From Asterias amurensis (taxonomy: Eukaryota > Echinodermata > Asteroidea > Forcipulatida > Asteriidae), in NCBI RefSeq assembly GCF_032118995.1, contig NC_092650.1, positions 4,030,001 to 4,094,000 on the forward strand: 64,000 nucleotides of DNA, given 5' to 3'. Under the pieces are notes generated by a model. It saw only the letters and a list, made by a program, of their open reading frames with translations. It searched no databases and was not told the origin of the DNA. Every line of letters starts with the position of its first letter. Position 1 is the stretch's first letter. A program made the position numbers and the translations under genes. Shown here one piece after another: positions 1 through 64,000 of the stretch.

Positions 1-244
1 CGGTAAATGAAAACGTGTATATTCACAATTCTTGTCTCCAATGATTCAACTTTACACGAAGGCAACGGTGCAGAGCGGCGGTACCGCACGTTCTGTACAA
101 AGAAATCTAATCCTGCTCGTTAATCGGCCGTCCAGCTGGAGGTCTCCTATCTTTTTCCACTGGTTAGACGGGGGCATTGTCAGGGTATTCTTTTGTTACT
201 CTGCGGTTTTGCGGGTCGTTCGAGCTCCTTCTATTCCTTCCTCC
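1..244. other. Single-copy flank left of the array
   Basis: No homology to the tandem units and no recognisable gene. The overlapping short open frames have no domain features. Confidence 0.4.
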
Positions 245-481
245 ATGGTCTAACAAAATCTCCGATCTTGATACTTTTAAACAAGAGGGGTACTTATGGC
301 TAAAGTATTACTCCTGTAAAAACAGATTGCTGAATGAGAAATATGTTTTAGCGTTAGATAATTTCCAAGTTGGTTTTTCCCCCCTTCACATGTTGTTTGT
401 GTGGGTTCAAAAAACAAAAACCATGAAGTCCCGCAAAATCATTGAAGGAGCCGGATCGATATTGACCTCTGGATCCCTATA

Positions 482-686
482 AGGGCCTTGTCACACGAGG
501 CAACTTTTGCAGGCAACCAACTGCAGTGCATGCTACAGAACCACTTTGGTAGCAAACGGGCCATGTTTCAAACATTGTATTACGATCCACAAGAGAAGAA
601 GGTGAACATTCCAATGTGAATGCTTTTTCTTCATGGAGATTGCCTGGAACTGGTTGTCCGTAAATTGCCTCGTGTGACATGGCCCT
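482..686. mobile_element. 205-bp TIR element, private to U1
   Basis: Starts AGGGCCTTGTCACACGAGGC and ends with the near-inverse, GCCTCGTGTGACATGGCCCT. U2-U4 have GGATCCCTAAAAGCC at this place with no insert. The target duplication could not be fixed. Confidence 0.65.
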
Positions 687-1500
687 AAAGCCTATCTTTT
701 CTCTGGAAATACGGTGGCAGCGGTGGGATACAAAAAAAAATAGTTTTGGCAAATGTGTACATGTACTTCCATCGACTTTATTTAAGGTGTCCAGATCATC
801 AAGTTTTAGGCATTTTTTACCCTTTTTGAAGTAAAACTAAAAAAAATTCTTGAGAATTACTGAAGAAATTACAGAACAAGATCTGATTGTGCCTTAGTCT
901 GATATAGGAATCCATTTTTACTGAATGACGTTTCCTTTGTGATCATTGTGATCACTACTTATGTTATCTTTATAAAATTTTCTAAACCAGAGGGGCTGAA
1001 AACACAACAAAGATCACTGTACATATTATTTGAAAGCAACAAACTAGAAAATAGACTACGTACTGATTCTCTAAAACGTAAATACTTTACATATCGTAGG
1101 AAAATGGCACACGTTACACTTAATGTTAAAGAATAAAATGTTCATTGATTGTCAAAATATGTATTAAAAGTGCAAAGAAGTTTTAGTGACCTCACATGTT
1201 GATCCTAGCAGACTCTTTTATACCAGTGTGCTTGGTATATTTTCTTTGTATATTAAAAGTGTCAAATAATGTGTGCAAAATAAATGAGTACATACATTTC
1301 AATCTATGGTTAGATCAGCTATGTGTCCATTTCATTCGTTAACTTTTTGTGAAAATATCTGTGGAAACTATTGTGAAACATTTGTAAAATTATTGAAAGT
1401 TACTCTTAAAAAAAAAAAAGTTTATATCTGGTGAAAATTTCCTTTGGGATTCAATATCATTACCCCCCCCCCCAAAAAAGGCAATCTCTAATCATTGTAT
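687..1500. other. 3' flank of the terminal exon (U1); no gene seen
   Basis: AT-rich sequence repeated in all units (about 13400-14230, 30140-30950, 49760-50570). It includes a poly-C tract at about 1465. No gene is supported. Confidence 0.4.
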
Positions 1501-1525
1501 TTGAACACGTTATGAAAAGCATTTG

Positions 1526-1531
1526 TTTATT
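1526..1531 (-). terminator. Polyadenylation signal AATAAA (U1)
   Basis: AATAAA on the minus strand, 32 bp past the stop of exon M. The same position in other units is 14258-14263, 30980-30985 and 50604-50609. Confidence 0.55.
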
Positions 1532-1562
1532 AAATCAAAGGAATGATCAACAGATATTTTTC

Positions 1563-1963
1563 CTAACACACCTCCAGGCAAATGGTAGAAATCTCATGGC
1601 CGAAAAGAGTGCTGGTGGTGTACAAGTCATAGCCGGCACGCATCATGTAGAACTCGGCGCAGACGTAAGGGTAGGCAATGCAGGGCAGATTGCCGAGATC
1701 ACGGACGTACTCCAGGTTATCGAAACGCAGTTTGTCCTGGCCGACCTCGATCGTCTGACTGGCTTGATCGCTGTTCAATGCCTGCTTGATGATTTCTGTC
1801 TTAGCGCCCCCGCCGTTTGAGCGTGTCGCGCTCCAGAGTTTGACTTTCCAGATTTCGGTGCCCTGGATGTTGCGCTCGATGTTTAGTATGTCGACAGTCA
1901 GTTTCAGGCCGTAGTTGTTGGTGACGCCGTACAGCTCTAGACGAGTTCTGCCGAAGCTTACAT
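1563..1963 (-). CDS. Terminal exon M copy (U1)
   Basis: 401 bp. Acceptor TTATCCAG before 1963, stop at 1563. Open throughout; about 132 residues of the unrecognised domain. It carries TIEVGQDKLRFDN and CIAYPY and has two private changes (YMMRAG, FGHEI). Confidence 0.75.
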
Positions 1964-2038
1964 CTGGATAAAAGTGTAATTAGAAAAAAAGCCGAAACAA
2001 ATGAACAATTTTTAAAAAGACATCAAAATTAAATTTCA

Positions 2039-3221
2039 AAAAATAGTTAATGGCCTGACGTTTCGACCCTAGCAGAGTCTTTCTCGAACGCTAAATGACA
2101 ACACAACAAACATGAACATGAACAGGTCCAAAGGACCCAAGAAACAACAGAGTCCTACGGGGAAAGTTCCTTGTGTTGTCACTTTCCACCCCTCACTTCC
2201 TCCCATTCGTAAAATAACCAGTTCTAACCATCATATTCTTCACACATCAGATCGACTTCAACGTGCTGTGCAGGGAGAACCCATAGTTGCCTACAGACGC
2301 CCACCAAGTCTCAGGGATCTCATTGTCCGAGCAGAAGTCCCTCCCATTAATGATGATGTTAATCCCCCTCTACCACAGGGAACTTTTAGGTGTTCCAACA
2401 TCTCCAAATGCATCGTCTGTAGACAACACATCAGGGAATCGGACTCCTTCACCAGTAACACCGGCGGTACCACCCATAAGACAAGGGGTCATGTCACCTG
2501 CACCACCACTAATCTCATTTATCTCATATCTTGCAGAGTCTGTGGTGTTCAATATATAGGTGAAACAAGAACTACACTCAAGAGGTGTTTCTACGGCCAC
2601 AGATCTACAGTCAAGACCCAAAAGTTAGATACACCTGTAGGTCATCACTTCAATCTTCCTAATCACTTCATTTCTGACATGATCTTACAGGGCATAGAGG
2701 CACTAAGCAACCACAGAGAGACTGTGCGTTTGAGTAGGGAGAAACTCTGGATTAGACGCCTCCAGACCAATCAACCCCATGGTCTGAACATCCAAGAAGG
2801 AAACAACTAATTAACCTTTTGTTTTGCCGTCTCCTTTTTTCTCCATAGCCTTTTAGCCTGAGCCTCACTCACTAATAAACTACTTTTTACCCAACCTCAC
2901 CACCCTTGATGTTGTCCTTTGTGTTTCCATCTTCTTGCTTGTGGTCAAGCCAGTCCCTTCCTTTCACCCCCCCCCTTTTTGTCCCCCTATTCATTGTTTA
3001 CCCCCTGCTTTTTTATGTATGCTTTCTAACCCCATTCATGTATTTCCACTTCACTGCTTATGTTTCACTTAGTTACCTGTTCATGTTTGTTGTGTTGTCA
3101 TTTAGCCTTCGAGAAAGACTCTGCTAGGGTCGAAACATCAGGCCATTACCTATTTTTTTGCATTTATACTCTCGGTCCATTTGGTTGGTAAGTTGTTTGC
3201 AACAGCTAATTCTATTTTCTC
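2039..3221 (+). mobile_element. Penelope-like element remnant with inverted terminal repeats (U1)
   Basis: Inserted between exons M and L of the VWC copy. Flanked by a 14-bp duplication AAAATTAAATTTCA (2025-2038 and 3222-3235). The empty site in U3 and U4 has a single copy. Inverted repeats of about 85 bp (2038-2126 and 3076-3159) contain TTTCGACCCTAGCAGAGTCT and its inverse. The interior encodes a GIY-YIG protein. No reverse transcriptase remains, so the copy is internally or 5' truncated. Confidence 0.75.
2112..2810 (+). CDS. GIY-YIG endonuclease domain of a Penelope-like retroelement (U1)
   Basis: 232-residue open frame. Residues about 100-135 hold a cysteine cluster (CIVCRQH, then CTTTNLIYLISC). 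The GIY-YIG motif is LIYLISCRVCGVQYIGET, followed by R and H of the catalytic set (FYGHRST) and PVGHHFN. In Penelope-like elements this domain sits at the C-terminus after the reverse transcriptase; here the transcriptase is absent. The ATG lies in the inverted repeat and may not be a true start. Versus U2 it has GEP for EEP, an extra D in NDDVN, and C for R in KRCFYGH. Confidence 0.75.
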   Translation: MNMNRSKGPKKQQSPTGKVPCVVTFHPSLPPIRKITSSNHHILHTSDRLQRAVQGEPIVAYRRPPSLRDLIVRAEVPPINDDVNPPLPQGTFRCSNISKCIVCRQHIRESDSFTSNTGGTTHKTRGHVTCTTTNLIYLISCRVCGVQYIGETRTTLKRCFYGHRSTVKTQKLDTPVGHHFNLPNHFISDMILQGIEALSNHRETVRLSREKLWIRRLQTNQPHGLNIQEGNN

Positions 3222-3340
3222 AAAATTAAATTTCATCACGTTTAATTATTTGATCTGATCTCAGATATTAAACCTAAAAAAAAAAACCTTCATCAAAAAA
3301 GTTTTATTGTCTTGAAATCCCGCTCCTGGCTATACATTAC

Positions 3341-3520
3341 CTGGACATGTTCCACAGCAGTCTCCTTGGCCTTTAATTGGATCAGGACACCTGACTAGAG
3401 AGCAGTCTGTTGGTCCACATGATACAAAACCGTTGGAACACGTGCAGGAGATGCACGACTGGATTGGATCCGCCCACGTCTCACCACTCTGGTGCTCAGT
3501 GTTACTATGGAAGCAGCCGG
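3341..3520 (-). CDS. VWC exon L copy (U1)
   Basis: 180 bp exon. Acceptor ATCAACAG before 3520, donor GTAATG after 3341. It reads GCFHSNTEHQSGETW, CISCTC, CGPTDC and DCCGTCPG. The frame and splice sites are intact. Confidence 0.78.
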
Positions 3521-3605
3521 CTGTTGATACATTCAAAGAAATATTATTACAAAATGTTTTTAAGGGGCGAGTGTCTTCAAAAGGTTCTGTCATAGAGCTG
3601 CTTAA

Positions 3606-3957
3606 AGGCACTGTTCACGTTTGGTCTCAAAATATATATTTGCATAAAACCTCTTGGTAACGAGCAACGGAGAGCTCTTGATAGTATAAAACATTGTGAG
3701 AAACGACTCCCTCTGAAGTAACGCAGTTTTTGAGAAGGAGGTAATTTCTCACTAAAATAATAAAAGATTTCTGGCCAGAAGCCCTTTATTCCTATCTGGA
3801 AGCACACGTACAACAAGGGTGTCTTTTCTTTCATCATTTTCTTGCAACTTCAATGATCAATTAAGTCAAAATTTTCACAGGTTTGTTATTTTATGCTGTT
3901 GGGATACATCAAGTGAGAATACTGGTCTTTGATAATTACCAACCGTGTACAGTGCCT
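3606..3957. mobile_element. TTAA-flanked foldback MITE (U1 intron K-L)
   Basis: 352 bp, AGGCACTGTTCACG to its inverse near GTGTACAGTGCCT, with TTAA at 3602-3605 and 3958-3961. Present at the same place in all four units, so it predates the duplications. Confidence 0.65.
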
Positions 3958-3961
3958 TTAA

Positions 3962-5289
3962 GCACAAAAAGTAGCTTAGAACAACAACATGAGTGGTATT
4001 TTATAGAATTTGTGTTTGAAATCGCTTTATTTGTTGAAGTAATTTTCAACTTATTTAAAGGAACGTTACAGAATTGGTAAGAAACAAAAATCGCGAAGAT
4101 CACAGATTTACATAAAAATTACACGGTCTAATAATGATAGTTGAAAAAATTCCTTAAAATATTTGTGTGAAATGTCATATTTGATGAGAAATGAACAAGC
4201 TAACTTCGTGTTTGGAGTTTATCGCTCAGTGAGCGTTTTCATTTTATTTTGGCATCGATGCAATGCAAAATTTGTAATCGACTTTTCACTATTCTCTCGT
4301 GACCAAGACGGCAGATCGATCTCAAACTTCTACAGGTTTGTCTATGCATATGGTGGACTACATAAAGTGTTTACACGGCCAGCAACTGTTTTGTTAGCGA
4401 AAACCAATTCTGTAATGTTTCTTATAAGCAAATTTGACTTGGCTCAGTGGTTTCTGCCCATGCCCTCCCTTTGTGGACCCCGGTTCGGATCAGACCAGAG
4501 CCTTGCATTTAGAGTGGGTTTTCAGTCCCTACCTGATCACAGGGGTTTCCCCCATTGGGTTTTCCCAAGTCACGTAGGGATCCCAAGTCATCCTCAGTGT
4601 TGGACTTGTAGAAAGTTAACTTTTGGGATTGTCACGTGATAATCAGTCTCTTTTTCTATAGCTTTCGACTTGGAAGAGCAATTCATTTTATTTGGTCTGG
4701 ATTTCTCTCTAGTTTTATAGGGAGCATGGCTCTGGCCATGCTCCTAAAAAAAACCTATTATCTGGGAGGGATAAGTTCTAAGAGATATTTGTGAGTATTA
4801 TTTTGTGCTTTGACCCTCATATATGCCTGAATTATTGCGATTTGTAGCTCTCCATTTGGATCGTTTTAGTTTGTAAAACAATGTGTGTATGCCAGGCAGC
4901 ACCGTCACACACGTTAGCCTCTGTGTGTGCTGACCTTTTTGTGAACTTTGCGCACTGTGTAATGTAATAGGCTTCATGTAGTGTATACTGTAGTGTTATA
5001 ACTTTTTGTATGTTTTCTATGGGTTGGAAGTATTAAAACCTGTATAGAAGAGATTTTCATAAAAACGTAATTGGCTTATACTATAAGTTATAGCGTTTAT
5101 TATGATTTGATGGTATTTTGGCGAATGCTCGTCCTATTAAGTGGAGGACCAGCTCTCTCCTTCCCGTCTCTCTCTCTTACATTAACATTTCTTCTTATTC
5201 CTATTCACCCCGTTATTGGCGCTAATTTTGCTGTTGGGTGTGTAATCAAATAATAGTAATAAACATTTCTGAAATAAATAGATAACCAC
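3962..5289. other. Intron between exons K and L, unit copy; no gene accepted
   Basis: Includes a 158-codon open frame (4163-4639) also open in U2 and U3 but broken in U4 at about 52310. It has no recognisable domain and lies antisense within an intron. It is probably a chance open frame in conserved repeat sequence. Confidence 0.4.
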
Positions 5290-5480
5290 TGGGGCACAAT
5301 TTTCATAAAGCCTGCAAGCACAAAAACTGTTAAGCACAGAAAAGTATTGCTTAACAGAAACAGATTACCAGCCAGAATTAGTGTAGATTGTTGTGACTGT
5401 GCACCACTCAATCATAGCTTAGCAAAACAATCTTGTCAAGTAGTATTTTCTGCTTAACAGCTTTATGAAATTGGGCCTGG
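5290..5480. mobile_element. Foldback MITE beside exon K (U1)
   Basis: Inverted ends TGGGGCACAATTTTCATAAA and GCTTTATGAAATTGGGCCTG. It ends about 20 bp from the donor of exon K. Present in all units. Confidence 0.55.
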
Positions 5481-5498
5481 ATGATTTTTTTTACGTAC

Positions 5499-5693
5499 CT
5501 AGCACTCCACATTTCGGACAGCATTGTCCTGGCTCTGTAACAGGGTTCTCGCAGAACAACGCCGGGCATACAACTGGGCCACATTTTACCTCTCCGTCGA
5601 CACACTCGCACGTAGAGCAGTTATTATCCCAGGTGTCACCGTGTTGGTAGGTGCCTAAACCAAAGTCAAGTACACACTCCCTGAGCTCCAAAT
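5499..5693 (-). CDS. VWC exon K copy (U1)
   Basis: 195 bp exon. Acceptor CCGGCAG before 5693, donor GTACGT after 5499. It reads RECVLDFGLGTYQHGDTW, CSTCEC, CGPVVC and QCCPKCGVLG. Ten cysteines, intact. Same-strand exon next after the coiled-coil exon at 9948-10431. Confidence 0.78.
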
Positions 5694-5802
5694 CTGCCGG
5701 TAGAATTAAGGGCTAGTCAATTGACCATGGTTTTGACAGCATGAGGGCGCTTTCCACAGGAAATATTTTGTGCATCACAACAATTCTTTCATCTTATTTT
5801 AA

Positions 5803-6132
5803 AGGCCTGGACACTATTGATAATTACTCAAAAAAAATTGTTAGCATGAAAACTTACTTGGTAACAAGCAATGGAAAGTTGTAGATGGTACAAAACATTG
5901 TGAGAAACGGCTCCTGCTCAAGTAGTTTTTAAGAAAGAGGTTATTTCTCACTCTTCTGAAAGCACACACGTTTTGTGCAACAAGGTTTTTTTTTTATTAG
6001 TATTCTCTTGCAACTTTGACAACCAATTAAGTCAAAATTTTCACAGGTTTGTTAATTTATGCATATTGTTGATATACTGTACACCAAGTGAGGATACTGG
6101 TCTTTGACAGTTACCAAACTTATCCAGTGCCT
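5803..6132. mobile_element. TTAA-flanked foldback MITE upstream of exon K (U1)
   Basis: AGGCCTGGACACTATTGATA to its inverse ending CCAGTGCCT, with TTAA at 5799-5802 and 6133-6136. Shared by all units. Confidence 0.6.
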
Positions 6133-6865
6133 TTAAACAGCCTGTATGGTGTTTGCAATTACGATAAGGGAGGCCGTCTTTAACTATTAATTATTAGGTA
6201 TCACACAAATGCGATTTGCGCAATAGTACATTAGCTCAATACGCAGAGTTAGAAAAGCGCAATATCGTAATACACAAGGTGTGACATGGTCAGTGTGACA
6301 TTTATAGGTCCAAAATCGGCTAATTTGGAATAAGTCATGCGTTACACTTGAGAACGTACAAGTGAGAACCATAACTTTATGATGAGAACACACCCATTTC
6401 GCCAAACTCATTGTCCGGATCTTACTGATTTGCCACACAGACGCTATTTAGGCATGTCTTCCATGCCCAATGTGACACAGGTGTACATAATTTGTAAATC
6501 ACCCATATCTTTAGAAATAAAAAATATTTTCCCTTAATTTTTTCTTTTACATAACCTCTACTATATACTGATCATTATTATAAGTTCTAATCATTGCATT
6601 TTAACATAATTTCTAGAGAAAAAAAATGTCCAAATGCCAAGTATATTATCGTACAAGTATGTATGGTGTCTTCGTCAAACTTCAAGAGGTCATGACCTTG
6701 TCTAAAATTTCTATAGCCGTCAAAAGAGTGGGCTATTATGTGACACGGAGTTCACTGTGGGCTTTGGTGGTTGTTTTGATGAGGGGTTTTAAATTTTTCA
6801 ATTTTTTAAATGTTTTTTTTATAGATGTGACACATGTGTCACACCTCAGGGTTTAACAAACCTCA

Positions 6866-7050
6866 GAGGAAATTACTTATATAGAATTTGAGGCATTGCA
6901 TTACTCTTTCTCAAAAACGTAGTTATTTCAGAGGGAGCCGTTTCTCGCAATGTTTTATACTACCAACAGCTCTCCAATGCTCGTTATATACCAAGTAAGT
7001 TTATATGCTATAATTTTATTTTGAGGATTTAATAGTGTCCAGCGCTTTAA
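6866..7050. repeat. Truncated MITE at the fibrinogen-exon deletion junction (U2)
   Basis: Right half of the AGGCAGTGGACAC family, from GAAATTACTTATATAG to TAGTGTCCAGCGCT. The missing left half exists at 38073-38248 in U4, on the far side of the deleted fibrinogen exons. The same junction lies at about 19608 in U3. Confidence 0.65.
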
Positions 7051-7158
7051 ACTGAGTCTCTATAAACGTGTTTTGGACAAATTTAAGATACTTTAACAAG
7101 GCTTCAAAAACAACTATTACACAATATGTATTTTCACAAACTTGTCTAAAGCCTTTAA

Positions 7159-7524
7159 AAGGAAGGTACACGTTTGGTAATTACTCAAAACAAATATTAA
7201 CTTAAAAACTGACTTGGTAACGAGCATTGGAGAGCTGTTGATAATATAAAACATTGTGGGAAACGACTCCCTCTGAAGTAACGTAGTTTTTGAGAAAGAG
7301 GTAATTTCTCACTCAAATAATAAAAGACTTTTAGCTAGAAGTCTGTTATTCATATCAAAGCACAGAAGTTCGTCAAACAAGGGTGTTTTTCCTTTCATCA
7401 TTTTCTTGCAACTTCGATGACCGATTGAGCCCAAATTTTCACAGGCTTGTTATTTTATGCTTATGATAGGATACACCAAGTGAGAACACTGGTCTTTGAC
7501 AATTACCAAACGTGTACCGTGTCT
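7159..7524. mobile_element. TTAA-flanked foldback MITE (U2)
   Basis: AAGGAAGGTACACGTTTGGT to its inverse ACCAAACGTGTACCGTGTCT, with TTAA on both sides. Also present in U3 (about 19913) and U4 (about 44287). Confidence 0.6.
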
Positions 7525-7588
7525 TTAACACAATTAGCAACAACACTTATTTATTAGGATACACAAACTAAAACTTTAGAGGTATTAA

Positions 7589-7971
7589 AGGAACACGTTG
7601 CCTTGGATCGGTCGAGCTGGTCTTTGAAAAGCGTTTTGTGACCGTTTGTTATAGAATGCATATGGTTAGAAAGATGATGTAAAAGTAGAATACAATGATC
7701 TACACAAATATGCCTCGAAATTGCGTGGTTTTCTTTTTACCTCGTCCAATAACACGGTCGGCCATTTATGGGGGTCAAAATTTTGACTCCCATAAATGGG
7801 CGACGGTGATAGTTCGCGACGTAAAAAGAAAACCGTGCAATTTTGAGTGATACTTGTGTGGATCATTATATTCTACTTTTAAAACATCTTTCTAACCATA
7901 TACATTTCATAACAAACGGTTTCAAACGCTTTTTATAGACCAACTCGTCCGATCCAAGGCAACGTGTTCCT
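7589..7971. mobile_element. 383-bp TTAA foldback MITE, private to U2 (first)
   Basis: Begins AGGAACACGTTGCCTTGGAT and ends with the inverse, ATCCAAGGCAACGTGTTCCT. TTAA at 7585-7588 and 7972-7975. U4 shows the empty site GAGGTATTAAACACG. The whole element is a long hairpin centred on a CATTTATGGG/CCCATAAATG palindrome. The TTAA target is as in piggyBac-type elements, but no transposase is present. Confidence 0.82.
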
Positions 7972-8167
7972 TTAAACACGACTGGTCTTTTCCGCAGACT
8001 ATTTCCTAGGATAAACTGTGTCTCGTTATGTATAGGTTCTGTCTGCCGTGCTTAACGGGCATAGGCCTACGTCCTCGAACGCGGAGAATGCGTCCCACAG
8101 GCAGAGCGCCTCCGCTGAAATTCAGCAGGACATTTTTTTCGGTATGGTTTTGACAGTCAGACATTAA

Positions 8168-8550
8168 AGGAACACGTTGCCTTGGATCGGTCGAGTTGGT
8201 CTTTGAAAAGCCTTTGTAACCGTTTTTTATAAAATGCATATGGGTAGAAAGCTGTTGTAAAAGTAGAATACAATGATCCACACAAACATGCCTCGAAATT
8301 GCGTGGTTTTCCTTTTACCTCGTCGACTAAACACGTCGGCCATTTATGGGGGTCAAAATTTTGACTCCCATAAATGGCCGACCATGTTAGTTCGCACAGT
8401 AGAAGGAAAACCACGCAATTTTGAGGCAAACTTGTGTGGATCATTGTATTCTACTTTTAAAACATCTTTCCAACCATATGCATTTTATAAAAAACGGTTA
8501 CAAACGCTTTTGTTTTGACCAACTCGTCCGATCCAAGGCAACGTGTTCCT
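8168..8550. mobile_element. 383-bp TTAA foldback MITE, private to U2 (second)
   Basis: Same termini and length as 7589-7971, with TTAA at 8164-8167 and 8551-8554. The empty site ACATTAAAAC is seen in U3 (about 20513) and U4 (about 44900). Two independent insertions of one family lie within 1 kb. Confidence 0.82.
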
Positions 8551-8554
8551 TTAA

Positions 8555-9947
8555 AACAAAAAAGTTGCGAGCAATAAAAACAAAACTATTCGAAGACTTG
8601 TACCAACGTAGGCTTGTAACGTTAACCTTGAGAAATCATTATTTTCAAGATTATTTTACACGAAATTTTCGTGAATCCATGAACAGATGCGGACGTACTG
8701 TACAAAGATAAAAGCAGTTCCTGTCGGCCGCCCCAATGCATTTGTGTATGCTGGGGGAAGTAATAAAAAGGCTCGTGTCATCACAGGGGCTCACACGGGA
8801 TAATACCCCTGCGCACATCTAGCATGGTAGCAGGCAATGTACACACTACACACAGTTCCACAAAATAGAGCATTTTGAACAAGAAGGAACAACACATTTC
8901 TTGTTTTATTGTCTAAAAAGATTACAAGTGTCGCACAGAGGCAAAATAGATGAAGATATAAAAATAAAATAACTTATTTTTTTTTTGTCATAAAAAGATG
9001 AGAGAGGGACAAATTCCCCTCTAGCGGACAGAATCCATTAGGAGATTCTACCCCCCCCCCCCGACCTATGTGCGGAGGGACAGAACAGTCTCTGTGACAC
9101 CGAAAATCTGACTTGGGGCGAGCCTATGAAACCCCCTCCTAAAAAAAAAACACGTTTTGACCTCTCGTGTTCATTTTACATAGAGATTCGCAGTCAAATC
9201 TTACGTACATACATGAACATATTTGTATGTACATGTACATGCATGCAGATGACCGAATAGTGCAGCTGACAAAACTGACCTCGGGCCATTGGGATCAATG
9301 AAAAGCTTACGTCACTGCAAATTTATCCAATGAAATCAATCAAATTAATCATTGTATCCAATGAAACCAATGTGATATGCACTGTATAAACCCAGAGCAT
9401 GTCTTTATCCTTGGGGACAAAAGGAAATCAAATAAAGGGAAACAGCTAGACTGTTCACTGTCTTTATCCACCCTCAGATCCTTAAATGCCTTCTTAGTAT
9501 AGTTTTAACAGTAGTTTTTTTTGTCAGATAATAGACTCGACTATAATTTGTGTAACTTTCTCTTTTATTGGTGTCAATAGTTGTCTAATGTGATGTATTT
9601 TTTTGAAACTTTTTGCTCCTTCTATATTTTATACTTTTGGTAATAAGAACAACGTGGAATGCATTTTGGTAACCATTCACTTCGAAGTACTGCGGTTATG
9701 AACAAATATTTAATATAGATTCACCAAAAATTTGACTATAAGGAGGGTTACCGGTAACGCTTCTAAGAATGTGTTTTCTTATATATTATTAGGAAACATC
9801 AATTGGAAATTATTCTTCCCGCGCGGACGTGGACATGTACTACATGGATAACAAATTTCATGTGTTTTCACATGATAAATAAAAAATCATATATTGAAAT
9901 GAAACTTGACAGTAACCGAACAATGACTGCAAACAAATCAAACTTAC
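8555..9947. other. Intronic or intergenic stretch, U2; no gene seen
   Basis: AT-rich, with poly-C and poly-A tracts. Repeated in U3 and U4. It contains the site of the 4.76 kb insertion of U3 (at about 9431). Confidence 0.4.
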
Positions 9948-10431
9948 GTCTACCATGAATAAATTCCACCAGGGTAGATAGAGAGACTTGTAGGTCGTCC
10001 AACTGTCGTCTTATACCCTGTACTTCAGAGGAGGCCTTTTCTTGATTTGCTGCGACTGTGACCTTCAACTCTTCCATCTTAATTATGGCGTCCTCAAGTT
10101 CAGATGAAACAGTTTCTTGGTTGGTCGATACTGCAACCTGCAGCTCATCGACCTTCCGTCTTGTGTCCTCTAGCTCGGTGCACTCAGGGGAAACACCTTC
10201 TTGATCGTCTGTCATTAGAACTTTGAGCTCTTTCACCTGGTCTTGCGTGTTTCTGACTTCATCTTCAAGAATGACTAGGTAGTTTTCTACTATACGCCTT
10301 AACTCGTCTACCTTACGATTTGTATCTACATCACATGAAACCGTTCTCTGGTTGCTGGAAGCTTCAACTTGTAGTTCAACTTGAGACTTCACGATCAGAA
10401 AGATCAAGAGGAAACGGATAATCAACGCCAT
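9948..10431 (-). CDS. Secreted coiled-coil exon 1 of fibrinogen-related gene (U2 copy)
   Basis: 484 bp exon from ATG at 10431 to a consensus donor GTAAGT after 9948 (phase 1). It encodes 161 residues. Residues 1 to about 24 are a hydrophobic signal peptide (MALIIRFLLIFLIVKS). The rest is rich in heptads with E, K, L, V (VDELRRIVENYLVILEDEV and similar), forming a coiled coil with cysteines near residues 33 and 80 that could link chains. Such an N-terminus is typical of ficolin/FREP-like proteins that end in a fibrinogen domain. The open frame continues into the intron for 26 codons and should not be read as protein. Confidence 0.75.
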
Positions 10432-12650
10432 TGTGCTAATTTTTCAATTGGGACTATACACGACTTCAGTTACTAAACCGAGTGGAAAGGCAATGATGAA
10501 AAACAGTCTGTCTGTATATACTTTCTAAATACATTTAATAAACAGACTCACAATTTAAGGTTGTTTTTCCCTCCTGGACTATATTATAGGGGAAATGGTG
10601 TTGGAACGGAAGAGTCGGCTGAGTCAGGAACTCGGCCCTGGGAACGACCTTCAACCAGACTCTTGTAATTTGGACGGATATTGGTTTTGGACTTGGGCCA
10701 GACCCGGATAAGTAAGTTTTTATAATTACAGATTGACAAAATAAAACAAGGAAATGTAGGAATAGGCAGTGCTGATGAAATCATATACCACGTTTTAGAA
10801 CAAGAAGTTGCAGTAAGAAATTCCTCGACTAAATAAAATTGCCCCCAGAGTCCCCACCATCTGCCACACCTAGGTCACCTAGGCAACACAGTAAAGTAAA
10901 TTTGAAATTAACGTTTGATTTAAATCTAAATGCAAATAAACTCCTTCAAATGTTCACATGTTTATAGGTTTGTTAGAATCAATACAATGTTATGGGTGGT
11001 ATAATTATTTGGGAGAAGTAATTTGCTTCAAATTTACTTTGCAAAACAAAAGTTCGTTCATAAAAGAAGCTTGTAGTGGGATGACGAGTAAAGAAGGAAA
11101 CCGAGGGGAGGGGCTGATTGCCAAAAATTTGAAGTAGCGACAATTCTTTGACAAAATGTAATTCTGAGGGTATAAAAACGTGAACGGAATGGCAAGGAGC
11201 TATATGTGTATAAAGTTGTCCGGCCGGTTATGCCCCGCGCCGCCCGCGAATTTTTTTCCCTCCCCAAACGACATTGCAATGATCATTGGTGAAAGAGCAG
11301 GCCAATTTCATGATGACGTAATCTGACGGAAAGAGCCAATCATAGCGGCAGGGGAAAAATATTGCAATGTCGTTTTGGAGAAAAAAAAATTCGCGCCCCG
11401 CCCTTCTTGCAATTTATTGTATTGCGCAACAATGATTCGGAACCTGCCTCCGTCACGAGTGTTCCACCCACACCCGTACCAACTATATAATTGGGACTTG
11501 CGTGGTCAAGTAAAGGGATATCTGAATTTGCAGGGTGCACTACCTCCTTGATGGTACTTGATAGCAAAAGTCATGCTTTAATATATTAAAAAGGGGACTG
11601 GGGCCACCACCACCCTCTTATGGCGTTTTGTGGTCCAGATTGCACCGATCGTTCACTACATCATTGTTTAAAAAAAATGCATTTGCCTTTTTTCTTCGAA
11701 CGCAACATTCCGCTAAAAGTGGCTAGAGGCAGTTCGAATCCATTGTTTTTTATTGAAAAGAAGAAACAAAAAAGTTTATCTGAAAGCTCACCGATTGTCA
11801 TGTTTTGGGGTTTACAAGGACATCCTCCAGAGAAACATTTCCTTCGGTGTAGATGATACCCATGGATTGGACCAAATTGGACCGCTTGGCCACCACCAAA
11901 CATGGTAGGAGGGCTTTACAACATGTACAGACACAGTCAAACTTGACCGTGATGCTTAATAAGGGAATAAAAGGGTAGCGAAGAGTTCTTACACGGCCGT
12001 TTTAAGCCGGCAGGGTCGAATTGCCATGTGATAAAGGCCCATGGTGTGGTTAAAATGAAGTAACTATTAATAGAAAACTTGCTGGTACAATCATGTGCAA
12101 ATCTCTGTTCATCAGGGAGGAGTGTTGGCTCTGAAAAGAGCTATATTGACCTTGTTTGGATAATTGAAAACTATAAATAATTAATGTCAGAATTGTATGT
12201 ATTATATTAGTTCAATGCGAGTCCGAGATTCTACAAATTACACTGACTTTCAAAATCCTTAGGCTACGAGAGAGACAACATCACTAAACGGAATCTGAAA
12301 TCTCCTATACGTTTCCAGATCGAGAATAAATTCATCGTTAATAACGGCAAAAGCTAATCTCCTCTTCAAGACCCGTTTATTTTGACTCCAACAAACATCC
12401 TGATGTCACACCTATGTACATCAGTGATGAACTGACTGAATGGAAACTAGTGTTTGTTGTTCCTGTTTGCAGAAACTGTTTTATTACATTTCACAAAATA
12501 CATGTTTACACTCGTTAAAATGGTTGTTTAGTTTTCCTGAACAGTAAAACAGTAATTCAAGTATGAAAACCTTAAAAAACATCGCCCCTCATGGCTTATT
12601 TTAAAAAGAAACAAGAGAAATTATTTACGATGAAAACTTGAAAATTTGGT
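10432..12650. other. Region 5' of the coiled-coil exon, U2; no gene seen
   Basis: Putative promoter side of the minus-strand gene. An AGTATATAC box lies about 75-85 bp upstream of the ATG (near 10509-10517) and could be a TATA element. A local inverted pair occurs around 11240-11400 (GGAAAAATATTGCAATGTCG and complement). Otherwise nothing recognised. Confidence 0.35.
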
Positions 12651-12861
12651 TTGACATGGTCAGTCTAAAAAAATCTCTGATCTTGATACTTTTAAACAAG
12701 AGGGGTACTTATGGCTAAATTATTACTTCTGTTAAAACAGATTGCTGAATGAGAAATATGTTTTAGCATTAGATAATTTCCAAGTTGGTTTTTCCCCCCT
12801 TCACATGTTGTTTGTGTGGGTTCAATAAACAAAGTCCCGCAAAATCATTGAAGGAGCCGGT

Positions 12862-13383
12862 GTCAGATGCAATTGTGTCCGCCATGCAATACTGTCCGCT
12901 CCGGACACTTTTGCATATGCAATCGACGTGTCCGGGGCTATGCAAAAAACGTCCGGTGGACATGTACATGACTGTACACATGTATGTGCGCGCGTAAGCG
13001 AGCTTGCATGCATGGAGGTAGAACTACCTCCATGCATGCACTGAACCTAAGTATGTATGCAGCATGAATATTCACGTATTTTATGATTGCAGCGAATACC
13101 CAACGGCCGAACATTTCCCATGTCATTCATGACATGTACTTAGCTTGTAAAAAAACGTGTTCTGTCGACCAAGGGCGTTTAATTTACAGCAAGGACGGTT
13201 TAGCACGAGGGTGGACACAACTGCATATATGCAAATGTGTCCGGGCGGACACAATTGCATTATGCAGCAGCGTCCGGGCGGACGTGATTGCATAATGCAA
13301 CACCGTCCGGCGGACATTATTGCATATGCAATAATGTCCTCCGGATAGTATTGCATAGAGGACATAATTGAATGCGACACCGG
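12862..13383. mobile_element. About 520-bp TIR element with CCGG flanks (U2; also U3, U4)
   Basis: Starts TGTCAGATGCAATTGTGTCC and ends with the near-inverse, GGACATAATTGAATGCGACA, flanked by CCGG on both sides. U1 has an empty site (GAGCCGGATCGATATTGACC). The interior has repeated GTCCGGGCGGAC and TTGCATATGCAA motifs and a perfect 34-bp palindrome at about 13007-13040. No transposase is seen. Copies lie at about 29588-30109 and 49210-49731. Confidence 0.65.
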
Positions 13384-14294
13384 AACCGATAATGACCTCT
13401 GGATCCCTAAAAGCCTATCGTTTCTCTGGAAATACGGTGGCAGCGGTGGGATACAACAAAAAATTGTTTTGGCAAATGTGTACATGTACATGTACTTCCA
13501 TCAACTGTATTTAAGGTGTCCAGATCATCAAGTTTTAGGCATTTTTTACCCTTTTTGAAGTAAAATTAAAAACAAATCTTGAGAATTACTGAAGAAATTA
13601 CAGAACAAGATCTGATTGTGCCTTAATCTGATGTAGGAATCCATTTTTACTAAATGACGTTTCCTTTGTGATCATTGTGATCACTACTCATGTTATCTTT
13701 ATAAAATTTTCTAAATCAGAGGGGCTGAAAACACACAACAAAGATCACTGTACATATTATTTGAAAGCAACAAACAAGAAAATAGACTACGTACTGATTC
13801 TCTAAAACGTAAATACTTTACATATCGTAGGAAAATGGCACACGTTACACTGAATGTTCAAGAATAAAATGTTCATTGATTGTCAAAATATGTATTAAAA
13901 GTGCAAAGAAGTTTTAGTGACCTCACATGTTGATCCTAGCAGACTCTTTTATACCAGTGTGCTTGGTATATTTTCTTTGTATATTAAAAGTGTCAAATAA
14001 TGTGTGCAAAATAAATGAGTACATACATTTCAATCTATGGTTAGATCAGCTATGTGTCCATTTCATTCGTTAACTTTTTGTGAAAATATCTGTGGAAATT
14101 ATTGTGAAACATTTGTAAAATTATTGAAAGTTACTCTTAAAAAACAAAAAGTTTATATCTGGTGAAAATTTCCTTTGGGATTCAATATCATTACCCCCCC
14201 CCCCCAAAAAAGGCAATCTCTAATCATTGTATTTGAACACGTTATGAAAAGCATTTGTTTATTAAATCAAAGGAATGATCAACAGATATTTTTC

Positions 14295-14695
14295 CTAACA
14301 CACCTCCAGGCAAATGGTAGAAATCTCATCGCCGAAAAGAGTGCTGGTGGTGTACAAGTCATAGCCGGCACGCGTCATGTAGAACTCGGCGCAGACGTAA
14401 GGGTAGGCAATGCAGGGCAGATTGCCGAGATCACGGACGTACTCCAGGTTATCGAAACGCAGTTTGTCCTGGCCGACCTCGATCGTCTGACTGGCTTGAT
14501 CGCTGTTCAATGCCTGCTTGATGATTTCTGTCTTAGCGCCCCCGCCGTTTGAGCGTGTCGCGCTCCAGAGTTTGACTTTCCAGTTTTCGGTGCCCTGGAT
14601 GTTGCGCTCGATGTTTAGTATGTCGACAGTCAGTTTCAGGCCGTAGTTGTTGGTGACGCCGTACAGCTCTAGACGAGTTCTGCCGAAGCTTACAT
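14295..14695 (-). CDS. Terminal exon M copy (U2)
   Basis: 401 bp, acceptor CCAG before 14695 and stop at 14295, open throughout. It carries the U1-type TIEVGQDKLRFDN and CIAYPY. AATAAA at 14258-14263. Confidence 0.75.
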
Positions 14696-14770
14696 CTGGA
14701 TAAAAGTGTAATTAGAAAAAAAGCCGAAACAAATGAACAATTTTTAAAAAGACATCAAAATTAAATTTCA

Positions 14771-15952
14771 AAAAATAGTTAATGGCCTGACGTTTCGACC
14801 CTAGCAGAGTCTTTCTCGAAGGCTAAATGACAACACAACAAACATGAACATGAACAGGTCCAAAGGACCCAAGAAACAACAGAGTCCTACGGGGAAAGTT
14901 CCTTGTGTTGTCACTTTCCGCCCCTCACTTCCTCCCATTCGTAAAATAACCAGTTCTAACCATCATATTCTTCACACATCAGATCGACTTCAACGTGCTG
15001 TGCAGGAAGAACCCATAGTTGCCTACAGACGCCCACCAAGTCTCAGGGATCTCATTGTCCGAGCAGAAGTCCCTCCCATTAATGATGTTAATCCCCCTCT
15101 ACCACAGGGAACTTTTAGGTGTTCCAACATCTCCAAATGCATCGTCTGTAGACAACACATCAGGGAATCGGACTCCTTCACCAGTAACACCGGCGGTACC
15201 ACCCATAAGACAAGGGGTCATGTCACCTGCACCACCACTAATCTCATTTATCTCATATCTTGCAGAGTCTGTGGTGTTCAATATATAGGTGAAACAAGAA
15301 CTACACTCAAGAGGCGTTTCTACGGCCACAGATCTACAGTCAAGACCCAAAAGTTAGATACACCTGTAGGTCATCACTTCAATCTTCCTAATCACTTCAT
15401 TTCTGACATGATCTTACAGGGCATAGAGGCACTAAGCAACCACAGAGAGACTGTGCGTTTGAGTAGGGAGAAACTCTGGATTAGACGCCTTCAGACCAAT
15501 CAACCCCATGGTCTGAACATCCAAGAAGGAAACAACTAATTAACCTTTTGTTTTGCCGTCTCCTTTTTTCTCCATAGCCTTTTAGCCTGAGCCTCACTCA
15601 CTAATAAACTACTTTTTACCCAACCTCACCACCCTTGATGTTGTCCTTTGTGTTTCCATCTTCTTGCTTGTGGTCAAGCCAGTCCCTTCCTTTCACCCCC
15701 CCCCCCTTTTTGTCCCCCTATTCATTGTTTACCCCCTGCTTTTTTATGTATGCTTTCTAACCCCATTCATGTATTTCCACTTCACTGCTTATGTTTCACT
15801 TAGTTACCTGTTCATGTTTGTTGTGTTGTCATTTAGCCTTCGAGAAAGACTCTGCTAGGGTCGAAACATCAGGCCATTACCTATTTTTTTGCATTTATAC
15901 TCTCGGTCCATTTGGTTGGTAAGTTGTTTGCAACAGCTAATTCTATTTTCTC
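14771..15952 (+). mobile_element. Penelope-like element remnant (U2)
   Basis: Same insertion as in U1: duplication AAAATTAAATTTCA at 14757-14770 and 15953-15966, with inverted repeats of about 85 bp at both ends. The shared site shows a single insertion copied by the tandem duplication. Confidence 0.75.
14844..15539 (+). CDS. GIY-YIG endonuclease domain of a Penelope-like retroelement (U2)
   Basis: 231 residues. LIYLISC, GVQYIGET, the R and H of FYGHRST and PVGHHFN are all present. It keeps KRRFYGH where U1 has KRCFYGH, so this copy looks less damaged at the GIY-YIG arginine. No reverse transcriptase lies upstream. Confidence 0.75.
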   Translation: MNMNRSKGPKKQQSPTGKVPCVVTFRPSLPPIRKITSSNHHILHTSDRLQRAVQEEPIVAYRRPPSLRDLIVRAEVPPINDVNPPLPQGTFRCSNISKCIVCRQHIRESDSFTSNTGGTTHKTRGHVTCTTTNLIYLISCRVCGVQYIGETRTTLKRRFYGHRSTVKTQKLDTPVGHHFNLPNHFISDMILQGIEALSNHRETVRLSREKLWIRRLQTNQPHGLNIQEGNN

Positions 15953-16071
15953 AAAATTAAATTTCATCACGTTTAATTATTTGATCTGATCTCAGATATT
16001 AAACCTAAAAAAAAAAACCTTCATCAAAAAAGTTTTATTGTCTTGAAATCCCGCTCCTGGCTATACATTAC

Positions 16072-16251
16072 CTGGACATGTTCCACAGCAGTCTCCTTGG
16101 CCTTTAATTGGATCAGGACACCTGACTAGAGAGCAGTCTGTTGGTCCACATGATACAAAACCGTTGGAACACGTGCAGGAGATGCACGACTGGATTGGAT
16201 CCGCCCACGTCTCACCACTCTGGTGCTCAGTGTTACTATGGAAGCAGCCGG
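16072..16251 (-). CDS. VWC exon L copy (U2)
   Basis: 180 bp, same acceptor and donor as U1. Appears identical in protein to the U1 copy (GCFHSN, CPDPIKG). Confidence 0.78.
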
Positions 16252-18237
16252 CTGTTGATACATTCAAAGAAATATTATTACAAAATGTTTTTAAGGGGCG
16301 AGTGTCTTCAAAAGGTTCTGTCATAGAGCTGCTTAAAGGCACTGTTCACGTTTGGTCTCAAAATATATATTTGCATAAAACCTCTTGGTAACGAGCAACG
16401 GAGAGCTCTTGATAGTATAAAACATTGTGAGAAACGACTCCCTCTGAAGTAACGCAGTTTTTGAGAAGGAGGTAATTTCTCACTAAAATAATAAAAGATT
16501 TCTGGCCAGAAGCCCTTTATTCCTATCTGGAAGCACACGTACAACAAGGGTGTCTTTTCTTTCATCATTTTCTTGCAACTTCAATGATCAATTAAGTCAA
16601 AATTTTCACAGGTTTGTTATTTTATGCTGTTGGGATACATCAAGTGAGAATACTGGTCTTTGATAATTACCAACCGTGTACAGTGCCTTTAAGCACAAAA
16701 AGTAGCTTAGAACAACAACATGAGTGGTATTTTATAGAATTTGTGTTTGAAATCGCTTTATTTGTTGAAGTAATTTTCAACTTATTTAAAGGAACGTTAC
16801 AGAATTGGTAAGAAACAAAAATCGCGAAGATCACAGATTTACATAAAAATTACACGGTCTAATAATGATAGTTGAAAAAATTCCTTAAAATATTTGTGTG
16901 AAATGTCATATTTGATGAGAAATGAACAAGCTAACTTCGTGTTTGGAGTTTATCGCTCAGTGAGCGTTTTCATTTTATTTTGGCATCGATGCAATGCAAA
17001 ATTTGTAATCGACTTTTCACTATTCTCTCGTGACCAAGACGGCAGATCGATCTCAAACTTCTACAGGTTTGTCTATGCATATGGTGGACTACATAAAGTG
17101 TTTACACGGCCAGCAACTGTTTTGTTAGCGAAAACCAATTCTGTAATGTTTCTTATAAGCAAATTTGACTTGGCTCAGTGGTTTCTGCCCATGCCCTCCC
17201 TTTGTGGACCCCGGTTCGGATCAGACCAGAGCCTTGCATTTAGAGTGGGTTTTCAGTCCCTACCTGATCACAGGGGTTTCCCCCATTGGGTTTTCCCAAG
17301 TCACGTAGGGATCCCAAGTCATCCTCAGTGTTGGACTTGTAGAAAGTTAACTTTTGGGATTGTCACGTGATAATCAGTCTCTTTTTCTATAGCTTTCGAC
17401 TTGGAAGAGCAATTCATTTTATTTGGTCTGGATTTCTCTCTAGTTTTATAGGGAGCGTGGCTCTGGCCATGCTCCTAAAAAAAACCTATTATCTGGGAGG
17501 GATAAGTTCTAAGAGATATTTGTGAGTATTATTTTGTGCTTTGACCCTCATATATGCCTGAATTATTGCGATTTGTAGCTCTCCATTTGGATCGTTTTAG
17601 TTTGTAAAACAATGTGTGTATGCCAGGCAGCACCGTCACACACGTTAGCCTCTGTGTGTGCTGACCTTTTTGTGAACTTTGCGCACTGTGTAATGTAATA
17701 GGCTTCATGTAGTGTATACTGTAGTGTTATAACTTTTTGTATGTTTTCTATGGGTTGGAAGTATTAAAACCTGTATAGAAGAGATTTTCATAAAAACGTA
17801 ATTGGCTTATACTATAAGTTATAGCGTTTATTATGATTTGATGGTATTTTGGCGAATGCTCGTCCTATTAAGTAGAGGACCAGCTCTCTCCTTCCCGTCT
17901 CTCTCTCTTACATTAACATTTCTTCTTATTCCTATTGACCTATTCACCCCGTTATTGGCGCTAATTTTGCTGTTGGGTGTGTAATCAAATAATAGTAATA
18001 AACATTTCTGAAATAAATAGATAACCACTGGGGCACAATTTTCATAAAGCCTGCAAGCACAAAAACTGTTAAGCACAGAAAAGTATTGCTTAACAGAAAC
18101 AGATTACCAGCCAGAATTAGTGTAGATTGTTGTGACTGTGCACCACTCAATCATAGCTTAGCAAAACAATCTTGTCAAGTAGTATTTTCTGCTTAACAGC
18201 TTTATGAAATTGGGCCTGGATGATTTTTTTTACGTAC

Positions 18238-18432
18238 CTAGCACTCCACATTTCGGACAGCATTGTCCTGGCTCTGTAACAGGGTTCTCGCAGAACAACG
18301 CCGGGCATACAACTGGGCCACATTTTACCTCTCCGTCGACACACTCGCACGTAGAGCAGTTATTATCCCAGGTGTCACCGTGTTGGTAGGTGCCTAAACC
18401 AAAGTCAAGTACACACTCCCTGAGCTCCAAAT
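18238..18432 (-). CDS. VWC exon K copy (U2)
   Basis: 195 bp, acceptor CCGGCAG and donor GTACGT. Appears identical in protein to the U1 copy. Ten cysteines, phase 1 at both ends. Confidence 0.78.
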
Positions 18433-21398
18433 CTGCCGGTAGAATTAAGGGCTAGTCAATTGACCATGGTTTTGACAGCATGAGGGCGCTTTCCACAGGA
18501 AATATTTTGTGCATCACAACAATTCTTTCATCTTATTTTAAAGGCCTGGACACTATTGATAATTACTCAAAAAAAAATTGTTAGCATGAAAACTTACTTG
18601 GTAACAAGCAATGGAAAGTTGTAGATGGTACAAAACATTGTGAGAAACGGCTCCTGCTCAAGTAGTTTTTAAGAAAGAGGTTATTTCTCACTCTTCTGAA
18701 AGCACACACGTTTTGTGCAACAAGGTTTTTTTTTTATTAGTATTCTCTTGCAACTTTGACAACCAATTAAGTCAAAATTTTCACAGGTTTGTTAATTTAT
18801 GCATATTGTTGATATACTGTACACCAAGTGAGGATACTGGTCTTTGACAGTTACCAAACTTATCCAGTGCCTTTAAACAGCCTGTATGGTGTTTGCAATT
18901 ACGATAAGGGAGGCCGTCTTTAACTATTAATTATTAGGTATCACACAAATGCGATTTGCGCAATAGTACATTAGCTCAATACGCAGAGTTAGAAAAGCGC
19001 AATATCGTAATACACAAGGTGTGACATGGTCAGTGTGACATTTATAGGTCCAAAATCGGCTAATTTGGAATAAGTCATGCGTTACACTTGAGAACGTACA
19101 AGTGAGAACCATAACTTTATGATGAGAACACACCCATTTCGCCAAACTCATTGTCCGGATCTTACTGATTTGCCACACAGACGCTATTTAGGCATGTCTT
19201 CCATGCCCAATGTGACACAGGTGTACATAATTTGTAAATCACCCATATCTTTAGAAATAAAAAATATTTTCCCTTAATTTTTTCTTTTACATAACCTCTA
19301 CTATATACTGATCATTATTATAAGTTCTAATCATTGCATTTTAACATAATTTCTAGAGAAAAAAAATGTCCAAATGCCAAGTATATTATCGTACAAGTAT
19401 GTATGGTGTCTTCGTCAAACTTCAAGAGGTCATGACCTTGTCTAAAATTTCTATAGCCGTCAAAAGAGTGGGCTATTATGTGACACGGAGTTCACTGTGG
19501 GCTTTGGTGGTTGTTTTGATGAGGGGTTTTAAATTTTTCAATTTTTTAAATGTTTTTTTTATAGATGTGACACATGTCACATCTCAGGGTTTAACAAACC
19601 TCAGAGGAAATTACTTATATAGAATTTGAGGCATTGCATTACTCTTTCTCAAAAACGTAGTTATTTCAGAGGGAGCCGTTTCTCGCAATGTTTTATACTA
19701 CCAACAGCTCTCCACTGCTCGTTATATACCAAGTAAGTTTATATGCTATAATTTTATTTTGAGGATTTAATAGTGTCCAGCGCTTTAAACTGAGTCTCTA
19801 TAAACGTGTTTTGGACAAATTTAAGATACTTTAACAAGGCTTCAAAAACAACTATTACACAATATGTATTTTCACAAACTTGTCTAAAGCCTTTAAAAGG
19901 AAGGTACACGTTTGGTAATTACTCAAAACAAATATTAACTTAAAAACTGACTTGGTAACGAGCATTGGAGAGCTGTTGATAATATAAAACATTGTGGGAA
20001 ACGACTCCCTCTGAAGTAACGTAGTTTTTGAGAAAGAGGTAATTTCTCACTCAAATAATAAAAGACTTTTAGCTAGAAGTCTGTTATTCATATCAAAGCA
20101 CAGAAGTTCGTCAAACAAGGGTGTTTTTCCTTTCATCATTTTCTTGCAACTTCGATGACCGATTGAGCCCAAATTTTCACAGGCTTGTTATTTTATGCTT
20201 ATGATAGGATACACCAAGTGAGAACACTGGTCTTTGACAATTACCAAACGTGTACCGTGTCTTTAACACAATTAGCAACAACACTTATTTATTAGGATAC
20301 ACAAACTAAAACTTTAGAGGTATTACACACGACTGGTCTTTTCCGCAGACTATTTCCTAGGATAAACTGTGTCTCGTTATATATAGGTTCTGTCTGCCGT
20401 GCTTAACGGGCATAGGCCTACGTCCTCGAACGCGGAGAATGCGCCCCACAGGCAGAGCGCCTCCGCTGAAATTCAGCAGGACATTTTTTCGGTATGGTTT
20501 TGACAGTCAGACATTAAAACAAAAAAGTTGCGAGCAATAGAAACAAAACTATTCGAAGACTTGTACCAACGTAGGCTTGTAACGTTAACCTTGAGAAATC
20601 ATTATTTTCAAGATTATTTTACACGAAATTTTCGTGAATCCATGAACAGATGCGGACGTACTGTACAAAGATAAAAGCAGTTCCTGTCGGCCGCCCCAAT
20701 GCATTTGTGTATGCTGGGGGAAGTAATAAAAAGGCTCGTGTCATCACAGGGGCTCACACGGGATAATACCCCTGCGCACATCTAGCATGGTAGCAGGCAA
20801 TGTACACACTACACACAGTTCCACAAAATAGAGCATTTTGAACTAGAAGGAACAACACATTTCTTATTTTATTGTCTAAAAAGATTACAAGTGTCGCACA
20901 GAGGCAAAATAGATGAAGATATAAAAATAAAATAACTTATTTTTTTTTTGTCATAAAAAGATGAGAGAGGGACAAATTCCCCTCTAGCGGACAGAATCCA
21001 TTAGGAGATTCTACCCCCCCCCCCCCCGACCTATGTGCGGAGGGACAGAACAGTCTCTGTGACACCGAAAATCTGACTTGGGGCGAGCCTATGAAACCCC
21101 CTCCTAAAAAAAAAAACACGTTTTGACCTCTCGTGTTCATTTTACATAGAGATTCGCAGTCAAATCTTACGTACATACATGAACATATTTGTATGTACAT
21201 GTACATGCATGCAGATGACCGAATAGTGCAGCTGACAAAACTGACCTCGGGCCATTGGGATCAATGAAAAGCTTACGTCACTGCAAATTTATCCAATGAA
21301 ATCAATCAAATTAATCATTGTATCCAATGAAACCAATGTGATATGCACTGTATAAACCCAGAGCATGTCTTTATCCTTGGGGACAAAAGGAAATCAAA

Positions 21399-23734
21399 CT
21401 AGAGATTGAGAGTTTGTGAACAAACTCAAGGTGTTCGGTTTCCGGGAGTAAAAGCCTGGATTAAAAAACAAATATTACACCTTGCTTTTGTTCTCAAGAT
21501 TTGTAATAAATGATTCAAATTACAAAACTGTCAAAACTACATGATTACGTCATCTAGTAAAAGTGTATGTTTGGTGACGTCATCGGTAATGTTTGTTTTA
21601 AACCAGACCTTTGCCAGACTTGTATGGTGTGATGGTAAAGCATCAAAGGATGTTTATTTCGACCTAAAAGACAATAAACCACGCCCTTTCAAATCATTTC
21701 ACAGTCACTTCCCGTTTAAACAGGTCAAAAGGTCAACGAAAGTTCACCAACATATCCATTTCTGTCAAGTACGTAAAGCCCTTTCATATGATGTACAGAT
21801 TGTCAAAATAGCTTATGTAGTTTAGGAAATATGAACTTAGGAAATATTGACTGACGACTGAAGAAAAGACTGTAAGGGGCATGTATGTTTAACCGCCTTG
21901 AACGAAGACTATTCTTCATGAAGCTTTTTCGCGCTCTATTGATAATATTTTTAAAAAGAAGTAAAAAAAAAAACGTGGATCAAAAATAATGATTTTTTGA
22001 AATAATAATTTGAATTTTTATTACTCAAGAATGGATGACGTCATCATGACCTAACTAACACATTATTCCAGTCCTAATGCATATCTAATGTGCGAAGTTT
22101 CAAGTTCATACGAGTTTGGGAAGTGTGCTTTTGTTCGAGGACAAGGGACGAAGAGAAGAAGAAGATGAAAATCTGGATTGTTTTATTGATTTGTTTGTAC
22201 TAAAGTTTTGTTTAATCCGGCAGTTTATTTTAGCAAGACCACTCCTAATTGCTTGGGCCTTATGCTTTAACCATTCTGTTTTCTTTGAATGTTTTGTATT
22301 GTAACATCCATGTCTGTGCATGGAGGTAGAAATAGATTAGTTTACGTAACGTCCTTTCCTACTAGAGAAAGTTTGAAAGGGCTTATGTTATTTCAGAGAT
22401 TTTTTTTCTTCAAAATATTTAACTCAAAATAACTTGGACAGTTGTTTTAACAAATAATCAAAACAATTGATGATTATGCTAAGTTCAAGAAGTAATAGAT
22501 ATCGTAATACTGACGTGAATTCCGTGGGCCCAAAACGCCCTTCACCCGGGGGAGTGGTCGATCGATGTAACGTCTCTATTCTTCTCGGTGTTTAACCAAA
22601 ACATGACCAATGTCCGTCATTTTGTACTGTTGTTTTCTTACATAATTAAAAGTCCCATGAATCACTGAAGTAGGTGGCCATCTCAGCGAAACTCCGTCTT
22701 TAATTCCACATTGACCACTAAGCCATCAGAAGGGTAACATTTGAACAATTTGACGCTGAAGATCGAAATGAAATCGTTTTCGCAGCGTTCTGCATAGCTA
22801 TATAGCTCTATGCATATCACGCTATGGCACAGAGTACAACAAACTTGGCAGCATGCCACCAAATAAATTATGCCTAATACACTACACGTGTACGCCACAA
22901 GTGTTACGCACAACCAATGGGGAAATTTCGTAATTCTTTATACAAGAAATTGTGAACTTTCAAACTCGATTTTGAACCAGAAGACGAGCTCAAAATGGGA
23001 TCACGTCTGCGAGGCATTTACGGAGTTTTTAACGAACTTTCCGATGATGTGTCGATTGTAACAACCCATCATGTAGATCAAAAGTTATGATTTTTTGAAA
23101 TAATAAACTTTGAAAATTCATAACTCAAGAATTGATGACGTCATTGTGACATAACTCAAACGGTTTCTTCTCCTTATACATATCTAACTATGTGTGAAGT
23201 TTCAACTTTATATGTGCTTGGGAAGTGTGATTTTTTTAGCGGACAATCGCCGCTAACAAGCAGAATGGGAGATCACTGGAGCGTGCTCTGCTGCACCGCT
23301 AATACACTACACGTTGTGTGTATGCCTACATGTACGTGCAATGTTTATGCACATACCAATGGGGATTTACGTTGTTCTTTAGACGTGAATTTTGAAATTT
23401 TCAACCTCTCTTTTGAGCCGGAAGACAACATAAAAATGGGGTCATGTCTGTGGGGCGTTTACGGAGTTTTCAATGACGATTCCGATGATGTCTCGATTGT
23501 AAAAATCCCTCATGTAGATCAAAAGTTATGATTTTTTGAATTAATAAACTTTAAATATTCATAACTCAAGAATTTATGACGTCATTATGACGTAACTCAC
23601 ACGGTTTCTTCTCCTAATAAATATCTAACTATGTGTGAAGTTTCAAGTTCATACAATGTTTGGAAAGATGTTTTTGTAGGGGGACAAGGGACGTACAGAA
23701 GAAGAAGAAGAAGAAGAAGAAGTATCAATAAAAA
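21399..23734 (+). repeat. Body copy A of the U3 insertion
   Basis: 2336 bp ending in a GAA microsatellite and GTATCAATAAAAA. It is directly followed by body copy B with the same 5' start, CTAGAGATTGAG. Confidence 0.75.
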
Positions 23735-26046
23735 CTAGAGATTGAGAGTTTGTGAACAAACTCAAGGTGTTCGGTTTCCGGGAGTAAAAGCCTGGATTAA
23801 AAAACAAATATTACACCTTGCTTTGTTCTCAAGATTTGTAATAAATGATTCAAATTACAAAAACTGTCAAAACCACATGATTACGTCATCTAGTAAAAGT
23901 GTATGTTTAGTGACGTCATCGGTAATATTTGTTTTAAACCAGACCTTTGCCAGACTTGTATGGTGTGATGGTAAAGCATCAAAGGATGTTTATTTCGACC
24001 TAAAAGACAATAAACCACGCCCTTTCAAATCATTTCACAGTCACTTCCCGTTTAAACAGGTCAAAAGGTCAACGAAAGTTCACCAACATATCCATTTCTG
24101 TCAAGTACGTAAAGCCCTTTCATATGATGTACAGATTGTCAAAATAGCTTATGTAGTTTAGGAAATATGAACTTAGGAAATATTGACTGACGACTGAAGA
24201 AAAGACTGTAAGGGGCATGTATGTTTTAACCGCCTTGAACGAAGACTATTCTTCATGAAGCTTTTTCGCGCTCTATTGATAATATTTAAAAAAAAAAAGT
24301 AAAAAAAAAAAAACGTGGATCAAAAATAATGATTTTTTGAAATAATAATTTGAATTTTTATTACTCAAGAATGGATGACGTCATCATGACCTAACTAACA
24401 CATTATTCCACTCCTAATGCATATCTAACTATGTGCGAAGTTTCAAGTTCATGCGAGTTTGGGAAGTGTGCTTTTGTTCGAGGACAAGGGACGAAGAGAA
24501 GAAGAAGGTGAAAATCTGGATTGTTTTATTGATTTGTTTGTACTAAAGTTTTGTTTAATCCGGCAGTTTATTTTAGCAAGACCACTCCTAATTGCTTGGG
24601 CCTTATGCTTTAACCATTCTGTTTTCTTTGAATGTTTTGTATTGTAACATCCATGTTTGTGCATGGAGGTAGAAATAGATTAGTTTACGTAACGTCCTTT
24701 CCTACTAGAGAAAGTTTGAAAGGGCTTATGTTATTTCAGAGATTTTTTTTCTTCAAAATATTTAACTCAAAATAACTTGGATAGTTGTTTTAACAAATAA
24801 TCAAAACAATTGATGATTATGCTAAGTTCAAGAAGTAATAGATATCGTAATACTGACGTGAATTCCGTGGGCCCAAAACGCCCTTCACCCGGGGGGAGTG
24901 GTCGATCGATGTAACGTCTCTATTCTTCTCGGTGTTTAACCAAAACATGACCAATGTTCGTCATTTTGTACTGTTGTTTTCTCACATAATTAAAAGTCCC
25001 ATGAATCACTGAAGTAGGTGGCCATCTCAGCGAAACTTCGTCTTCAATTCCACATTGACCACTAAGCCATCAGAAGGGTAACATTTGAACAATTTGACGC
25101 TGAAGATTGAAATGAAATCGTTTTCGCAGCGTTCTGCATAGCTATATAGCTCTATGCATATCACGCTATGGCACAGAGTACAACAAACTTGGCAGCATGC
25201 CACCAAATAAATTATGCCTAATACACTACACGTGTACGCCACAAGTGTTACGCACAACCAATGGGGAAATTTCGTAGTTCTTTATACAAGAAATTGTGAA
25301 CTTTCAAACTCGATTTTGAACCAGAAGACGAGCTCAAAATGGGATCACGTCTGCGAGGCATTTACGGAGTTTTTAACGAACTTTCCGATGATGTGTCGAT
25401 TGTAACAACCCATCATGTAGATCAAAAGTTATGATTTTTTGAAATAATAAACTTTGAAAATTCATAACTCAAGAATTGATGACGTCATCGTGACATAACT
25501 CAAACGGTTTCTTCTCCTTATACATATCTAACTATGTGTGAAGTTTCAACTTTATATGTGCTTGGGAAATGTGATTTTTTTTAGCGGACAATCGCCGCTA
25601 ATAAGCAGAATGGACGATCACTGGAGCGTGCTCTGCTGCACCGCTAATACACGTGCAATGTTTATGCACATACCAATGGGGATTTACGTTGTTCTTTAGA
25701 CGTGAATTTTGAAATTTTCAACCTCTCTTTTGAGCCGGAAGACAACATCAAAATGGGATCATGTCTGTGAGGCGTTTACGGAGTTTTCAATGACGATTCC
25801 GATGATGTTTCGATTGTAAAAATCCCTCATGTATATCAAAAGTTATGATTTTTTGAATTAATAAACTTTGAATATTCATAACTCAAGAATTGATGACGTC
25901 ATCATGACGTAACTCACACGGTTTCTTCTCCTAATAAATATCTAACTATGTGTGAAGTTTCAAGTTCATACGACGTTTGGAAAGATGTTTTTGTAGGGGG
26001 ACAAGGGACGTACAGAAGAAGAAGAAGAAGAAGAAGAAGTATCAAT
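23735..26046 (+). repeat. Body copy B of the U3 insertion
   Basis: About 2.3 kb, near-identical to copy A with a few substitutions and indels. It ends in the same GAA tract and GTATCAATAAA before the terminal hairpins. Both copies carry three internal repeats starting near ATGATTTTTTGAA and containing TGACGTCA. Confidence 0.75.
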
Positions 26047-26073
26047 AAAAAAAAAAAACCGAACAAAAATAAG

Positions 26074-26157
26074 AGGTGTTCCGGGCTGTTGGCCCGAACA
26101 CCTAAAAAAAAACCGAACAAAAATAAGAGGTGTTCCGGGCTGTTGGCCCGAACACCT
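26074..26157 (+). repeat. Duplicated terminal hairpins
   Basis: Two tandem copies of AGGTGTTCCGGGCTGTTGGC followed by CCGAACACCT (26074-26103 and 26128-26157). Each forms an 8-bp stem extended by 4 bp past a bulge, and each is followed by TAA. Confidence 0.75.
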
Positions 26158-26674
26158 AATAAAGGGAAACAGCTAGACTGTTCACTGTCTTTATCCACCC
26201 TCAGATCCTTAAATGCCTTCTTAGTATAGTTTTAACAGTAGTTTTTTTTGTCAGATAATAGACTCGACTATAATTTGTGTAACTTTCTCTTTTATTGGTG
26301 TCAATAGTTGTCTAATGTGATGTATTTTTTTGAAACTTTTTGCTCCTTCTATATTTTATACTTTTGGTAATAAGAACAACGTGGAATGCATTTTGGTAAC
26401 CATTCACTTCGAAGTACTGCGGTTATGAACAAATATTTAATATAGATTCACCAAAAATTTGACTATAAGGAGGGTTACCGGTAACGCTTCTAAGAATGTG
26501 TTTTCTTATATATTATTAGGAAACATCAATTGGAAATTATTCTTCCCGCGCGGACGTGGACATGTACTACATGGATAACAAATTTCATGTGTTTTCACAT
26601 GATAAATAAAAAATCATATATTGAAATGAAACTTGACAGTAACCGAACAATGACTGCAAACAAATCAAACTTAC

Positions 26675-27158
26675 GTCTACCATGAATAAATTCCACCAGG
26701 GTAGATAGAGAGACTTGTAGGTCGTCCAACTGTCGTCTTATACCCTGTACTTCAGAGGAGGCCTTTTCTTGATTTGCTGCGACTGTGACCTTCAACTCTT
26801 CCATCTTAATTATGGCGTCCTCAAGTTCAGATGAAACAGTTTCTTGGTTGGTCGATACTGCAACCTGCAGCTCATCGACCTTCCGTCTTGTGTCCTCTAG
26901 CTCGGTGCACTCAGGGGAAACACCTTCTTGATCGTCTGTCATTAGAACTTTGAGCTCTTTCACCTGGTCTTGCGTGTTTCTGACTTCATCTTCAAGAATG
27001 ACTAGGTAGTTTTCTACTATACGCCTTAACTCGTCTACCTTACGATTTGTATCTACATCACATGAAACCGTTCTCTGGTTGCTGGAAGCTTCAACTTGTA
27101 GTTCAACTTGAGACTTCACGATCAGAAAGATCAAGAGGAAACGGATAATCAACGCCAT
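26675..27158 (-). CDS. Secreted coiled-coil exon 1 (U3 copy)
   Basis: 484 bp with ATG at 27158 and donor GTAAGT after 26675. The protein appears identical to the U2 copy: signal peptide then coiled coil, phase 1 end. Fibrinogen exons are absent downstream in U3. Confidence 0.75.
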
Positions 27159-30100
27159 TGTGCTAATTTTTCAATTGGGACTATACACGACTTCAGTTAC
27201 TAAACCGAGTGGAAAGGCAATGATGAAAAACAGTCTGTCTGTATATACTTTCTAAATACATGTAATAAACAGACTCACAATTTAAGGTTGTTTTTCCCTC
27301 CTGGACTATATTATAGGGGAAATGGTGTTGGAACGGAAGAGTCGGCTGAGTCAGGAACTCGGCCCTGGGAACGACCTTCAACCAGACTCTTGTAATTTGG
27401 ACGGATATTGGTTTTGGACTTGGGCCAGACCCGGATAAGTAAGTTTTTATAATTACAGATTGACAAAATAAAACAAGGAAATGTAGGAATAGGCAGTGCT
27501 GATGAAATCATATACCACGTTTTAGAACAAGAAGTTGCAGTAAGAAATTCCTCGACTAAATAAAATTGCCCCCAGAGTCCCCACCATCTGCCACACCTAG
27601 GTCACCTAGGCAACACAGTAAAGTAAACTTGAAACTAACGTTTGATTTAAATCTAAATGCAAATAAACTCCTTCAAATGTTCACATGTTTATAGGTTTGT
27701 TAGAATCAATACAATGTTATGGGTGGTATAATTATTTGGGAGAAGTAATTTGCTTCAAATTTACTTTGCAAAACAAAAAATCGTTCATAAAAGAAGCTTG
27801 TAGTGGGATGACGAGTAAAGAAGGAAACCGAGGGGAGGGGCTGATTGCCAAAAATTTGAAGTAGCGACAATTCTTTGACAAAATGTAATTCTGAGGGTAT
27901 AAAAACGTGAACGGAATGGCAAGGAGCTATATGTGTATAAAGTTGTCCGGCCGGTTATGCCCCGCGCCGCCCGCGAATTTTTTTCCCTCCCCAAACGACA
28001 TTGCAATGATCATTGGTGAAAGAGCAGGCCAATTTCATGATGACGTAATCTGACGGAAAGAGCCAATCATAGCGGCAGGGGAAAAATATTGCAATGTCGT
28101 TTTGGAAAAAAAAAATTCGCGCCCCGCCCTTCTTGCAATTTATTGTTTTGCGCAACAATGATTCGGAACCTGCCTCCGTCACGAGTGTTCCACCCACACC
28201 CGTACCAACTATATAATTGGGACTTGCGTGGTCAAGTAAAGGGATATCTGAATTTGCAGGGTGCACTACCTCCTTGATGGTACTTGATAGCAAAAGTCAT
28301 GCTTTAATATATTAAAAAGGGGACTGGGGCCACCACCACCCTCTTATGGCGTTTTGTGGTCCAGATTGCACCGATCGTTCACTACATCATTGTTTAAAAA
28401 AAATGCATTTGCCTTTTTTCTTCGAACGCAACATTCCGCTAAAAGTGGCTAGAGGCAGTTCGAATCCATTGTTTTTTATTGAAAAGAAGAAACAAAAAAG
28501 TTTATCTGAAAGCTCACCGATTGTCATGTTTTGGGGTTTACAAGGACATCCTCCAGAGAAACATTTCCTTCGGTGTAGATGATACCCATGGATTGGACCA
28601 AATTGGACCGCTTGGCCACCACCAAACATGGTAGGAGGGCTTTACAACATGTACAGACACAGTCAAACTTGACCGTGATGCTTAATAAGGGAATAAAAGG
28701 GTAGCGAAGAGTTCTTACACGGCCGTTTTAAGCCGGCAGGGTCGAATTGCCATGTGATAAAGGCCCATGGTGTGGTTAATATGAAGTAACTATTAATAGA
28801 AAACTTGCTGGTACAATCATGTGCAAATCTCTGTTCATCAGGGAGGAGTGTTGGCTCTGAAAAGAGCTATATTGACCTTGTTTGGATAATTGAAAACTAT
28901 AAATAATTAATGTCAGAATTGTATGTATTATATTAGTTCAATGCGAGTCCGAGATTCTACAAATTACACTGACTTTCAAAATCCTTAGGCTACGAGAGAG
29001 ACAACATCACTAAACGGAATCTGAAATCTCCTATACGTTTCCAGATCGAGAATAAATTCATCGTTAATAACGGCAAAAGCTAATCTCCTCTTCAAGACCC
29101 GTTTATTTTGACTCCAACAAACATCCTGATGTCACACCTATGTACATCAGTGATGAACTGACTGAATGGAAACTAGTGTTTGTTGTTCCTGTTTGCAGAA
29201 ACTGTTTTATTACATTTCACAAAATACATGTTTACACTCGTTAAAATGGTTGTTTAGTTTTCCTGAACAGTAAAACAGTAATTCAAGTATGAAAACCTTA
29301 AAAAACATCGCCCCTCATGGCTTATTTTAAAAAGAAACAAGAGAAATTATTTACGATGAAAACTTGAAAATTTGGTTTGACATGGTCAGTCTAAAAAAAT
29401 CTCTGATCTTGATACTTTTAAACAAGAGGGGTACTTATGGCTAAATTATTACTTCTGTTAAAACAGATTGCTGAATGAGAAATATGTTTTAGCATTAGAT
29501 AATTTCCAAGTTGGTTTTTCCCCCCTTCACATGTTGTTTGTGTGGGTTCAATAAACAAAGTCCCGCAAAATCATTGAAGGAGCCGGTGTCAGATGCAATT
29601 GTGTCCGCCATGCAATACTGTCCGCTCCGGACACTTTTGCATATGCAATCGACGTGTCCGGGGCTATGCAAAAAACGTCCGGTGGACATGTACATGACTG
29701 TACACATGTATGTGCGCGCGTAAGCGAGCTTGCATGCATGGAGGTAGAACTACCTCCATGCATGCACTGAACCTAAGTATGTATGCAGCATGAATATTCA
29801 CGTATTTTATGATTGCAGCGAATACCCAACGGCCGAACATTTCCCATGTCATTCATGACATGTACTTAGCTTGTAAAAAAACGTGTTCTGTCGACCAAGG
29901 GCGTTTAATTTACAGCAAGGACGGTTTAGCACGAGGGTGGACACAACTGCATATATGCAAATGTGTCCGGGCGGACACAATTGCATTATGCAGCAGCGTC
30001 CGGGCGGACGTGATTGCATAATGCAACACCGTCCGGCGGACATTATTGCATATGCAATAATGTCCTCCGGATAGTATTGCATAGAGGACATAATTGAATG

Positions 30101-31016
30101 CGACACCGGAACCGATAATGACCTCTGGATCCCTAAAAGCCTATCGTTTCTCTGGAAATACGGTGGCAGCGGTGGGATACAACAAAAAATTGTTTTGGCA
30201 AATGTGTACATGTACATGTACTTCCATCAACTGTATTTAAGGTGTCCAGATCATCAAGTTTTAGGCATTTTTTACCCTTTTTGAAGTAAAATTTAAAAAA
30301 AATCTTGAGAATTACTGAAGAAATTACAGAACAAGATCTGATTGTGCCTTAATCTGATGTAGGAATCCATTTTTACTAAATGACGTTTCCTTTGTGATCA
30401 TTGTGATCACTACTCATGTTATCTTTATAAAATTTTCTAAATCAGAGGGGCTGAAAACACACAACAAAGATCACTGTACATATTATTTGAAAGCAACAAA
30501 CAAGAAAATAGACTACGTACTGATTCTCTAAAACGTAAATACTTTACATATCGTAGGAAAATGGCACACGTTACACTGAATGTTCAAGAATAAAATGTTC
30601 ATTGATTGTCAAAATATGTATTAAAAGTGCAAAGAAGTTTTAGTGACCTCACATGTTGATCCTAGCAGACTCTTTTATACCAGTGTGCTTGGTATATTTT
30701 CTTTGTATATTAAAAGTGTCAAATAATGTGTGCAAAATAAATGAGTACATACATTTCAATCTATTGTTAGATCAGCTATGTGTCCATTTCATTCGTTAAC
30801 TTTTTGTGAAAATATCTGTGGAAATTATTGTGAAACATTTGTAAAATTATTGAAAGTTACTCTTAAAAAAAAAAAGTTTATATCTGGTGAAAATTTCCTT
30901 TAGGATTCAATATCATTACCCCCCCCCCAAAAAAGCAATCTCTAATCATTTTATTTGAACACGTTATGAAAAGCATTTGTTTATTAAATCAAAGGAATGA
31001 TCAACAGATATTTTTC

Positions 31017-31417
31017 CTAACACGCCTCCAGGCAAATGGTAGAAATCTCATCGCCGAAAAGAGTGCTGGTGGTGTACAAGTCATAGCCGGCACGCGTCAT
31101 GTAGAACTCGGCGCAGACGTAAGGGTAAGAAGTGCAGGGCAGATTGCCGAGATCACGGACGTACTCCAGGTTTTCGAAGCTCAGTTTGTCGTCGCCGACC
31201 CCGATCGTCTGACTGGCTTGATCGCTGTTCAATGCCTGCTTGATGATTTCTGTCTTAGCGCCCCCGCCGTTTGAGCGTGTCGCGCTCCAGAGTTTGACTC
31301 TCCAGATTTCGGTGCCCTGGATGTTGCGCTCGATGTTTTGTATGTCGACAGTCAGTTTCAGGCCATAGTTGTTGGTGACGCCGTACAGCTCTAGACGAGT
31401 TCTGCCGAAGCTTACAT
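31017..31417 (-). CDS. Terminal exon M copy (U3)
   Basis: 401 bp, stop at 31017, open throughout. It carries the U4-type TIGVGDDKLSFEN and CTSYPY. AATAAA at 30980-30985. No Penelope-like insertion lies upstream; the empty target site is at about 31481-31494. Confidence 0.75.
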
Positions 31418-31597
31418 CTGGATAAAAGTGTAATTAGAAAAAAAGCCGAAACAAATGAACAATTTTTAAAAAGACATTAAAATTAAATTTCATCACGTTT
31501 AATTATTTGATCTGATCTCAGATATTAAACCTAAAAAAAAAAACCTTCATCAAAAAAGTTTTATTATCTTGAAATCCCGCTCCTGGCTATACATTAC

Positions 31598-31777
31598 CTG
31601 GACATGTTCCACAGCAGTCTCCTTGGCCTCTAATTGGATCAAGACACCTGACTAGAGAGCAGTCTGTTGGTCCACATGATACAAAACCGTTGGAACACGT
31701 GCAGGAGATGCACGACTGGATTGGATCCGCCCACGTCTCACCACTCTGGTGCTCAGTGTTACGATGAAAGCAGCCGG
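31598..31777 (-). CDS. VWC exon L copy (U3)
   Basis: 180 bp, acceptor ATCAACAG and donor GTAATG. GCFHRN and CLDPIRG as in U4. Intact. Confidence 0.78.
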
Positions 31778-33756
31778 CTGTTGATACATTCAAAGAAATA
31801 TTATTACAAAATGTTTTTAAGGGGCGAGTCTTCAAAAGGTTCTGTCATAGAGCTGCTTAAAGGCACTGTTCACGTTTGGTCTCAAAATATATATTTGCAT
31901 AAAACCTCTTGGTAACGAGCAACGGAGAGCTCTTGATAGTATAAAACATTGTGAGAAACGACTCCCTCTGAAGTAACGCAGTTTTTGAGAAAGAGGTAAT
32001 TTCTCACTAAAATAATAAAAGATTTCTGGCCAGAAGCCCTTTATTCCTATCTGGAAGCACACGTACAACAAGGGTGTCTTTTCTTTCATCATTTTCTTGC
32101 AACTTCAATGATCAATTAAGTCAAAATTTTCACAGGTTTGTTATTTTATGCTGTTGGGATACATCAAGTGAGAATACTGGTCTTTGATAATTACCAACCG
32201 TGTACAGTGTCTTTAAGCACAAAAAGTAGCTTAGAACAACAACATGAGTGGTATTTTATAGAATTTGTGTTTGAAATCGCTTTATTTGTTGAAGTAATTT
32301 TCAACTTATTTAAAGGAACGTTACAGAATTGGTAAGAAACAAAAATCGCGAAGATCACAGATTTACATAAAAATTACACGGTCTAATAATGATGATAGTT
32401 GAAAAAATCCCTTAAAATATTTGTGTGAAATGTCATATTTGATGAGAAATAAACAAGCTAACTTCGTGTTTGGAGTTTATCGCTCAGTGAGCGTTTTCAT
32501 TTTATTTTGGCATCTATGCAATGCAAAATTTGTAATCGACTTTTCACTATTCTCTCGTGACCAAGACGGCAGATCGATCTCAAACTTCTACAGGTTTGTC
32601 TATGCATATGGTGGACTACATAAAGTGTTTACACGGCCAGCAACTGTTTTGTTAGCGAAAACCAATTCTGTAATGTTTCTTACAAGCAAATTTGACTTGG
32701 CTCAGTGGTTTCTGCCCATGCCCTACCTTTGTGGACCCCGGTTCGGATCAGACCAGAGCCTTGCATTTAGAGTGGGTTTTCAGTCCCTACCTGATCACAG
32801 GGGTTTCCCCCATTGGGTTTTCCCAAGTCACGTAGGGATCCCAAGTCATCCTCAGTGTTGGACTTGTAGAAAGTTAACTTTTGGGATTGTCACGTGATAA
32901 TCAGTCTCTTTTTCTATAGCTTTCGACTTGGAAGAGCAATTCATTTTATTTGGTCTGGATTTCTCTGTAGTTTTATAGGGAGCATGGCTCTGGCCATGCT
33001 CCTAAAAAAAAACTATTATCTGGGAGGGATAAGTTCTAAGAGATATTTGTGAGTATTATTTTGTGCTTTGACCCTCATATATGCCTGAATTATTGCGATT
33101 TGTAGCTCTCCATTTGGATCGTTTTAGTTTGTAAAACAATGTGTGTATGCCAGGCAGCACCGTCACACACGTTAGCCTCTGTGTGTGCTGACCTTTTTGT
33201 GAACTTTGCGCACTGTGTAATGTAATAGGCTTCATGTAGTGTATACTGTAGTGTTATAACTTTTTGTATGTTTTCTATGGGTTGGAAGTATTAAAACCTG
33301 TATAGAAGAGATTTTCATAAAAACGTAATTGGCTTATACTATAAGTTATAGCGTTTATTATGATTTGATGGTATTTTGGCGAATGCTCGTCCTATTAAGT
33401 GGAGGACCAGCTCTCTCCTTCCCGTCTCTCTCTCTTACATTAACATTTCTTCTTATTCCTATTCACCCCGTTATTGGCGCTAATTTTGCTGTTGGGTGTG
33501 TAATCAAATAATAGTAATAAACATTTCTGAAATAAATAGATAACCACTGGGGCACAATTTTCATAAAGCCTGCAAGCACAAAAACTGTTAAGCACAGAAA
33601 AGTATTGCTTAACAGAAACAGATTACCAGCCAGAATTAGTGTAGATTGTTGTGACTGTGCACCACTCAATCATAGCTTAGCAAAACAATCTTGTCAAGTA
33701 GTATTTTCTGCTTAACAGCTTTATGAAATTGGGCCTGGATGTTTTTTTTTACGTAC

Positions 33757-33951
33757 CTAGCACTCCACATTTCGGACAGCATTGTCCTGGCTCTGTAACA
33801 GGGTTCTCGCAGAACAACGCCGGGCATGCAACTGGGCCACATTTTACCTCTCCGTCGACACACTCGCACGTAGAGCAGTTATTATCCCAGGTGTCACCGT
33901 GTTGGTAGGTGCCTAAACCAAAGTCGAGTACACACTCCCTGAGCTCCAAAT
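33757..33951 (-). CDS. VWC exon K copy (U3)
   Basis: 195 bp, intact, with CGPVAC as in U4 but without the 6-bp loss of U4. It could be the next in-frame exon after the U4 coiled-coil exon if the fibrinogen exons were skipped. Confidence 0.77.
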
Positions 33952-34029
33952 CTGCCGGTAGAATTAAGGGCTAGTCAATTGACCATGGTTTTGACAGCAT
34001 GAGGGCGCTTTCCACAGGAAATATTTTTT

Positions 34030-34174
34030 GACCTTATCGCAAATACCAATGCGCAAGCGCACTGTTGAATGAGGTGCATTGTGGGATATATATGAATCAA
34101 ATTTGTAATCAGCTAGACCATAATGCACCTAATTCCAAGCTTTACGCGCGCGCCCCAGTATTTGCGAAAAGGTC
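34030..34174. mobile_element. 145-bp MITE private to U3
   Basis: Inverted ends GACCTTATCGCAAATAC and GTATTTGCGAAAAGGTC. The other units read GGAAATATTTTGTGCATCAC here with no insert. Confidence 0.65.
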
Positions 34175-35334
34175 TATCACAACAATTCTTTCATCTTATT
34201 TTAAAGGCGCTGGACACTATTGATAATTACTCAAAAAAAATTGTTAGCATGAAAACTTACTTGGTAACAAGCAATGGAAAGTTGTAGATGGTACAAAACA
34301 TTGTGAGAAACGGCTCCTGCTCAAGTAGTTTTTAAGAAAGAGGTTATTTCTCACTCTTCTGAAAGCACACACATTTTGTGCAACAAGGTTTTTTATTTCT
34401 TTAGTATTCTCTTGCAACTTTGACAACCAATTAAGTCAAAATTTTCACAGGTTTGTTATTTTATGCATATGTTGATATACTGTACACCAAGTGAGGATAC
34501 TGGTCTTTGACAGTTACCAAACTTATCCAGTGCCTTTAAACAGCCTGTATGGTGTTTGCAATTACGATAAGGGAGGCCGTCTTTAACTATTAATTATTAG
34601 GTATCACACAAATGCGATTTGCGCAATAGTACATTAGCTCAATACGCAGAGTTAGAAAAGCGCAACATCGTAATACACAAGGTGTGACATGGTCAGTGTG
34701 ACATTTATAGGTCCAAAATCGGCTAATTTGGAATAAGTCATGCGTTACACTTGAGAACGTACAAGTGAGAACCATAACTTTATGATGAGAACACACCCAT
34801 TTCGCCAAACTCATTGTCCGGATCTTACTGATTTGCCACACAGACGCTATTTAGGCATGTCTTCCATGCCCAATGTGACACAGGTGTACATAATTTGTAA
34901 ATCACCCATATCTTTAGAAATAAAAAATATTTTCCCTTAATTTTTTCTTTTACATAACCTCTACTATATACTGATCATTATTATAAGTTCTAATCATTGC
35001 ATTTTAACATAATTTCTGGAGAAAAAAAACGTCCAAATGCCAAGTATATTATCGTACAAGTATGTATGGTGTCTTCGTCAAACTTCAAGAGGTCATGACC
35101 TTGTCTAAAATTTCTATAGCCGTCAAAAGAGTGGGCTATTATGCGACACGGAGTTCACTGTGGGCTTTGGTGGTTGTTTTGATGAGGGGTTTTAAATTTT
35201 TAAATTTTTTAAATGTTTTTTTATAGATGTGACACATGTGTCACACCTCAGGGTTTAACAAACCTCAGAGGAAACAAATAATATCGATTTACAGCAAATA
35301 ATAAGGGATATTCCCAATTAGTAGTTGAAAAGCA

Positions 35335-35720
35335 TAAAGACATTGGACACTATTGGTAATTGTCAAAGACCAGTCTTCTCACTTGCTGTATCTCAACATA
35401 TGCATAAAATAACAAACCTGTGAAAATTTGAGCTCAATCGGTCATCGAAGTTGCGAGATAATAATGAAAGAAAAAACACCATTGTCACATGAAGTTGTGT
35501 GCTTTCAGATGCCTGATTTCGAGACCTCAAATTCTAAATCTGAGGTCTCGAAATCAAATTCTAATATTTAGTGGAAAATTACTTCTTTCTCGAAAACTAC
35601 GTCACTTCAGAGGGAGCCGTTTCTCACAATGCTTTAAACCAACTTCTCCCCAACCTCGTATTCAAGAAAGGTTTTATGATAAACATTATTTTGAGTAGTT
35701 ACCAATAGCGTCCACTGCCT
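35335..35720. mobile_element. MITE of the AGGCAGTGGACAC family (U4)
   Basis: From GACATTGGACACTATTGGTA to CCAATAGCGTCCACTGCCT, with TTAA on the right side only (35721-35724). Lies downstream of the fibrinogen gene. Confidence 0.55.
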
Positions 35721-35957
35721 TTAAAAATATAAAGACCTTATACATGTAGTTTGCTCCATTATAGCTAATTCGAAATTGAAAAGAGTCCATACATAATTAT
35801 TAAACCGTTATTAGTAATTATAATGAATTTTGTCCTCTGTACAATAGGCTTTGAGCTATTGTTCATTAAACATAGGTATAGCCATACTTTACATACATCT
35901 TCCATACTAATGTAGAAAATATGACGGTTATCATTTAGTTTGTATCGAGACATTTCA

Positions 35958-35974
35958 GGGGGGGGGGGGGGGGG
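35958..35974. repeat. Poly-G tract
   Basis: About 17 consecutive G. The length is error-prone in any assembly. Confidence 0.7.
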
Positions 35975-36206
35975 ACACCTAAGAAAAAAAATTATAGCAA
36001 ATCATAAACCAACAATTATCAGTAGGCCATAACATATTGAATATTGAATATACAATGTCTCATTTATCAATTGCATTACAAAGTAAGTTGACATTCAATT
36101 TCGGCATACTTGATATAATATTTTGTAGGTTTCGGTACAGGTAGGTACATGAGTGTAAAATTATTGGAAACTAAATAAGACAAAGTGATCAGGTGATTAA
36201 TTATAC

Positions 36207-36464
36207 TGTAGCGTCGACCGTGGGTTGCGTTGTACACAGTTTAATGACACAATTGAAAGTACAATATAACTGCCTTTTCTGTCCGGCGTTTCTTTGGAGG
36301 TATATTCACACACGACAAGTCATAAAATTACACGAAGCAGAAACCTAAGCCAGAGAGCGCCCTCTCCAGCGAGCAGACACGATCGGCTTGTCTGGGCCAC
36401 AAGCGTTGCTCCGAAGGGGAGTCGTGCTGGGGCTCCCTACCGGTCGATCGGCACCGCCGCTACA
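36207..36464. mobile_element. Solo-LTR-like repeat, TGTAGCG...CGCTACA
   Basis: 258 bp beginning TGTAGCGTCGACCGTGGGTT and ending CACCGCCGCTACA. TG...CA ends and no coding suggest a solo LTR. A related 253-bp copy at 53002-53254 has a clear 5-bp duplication. Confidence 0.5.
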
Positions 36465-36517
36465 ACACTTTACCACGTACCAATGGTATACCGCCTTACT
36501 ATAAAGACTAAACATTT

Positions 36518-36753
36518 TTAACTTCTGATTTTCATCTCAGTAGTTTTGAGTGAGTGAGTCAAAAAATGATTCCACTTTATTCCTTGGTAATCGTCGGTCG
36601 CCTCATCGAAGTATCTCCCGTTCAGATGGGTTTGGTAGCAGTTATAGTACCACCAGCCTCCGTGGCAGTTCACGGCACAGTTTCCAATTAAGTCATCGTT
36701 GTCTCGGTCTTTGGTCGTAAAGGCCTCGTTGTTGTGGGGGTATAACGAGTCTC
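36518..36753 (-). CDS. Fibrinogen domain, C-terminal exon
   Basis: Acceptor TTTTCAG before 36753, stop at 36518. It reads GDSLYPHNNEAFTTKDRDND, NCAVNCHGGWWYYNCYQT, HLNGRYF, GIKWNHF and TTEMKIRS. The calcium-site acidic run (DRDNDD), the paired cysteines and the conserved GGWWY are all present. This exon itself is intact. Confidence 0.8.
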
Positions 36754-36824
36754 CTGAAAAGATACCACACGTAGCCATAGTCATATACGTGTAAAAAGGT
36801 GATGTTGGCAGGAGGTAACTTTAA

Positions 36825-37226
36825 AGGCAGTGGACACTATTATTGGTAATTACTCAAAATAATTTTTAGCGTAAAAACTTACTTGATAACGAGTAATGGA
36901 AAGCTGTTGATAGTATCAAACATTGTGAGAAACGGCTCCCTCTGAAGTAATGTAGTTTTCGAGAAAGAAGTATTATTATTTTCCTCTTAAATATTTAAAT
37001 TTGATTTCGAGACCTCAGAATTAGATTTTAAGGTCCCGAAATCAAGCATCTGAAAGCACACAACCTCGTGTGACAAGGGTGTTTTTTCTTTCATTATTAT
37101 CTCGCAAAGTCGATGACTGATTGAGCTGAAATTTTCACAGGTTTGTTATTTTATGCATAATATGTTGAGATACAGCAAGTGAGAAGACTGATCTGTGACA
37201 ATTACCAATAGTGTCCACCACTGTCT
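36825..37226. mobile_element. TTAA-flanked MITE in fibrinogen gene intron 2
   Basis: AGGCAGTGGACACTATTATT to GTGTCCACCACTGTCT, with TTAA at 36821-36824 and 37227-37230. It lies between the two fibrinogen exons. Confidence 0.65.
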
Positions 37227-37529
37227 TTAAACATAATTTGTTTAGACAAGTATACATGTATTTGGTAATTCCTTGGATATTACACTGTTTTTTGTATCCA
37301 CGGTCTAAATGAAATGATGTTGCCATTATTTAAAATAATGAGCGGTTCTTATTGTTTTATTAGACAGTACAATGTTCTGAAGCTTTGCTGTCTTCCGTGG
37401 ACACTTACCAAAATCAGTCACTTATTGTTAAATCACGCCTATTAAACCGGTCGTGCACAGCGATAGGCAGAGAGAGTATACCCGGTAAGGTTTTTGTACT
37501 ATTGGAGTCTCCTCTAAATAACTTCTTAC

Positions 37530-37926
37530 CTACAGTTCCTGATGTGTAACTTCCGAAAGTCAGCCTGTAGTTGTCACTCACACCGGCGATTTTGAACGAG
37601 TCATAGATGGCGTACCTGGATTCGTCCTCGAAGCTTGAGAGATCTACACGGAGTTCGTACTCGCCCTGAGCAGTCAGATGGTGCAAGTATTCGTTACCGA
37701 GCCAAAACTCTCCCTCTAGATTCCCAAAGCCCCGGCTGTAGTTGGCAAAGTCCAAATAGAAATCGACACTGCCGTCCGTATTATCTTACCGTCCATCCAC
37801 CACCGTCCGTCTCCATATCACAGTATACCCGGAAAGCCTCAACGGAGTCTAGAGGTTGAACCGTGTACACGCCACTGATCGATACACCACTTGCAAGAAT
37901 CTCGGAACAATCCTTTGGGTAGGCAA
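37530..37926 (-). pseudogene. Fibrinogen domain, N-terminal exon, with frame disruption
   Basis: Acceptor TTGCACAG before 37926, donor GTAAGA after 37530. The first part reads AYPKDCSEIL, SGVYTV and FRVYCDMETDGGGWTV, all hallmarks of fibrinogen C-terminal domains. The frame then hits a stop. The domain resumes one frame over with TDGSVDFYLDFANYSRGFGN, FWLGNEYLHHLT and SGTVG. The exon length (397 bp) fits a 5-bp loss from an intact 402 bp. The bases at the break, GTAAGATAAT, also resemble a splice donor. Confidence 0.78.
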
Positions 37927-38072
37927 CTGTGCAAGTGTGTAAAACCAAAACATTTCTTTCTATTCCCATAACTGTAACTACTGAGTTATGTTTATCCCCC
38001 CCCCCCCAATTGACCTTTGCAATGGAAGTCCATTGAAATTACGTGTAAGCCTATGTGTTATTGCACTGTTAT

Positions 38073-38248
38073 GGACACCTTTGATAATTATTGTCAAAGA
38101 CCAGTCTTCTCATTTGGTGTACTAAAAAAACTCCAAATATTATTGGTCGTCGAAGTTGCGAGAGAATAATGGAAGAAAAATACTTTCAGTTGCCTTGAGT
38201 TCGATACCTAAGCTGAGGTCACAAATTCAATTCAAATATTTTAGTGAG
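38073..38248. mobile_element. Left half of the MITE split by the retrotransposon
   Basis: AGGCAGTGGACAC family, ending TATTTTAGTGAG. It is continued by GAGAAATTACTT at 43992 after the retrotransposon. Confidence 0.65.
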
Positions 38249-38416
38249 CGCCAAGGTAGGAGGAAGATGCAACACCACAAAGTAGCCACAGCAGAATACC
38301 AATTAGAATGCTTATCCAAGGACTTTTATTATAGACGGAGAAGATCGCAACAACAAAGATGGCGATGTAAACAAAGACAAACCCCTCGCAAGAGGGCGCT
38401 ATAACAACTACTGGCG
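38249..38416 (-). repeat. 3' LTR of the retrotransposon
   Basis: 168 bp. In element sense it starts CGCCAGTAGTTG and ends CCTTGGCG, so the ends are CGCCA...TGGCG rather than TG...CA. Matches 43824-43991. Confidence 0.82.
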
Positions 38417-38694
38417 CGACTACTTTTCTTTCGCTTAAACAAATGAAAGAGGGGAATGAAATCCCTTAAACAGAGAACACTACATGATAAAAAGTCAACA
38501 GTTAAAAATGTCTGAGGTCCACAGAAACAATGGACGGATGTCAAGCCACAAACAGGATACGAGGAACGCAACCGCAAAAGGGAACATAGAGCTGTCATAG
38601 GGATGGACTACCCTCTGGCCCTGGGGATTATTCTGCCCCATATAAACATACAACAAAACGAGCCAAAACACAATCCAACAGGAGAACAAGGTGA

Positions 38695-40794
38695 TTAGTC
38701 CGTAACATAGTCATCAAGGTACTTGGGAGGACGAAGCAAGCGCGAAGAGCGTCGTGGTCCAAGGGAGGGTGTGTCCTGTGAAACAACTACTGGCGGTGGT
38801 TGGGGCGATTCAAGATGGGCCTCAGGTGGATAAGGCACAGACCAGGGTTCCTCAAGAGCAGTCGGAGCAGGTGTTGAAAGCTTGCTGGGAATGTCCGGAG
38901 GATCGGGAGGACTAGGTGTCGGGACGGGGTCATGGTCCTCAGTGTCATCCTCGGTGTCTGGGCTGCAGGATGGGGGAGGGACAACGTGGGACGAAGCGGG
39001 CACCTTATAGCACTCCGAGCGGTTCACGCGATAAGAAGTACTCCTGAGTTGGTTGCCCACAAACTTCCGAACGTTACACCAAACGCCTTCGATGGAGACA
39101 ACTAGGTAGCGATTGCGACTGCGTGTCTTGTTGCGGTCAGCATGGAGGTACACAAGGTCGCCGATCTCGACAGCAGTTTCGAGGGGGGGCATCTTACCAG
39201 GGGCCTTAGCATGTTCACTATGAGGGTGATTGGCTGTGCGAAGACGCTGTTGCTCCAAAATAAGATGTTGATCGGAGAAGGGTATTTGGTGGTTAGTGAA
39301 CTGGTCACGCTGGTACCACATTTCACGGGCTGAGAGTCCACGGGAACGAATGCGTGAATTGAGGCATGAGGTAGCAACAGAAAGGGTCACAGGAGAGATG
39401 GCACCACCCATGGGGTCCTGACGGAGCAACTCATCGATAAGTTCGCGGACAGCCTTTTCCGCCACAGGGTTTTTGTTGAGGTTTTTCACCCGCCCAAGTT
39501 CGATGGACAGCCTGTGACGTCGGAGGAGCTCGTCATTGACGAGTGATTTGAAGCCAGGCGCTGGATCAGTGCGAATAACTGCCATGGGGCCATCGAGCGG
39601 CCTAAGGCCTATGCAGAGACAAATCAGTGCATCCCGCAGAGTGTTGCGGCGCTCATCTTCGATGAGGCAAGATGTGGTGAATGAAGTGGCAGTTTCCCGG
39701 AGCACGAGGATGAGCTGGCGATTACGCTTAACTACATCGGCAGCGAAGGAGAACCCAAGAGCATCTGGGGGGTCGGACGAAGACTGGAGGTGGATTGTAG
39801 ATGGGACAGTGCGAAGTGCAGCGCACTGGTGGCATCCGGTTGTAACTGTGTCAATCGACTTGTCCATGTCGAGAGCAAAGAAGTAACGATGAACGATTGA
39901 CTTGAGCTGGTGGCTAGATGGATGGTCGAGTTGAATGTGCTGCGCTGTGAGTAGGCCATCTAAAATTTGACGAGGCACAACGATGCATTCACGAGTTGGA
40001 GCGAGTGGAACATCGCGACGAACGACGATCAGACCGTCCTTGGCCAGGGATGCAACCTGAAGATAGCGCTTGACATCTTTAGCATTAGTGACCTTTTTTG
40101 AGGGGCGTGTCCCCTGCACCAGGTGTGCCCGGGTGCGGCGTAGATCAGGACATTCAGATTGGATTGCAGACCAGGCAGCCCGGCTCGTGAACGGCAACTT
40201 CACTTTACCTGTGAGAATATCCTGTGCCGATACGCGCAATACAACAGACTCCTCAGCTTGTTGGACAAATGAGCAAATCTGACAAGGAGGGCTCAAGCAG
40301 GCTGGGGCGTTACGGCTAGCAAAGTCAGACGGAATGTTGGCAGAGCCAGCGAGGTGGCGTACAGTCGCTTGGTACCGGCTGACAGTAGAGAGGAATGTGG
40401 AGACGCGGGGACTCGAGGAAAACTCACCGCGGCATAACTTCTCGTAAGCCTGTACACAAGGTTTGCTGTCGGTGAGGATGGCAGCATTGCGAGTCGACTG
40501 GATGAGATAAGGGCTGAAGTGCTTGGTCGATGCAGCAATGGAAAGGGCTTCAACTTCACAGGGCAGCCACGTGGGTTGGCGGCCGCGGAGTTTGGCGCTG
40601 AAGAAACCAGCGAGGCACAGCTTGTTTTGGCGGGTAACGTACAGAGTGGCGCCAATGCCATGGTTCTTAACTGCACCGTCAGTAACAATCCATAACTGGT
40701 CAGTAGGGCGAGGAAGCGTGATTGTGCGAGACGCCGACCGACAGAGCTGACTGTGCATTCTTGAAAGCAGAACGAGATTCGTCGGACCACACAA
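38695..40794 (-). CDS. Retrotransposon ORF2: RNase H and integrase
   Basis: 699 codons overlapping ORF1 by 95 bp in the +1 frame. The apparent methionine is not a natural start; the frame continues the polyprotein. RNase H starts with [16 protein letters not shown] (D39) and has EVEALS and ILTDSK. Integrase has a zinc motif (H291/H295, C321, C324) and a DD35E core at about D353 (FAADVV), D410 (IRTDPAPGF) and E446 ([11 protein letters not shown]). A proline-rich tail follows. The frame is intact to the stop just inside the 3' LTR. Confidence 0.82.
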
Positions 40795-43648
40795 TAGAAT
40801 CGGAGGACTGGCGTCCTGCTATGACAGTATCCAATGGGGAAAGGATTGAGGCACAGTTTGGGAGCACCCGCGCGAGTACTTTGTAGGCACCGATGAAGGA
40901 ACGCAGTGCGGATACTCTCTCCGGGATTGCGCATGTTGATAGGGTGGCGATACGGTGAGGGCTGGCATGAAGGGTGCCTGAAGACCAGATCCATCCGAGG
41001 ATAGTGGTGGTGGTCGGACAAATCACTGTCTTTTTAGCAGACAATCGTAGGCCATTGGTATAAAGGATATGAAGCACACGCCTCCAGTTGGTGAGAAGAC
41101 TGTCTAGTGTGTTTCCGCCACAATAGAGGTCATCAGCAATTTTGGCGACAACACCGTCCTTGAGAAGATCACCGAGTACGCGGCACATGAGCTCTTCAAG
41201 GGCTGTCTCGGAGCCTGGCATGCCCATGGCTGATCTGGTGTAGACACGGATGCCGCGGAAGGGAGTGGCGACTCCGCAATACTTCATGGAGGCTTTTGAA
41301 AGGGGGATCTGATAGAAGGCATTGGTGAGGTCTGTGGCAATGATGTACTTCCACTGTGCAATCAGGCGTAAGGTGGAATTGACGTCAGGCATGAGAGACG
41401 GCTGTGGCTTACTATAACGGCCAACGTCAGCAAAGGCCGTGACCAATCGAAAACCGCCATTGGACTTCTTGACGAGGAATGAAGGGTTGAGGTATTCCAC
41501 AGAGATGCCGATGTCCTCGGGGCGAGCAAAGACACCTTTTTTTTCAAGCTCGTCGAACTTCTGCTGTAGCTCCAACAATTTATCACGTGCATACTGGGGC
41601 AGGCGGCCTTTGCGCTGTGGAGGTTGCACGGGACCCATGTTGACGACGGCCTCGAAGGGGCCGGAGGCACCATTGTACCCTTTGTATTCGGTATCAAAGA
41701 CTTCATCAAATTCAGCCATAAGAGATGAGAACAGTGCTCTGGTGTCGTCAGGCAAATTGTGGTCGGGGTCCAAGCTGGCGGAGTGTGAATGGAGTTGAGC
41801 GAAGGCAGGGCGGGCCTTCGGAGTGACGTGAGAGGGCACACTTTGTTGTACTACATCGGGTGACGGGGAAGGGGTGAAGACGGGGCAAACTTGGCAGAAG
41901 TGCTCATTGCGTTTGAGAACTTGCGGTTTTGTTGACGAGTTGAGGATGCGGATTCTTCCAGCGACAGAAGTGAAGATGTCAGGGGGAGGCCACAGCCGCG
42001 ATGACTGATCGGGTCTTGCCCTGGCTGTGTCCGTGCGAGGCTCAAGAGCAAAAAGTTCATCATTTGATATGTCTTTTGGTAGGGTTAGCTCAATGAACTC
42101 CCCCGGCCAAACCGTGGTGGAAGAGGTGGGTGCACGCAAAACGTGTGCACGTCGTACGGCATTGCTTGTCGAGGGCCCCTTGGGCGAGCCATATGTTATT
42201 GCGGATCCATCGCCAAGGGTGATGAGACGTTTGGCAGGGCGGATTGCGATATCATTCACAGACATGAATGGCGTGCCGGCAAGGATGTCAACATCAAGGT
42301 TATCAACAACCAAGCCCTCGAACATGAAGGTATGGTTGTCGCGAGTGAGTCTGAGTCGAGTTTCACCAGTGATGGTGAGTGGTGAAGAACCATCAGCCTG
42401 GTGAGCAGATTGGGAGCTCTCGGTAATATGGGCACCCAGGCGCTTTGCTGTGGATGCACGAATCATATTGCCCGTGGCGCCGCTATCAATGGTGACACGG
42501 GTGGTATGATGGCCATAAAACATGTCCATGTAGGGGGATTGGTTGATCTGCACTCGGAATGACGCAGGGGCCTCAACATGGGGAGATGGGATCGAGGTGC
42601 ATGAATCCCCATCATGATCCGACTCAATATCTGTGGGCTGGTCATCAAATATGTCCGCAACTTTTCGGGCTCTCACGATGTACTTACGGTCATGTTCTGG
42701 TAAGTATGTGCATTCGCTGAGGAAGTGGCGGGTGTCACTGCGACCGACTTGCTTGCACAGAGGGCATGTCTTCTGGGGATGTGCAGGACGGGGCTTTGAG
42801 TTGGGGGGGAACCGGCCGCTGGGGGCAGAGGTAAAAGAAGCAGTACGAGGTGTGTTCAGTGGGCGAGTGGTGAAGGCTCGCATGGCCTTAGCATCGTCAC
42901 TGTTATGCACTTCATCTAGCAGTGAGTCCAAGGCCTGGGAAATTTCCGGTTTGATTGAAGCTAGGGTGCGTGACCGTAATTCCGTCCCGTACCGTTGTTT
43001 GACAAATTTTGGTAAGTTGGTGTGGATAAGGCGGAGCCAAGTGAGGACAACAAAATTCTCAAGGGAAGGGGAGAGCTCCTCATCTTCAGTGACTTCTTCC
43101 CCATGGTGGGAGATTCCTCCATTGCACTGGAGCAAATTATCCTCAACAAATGCCATGAGGCGCTGGTATAAGTCCTCTGGGCGTTCATCCGGTTGGAGGT
43201 GGATGTCAGCAAAATCGAGTAAGTGTGCGCCAGTAGACTGGAAGCCATAATGGAGGCGAATCACTTGCCAGATATTACAGATTGATGTGGAAGATTTGAT
43301 AATGGTGTTACGTGAGATAACAGGGCAATAATTTGCAATCTGGCCCAGCATAAGCTCAAGCATGTTGACTTTCTGTTGAGCTGTTTTACGTTGGGGCAAG
43401 GGGATGTCATCGGCATCATCAGTGAATCCACGGAGGGGAGAAGTTTTGGCCTTTTTCTCCCACTGTGAGCCATCGAGTAGAAACGGAGCAAAATTCTGGT
43501 CGAGGGAGAGAGTGTAGTGCAAATTCTGACGCCAATTTTCGAAAGAGTTCACAGTTTCAATTTTATTCAAGCACCACTGTTTTGGTGCCCGATGTGTGGT
43601 AGCCATAGTAAGTAAGGCGGTGAGAATAATGGCTAAAAGGCAAAGCAA
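40700..43648 (-). CDS. Retrotransposon ORF1: Gag, protease and reverse transcriptase
   Basis: 982 codons; the likelier start is the second methionine ([11 protein letters not shown], at 43606). Gag-like region to about residue 280. A C-x2-C-x9-H-x4-C zinc motif lies at about 295-313 (CPLCKQ...HFLSEC). Aspartic protease DSGATGN is at about 388-394. Reverse transcriptase spans about 720-900 with [29 protein letters not shown] and the catalytic IADDLY at about 837-842. The frame ends in the RT/RNase H connection ([15 protein letters not shown] then a stop). The continuation is in the +1 frame, so it is a frameshift mutation, a sequence error or, less likely, recoding. Confidence 0.82.
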
Positions 43649-43823
43649 AATGTATGGTACGATTAGTCAAATGTATCTTGACTGCACTGCCGCTCACCTG
43701 TATAGTGAACTGAAAGACCACGTTGTGACGAACCGGAGATCCGTTGCGTTGGAACGGCGTCGAGAAAACTGCACTTTCTTTCACCTTTATGGAAGCGAGG
43801 GACGTTTCAGAACGCTGCCACCA

Positions 43824-43991
43824 CGCCAAGGTAGGAGGAAGATGCAACACCACAAAGTAGCCACAGCAGAATACCAATTAGAATGCTTATCCAAGGACTT
43901 TTATTATAGACGGAGAAGATCGCAACAACAAAGATGGCGATGTAAACAAAGACAAACCCCTCGCAAGAGGGCGCTATAACAACTACTGGCG
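43824..43991 (-). repeat. 5' LTR of the retrotransposon
   Basis: 168 bp, same sequence as 38249-38416 by eye. It should contain the element's promoter; no clear TATA was assigned. Confidence 0.82.
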
Positions 43992-44172
43992 GAGAAATTA
44001 CTTATATAGAATTTGAGGCATTGCATTACTCTTTCTCAAAAACGTAGTTATTTCAGAGGGAGCCGTTTCTCGCAATGTTGTATACTACCAACAGCTCTCC
44101 AATGCTCGTTATATACCAAGTAAGTTTATATGCTATAATTTTATTTTGAGGAATTAATAGTGTCCAGCGCTT
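43992..44172. mobile_element. Right half of the MITE split by the retrotransposon
   Basis: Begins GAGAAATTACTTATATAG and ends near TAGTGTCCAGCGCT. It matches 6866-7050 (U2) and about 19608-19790 (U3), where only this half survives. Confidence 0.65.
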
Positions 44173-46295
44173 TAAACTGAGTCTCTATAAACGTGTTTTG
44201 GACAAATTTAAGATACTTTAACAAGGCTTCAAAACAACTATTACACAATATGTATTTTCACAAACTTGTCTAAAGCCTTTAAAAGGAAGGTACACGTTTG
44301 GTAATTACTCAAAACAAATATTAACTTAAAAACTGACTTGGTAACGAGCATTGGAGAGCTGTTGATAATATAAAACATTGTGGGAAACGACTCCCTCTGA
44401 AGTAACGTAGTTTTTGAGAAAGAGGTAATTTCTCACTCAAATAATAAAAGACTTTTAGCTAGAAGTCTGTTATTCATATCAAAGCACAGAAGTTCGTCAA
44501 ACAAGGGTGTTTTTCCTTTCATCATTTTCTTGCAACTTCGATGACCGATTGAGCCCAAATTTTCACAGGCTTGTTATTTTATGCTTATGATAGGATACAC
44601 CAAGTGAGAACACTGGTCTTTGACAATTACCAAACGTGTACCGTGTCTTTAACACAATTAGCAACAACACTTATTTATTAGGATACACAAACTAAAAATT
44701 TAGAGGTATTAAACACGACTGGTCTTTTCCGCAGACTATTTTTCTAGGATAAACTGTGTCTCGTTATATATAGGTTCTGTCTGCCGTGCTTAACGGGCAT
44801 AGGCCTACGTCCTCGAACGCGGAGAATGCGCCCCACAGGCAGAGCGCCTCCGCTGAAATTCAGCAGGACATTTTTTCGGTATGGTTTTGACAGTCAGACA
44901 TTAAAACAAAAAAGTTGCGAGCAATAGAAACAAAACTATTCGAAGACTTGTACCAACGTAGGCTTGTAACGTTAACCTTGAGAAATCATTATTTTCAAGA
45001 TTATTTTACACGAAATTTTCGTGAATCCATGAACAGATGCGGACGTACTGTACAAAGATAAAAGCAGTTCCTGTCGGCCGCCCCAATGCATTTGTGTATG
45101 CTGGGGGAAGTAATAAAAAGGCTCGTGTCATCACAGGGGCTCACACGGGATAATACCCCTGCGCACATCTAGCATGGTAGCAGGCAATGTACACACTACA
45201 CACAGTTCCACAAAATAGAGCATTTTGAACTAGAAGGAACAACACATTTCTTATTATTGTCTAAAAAGATTACAAGTGTCGCACAGAGGCAAAATAGATG
45301 AAGATATAAAAATAAAATAACTTATTTTTTTTTTGTCATAAAAAGATGAGAGAGGGACAAATTCCCCTCTAGCGGACAGAATCCATTAGGAGATTCTACC
45401 CCCCCCCCACCCCGACCTATGTGCGGAGGGACAGAACAATCTCTGTGACACCGGAAATCTGACTTGGGGCGAGCCTATGAAATCCCCTCCTAAAAAAAAA
45501 CACGTTTTGACCTCTCGTGTTCATTTTACATAGAGATTCGCAGTCAAATCTTACGTACATACATGAACATGTTTGTATGATGTACATGCATGCAGATGAC
45601 CGAATAGTGCAGCTGACAAAACTGACCTCGGGCCATTGGGATCAATGAAAAGCTTACGTCACTGCAAATTTATCCAATGAAATCAATCAAATTAATCATT
45701 GTATCCAATGAAACCAATGTGATATGCACTGTATAAACCCAGTGCATGTCTTTATCCTTGGGGACAAAAGGAAATCAAATAAAGGGAAACAGCTAGACTG
45801 TTCACTGTCTTTATCCACCCTCAGATCCTTAAATGCCTTCTTAGTATAGTTTTAACAGTAGTTTTTTTTTGTCAGATAATAGACTCGACTATAATTTGTG
45901 TAACTTTCTCTTTTATTGGTGTCAATAGTTGTCTAATGTGATGTATTTTTTTGAAACTTTTTGCTCCTTCTATATTTTATACTTTTGGTAATAAGAACAA
46001 CGTGGAATGCATTTTGGTAACCATTCACTTCGAAGTACTGCGGTTATGAACAAATATTTAATATAGATTCACCAAAAATTTGACTATAAGGAGGGTTACC
46101 GGTAACGCTTCTAAGAATGTGTTTTCTTATATATTATTAGGAAACATCAATTGGAAATTATTCTTCCCGCGCGGACGTGGACATGTACTACATGGATAAC
46201 AAATTTCATGTGTTTTCACATGATAAATAAAAAATCATATATTGAAATGAAACTTGACAGTAACCGAACAATGACTGCAAACAAATCAAACTTAC
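44173..46295. other. Intron 1 remainder of the fibrinogen gene (U4)
   Basis: Same sequence as 7050-9947 without the two 383-bp MITEs. It provides the empty sites for those and for the 4.76 kb insertion. No gene seen. Confidence 0.45.
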
Positions 46296-46779
46296 GTCTA
46301 CCATGAATAAATTCCACCAGGGTAGATAGAGAGACTTGTAGGTCGTCCAACTGTCGTCTTATACCCTGTATTTCAGAGGAGGCCTTTTCTTGATTTGCTG
46401 CGACTGTGACCTTCAACTCTTCCATCTTAATTATGGCGTCCTCAAGTTCAGATGAAACAGTTTCTTGGTTGGTCGATACTGCAACCTGCAGCTCATCGAC
46501 CTTCCGTCTTGTGTCCTCTAGCTCGGTGCACTCAGGGGAAACACCTTCTTGATCGTCTGTCATTAGAACTTTGAGCTCTTTCACCTGGTCTTGCGTGTTT
46601 CTGACTTCATCGTCAAGAATGACTAGGTAGTTTTCTACTATACGCCTTAACTCGTCTACCTTACGATTTGTATCTACATCACATGAAACCGTTCTCTGGT
46701 TGCTGGAAGCTTCAACTTGTAGTTCAACTTGAGACTTCACGATCAGAAAGATCAAGAGGAAACGGATAATCAACGCCAT
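46296..46779 (-). CDS. Secreted coiled-coil exon 1 (U4 copy)
   Basis: 484 bp, ATG at 46779 and GTAAGT donor after 46296. Two conservative differences from U2/U3 (ILDDEV for ILEDEV, SEIQG for SEVQG). A TATA-like AGTATATAC lies about 80 bp upstream of the ATG. Confidence 0.75.
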
Positions 46780-49700
46780 TGTGCTAATTTTTCAATTGGG
46801 ACTATACACGACTTCAGTTACTAAACCGAGTGGAAAGGCAATGATGAAAAACAGTCTGTCTGTATATACTTTCTAAATACATTTAATAAACAGACTCGCA
46901 ATTTAAGGTTGTTTTTCCCTCCTGGACTATATTATAGGGGAAATGGTGTTGGAACGGAAGAGTCGGCTGAGTCAGGAACTCGGCCCTGGGAACGACCTTC
47001 AACCAGACTCTTGTAATTTGGACGGATATTGGTTTTGGACTTGGGCCAGACCCGGATAAGTAAGTTTTTATAATTACAGATTGACAATATAAAACAAGGA
47101 AATGTAGGAATAGGCAGTGCTGATGAAATCATATACCACGTTTTAGAACAAGAAGTTGCAGTAAGAAATTCCTCGACTAAATAAAATTGCCCCCAGAGTC
47201 CCCACCATCTGCCACACCTAGGTCACCTAGGCAACACAGTAAAGTAAACTTGAAATTAACGTTTGATTTAAATCTAAATGCAAATAAACTCCTTCAAATG
47301 TTCACATGTTTATAGGTTTGTTAGAATCAATACAATGTTATGGGTGGTATAATTATTTGGGAGAAGTAATTTGCTTCAAATTTACTTTGCAAAACAAAAA
47401 ATCGTTCATAAAAGAAGCTTGTAGTGGGATGACGAGTAAAGAAGGAAACCGAGGGGAGGGGCTGATTGCCAAAAATTTGAAGTAGCGACAATTCTTTGAC
47501 AAAATGTAATTCTGAGGGTATAAAAACGTGAACGGAATGGCAAGGAGCTATATGTGTATAAAGTTGTCCGGCCGGTTATGCCCCGCGCCGCCCGCGAATT
47601 TTTTTCCCTCCCCAAACGACATTGCAATGATCATTGGTGAAAGAGCAGGCCAATTTCATGATGACGTAATCTGACGGAAAGAGCCAATCATAGCGGCAGG
47701 GGAAAAATATTGCAATGTCGTTTTGGAGAACAAAAAATTCGCGCCCCGCCCTTCTTGCAATTTATTGTATTGCGCAACAATGATTCGGAACCTGCCTCCT
47801 TCACGAGTGTTCCACCCACACCCGTACCAACTATATAATTGGGACTTGCGTGGTCAAGTAAAGGGATATCTGAATTTGCAGGGTGCACTACCTCCTTGAT
47901 GGTATTTGATAGCAAAAGTCATGTTTTTATTATATTAAAAAGGGGACTGGGGCCACCACCACCCTCTTATGGCGTTTTGTGGTCCAGATTGCACCGATCG
48001 TTCACTACATCATTGTTTAAAAAAAATGCATTTGCCTTTTTTCTTCGAACGCAACATTCCGCTAAAAGTGGCTAGAGGCAGTTCGAATCCATTGTTTTTT
48101 ATTGAAAAGAAGAAACAAAAAAGTTTATCTGAAAGCTCACCGATTGTCATGTTTTGGGGTTTACAAGGACATCCTCCAGAGAAACATTTCCTTCGGTGTA
48201 GATGATACCCATGGATTGGACCAAATTGGATCGCTTGGCCACCACCAAACATGGCAGGAGGGCTTTACAACATGTACAGACACAGTCAAACTTGACCGTG
48301 ATGCTTAATAAGGGAATAAAAGGGTAGCGAAGAGTTCTTACACGGCCGTTTTAAGCCGGCAGGGTCGAATTGCCGTGTGATAAAGGCCCATGGTGTGGTT
48401 AATATGAAGTAACTATTAATAGAAAACTTGCTGGTACAATCATGTGCAAATCTCTGTTCATCAGGGAGGAGTGTTGGCTCTGAAAAGAGCTATATTGACC
48501 TTGTTTGAATAATTGAAAACTATAAATAATTAATGTCAGAATTGTATGTATTATATTAGTTCAATGCGAGTCCGAGATTCTACAAATTACACTGACTTTC
48601 AAAATCCTTAGGCTACGAGAGAGACAACATCACTAAACGGAATCTGAAATCTCCTATACGTTTCCAGATCGAGAATAAATTCATCGTTAATAACGGCAAA
48701 AGCTATTCTCCTCTTCAAGACCCGTTTATTTTGACTCCAACAAACATCCTGATGTCACACCTATGTACATCAGTGATGAACTGACTGAATGGAAACTAGT
48801 GTTTGTTGTTCCTGTTTGCAGAAACTGTTTTATTACATTTCACAAAATACATGTTTACACTCGTTAAAATGGTTGTTTAGTTTTCCTGAACAGTAAAACA
48901 GTAATTCAAGTATGAAAACCTTAAAAAACATCGCCCCTCATGGCTTATTTTAAAAAGAAACAAGAGAAATTATTTACGATGAAAACTTGAAAATTTGGTT
49001 TGACATGGTCAGTCTAAAAAATCTCTGATCTTGATACTTTTAAACAAGAGGGGTACTTATGGCTAAATTATTACTTCTGTTAAAACAGATTGCTGAATGA
49101 GAAATATGTTTTAGCATTAGATAATTTCCAAGTTGGTTTTTCCCCCCTTCACATGTTGTTTGTGTGGGTTCAATAAACAAAGTCCCGCAAAATCATTGAA
49201 GGAGCCGGTGTCAGATGCAATTGTGTCCGCCATGCAATACTGTCCGCTCCGGACACTTTTGCATATGCAATCGACGTGTCCGGGGCTATGCAAAAAACGT
49301 CCGGTGGACATGTACATGACTGTACACATGTATGTGCGCGCGTAAGCGAGCTTGCATGCATGGAGGTAGAACTACCTCCATGCATGCACTGAACCTAAGT
49401 ATGTATGCAGCATGAATATTCACGTATTTTATGATTGCAGCGAATACCCAACGGCCGAACATTTCCCATGTCATTCATGACATGTACTTAGCTTGTAAAA
49501 AAACGTGTTCTGTCGACCAAGGGCGTTTAATTTACAGCAAGGACGGTTTAGCACGAGGGTGGACACAACTGCATATATGCAAATGTGTCCGGGCGGACAC
49601 AATTGCATTATGCAGCAGCGTCCGGGTGGACGTGATTGCATAATGCAACACCGTCCGGCGGACATTATTGCATATGCAATAATGTCCTCCGGATAGTATT

Positions 49701-50570
49701 GCATAGAGGACATAATTGAATGCGACACCGGAACCGATAATGACCTCTGGATCCCTAAAAGCCTATCGTTTCTCTGGAAATACGGTGGCAGCGGTGGGAT
49801 ACAACAAAAAATTGTTTTGGCAAATGTGTACATGTACATGTACTTCCATCAACTGTATTTAAGGTGTCCAGATCATCAAGTTTTAGGCATTTTTTACCCT
49901 TTTTGAAGTAAAATTAAAAAAAAATCTTGAGAATTACTGAAGAAATTACAGAACAAGATCTGATTGTGCCTTAATCTGATGTAGGAATCCATTTTTACTA
50001 AATGACGTTTCCTTTGTGATCATTGTGATCACTACTCATGTTATCTTTATAAAATTTTCTAAATCAGAGGGGCTGAAAACACACAACAAAGATCACTGTA
50101 CATATTATTTGAAAGCAACAAACAAGAAAATAGACTACGTACTGATTCTCTAAAACGTAAATACTTTACATATCGTAGGAAAATGGCACACGTTACACTG
50201 AATGTTCAAGAATAAAATGTTCATTGATTGTCAAAATATGTATTAAAAGTGCAAAGAAGTTTTAGTGACCTCACATGTTGATCCTAGCAGACTCTTTTAT
50301 ACCAGTGTGCTTGGTATATTTTCTTTGTATATTAAAAGTGTCAAATAATGTGTGCAAAATAAATGAGTACATACATTTCAATCTATTGTTAGATCAGCTA
50401 TGTGTCCATTTCATTCGTTAACTTTTTGTGAAAATATCTGTGGAAATTATTGTGAAACATTTGTAAAATTATTGAAAGTTACTCTTAAAAAAAAAAAGTT
50501 TATATCTGGTGAAAATTTCCTTTAGGATTCAATATCATTACCCCCCCCCCAAAAAAAAGCAATCTCTAAT
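46780..50570. other. Intergenic stretch between fibrinogen exon 1 and the VWC terminal exon (U4)
   Basis: Repeats the U2 and U3 sequence. It contains the CCGG-flanked TIR element at about 49210-49731. Short open frames here recur in all units without domain features. Confidence 0.4.
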
Positions 50571-50603
50571 CATTGTATTTGAACACGTTATGAAAAGCAT
50601 TTG

Positions 50604-50609
50604 TTTATT
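50604..50609 (-). terminator. Polyadenylation signal AATAAA, U4 terminal exon
   Basis: AATAAA on the minus strand (tttatt on plus), 32 bp past the stop of the terminal exon. The same signal is kept at the same place in all four units. Confidence 0.6.
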
Positions 50610-50640
50610 AAATCAAAGGAATGATCAACAGATATTTTTC

Positions 50641-51041
50641 CTAACACGCCTCCAGGCAAATGGTCGAAATCTCATCGCCGAAAAGAGTGCTGGTGGTGTA
50701 CAAGTCATAGCCGGCACGCGTCATGTAGAACTCGGCGCAGACGTAAGGGTAAGAAGTGCAGGGCAGATTGCCGAGATCACGGACGTACTCCAGGTTTTCG
50801 AAGCTCAGTTTGTCGTCGCCGACCCCGATCGTCTGACTGGCTTGATCGCTGTTCAATGCCTGCTTGATGATTTCTGTCTTAGCGCCCCCGCCGTTTGAGC
50901 GTGTCGCGCTCCAGAGTTTGACTCTCCAGATTTCGGTGCCCTGGATGTTGCGCTCGATGTTTTGTATGTCGACAATCAGTTTCAGGCCATAGTTGTTGGT
51001 GACGCCGTACAGCTCTAGACGAGTTCTGCCGAAGCTTACAT
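50641..51041 (-). CDS. Terminal exon of the VWC gene (U4 copy, exon M); unrecognised C-terminal domain
   Basis: 401 bp last exon. Acceptor TTATCCAG before 51041, stop at 50641. It encodes about 132 residues in phase with the preceding VWC exon (codon split g/at giving D). The domain starts VSFGRTRLELYGVTNNYG and ends ISTICLEAC. I see alternating hydrophobic residues suggesting beta strands, few cysteines (CTSYPYVC, then CLEAC), and no transmembrane segment. I do not recognise the family. It may be a beta-sandwich module peculiar to such VWC proteins. The U4 copy shares TIGVGDDKLSFEN with U3, against TIEVGQDKLRFDN in U1/U2. An AATAAA lies 32 bp past the stop. Confidence 0.8.
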
Positions 51042-51222
51042 CTGGATAAAAGTGTAATTAGAAAAAAAAGCCGAAACAAATGAACAATTTTTAAAAAGAC
51101 ATTAAAATTAAATTTCATCACGTTTAATTATTTGATCTGATCTCAGATATTAAACCTAAAAAAAAAAACCTTCATCAAAAAAGTTTTATTATCTTGAAAT
51201 CCCGCTCCTGGCTATACATTAC

Positions 51223-51402
51223 CTGGACATGTTCCACAGCAGTCTCCTTGGCCTCTAATTGGATCAAGACACCTGACTAGAGAGCAGTCTGTTGGTCCAC
51301 ATGATACAAAACCGTTGGAACACGTGCAGGAGATGCACGACTGGATTGGATCCGCCCACGTCTCACCACTCTGGTGCTCAGTGTTACGATGAAAGCAGCC
51401 GG
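51223..51402 (-). CDS. VWC exon 12 (U4 copy, exon L)
   Basis: 180 bp exon. Acceptor ATCAACAG before 51402, donor GTAATG after 51223. It reads GCFHRNTEHQSGETW, CISCTC, CGPTDC and DCCGTCPG. Ten cysteines. It matches U3 (GCFHRN, CLDPIRG) and differs from U1/U2 (GCFHSN, CPDPIKG). Confidence 0.85.
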
Positions 51403-53001
51403 CTGTTGATACATTCAAAGAAATATTATTACAAAATGTTTTTAAGGGGCGAGTCTTCAAAAGGTTCTGTCATAGAGCTGCTTAAAGGCACTGTTCACGT
51501 TTGGTCTCAAAATATATATTTGCATAAAACCTCTTGGTAACGAGCAACGGAGAGCTCTTGATAGTATAAAACATTGTGAGAAACGACTCCCTCTGAAGTA
51601 ACGCAGTTTTTGAGAAAGAGGTAATTTCTCACTAAAATAATAAAAGATTTCTGGCCAGAAGCCCTTTATTCCTATCTGGAAGCACACGTACAACAAGGGT
51701 GTCTTTTCTTTCATCATTTTCTTGCAACTTCAATGATCAATTAAGTCAAAATTTTCACAGGTTTGTTATTTTATGCTGTTGGGATACATCAAGTGAGAAT
51801 ACTGGTCTTTGATAATTACCAACCGTGTACAGTGCCTTTAAGCACAAAAAGTAGCTTAGAACAACAACATGAGTGGTATTTTATAGAATTTGTGTTTAAA
51901 ATCGCTTTATTATTGAAGTAATTTTCAACTTATTTAAAGGAACGTTACAGAATTGGTAAGAAACAAAATCGCGAAGATCACAGATTTACATAAAAATTAC
52001 ACGGTCTAATAATGATGATAGTTGAAAAAATCCCTTAAAATATTTCTGTCTGAAATGTCATATTTGATGAGAAATAAACAATCTAACTTCGTGTTTGGAG
52101 TTTATCGCTCAGTGAGCGTTTTCATTTTATTTTGGCATCGATGCAATGCAAAATTTGTAATCGACTTTTCACTATTCTCTCGTGACCAAGACGGCGGATC
52201 GATCTCAAACTTCTACAGGTTTGTCTATGCACATGGTGGACTACATAAAGTGTTTACACGGCCAGCAACTGTTTTGTTAGCGAAAACCAATTCTGTAATG
52301 TTTCTTTAAGCAAACTTGACTTGGCTCAGTGGTTTCTGCCCATGCCCTCCCTTTGTGGACCCCGGTTCGGATCAGACCAGAGCCTTGCATTTAGAGTGGG
52401 TTTTCAGTCCCTACCTGATCACAGGGGTTTCCCCCATTGGGTTTTCCCAAGTCACGTAGGGATCCCAAGTCATCCTCAGTGTTGGACTTGTAGAAAGTTA
52501 ACTTTTGGGATTGTCACGTGATAATCAGTCTCTTTTTCTATAGCTTCGACTTGGAAGAGCAATTCATTTTATTTGGTCTGGATTTCTCTCTAGTTTTATA
52601 GGGAGCATGGCTCTGGCCATGCTCCTAAAAAAAAACTATTATCTGGGAGGGATAAGTTCTAAGAGATATTTGTGAGTATTATTTTGTGCTTTGACCCTCA
52701 TATACATGTATGCCTGAATTATTGCGATTTGTAGCTCTCCATTTGGATCGTTTTATTTTGTAAAACAATGTGTGTATGCCAGGCAGCACCATCACACACG
52801 TGTGTCCGTTAGCCTCTGTGTGTGCAGACCTTTTTGTGAACTTTGCGCACTGTGTAATGTATATAGGCTTCATGTAGTGTATACTGTAGTGTTATAACTT
52901 TTTGTATGTTTTCTTTGGGTTGGAAGTATTAAAACCTGTATAGAAGAGATTTTCATAAAAACGTAATTGGCTTAAAGCATTTATTATGATTTGATGGTAT
53001 T

Positions 53002-53254
53002 ATAGCGTTGACCGTGGGTTGCGTTGTACACAGTTTAATGACACAATTGAAGGAACAATTAACTGCCTTTTCTGTCCGTTTCTTTGGAGGTTTATTCACA
53101 CACAACAAGTCATAAAATTACACGAAGCAGAAACCTAAGCCAGAGAGCGCCCTCTCCAGCGAGCAGACACGATCGGCTTGTCTGGGCCACAAGCGTTGCT
53201 CCGAAGGGGAGTCATGCTGGTGCCCCCTACTGGTCGATCGGCACCGCTGCTACA
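53002..53254. mobile_element. Solo-LTR-like repeat private to U4
   Basis: ATAGCGTTGACCG to CGCTGCTACA, flanked by GTATT on both sides (52997-53001, 53255-53259). The empty site in U1-U3 is GGTATTTTGGCG. It lies in the intron between exons K and L. Confidence 0.6.
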
Positions 53255-53636
53255 GTATTTTGGCGAATGCTCGTCCTTTATTAAGTAGGTGACCGGCTCT
53301 CTCCTTCCCGTCTCTCTCTCTCTTACATTAACATTTCTTCTCATTCCTATCCACCCCGTTATTGGCGGTAATTTTGCTGTTCGGTGTGTAATCAAATAAT
53401 AGCAATAAACATTTCTGAAATAAGTAGATAACCACTGGGGCACAATTTTCATAAAGCCTGCAAGCACAAAAAACTGTTAAGCACAGAAAAGTATTGCTTA
53501 ACAGAAACAGATTACCAGCCAGAATTAGTGTAGATTGTTGTGACTGTGCACCACTCAATCATAGCTTAGCAAAACAATCTTGTCAAGTAGTATTTTCTGC
53601 TTAACAGTTTGGGCCTGGATGATTTTTTTTACGTAC

Positions 53637-53825
53637 CTCCACATTTCGGACAGCATTGTCCTGGCTCTGTAACAGGGTTCTCGCAGAACAACGCCGGGCA
53701 TGCAACTGGGCCACATTTTACCTCTCCGTCGACACACTCGCACGTAGAGCAGTCATTATCCCAGGTGTCACCATGTTGGTAGGTGCCTAAACCAAAGTCG
53801 AGTACACACTCCCTGAGCTCCAAAT
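53637..53825 (-). CDS. VWC exon 11 (U4 copy, exon K)
   Basis: 189 bp exon. Acceptor CCGGCAG before 53825, donor GTACGT after 53637. It reads RECVLDFGLGTYQHGDTW, CSTCEC, CGPVAC and QCCPKC. Compared with the copies in U1-U3 it lacks 6 bp at the exon 3' end (two codons after KCG), which keeps the frame. This is the copy contiguous with the upstream VWC exons and is probably the one used by the main gene. Confidence 0.84.
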
Positions 53826-54295
53826 CTGCCGGTAGAAGGGCTAGTCAATTGACCATGGTTTTGACAGCATGAGGGCGCTTTCCACAGGAAATATGTTGTG
53901 CATCACAACAATTCTTTCATCTTATTTTAAAGGCACTGGACACTATTGATAGTTACTCAAAAAATTTGTTAGCATGAAAACTTACTTGGTAACAAGCAAT
54001 GGAAAGTTGTAGATGGTTCAAAACATTGTGAGAAACGGCTCCTGCTCAAGTAGTTTTTAAGAAAGAGGTTATTTCTCACTCTTCTGAAAGCACACACATT
54101 TGTGCAACAAGGTTTTTTATTTCTTTAGTATTCTCTTGCAACTTTGACAACCAATTAAGTCAAAATTTTCACAGGTTTGTTATTTTTATGCATATGTTGA
54201 TATACTGTACACCAAGTGAGAATACTGGTCTTTGACAGTTACCAAACTTATCCAGTGCCTTTAAACAGCCTGTATGGTGTTTGCAATTACGATAA

Positions 54296-54840
54296 GGGAG
54301 GCCGTCTTTAACTAACCCCCATTTACCATCGTAACCCCCCCCCCCCCCCCCCCCCCCCGGATCCTGGTGGGTTTTTCTTTCACCACTTTAATGAGCTTAT
54401 TATCTACAGGTCAATTCACAAAGCTACACTACGTCACACGAATATGCATGAGGTCTACTCAAACAGGCTGGGGCAGTGGCTTCAACAAAGGGACCAATTA
54501 CCGGCACCTTTCTGCAAAGATCTTTTAGAAATTGATACACAACACTTTGATTGCTCCGCTTTGTTATGACTGCTCACTTCACCGGACAAGCCCCAGTCCA
54601 CTGTATATAATAGCCCAACACCTCCCCAACTTCTTTTGTTGTCGCATTGCTTTTATTCAGATGTTAATCCCCCTGGCAAGGGACTGGGGTTTAAATGAAC
54701 CCTTCGGCCACAGCATGACCTCTTGGGCGCTGGTATATTCATGATTTATGCAATCCTTTTGTAAGTGTTCACTGAGTCAAAAGCCGCCGGGATCCGGCGG
54801 TTTACGGCGGAAAATGGGGGTTAGTTAAAGACGGCCTCCC
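54296..54840. mobile_element. Foldback MITE with 3-bp TAA target duplication (Harbinger-like)
   Basis: The ends are inverted repeats of about 27 bp: the left arm starts GGGAGGCCGTCTTTAACTAA and the right arm is its complement ending GGCCTCCC. TAA flanks both sides (54293-54295 and 54841-54843). A 3-bp TAA duplication is typical of PIF/Harbinger elements, which is the basis of the family guess. A poly-C tract of about 26 bases lies inside at about 54333-54358. No transposase is encoded. The edge of the tandem duplication falls in its left arm. Confidence 0.6.
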
Positions 54841-55549
54841 TAATATGAGCAACAATGATTGGCTATCAAAAGTGACTACTTTGCATGCACGCTTCTTAAA
54901 AACTTTTGGATGCTTGTGAGGTGCTTGTAGGATGCTAAGAATGTGCATGTCAAAAGTATTATAATGTGATTAAATTCCAAACAGAATCTGGCAAATTTTA
55001 AGGAACCAATTCCAGGGGTTATGAGCAAGAGAGGCATGCTGGGAAGAAAAAAAATTGCGCGATGAGATCATTCCCCCTGGGAACGAGATTGATTTTATTT
55101 GCCTGATTTGAAAGGAAGACGATACTAGAGGGTTTTTGTTTTTGACGACGGATGGTTCTGCGACGGTAAAGATGACATTTGGCGTCATCTGTGCATGCCT
55201 CGGCTTTGAGGACAGTGGTCCCTCACATTCTAGGGCAGTACATGAGATGAGTCTGCGTTGTGCTGAAAACGACAATAGGGACTTTTCGTTTTCGACGACG
55301 GATGGTTCTGCGACGGTAAAGATGACATTTGGCGTCATCTGCGCATGCGTCGGCTTTGAAGACGGTCGTACCTCAATTTCTACGACAGTACTTGGGATGA
55401 GTCTTCATTGTGCTGAAAACGACAACGTTTAGCTGAAAACGAAAAGTCCCTAATGTTCAGCTGAAAACTACTGATACCGTAACAGAACCATCCGTCGTCC
55501 AAAACAAAAACTCTCTATAATATGAACGATTTCATTGTTTGATACGTAC
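54315..55549. other. Intron between VWC exons 10 and 11, distal part
   Basis: Non-coding. It holds most of a foldback element (54296-54840) and a second inverted-repeat element (55125-55521). The tandem-duplication homology ends at about 54314, inside the left arm of the first. Confidence 0.6.
55125..55521. repeat. Inverted-repeat element with internal direct duplication
   Basis: Left end TAGAGGGTTTTTGTTTTTGA, followed by GACGACGGATGGTTC. The right end is the inverted form, with GAACCATCCGTCGTC then a run of CAAAACAAAAAC and CTCTCTATA. Inside, a block of about 120 bp containing GATGACATTTGGCGTCATCT occurs twice in direct orientation (from about 55140 and 55286). No coding potential is seen. 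Confidence 0.55.
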
Positions 55550-55735
55550 TGCACCTAGGGCAGCATTCTCCTGGTGCCGTGACTGGGTTCTGGCATTCCG
55601 GTTCTGGACACTCAACGTGCTCGCAGCAGATAGCAGAGTCATCACAGAAGCAATCCACGCACACGTCAGTCGGCTGGGTCCATCTCTCTCCGTGGTTGTA
55701 CATGCGATCCTTCTGCATACACTGTCTGAAGTTGG
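55550..55735 (-). CDS. VWC exon 10, with an extra cysteine
   Basis: 186 bp exon. Acceptor TTTGCAG before 55735, donor GTACGT after 55550. It reads QCMQKDRMYNHGERW, CVDCFC, ICCEHVEC and ECCPRC. Eleven cysteines are visible rather than ten because of the adjacent pair in ICCEHVEC, so one may be unpaired or bridge to another module. Phase 1 at both ends. Confidence 0.84.
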
Positions 55736-55879
55736 CTGCAAAGGAACAAGTCGCTTGATTAAAATTAGTGTCTTCAAATTTGTGGTGTGTCGTGACCGAC
55801 TGGTTTACTGCGTAGGTCTAAAGTTCTGACGCCTGAAACATCAGAGTGTTGGTTCTCCTCTAGCTAAGGAGAAGGTAAC

Positions 55880-56290
55880 AATGTAGTAGTCCAGCGGTCT
55901 AGGTCACAGGACACCAAAGCTCACAGGGCCCAATCTCATGGCTCTGCTTACCGTAAGCACAGAATCGGCGCTTACGGAAGCAGGGAATTCTGTGCTTACG
56001 GCAAGCGTATTTCACGGGTTAGCAGCGAATTGTGGCTTCTGCGCATTCGTACTCTTCATTACTAGGCATTCTACGCTTACAAGGCTAGTGCAAAAATTTG
56101 GCGCTTGCACGAATCACGATCGTAAGCGCAGAATACGGCGGTAAGCAGAGCCATGAAATTGGGCCCTGGTGTTGTCAGCAGCTGAGTGTGGGTTCGAATC
56201 TCGGTCATGACACTTGTATCCAAGAGAAAGGCACTTAACCATGATTAATGTGAACCTGAGGGGATTCAAACTGTATTGTGTTGGATTACA
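55880..56290 (+). mobile_element. tRNA-derived SINE interrupted by a MITE
   Basis: A box-B-like GGTTCGAATCTC at about 56191 follows a tRNA-like stretch that is split by the MITE at 55925-56167. Downstream lies GTATCCAAGAGAAAGGCACT followed by TAACC, a conserved-looking SINE body. Box A is less clear. The ends were not defined, so coordinates are approximate. Confidence 0.5.
55925..56167. mobile_element. Foldback MITE (AGGGCCCAAT... family) inside a SINE
   Basis: 243 bp near-palindrome. It starts AGGGCCCAATCTCATGGCTC and ends with the inverse, GAGCCATGAAATTGGGCCCT. The interior also folds (runs of GTAAGCACAGAAT and complement). It splits the tRNA-like head of a SINE. Confidence 0.65.
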
Positions 56291-56521
56291 CCCCTTATCA
56301 CCATTGCTTGGGATTATTTGCTCCCCAAGGAGTTGAGAAAGTTAGAGGAATGGTAAAACAAAAATAAGCCCGATGGTGAAGAGGGATAATAATGTAGTTT
56401 GTTTTAACCCTTACACTGATGTGTACCAAGCATTGATACTCAGAACTTTTCCAGAGTTCTGTGAAAAAAAGCCACAGGTAAATCACTTTATTAAGTAAGA
56501 GTAAAGAGTGCCACATAATCC

Positions 56522-56710
56522 AACATGGGTAGGAATACTTACTTGGGCACTAGGGGCTACATTTGCATGGGGCCAAAAGTAGTGCTCCATCAATCCAACA
56601 TGGGTAAGAATACTTACTTGGGCACTAGGGGCTACATTTGCCAGGGGCCAAAAGCAGTGCCACATAACTCCAACATGGGTAAGAATACTTACTTGGGCAC
56701 TGTGGACAGC
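56522..56710. repeat. About 66-bp tandem triplication over the exon 9 donor
   Basis: Three direct copies of a unit containing CCAACATGGGTAAGAATACT and CTTGGGCACT. The right-most copy overlaps the true 3' end of VWC exon 9. The two left copies are intronic and carry pseudo-donors in the same sense. Confidence 0.8.
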
Positions 56711-56875
56711 ATTTGCCCGGGATGGTGACGAGATCCAAGTCGCATTGTACAGGGGCACAGTCCTCGACCATGCACAAGACCTCTCCATTGACACACTCAC
56801 AACTCTCGCAGTCTGTAGGTTTCCATGTCTCACCAGTCTGGTATAGCTTGTTCTCATAGTTGCAAATAGCAACAT
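56693..56875 (-). CDS. VWC exon 9
   Basis: 183 bp exon. Acceptor ACCACAG before 56875, donor GTAAGT after 56693. It reads CNYENKLYQTGETW, CESCEC, CMVEDC and KCCPQCP. Ten cysteines. The last bases of the exon and its donor are repeated twice more just downstream (56522-56680), giving three near-identical donor contexts. Confidence 0.85.
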
Positions 56876-57280
56876 CTGTGGTTTAAGAAACAACATTTTT
56901 GTTTTAAGGTTTTGTTTTGTTTTTGATGTTCCCGATTGAACTCTCTCCTACTGTCTTTTAAAAAATAATATTTGTTAAATATTTATTGAGCTGTTTATCT
57001 TTTGAGAAGGATGATGTTTTTTTTTATTTATTGAATTAAATTGAATGTTTGTGGTGGAGCAAAATTGTCTGCTTAAGCAGCTCTATGAAATTGGGTGCAG
57101 AATGTTTGCTACATTTCTGATAATAAACTCAGGGAGTTTTCCAGACTAAATGCCCTTTCAACACTACTCAGAAGCATATTGTGCCACAGCACCTTTTAAA
57201 CCATTACATGAGGCTATAAAATAAGAGTAAGTCTCATAATGTAACAACTCCAAAAACCGTAGGTTACACTTTGCCTTTAA

Positions 57281-57664
57281 AGGCAGTGGACACTATTGGT
57301 AATTACTCAAAATAATTATTAGCATAAAACCTTACTTGGTGACGAGTAATGGGGAGAGGTCGATGGTATAAAACATTGTGAGAAACGGCTCCCTCTGAAG
57401 TGCCATAGTTTTCGAGAAAGAAGTAACTTTCCACGAATTTGATTTTGAGACCTCAGCTTTAGACTTTGATGAGGTCTTGAAATCAACCATCTTTAAACGC
57501 ACACAACTTCGTGTGACTAGGGTGTTTTTTTCTTCCATTATTATCTCGCAACTTCGATGACCGACTGAGCTCAAACCTTCACAGGTTTGTTATTTTATGC
57601 ATATGTTGAGATACACCAACTGTGAAGGTTAGTCTTTGACAATTACCAATAGTGTCCAGTGTCT
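57281..57664. mobile_element. TTAA-flanked foldback MITE next to VWC exon 8
   Basis: 384 bp. It starts AGGCAGTGGACACTATTGGT and ends with the inverse, ACCAATAGTGTCCAGTGTCT, flanked by TTAA on both sides (57277-57280, 57665-57668). It belongs to the commonest repeat family of the window. Confidence 0.75.
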
Positions 57665-57678
57665 TTAAGGACAATTAC

Positions 57679-57876
57679 CTGGGCACACTGGACAGCAACC
57701 TCCTTCCTCGAGGTATGGTGATGCGCATTCTGGTACTGGGCATAAACCAGGCTCACCGCATGCAATCTCGGACATGGTGCAACGACACAGCAGGCACGAG
57801 TCTGCTGGATCATCAAAAGTATCTCCAGACTTGTAGGTTGTGCTGTTGAAGTGGCAGTCGCCCTCGCCTGGTTTGA
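57679..57876 (-). CDS. VWC exon 8
   Basis: 198 bp exon. Acceptor CCTCCAG before 57876, donor GTAATT after 57679. It reads CHFNSTTYKSGDTF, CLLCRC, CGEPGLC and GCCPVCPG. F stands where W is usual. A TTAA-flanked MITE (57281-57664) ends only about 10 bp past the donor, so the intron sequence next to the splice site is largely transposon-derived. Confidence 0.86.
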
Positions 57877-58391
57877 CTGGAGGGAGTAAAACAAGACAAA
57901 CAGCAAACAAGTTAACATGGTATGTTTGGTTTGATGGACACCATGTGTATGTCTACATGCTGAGTAGATTATTTGAGAACTTTTTTGAGATTATTTTGGG
58001 AATTCGGGAGACTTTGCTACTACTGTGGAGAAGGATACTTCTCAGTTCTTAAAAGAACTGTCCTGCTGTTTAACTACATACTACCTTGGTAGAAAGTGGA
58101 AAAAAGGTTATTATGGTTTATTGGGGTGTAGCATAGTGGTGTCTTTCACGTGTGTATTAATAAACACCCCAATTCATAGCTATATGGCGCGTAAATGTAA
58201 GTACACGCGCATATTGACACAACAAATATAACGACATAGAAAGGTTTGCGGTAACACCATGCAATGACTATCTCTTAATGAGTGGTTCTGAGAAAAACCT
58301 AGGTTTTACCTTGACATTTCAATCAGTATGTTCCGATCGTCTTCTGGAGAAAAATATAACAATACATGATCATTTCATCAGCACTACTTAC

Positions 58392-58580
58392 GTTTGCAGG
58401 TCTTGCAGCACACTCCTTCCACCTTCTGTAATCTCTCGCAGTCAAGTACTGGACACGTTTCCTCTTGGCAGTCTGAGTTCCCGTTGTTGCACGTACACGT
58501 GTTACAATCGTCGGTCTTGATGGTCTCACCGTGGTTCAACTTCTCTCCCGTGCTGAGCACGCAAACGGTCAATTCTTCAC
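58392..58580 (-). CDS. VWC exon 7
   Basis: 189 bp exon. Acceptor GCACTAG before 58580, strong donor GTAAGT after 58392. It reads CVLSTGEKLNHGETI, CNTCTC, CQEETC and VCCKTC. The usual tryptophan position is replaced by isoleucine. Ten cysteines. Confidence 0.85.
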
Positions 58581-58681
58581 CTAGTGCAAAATAAAATAAT
58601 AAGCGAGATAAATTGGGTTTGTAGTTTCACATAAATTGTATACCCTTCTTTTGTATAGCAACTTCAAGATGGGCATGGAGC

Positions 58682-58928
58682 CAGGGTCCAATATCATAAA
58701 GCCTGTAAGCACACAAATTTGCTTAGCAAGAAGTTTCTTCCTTAATAAAAACAGGATTTCAAACCAAATTTTCACACGAATGATTTTCAGGATAAGCAAA
58801 CAACAGCTGAATGCCAGCAACAAGCAATATGCAACAAATTAACATTTTGTAATCTTGTTTTTTATCAAGGAAGAAATTTCATGCTAAGCAAATTTTTGTG
58901 CTTACAGGCTTTATGAAATTGGGCCCTG
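58682..58928. mobile_element. Foldback MITE in VWC intron
   Basis: About 247 bp with inverted ends: CAGGGTCCAATATCATAAAG against CTTTATGAAATTGGGCCCTG. The interior contains GCCTGTAAGCAC and its inverse. Related to the element at 5290-5480. Confidence 0.65.
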
Positions 58929-58989
58929 GTTGAGAAGGTATTGCATTCTGCACTACCAACCAGGCTCCAAAAGTGGATGATACTAATGC

Positions 58990-59215
58990 CTACATCCTAA
59001 TGGACTGTGAAGCCGATTTCACAAAACGCTAGTACACACATGTATTAGTTCTATCTTGAGTTAGAACGAGTAAGCCGTCCTAGCTTAGGATGGGTTCAAT
59101 GCGGCCTAACGTCCTCGGATACGGAACTGAACTTGTCCTACATTTGTAAGTCCTAAGATTAATTCTAAGTTAGGAAGAGAATTTGGTGAAATCGACAGCT
59201 GGTGACAGTTGATTT
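58990..59215. repeat. Inverted-repeat element, AGCCGATTTCAC family, copy 1
   Basis: It starts AGCCGATTTCACAAAACGCT and ends near GGTGAAATCGACAGCT. The interior has TTAGGATGGGTTCAATGCG and paired CCTAAGATTAAT/TCTAAGTTAGG arms. A second copy is at 61490-61663. Confidence 0.55.
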
Positions 59216-59325
59216 GGGCCATCGACCCAAATCAGTTAATAAGTCTAGCCCTCACCTTGAAGTGGGAGCCTGTGATAAAAATTTAAAAAAAATGTGATTG
59301 TTATTCAAAATTTATTCAAACTAAC

Positions 59326-59523
59326 CTGGACAGACGGGGCAACAGTTGCCAGCCTCGGTTTGTGGGTTGTTGCATGTGATATCAGCGGTGCATTCGATTG
59401 GTCTACACTCTGTCATGCCGCTGTCGCATGTGCACTCCTCGCAGTTATTGTCCTTGGGTCTCCAGACCTCATCCTGCTTGCGGCTCTTGCCTTCGCTGTC
59501 CTTGCACTTCTTCAGCACATCAG
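59326..59523 (-). CDS. VWC exon 6
   Basis: 198 bp exon. Acceptor TTTTCAG before 59523, donor GTTAGT after 59326. It reads CKDSEGKSRKQDEVW, CEECTC, CRPIEC and NCCPVCPG. Ten cysteines, phase 1 at both ends. Confidence 0.86.
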
Positions 59524-59966
59524 CTGAAAAGATCCATTACGGGAATGCTCCATTAATATAAAAAAAAAGAGGCACATCCTTTTCGTCTAGCAACTTATAC
59601 CTGTTATCCCCATGTAATTGCTTACAAACCAACCCACAGCTAGGGTTTGGACATTTAACTGGTCAACCATTAAAAAACATTAAAACACAAGTTTGAAATC
59701 TAAGTTAGACGAAGCTGAAAGTTGTAATATGAGACCTACCTTTTCAAAAAAAATGTTACCCCAAGATACTATCCAGGAAGAATGGTTGCGACCCTTTTGT
59801 TGGTGGAACATTTCCGATCTTAATCTTCCACAAATCTCACAGATTATTTTTAATCCCCTACAATCTATTGAACATTTTGCTTTGTACACCCTTCTGTGGT
59901 TTGTGGTTTGTGGTTTTGTAATAAAAAAATAAAATAAACCACAGAATGAATTGTGCGGAAAATTAC

Positions 59967-60146
59967 CTTTGCATTTGGCGCAGCATTCATCGGCTTTCTT
60001 GGTGACGTCCTGGCAATCCAAGGATGGGCAAGTCTCCGATTCACACATAATTTCTCCCTGGGTGCAGGTGCAAGAGACGCACGGCTGTGGTGACCAGGTG
60101 TCCCCATCTTTGCGGTTTGCAGCGCAGTGGATCAGAGGTAGAACCA
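59967..60146 (-). CDS. VWC exon 5
   Basis: 180 bp exon. Acceptor CTCCTCAG before 60146, donor GTAATT after 59967. It reads HCAANRKDGDTW, CVSCTC, CESETC and ECCAKC. Ten cysteines, phase 1 at both ends. Confidence 0.86.
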
Positions 60147-60417
60147 CTGAGGAGAACAAGAAGAGATTTAATTACTCACTGCGCGAATCGCCGACCGCGA
60201 AGGATTTATACACAATTGACCAGAAAACAAATCATCATGGTATAAATTTAATATAAAAGTTTACTGATTATAAACTTATATTAAACTCAATTTTTTTCAG
60301 TGAAATATTTCGTTCTGAAGTAATAGTACTCCCCCCCCCCTCAAAAAAATGGTTTAGTAGTAATCATGATCAATAAGAAACATCCACAACACAAAACTGA
60401 CAGAAAAAAACTCTTAC

Positions 60418-60624
60418 CACTTGGGTCACCGCAACGTTCACAGCACCCACCCTCGACTTCCACAGCGGTGAGAGGGCTTTCGCACTCCAGCATGGGGCAC
60501 TCCTTCATCGAGCATTGTACACCTCCGGACTCCGTGCACTCACAGGAAGTGCATGGTTCTGGACTCCAGGTATCACGTGGCATGTAGACGGTGCCGTCCT
60601 CAGCAGTGCAGGCAGACTCTGGGT
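60418..60624 (-). CDS. VWC exon 4
   Basis: 207 bp exon with acceptor CTTTAG before 60624 and donor GTAAGA after 60418. It reads CTAEDGTVYMPRDTW, CTSCEC, CSMKEC and GCCERC. Ten cysteines. It is slightly longer than its siblings because of extra residues before the CC pair (about TAVEVEGG). Confidence 0.86.
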
Positions 60625-61489
60625 CTAAAGGTGAAGGTCAAATGAAAAAAGGAACTGAACTTAAGTATGCGAAGATGTTATTGTACATCGAGGATATTGA
60701 ATATAATGGGTTTTGTAACCTTACACCGATGTGTATTAATCACTGTATTGACCCACTTCACCTGACGTCATCATCAAAAAAATCTTGAATGCGCCATACA
60801 GGTGGGCAATTTCACTGTACGTTTTTATATGTAACTCTATGATGTGCGTTATGCAGTGAAAGTGCACGTTTTAGGCAACGCGGCATTAATACACGTAAAC
60901 CCTAACTTGCCCACCAACATGGTAAGCGCGGATCAGTCGCAGCGTGTGACACGCGTGCAAGGGGTCAATACCGAGTTCTGCAAAAATATTTGTAGTACCT
61001 TTGCACTACACACTAACACTGATAGAGCTACCCAAATCTATAGACAGATGTTTACCTCATCCACGTTCCAATATCATGATCCAACTAATGAATAATGCAT
61101 ATAGAGACCACCACCCCATGCAGTGATTGTACCCTTGAAACAGTAGCCCATTGATAAGTATATATCTTACATTGTATGTGTACTATAAGCAAGATATGTG
61201 TGAGACACAATAAACCAAGCAAGCATCAAAGCAACAGCTCTTGTAGAACTCAAGACATTACAATATTCCACAGCACATAAAGTACCAGCCAAACTGTTAT
61301 ATGTAAAGTAACATTGTAACTGGTTCCTCACAGCTTTTTGCTTAGCATCAACAAATATTTGCTTAGCACAAACAAAGTACCAGCCATGCAGAACTGTTAT
61401 CAAATATACGTTGGTTTGTACCTGGTTCCTCACAGCATCTTGCTTACCATTAACAAACATTTGCTTAGCACAAACAAAGTATTAGCCAG

Positions 61490-61663
61490 CAGCCGATTTC
61501 ACGAAATGCTACGATTAATCCTAACTCGAGTTAGGACGAGTAACCCGTCCTAACTTAGGATGGGTTCAATGCGTCCTACGTATTTGGATACGGATCTGAA
61601 CCCGTGCTAAGTCCTAAGATTAATCCTAAGAAAGGAAGAGTTTAGTGAAATCGACGACAGGCC
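61490..61663. repeat. Inverted-repeat element, AGCCGATTTCAC family, copy 2
   Basis: Starts AGCCGATTTCACGAAATGCT and ends AGTGAAATCGACGACAGG, sharing the TTAGGATGGGTTCAATGCG core with 58990-59215. It sits in the intron just past the donor of VWC exon 3 in sense. Confidence 0.55.
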
Positions 61664-61708
61664 TGTTGGTTTGCAACTAGTTTCAACTTTTTTTTCCTGG
61701 AAACTGAC

Positions 61709-61906
61709 CTGGTGGGCATTTGCGGCAGCATTCATCAGCCTCGCGTGGCAGTGGTCTCTCGCAGTCCAGTTTGGGGCACGTCTCCTTGTCGCATCGTATA
61801 TCTCCATCGTCACAGGTACACACCCTGCAAGGACTCTTTCTCCAGCTCTGTCCGTGGCGCATCTTCTCTCCGTCTTTAGTGGTACAAGCCTTCGCTTTGA
61901 GCTCGC
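61709..61906 (-). CDS. VWC exon 3
   Basis: 198 bp exon with acceptor CCCAG before 61906 and donor GTCAGT after 61709. Residues include CTTKDGEKMRHGQSW, CRVCTC, CDKETC and ECCRKC, giving ten cysteines in VWC order. The frame is phase 1 to phase 1. A TTAA-flanked MITE begins 35 bp upstream in sense, at 61941-62389. Confidence 0.86.
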
Positions 61907-61940
61907 CTGGGTACAGAATCAAAGTAGAATCAGAGTTTAA

Positions 61941-62389
61941 AGGCAGTGGACACTATTGGTAATTACTCAAAATAATTGTCAGCATAAAAACTTACTTGAT
62001 AACGTGCAATGGAGAGCTGTTGATAGTAAAAACAATTGTGAGAAACGGCTCCCTGTGAAGTAACATAGTAACCGCCAGTTGGTAGAGATCCGGAGATTGT
62101 TGGTTCGAATCCCACTCTAGTCAATTCTTTGTTCAACCCCAAAAATCAAAGAAGTAATTTCTCACTAAAATATTTGAATTGGATTTGAGACATCAGCTGA
62201 GGTCTCGAATTCAAGCATCTGAAACCACACAACTTACGCGACAAGGGTGTCTTTTCTTCCATTGTGCTCTTGCAACTTCAACGACAAACTGAGTCAAAAA
62301 TTTTCACAGGTTTTTTTTTTTATGCACATGTTGAGATACACCAAGTGAGAAGACTAGTCTTTGACAATTACCAATAGTGTCCAGTGCCT
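61941..62389. mobile_element. TTAA-flanked MITE carrying a SINE fragment
   Basis: Same family as 57281-57664, with TTAA at 61937-61940 and 62390-62393. It is longer (449 bp) because about 80 bp replaces the expected sequence after GAAGTAACATAG at about 62067. Confidence 0.7.
62069..62125 (+). repeat. tRNA-like SINE head fragment with box B
   Basis: Contains CAGTTGGTAGAGATC (box-A-like) and GGTTCGAATCCCACTC (box B consensus GGTTCGANTCC) about 30 bp later. Too short and imperfect to be a tRNA gene. It is nested in a MITE. Confidence 0.5.
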
Positions 62390-62934
62390 TTAATGCTACG
62401 TGAGTAAAGAGATATGACTCTCTTTGTCAGTAGAGCGTTTAGCCCGGTTTATAGTTCCTGTGAATGGTATCAAAACAACCCCAGATTACACCAAGAATTT
62501 TTGTTTTTCTGTTTCCAAATCTTTTGGTGCTCATTAATCAGTGTATCCATGGCATTGCCCCCTGGTTTTTTTTTTAAAGTTTAGTTCTGGAGTTTATACA
62601 ACAGCTAGAAATCTGCGATCTTCACATATGTATATCTCTTCTGAATCCCCCAGTCATGCCAGTTATCAAAACCAAGTCGTATGGTTCCCGCTCTTTCCAA
62701 TATGCAGCAGTTCAGTTTATGGAACAGTCTTCCAGAGGTTGTTGAAACATTAGAAACAATAAAAAACCTGTGTGAAAAAAAACCTGTTTGTAAGGGAAAA
62801 TCAACAATAATTGTGCAAAGTAATACTTTGCGCAACTGTTGAGTTTCCCTTTACTAATTAAGCTAACCTCTACAGCGCTTTGGGACCTCTCAGTGATATG
62901 CGCTTCATAAGAACGGTTTATTATTATTACTGAC

Positions 62935-63123
62935 CAGGGCATGTGCTGCAGCATTCGCCGTCCGCAAAGACTGGCTCTTCGCATTCCTGTGATGGGCACA
63001 GCTCCTTGGTGCAGGTGACCGCTGCGTTGTCGCAGGCGCACGTGACGCAGTCGCTCTTCTTCCAGCTTGTCTCGTGGTCGTAGGTCTCGCCCGTCGCTTC
63101 CACGACGCAAGGTTGGGCAACCT
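62935..63123 (-). CDS. VWC exon 2
   Basis: 189 bp exon. Acceptor ATAACAG before 63123, donor GTCAGT after 62935. The frame reads CVVEATGETYDHETSW, then CVTCAC, CTKELC and ECCSTCPG: ten cysteines in VWC spacing. An overlapping open frame here (62712-63137) is a shadow. The exon is more GC-rich than its introns. Confidence 0.84.
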
Positions 63124-63577
63124 CTGTTATATGTCATTCAATCAAAGAGTAAATGTTACTATAAATCATAAATAAGGCAGTTTTAAAATGACTATTATTA
63201 TTATTAATGGGTTATTAAAAATACCGCAATACAGCGGCTAAAAGTCAAAATGTACAGTTTAAATAGTTATTTAGAACTATACAGAAAGGCCTCTTTTGTT
63301 ACAGCACAATACTAAAACATGTTTGACTTAAAAGTATTTATTGTTCAAGCAAACCTTCCATACCCATTTTGTTTAAGAACATTTTAAGTATGCTTAGCAC
63401 AAAAAGACATTGCTTAGCACAATTTACAAATAACTGTAAAAGAAAAATTCATATAAATCACAGTTGTGACCGATGTCATGCTGTATTCAGTTCATGAACA
63501 ATGAAAACCTAATTATGATTTTTGATTTGTTGCTGTTGTTGTTCATCATGTTGTTATTGTTGTTGTTGTTTATTTAC

Positions 63578-63769
63578 CATCTGGGCACTTCATGCAGCAC
63601 TCGTCCTTGATCCTTATTGGGTCCGAGCAGGTTACCTCCTCGCAAGCCTCATTGTCGCAGTTTATCTTGCCATCCTCGCAGCTGCACGTCTTACATGGTC
63701 CCTTCTGCCAGGACTCTCCGCTGATGTATGTCGCACCCTGGAATGTGCAAGCCATTGCCTTGGGTTCAT
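63578..63769 (-). CDS. VWC exon 1 of the visible series
   Basis: 192 bp exon, acceptor CCCCAG before 63769 and donor GTAAAT after 63578. It encodes about 64 residues with ten cysteines, including the CKTCSC and ECCMKC motifs and the conserved W before the CxxCxC cluster. It begins and ends in phase 1. This is the most 5' exon visible; the upstream intron runs off the window. Confidence 0.85.
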
Positions 63770-63916
63770 CTGGGGAGCAAACACAAACAGTTGATTATCT
63801 CATATTCCATATTCCAGAGCAGGATTCAGTTTTACCACGCGTCACCGTACTCCCATTTCTCGCCTCTATTTCCCGCCCTCGTGCATCACCAAGCAAATCC
63901 GCCTCCCAGTACTTAA

Positions 63917-64000
63917 AGGAACACGTTGCCTTAGATTGGATGAGTTGGTTTCTTAAAGGCGTTTGTAATCGTTTGTTAAAATGCATATGGTTGGAAAGAT
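63917..64000. mobile_element. TTAA-flanked 383-bp MITE family, left end, cut by window end
   Basis: TTAA at 63913-63916 is followed by AGGAACACGTTGCCTTAGAT, the same terminus as the elements at 7589 and 8168. Confidence 0.65.

What the first reader, a model, noticed from the sequence alone, without database searches (positions are those of the whole stretch)
1563..10431. Possible new chimeric gene made by the tandem duplication (signal peptide/coiled coil joined to VWC)
The duplication places a start exon from a fibrinogen-related gene directly upstream, in sense, of a copy of the last three exons of the VWC gene. In U2 the fibrinogen exons are deleted, so the next recognised exon is VWC exon K. 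The donor phase (1) fits, and the frame stays open over 1260 nt to a natural stop with AATAAA. All splice sites are intact in sequence that is otherwise mostly repeats. That would give a secreted oligomerising protein with two VWC modules and a novel C-terminal domain.
Basis: partly seen in the sequence, partly recalled or inferred. Interest (0 to 1): 0.85.

Follow-up and report, generated by a model that had tools for sequence, protein, structure and literature searches.

The report
Young sea-star fusion gene array
In a sea star, repeated duplication of two neighbouring genes, with loss or damage of the fibrinogen-like exons between them, has left three copies of a predicted fusion gene for a secreted protein; one copy is already a predicted protein in public databases, but no RNA evidence could be checked here.

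Summary
Observation confirmed. On the minus strand, exon E1 (10431-9948), K (5693-5499), L (3520-3341) and T (1963-1563) join in frame: 1260 nt, 419 aa. The arrangement occurs three times: E1 at 46779, 27158 and 10431, each followed by a K-L-T copy; a fourth K-L-T belongs to the parent VWC gene. A protein search found a 419-aa Asterias amurensis entry (P0001) identical to the rightmost version (E1 46779 + K/L/T 33951-31017), skipping frame-broken fibrinogen exons and an LTR retrotransposon. So the fusion is already a database gene model, in an array. E1 is the first exon of Asterias fibrinogen-related proteins.

Intact splice sites and frame are weak evidence: the copies are mostly 97-99% alike. 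More telling, last-exon differences between copy pairs 1/2 and 3/4 are 13 of 401 against 13 of 3482 in surrounding non-coding DNA (p=4e-7), 12 of them amino-acid changing. That suggests rapid protein evolution or conversion; N:S alone is not significant (p=0.10). No transcript could be examined. Closest known case: Drosophila Sdic. New member of a known kind.

The parts
9948..10431 (-). E1 copy a: first exon, probable signal peptide and coiled coil, donor C|gtaagt (phase 1)
   Evidence: 59-62% identical to the start of four Asterias fibrinogen-related proteins
5499..5693 (-). VWC exon K copy 1
   Evidence: Pfam VWC 1.6e-11
3341..3520 (-). VWC exon L copy 1
   Evidence: Pfam VWC 2.5e-9
1563..1963 (-). 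last exon T copy 1, stop TAG; AATAAA at 1531
   Evidence: no Pfam match up to E=1, no significant PDB match
26675..27158 (-). E1 copy b (identical in nucleotides to copy a)
18238..18432 (-). VWC exon K copy 2
16072..16251 (-). VWC exon L copy 2
14295..14695 (-). last exon T copy 2
46296..46779 (-). E1 copy c, in database protein P0001
   Evidence: exact match
33757..33951 (-). VWC exon K copy 3, in P0001
31598..31777 (-). VWC exon L copy 3, in P0001
31017..31417 (-). last exon T copy 3, in P0001
36518..37926 (-). only fibrinogen C-domain exons found (2-4), broken by frame shift and stop near 37785
   Evidence: Pfam Fibrinogen_C 1e-26, 9.9e-22, 4.4e-13; frames split
38249..43991 (-). LTR retrotransposon inside intron 1 of copy c; edges taken from a 168-bp identical terminal match
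   Evidence: RT, RNase H, protease and integrase zinc-binding Pfam matches, the last below its cut-off
50641..63769 (-). parent multi-VWC gene: 13 exons in the window, ending K4 53825-53637, L4 51402-51223, T4 51041-50641; 5' part probably lies beyond the window
   Evidence: Pfam VWC in the four parent exon ORFs tested
2039..3221 (+). insertion in the L-T intron of units 1 and 2 only, with a 245-aa GIY-YIG-like ORF (2073-2810); Penelope-like by my own recognition
   Evidence: GIY-YIG 8.7e-4, below Pfam cut-off

Best explanation
This is a young tandem array of fusion genes in Asterias amurensis. Read from sequence: a segment holding the last three exons of a large VWC (kielin/chordin-like) gene plus the neighbouring fibrinogen-related gene was tandemly duplicated; in units 1 and 2 the fibrinogen exons were deleted, and in unit 3 they are frame-broken and follow a retrotransposon in intron 1. 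Each of three E1 first exons now lies upstream, in sense and in compatible phase, of a complete K-L-T 3' end. Inferred: the fibrinogen gene's promoter drives E1, which splices across 4.3, 8.2 or 12.3 kb to K, giving three 419-aa secreted proteins with an N-terminal coiled coil (probably oligomerising), two VWC modules (possibly binding BMP-type ligands or matrix) and the parent's unclassified C-terminal domain.
For: P0001 (NCBI, UniRef; 419 aa) equals E1c+K3+L3+T3 with 0 of 419 differences and spans the broken fibrinogen exons. Its 90% cluster has 3 members on one contig, the number expected if all three units are modelled; the members cannot be listed. Its contig length, 28,598,918, equals the longest contig of the published A. 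amurensis assembly (Table 3 of PMC10625585). All three frames are open. The 140 bases upstream of E1 differ at only two positions among the three copies and hold a TATATA-like stretch; T keeps AATAAA in all four copies. No frame-breaking indel in K, L or T, against 13 indel events not private to unit 4 in the non-coding segments aligned (30 events in all); about 2.8 expected in the coding part, P about 0.06 (my arithmetic). T carries an excess of amino-acid changes. Precedent: in D. yakuba 24 of 76 chimeras from tandem duplication were upregulated (PMC5460883, one results section read).
Against: No RNA read or cDNA was examined, and the database model could be ab initio. Copies are so young that open frames and splice sites are expected without selection: the chance of no stop after 25 random substitutions is 0.37. 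N:S in T (12:1) is not significant alone (p=0.10), and between units 1 and 2 T shows no excess once T's own 3' flank is counted (3/401 against 18/3482, p=0.37). In unit 3, E1 might still splice to the dead fibrinogen exons. AlphaFold models are too poor to support any fold (mean pLDDT 40.6 and 35.8).
Confidence: 0.6

Rival explanations
1. Non-functional debris: E1 orphans and K-L-T orphans of a recent segmental duplication, silent or transcribed only as noise; the database model comes from a gene predictor stitching the nearest in-frame exons.
For: Copies mostly 97-99% alike; intact frames are not surprising at this age; the VWC exons fit phase 1-1, so such junctions read through; retrotransposon and GIY-YIG insertions in the introns.
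Against: Between unit pairs, exon T departs more than non-coding DNA (13/401 against 13/3482, p=3.7e-7), which loss of constraint alone should not give; no coding indel among units 1-3.
Confidence: 0.28
2. The K-L-T copies serve as alternative 3' ends of the parent VWC gene (exon J spliced to K4, K3, K2 or K1) rather than partners of E1.
For: Same strand and downstream; J has a phase-1 donor at 55550 and every K copy has the same acceptor.
Against: The transcript would have to pass T4 and its AATAAA and skip E1; P0001 starts at E1.
Confidence: 0.05
3. Assembly artefact: haplotypes or copies of one unit wrongly strung together.
For: Unit divergence (about 1%) is like the heterozygosity of 0.96% reported for another A. 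amurensis assembly (PMC11090083, passages read); units are about as long as or longer than the 12.5-kb mean HiFi read.
Against: Units differ structurally (8.7-kb deletion, 4.7-kb insert, retrotransposon, 1.2-kb insert); P0001 comes from a single 28.6-Mb contig, and the authors ran purge_dups.
Confidence: 0.07

Closest known systems
Sdic gene family of Drosophila melanogaster (PMC7475035; abstract, introduction and two results sections read)
   Same: Segmental duplication of two adjacent genes, deletions that fuse them, tandem expansion to several near-identical copies, TE insertions, copies differing mainly at the C-terminal end with a positive-selection signal there.
   Different: Different genes and phylum; Sdic is expressed and affects sperm competition by that paper, here nothing beyond sequence is shown.
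Chimeric genes from tandem duplication in D. yakuba (PMC5460883; abstract and one results section read)
   Same: 5' end of one gene joined to 3' end of a neighbour by tandem duplication.
   Different: Those segregate in populations and have RNA data; here the chimera is multi-copy in one assembly.
Asterias fibrinogen-related proteins with the E1-type N-terminus (P0002-P0005, P0007-P0020)
   Same: Same first exon: 59-62% identity over about 150-160 aa for the four compared; same HGR|L junction in P0003.
   Different: They carry Fibrinogen_C; here VWC-VWC-T.
Kielin/chordin-like and CRIM1-type multi-VWC proteins (P0021-P0038)
   Same: VWC modules related to K and L: all 18 match K+L at 31-46% identity.
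   Different: None of the 18 matches exon T up to E=10.

Membership tests
Young chimeric gene from tandem duplication (Sdic kind) | Parts derive from two identifiable parent genes | tested here: met
   E1 from a fibrinogen-related gene; K-L-T from the VWC gene whose own copy lies at 53825-50641
Young chimeric gene from tandem duplication (Sdic kind) | Joined by duplication plus deletion | tested here: met
   Unit 1 base 6872 meets unit 3 bases 35274 and 43994, i.e. 8.7 kb with the fibrinogen exons is missing
Young chimeric gene from tandem duplication (Sdic kind) | Open reading frame across the join | tested here: met
   419 codons in all three units
Young chimeric gene from tandem duplication (Sdic kind) | Transcribed and spliced across the join | not testable with these tools
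   No RNA-seq or cDNA collection held; only the gene model P0001
Young chimeric gene from tandem duplication (Sdic kind) | Selection on the protein | tested here: inconclusive
   T: 12N:1S fixed between unit pairs; N rate far above non-coding rate (p=8.5e-8) but N:S alone p=0.10; between units 1 and 2 no excess when all non-coding segments are used (p=0.37); no outgroup
VWC-domain protein | PF00093 above gathering score | tested here: met
   K 44.7 and L 37.7 bits, cut-off 27.6; P0001 64.7 bits
Fibrinogen-related protein (FREP) | Fibrinogen_C domain in the product | tested here: not met
   P0001 has VWC only at E up to 0.01; no such exon found in units 1 and 2

The most novel reading that the evidence does not exclude
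The array is a functioning three-member family of lineage-specific secreted fusion proteins, found by the search as an annotated 230-733 aa protein in no species other than A. amurensis, whose C-terminal domain has been driven to change by positive selection since the fusion: a starfish counterpart of Sdic built from an immune-type coiled-coil stalk and a BMP-modulator tail.
Probability: 0.27. Interest if true: 0.68.

Novelty: new member of a known kind. Interest (0 to 1): 0.48.

Why it matters
Fusion genes this young, with both parents' traces, the deletion scar and several copies still in place, show directly how domain shuffling makes new secreted proteins. Outside Drosophila few such cases are laid out step by step (my own knowledge, not searched systematically). 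If the last exon's excess of amino-acid change is selection, the array gives a natural series of the same fusion at different stages, in an echinoderm of ecological weight.

Tried and rejected
Considered and rejected: E1-K-L-T as the ancestral gene with fibrinogen exons added later (rejected: P0003 has E1 joined to the fibrinogen domain at the same HGR|L boundary). The C-terminal exon as a known domain: no Pfam match up to E=1, no PDB match better than E=0.51, and of the 38 proteins returned by three protein searches only P0001 matches it.

Led nowhere: two AlphaFold jobs (mean pLDDT 40.6 and 35.8), so no fold search was made; alignment A1 mixed unrelated domains and was not used; Rfam gave 0 matches at gathering threshold. 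Paper searches, listings with abstract starts only: starfish with chimeric gene and tandem duplication (2 papers, neither relevant by title), fibrinogen-related with starfish and coiled coil (0), Asterias with fibrinogen-related (14 papers, 10 listed). Slips mended: one search printed N:S tests with 13:1 and 17:3; the right fixed counts are 12:1 (T) and 16:3 (K+L+T), tested. In one search two fibrinogen exon queries (FReD2, FReD4) were translated in a wrong frame; they served only to locate the exons, and repeats the point with database proteins. In one search two parent exons had wrong acceptors (mended); the comparison with P0001 failed through a file-reading slip (redone).
Full report
What the window is. 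The window is very probably from Asterias amurensis. The database protein P0001 (source name 'uncharacterized protein [Asterias amurensis]') is identical, 419 of 419 residues, to exons read from the window. The length of its contig, 28,598,918, is the longest contig of the assembly of Wang et al. 2023 (PMC10625585, Methods read in part; deposited as GCA_032118995.1, passage read). That assembly used PacBio HiFi reads of mean 12.5 kb and purge_dups.

Anatomy. All genes discussed are on the minus strand. From right to left: a multi-VWC gene (13 exons in the window from 63769 to 50641; its 5' end probably lies outside), ending in exons K4, L4 and T4; then E1c (46779-46296); an LTR retrotransposon (38249-43991); fibrinogen exons (37926-36518); K3-L3-T3 (33951-31017); E1b (27158-26675); K2-L2-T2 (18432-14295); E1a (10431-9948); K1-L1-T1 (5693-1563). 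The finding given concerns only the leftmost E1-K-L-T set; its coordinates and phases are right.

Where the parts come from. E1 gives 161 aa with a hydrophobic start. Its coiled coil is inferred: the best heptad register has 20 of 36 a/d positions hydrophobic (no control), and a poor single-sequence model makes it helical (blocks of pLDDT 43-69). Matches to P0002, P0003, P0004 and P0008, the four compared, run over about 150-160 aa at 59-62% identity. In P0003 the residues at the junction, HGRLALPKDCSEI, match the window's E1 end (HGR) followed by its fibrinogen exon 2 (AYPKDCSEI). So E1 plus fibrinogen exons was one gene. Those fibrinogen exons now sit in two frames with a stop near 37785, and no second set was found in the window. 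K, L and T match the parent's last three exons at 95-100% (K, L) and 91-99% (T) amino-acid identity.

How the fusion arose. Unit 1 base 6872 aligns to 35274 and base 6869 to 43994 of unit 3; the 8.7 kb between, with all the fibrinogen exons, is missing in units 1 and 2, with the letters GAAA shared at both edges. Units 1 and 2 also share an insertion in the L-T intron (2039-3221 in unit 1), absent from units 3 and 4. The simplest order (inference) is: duplication of the segment from intron J-K to beyond the fibrinogen exons; deletion and insertion in one copy; duplication of that copy; insertion of a 4.7-kb stretch in unit 2. The deletion edge lies within 3 bases of the retrotransposon's edge (43991 against 43994), which I cannot fully explain.

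Is it more than chance? The open frame is not. The twelve VWC exons read here all fit phase-1 boundaries and have lengths divisible by three, so E1 reads into such exons; I picked the boundaries from phase-1 candidates only, so this is a consistent fit rather than a blind test. With a stop fraction of 3.9% per random substitution, no stop in 25 substitutions has probability 0.37. Indels are a little more telling: 30 events in the non-coding segments, 17 private to unit 4 and 13 not. The 13 predict about 2.8 in 759 coding bases; none is seen (Poisson about 0.06, my arithmetic). The one coding indel is six bases, in frame, between unit 4 and the rest.

A signal in the last exon. On gap-free alignment columns of the four units, differences that separate units 1+2 from 3+4 are T 13/401, L 4/180, K 2/189 and non-coding 13/3482. 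T against non-coding: p=3.7e-7; L p=0.008; K p=0.18; T against only its own flank (4/948): p=8.4e-5. In T 12 of 13 change an amino acid; in K+L+T 16 of 19. Against this: N:S alone is p=0.10 (T) and 0.22 (K+L+T); synonymous changes are also somewhat raised (3 of about 201, p=0.053); and the changes in T are clustered (p=0.013), so conversion from a diverged relative is possible. Between units 1 and 2 themselves T differs at 3 bases, all amino-acid changing; against the two non-coding segments nearer K and L (1 of 2534) that is an excess (p=0.009), but T's own 3' flank differs at 17 of 948, 16 of them changes in unit 1 alone, and with it counted there is none (3/401 against 18/3482, p=0.37). Changes private to units 3 and 4 show no excess in exons (4/770 against 36/3482, p=0.22). 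Without an outgroup the direction is unknown.

Is it used? P0001 shows that an annotation pipeline joins E1c to K3 over 12.3 kb, passing the broken fibrinogen exons. Its 90%-identity cluster has 3 members; the other two possible fusions are 96% identical to it (16 and 17 of 419 differences), so the three members may be the three units, but I could not list them. Whether RNA supports the model I could not see. In the search (20 hits, proteins of about 230-733 aa) no other protein has this architecture; the other 19 share the E1-type N-terminus and come from A. amurensis or A. rubens, 18 with a fibrinogen domain and one, P0006, with SRCR domains.

Function (inferred). Signal peptide, coiled coil for oligomerisation, two VWC modules, and a 133-residue C-terminal part with no recognised family. 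By analogy with VWC proteins (established knowledge, not tested here) it could bind BMP-type ligands or matrix; by analogy with fibrinogen-related proteins the promoter may give immune-cell or coelomic expression. Neither is shown.

Known kind. The match to Sdic is close: adjacent genes duplicated, fused through deletions, tandemly expanded, TE insertions, C-terminal divergence with positive selection (PMC7475035). So this is a new member of a known kind, in a new phylum and with new parts, and already present as an unnamed database model.

Noticed in passing
   Followed up: partly
1563-1963, 14295-14695, 31017-31417, 50641-51041: Last exon T differs between copy pairs 1/2 and 3/4 far more than its flank (13/401 against 4/948), nearly all amino-acid changing and clustered.
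   Followed up: yes
687-1478: The 3' flank of unit 1's T exon is diverged from the other three units (16 of 948 positions in that flank private to unit 1, rising to the left), as if near an older border.
   Followed up: no
6869-6872, 35274, 43991-43994: The edge of the fibrinogen-exon deletion in units 1 and 2 lies within 3 bases of the retrotransposon's edge in unit 3.
   Followed up: partly
21396-26158: Unit 2 alone carries a 4.7-kb insert made largely of a 2.3-kb sequence in tandem, 98% alike.
   Followed up: no
5499-5510 and copies; 53637: Exon K of units 1-3 has six more bases (TGCTAG) at its donor than the parent's K4, adding two residues in frame.
   Followed up: partly
7582-7975 and 8164-8557: A 394-nt inverted repeat, 84% complementary, in intron 1 of unit 1, probably a foldback mobile element.
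   Followed up: no
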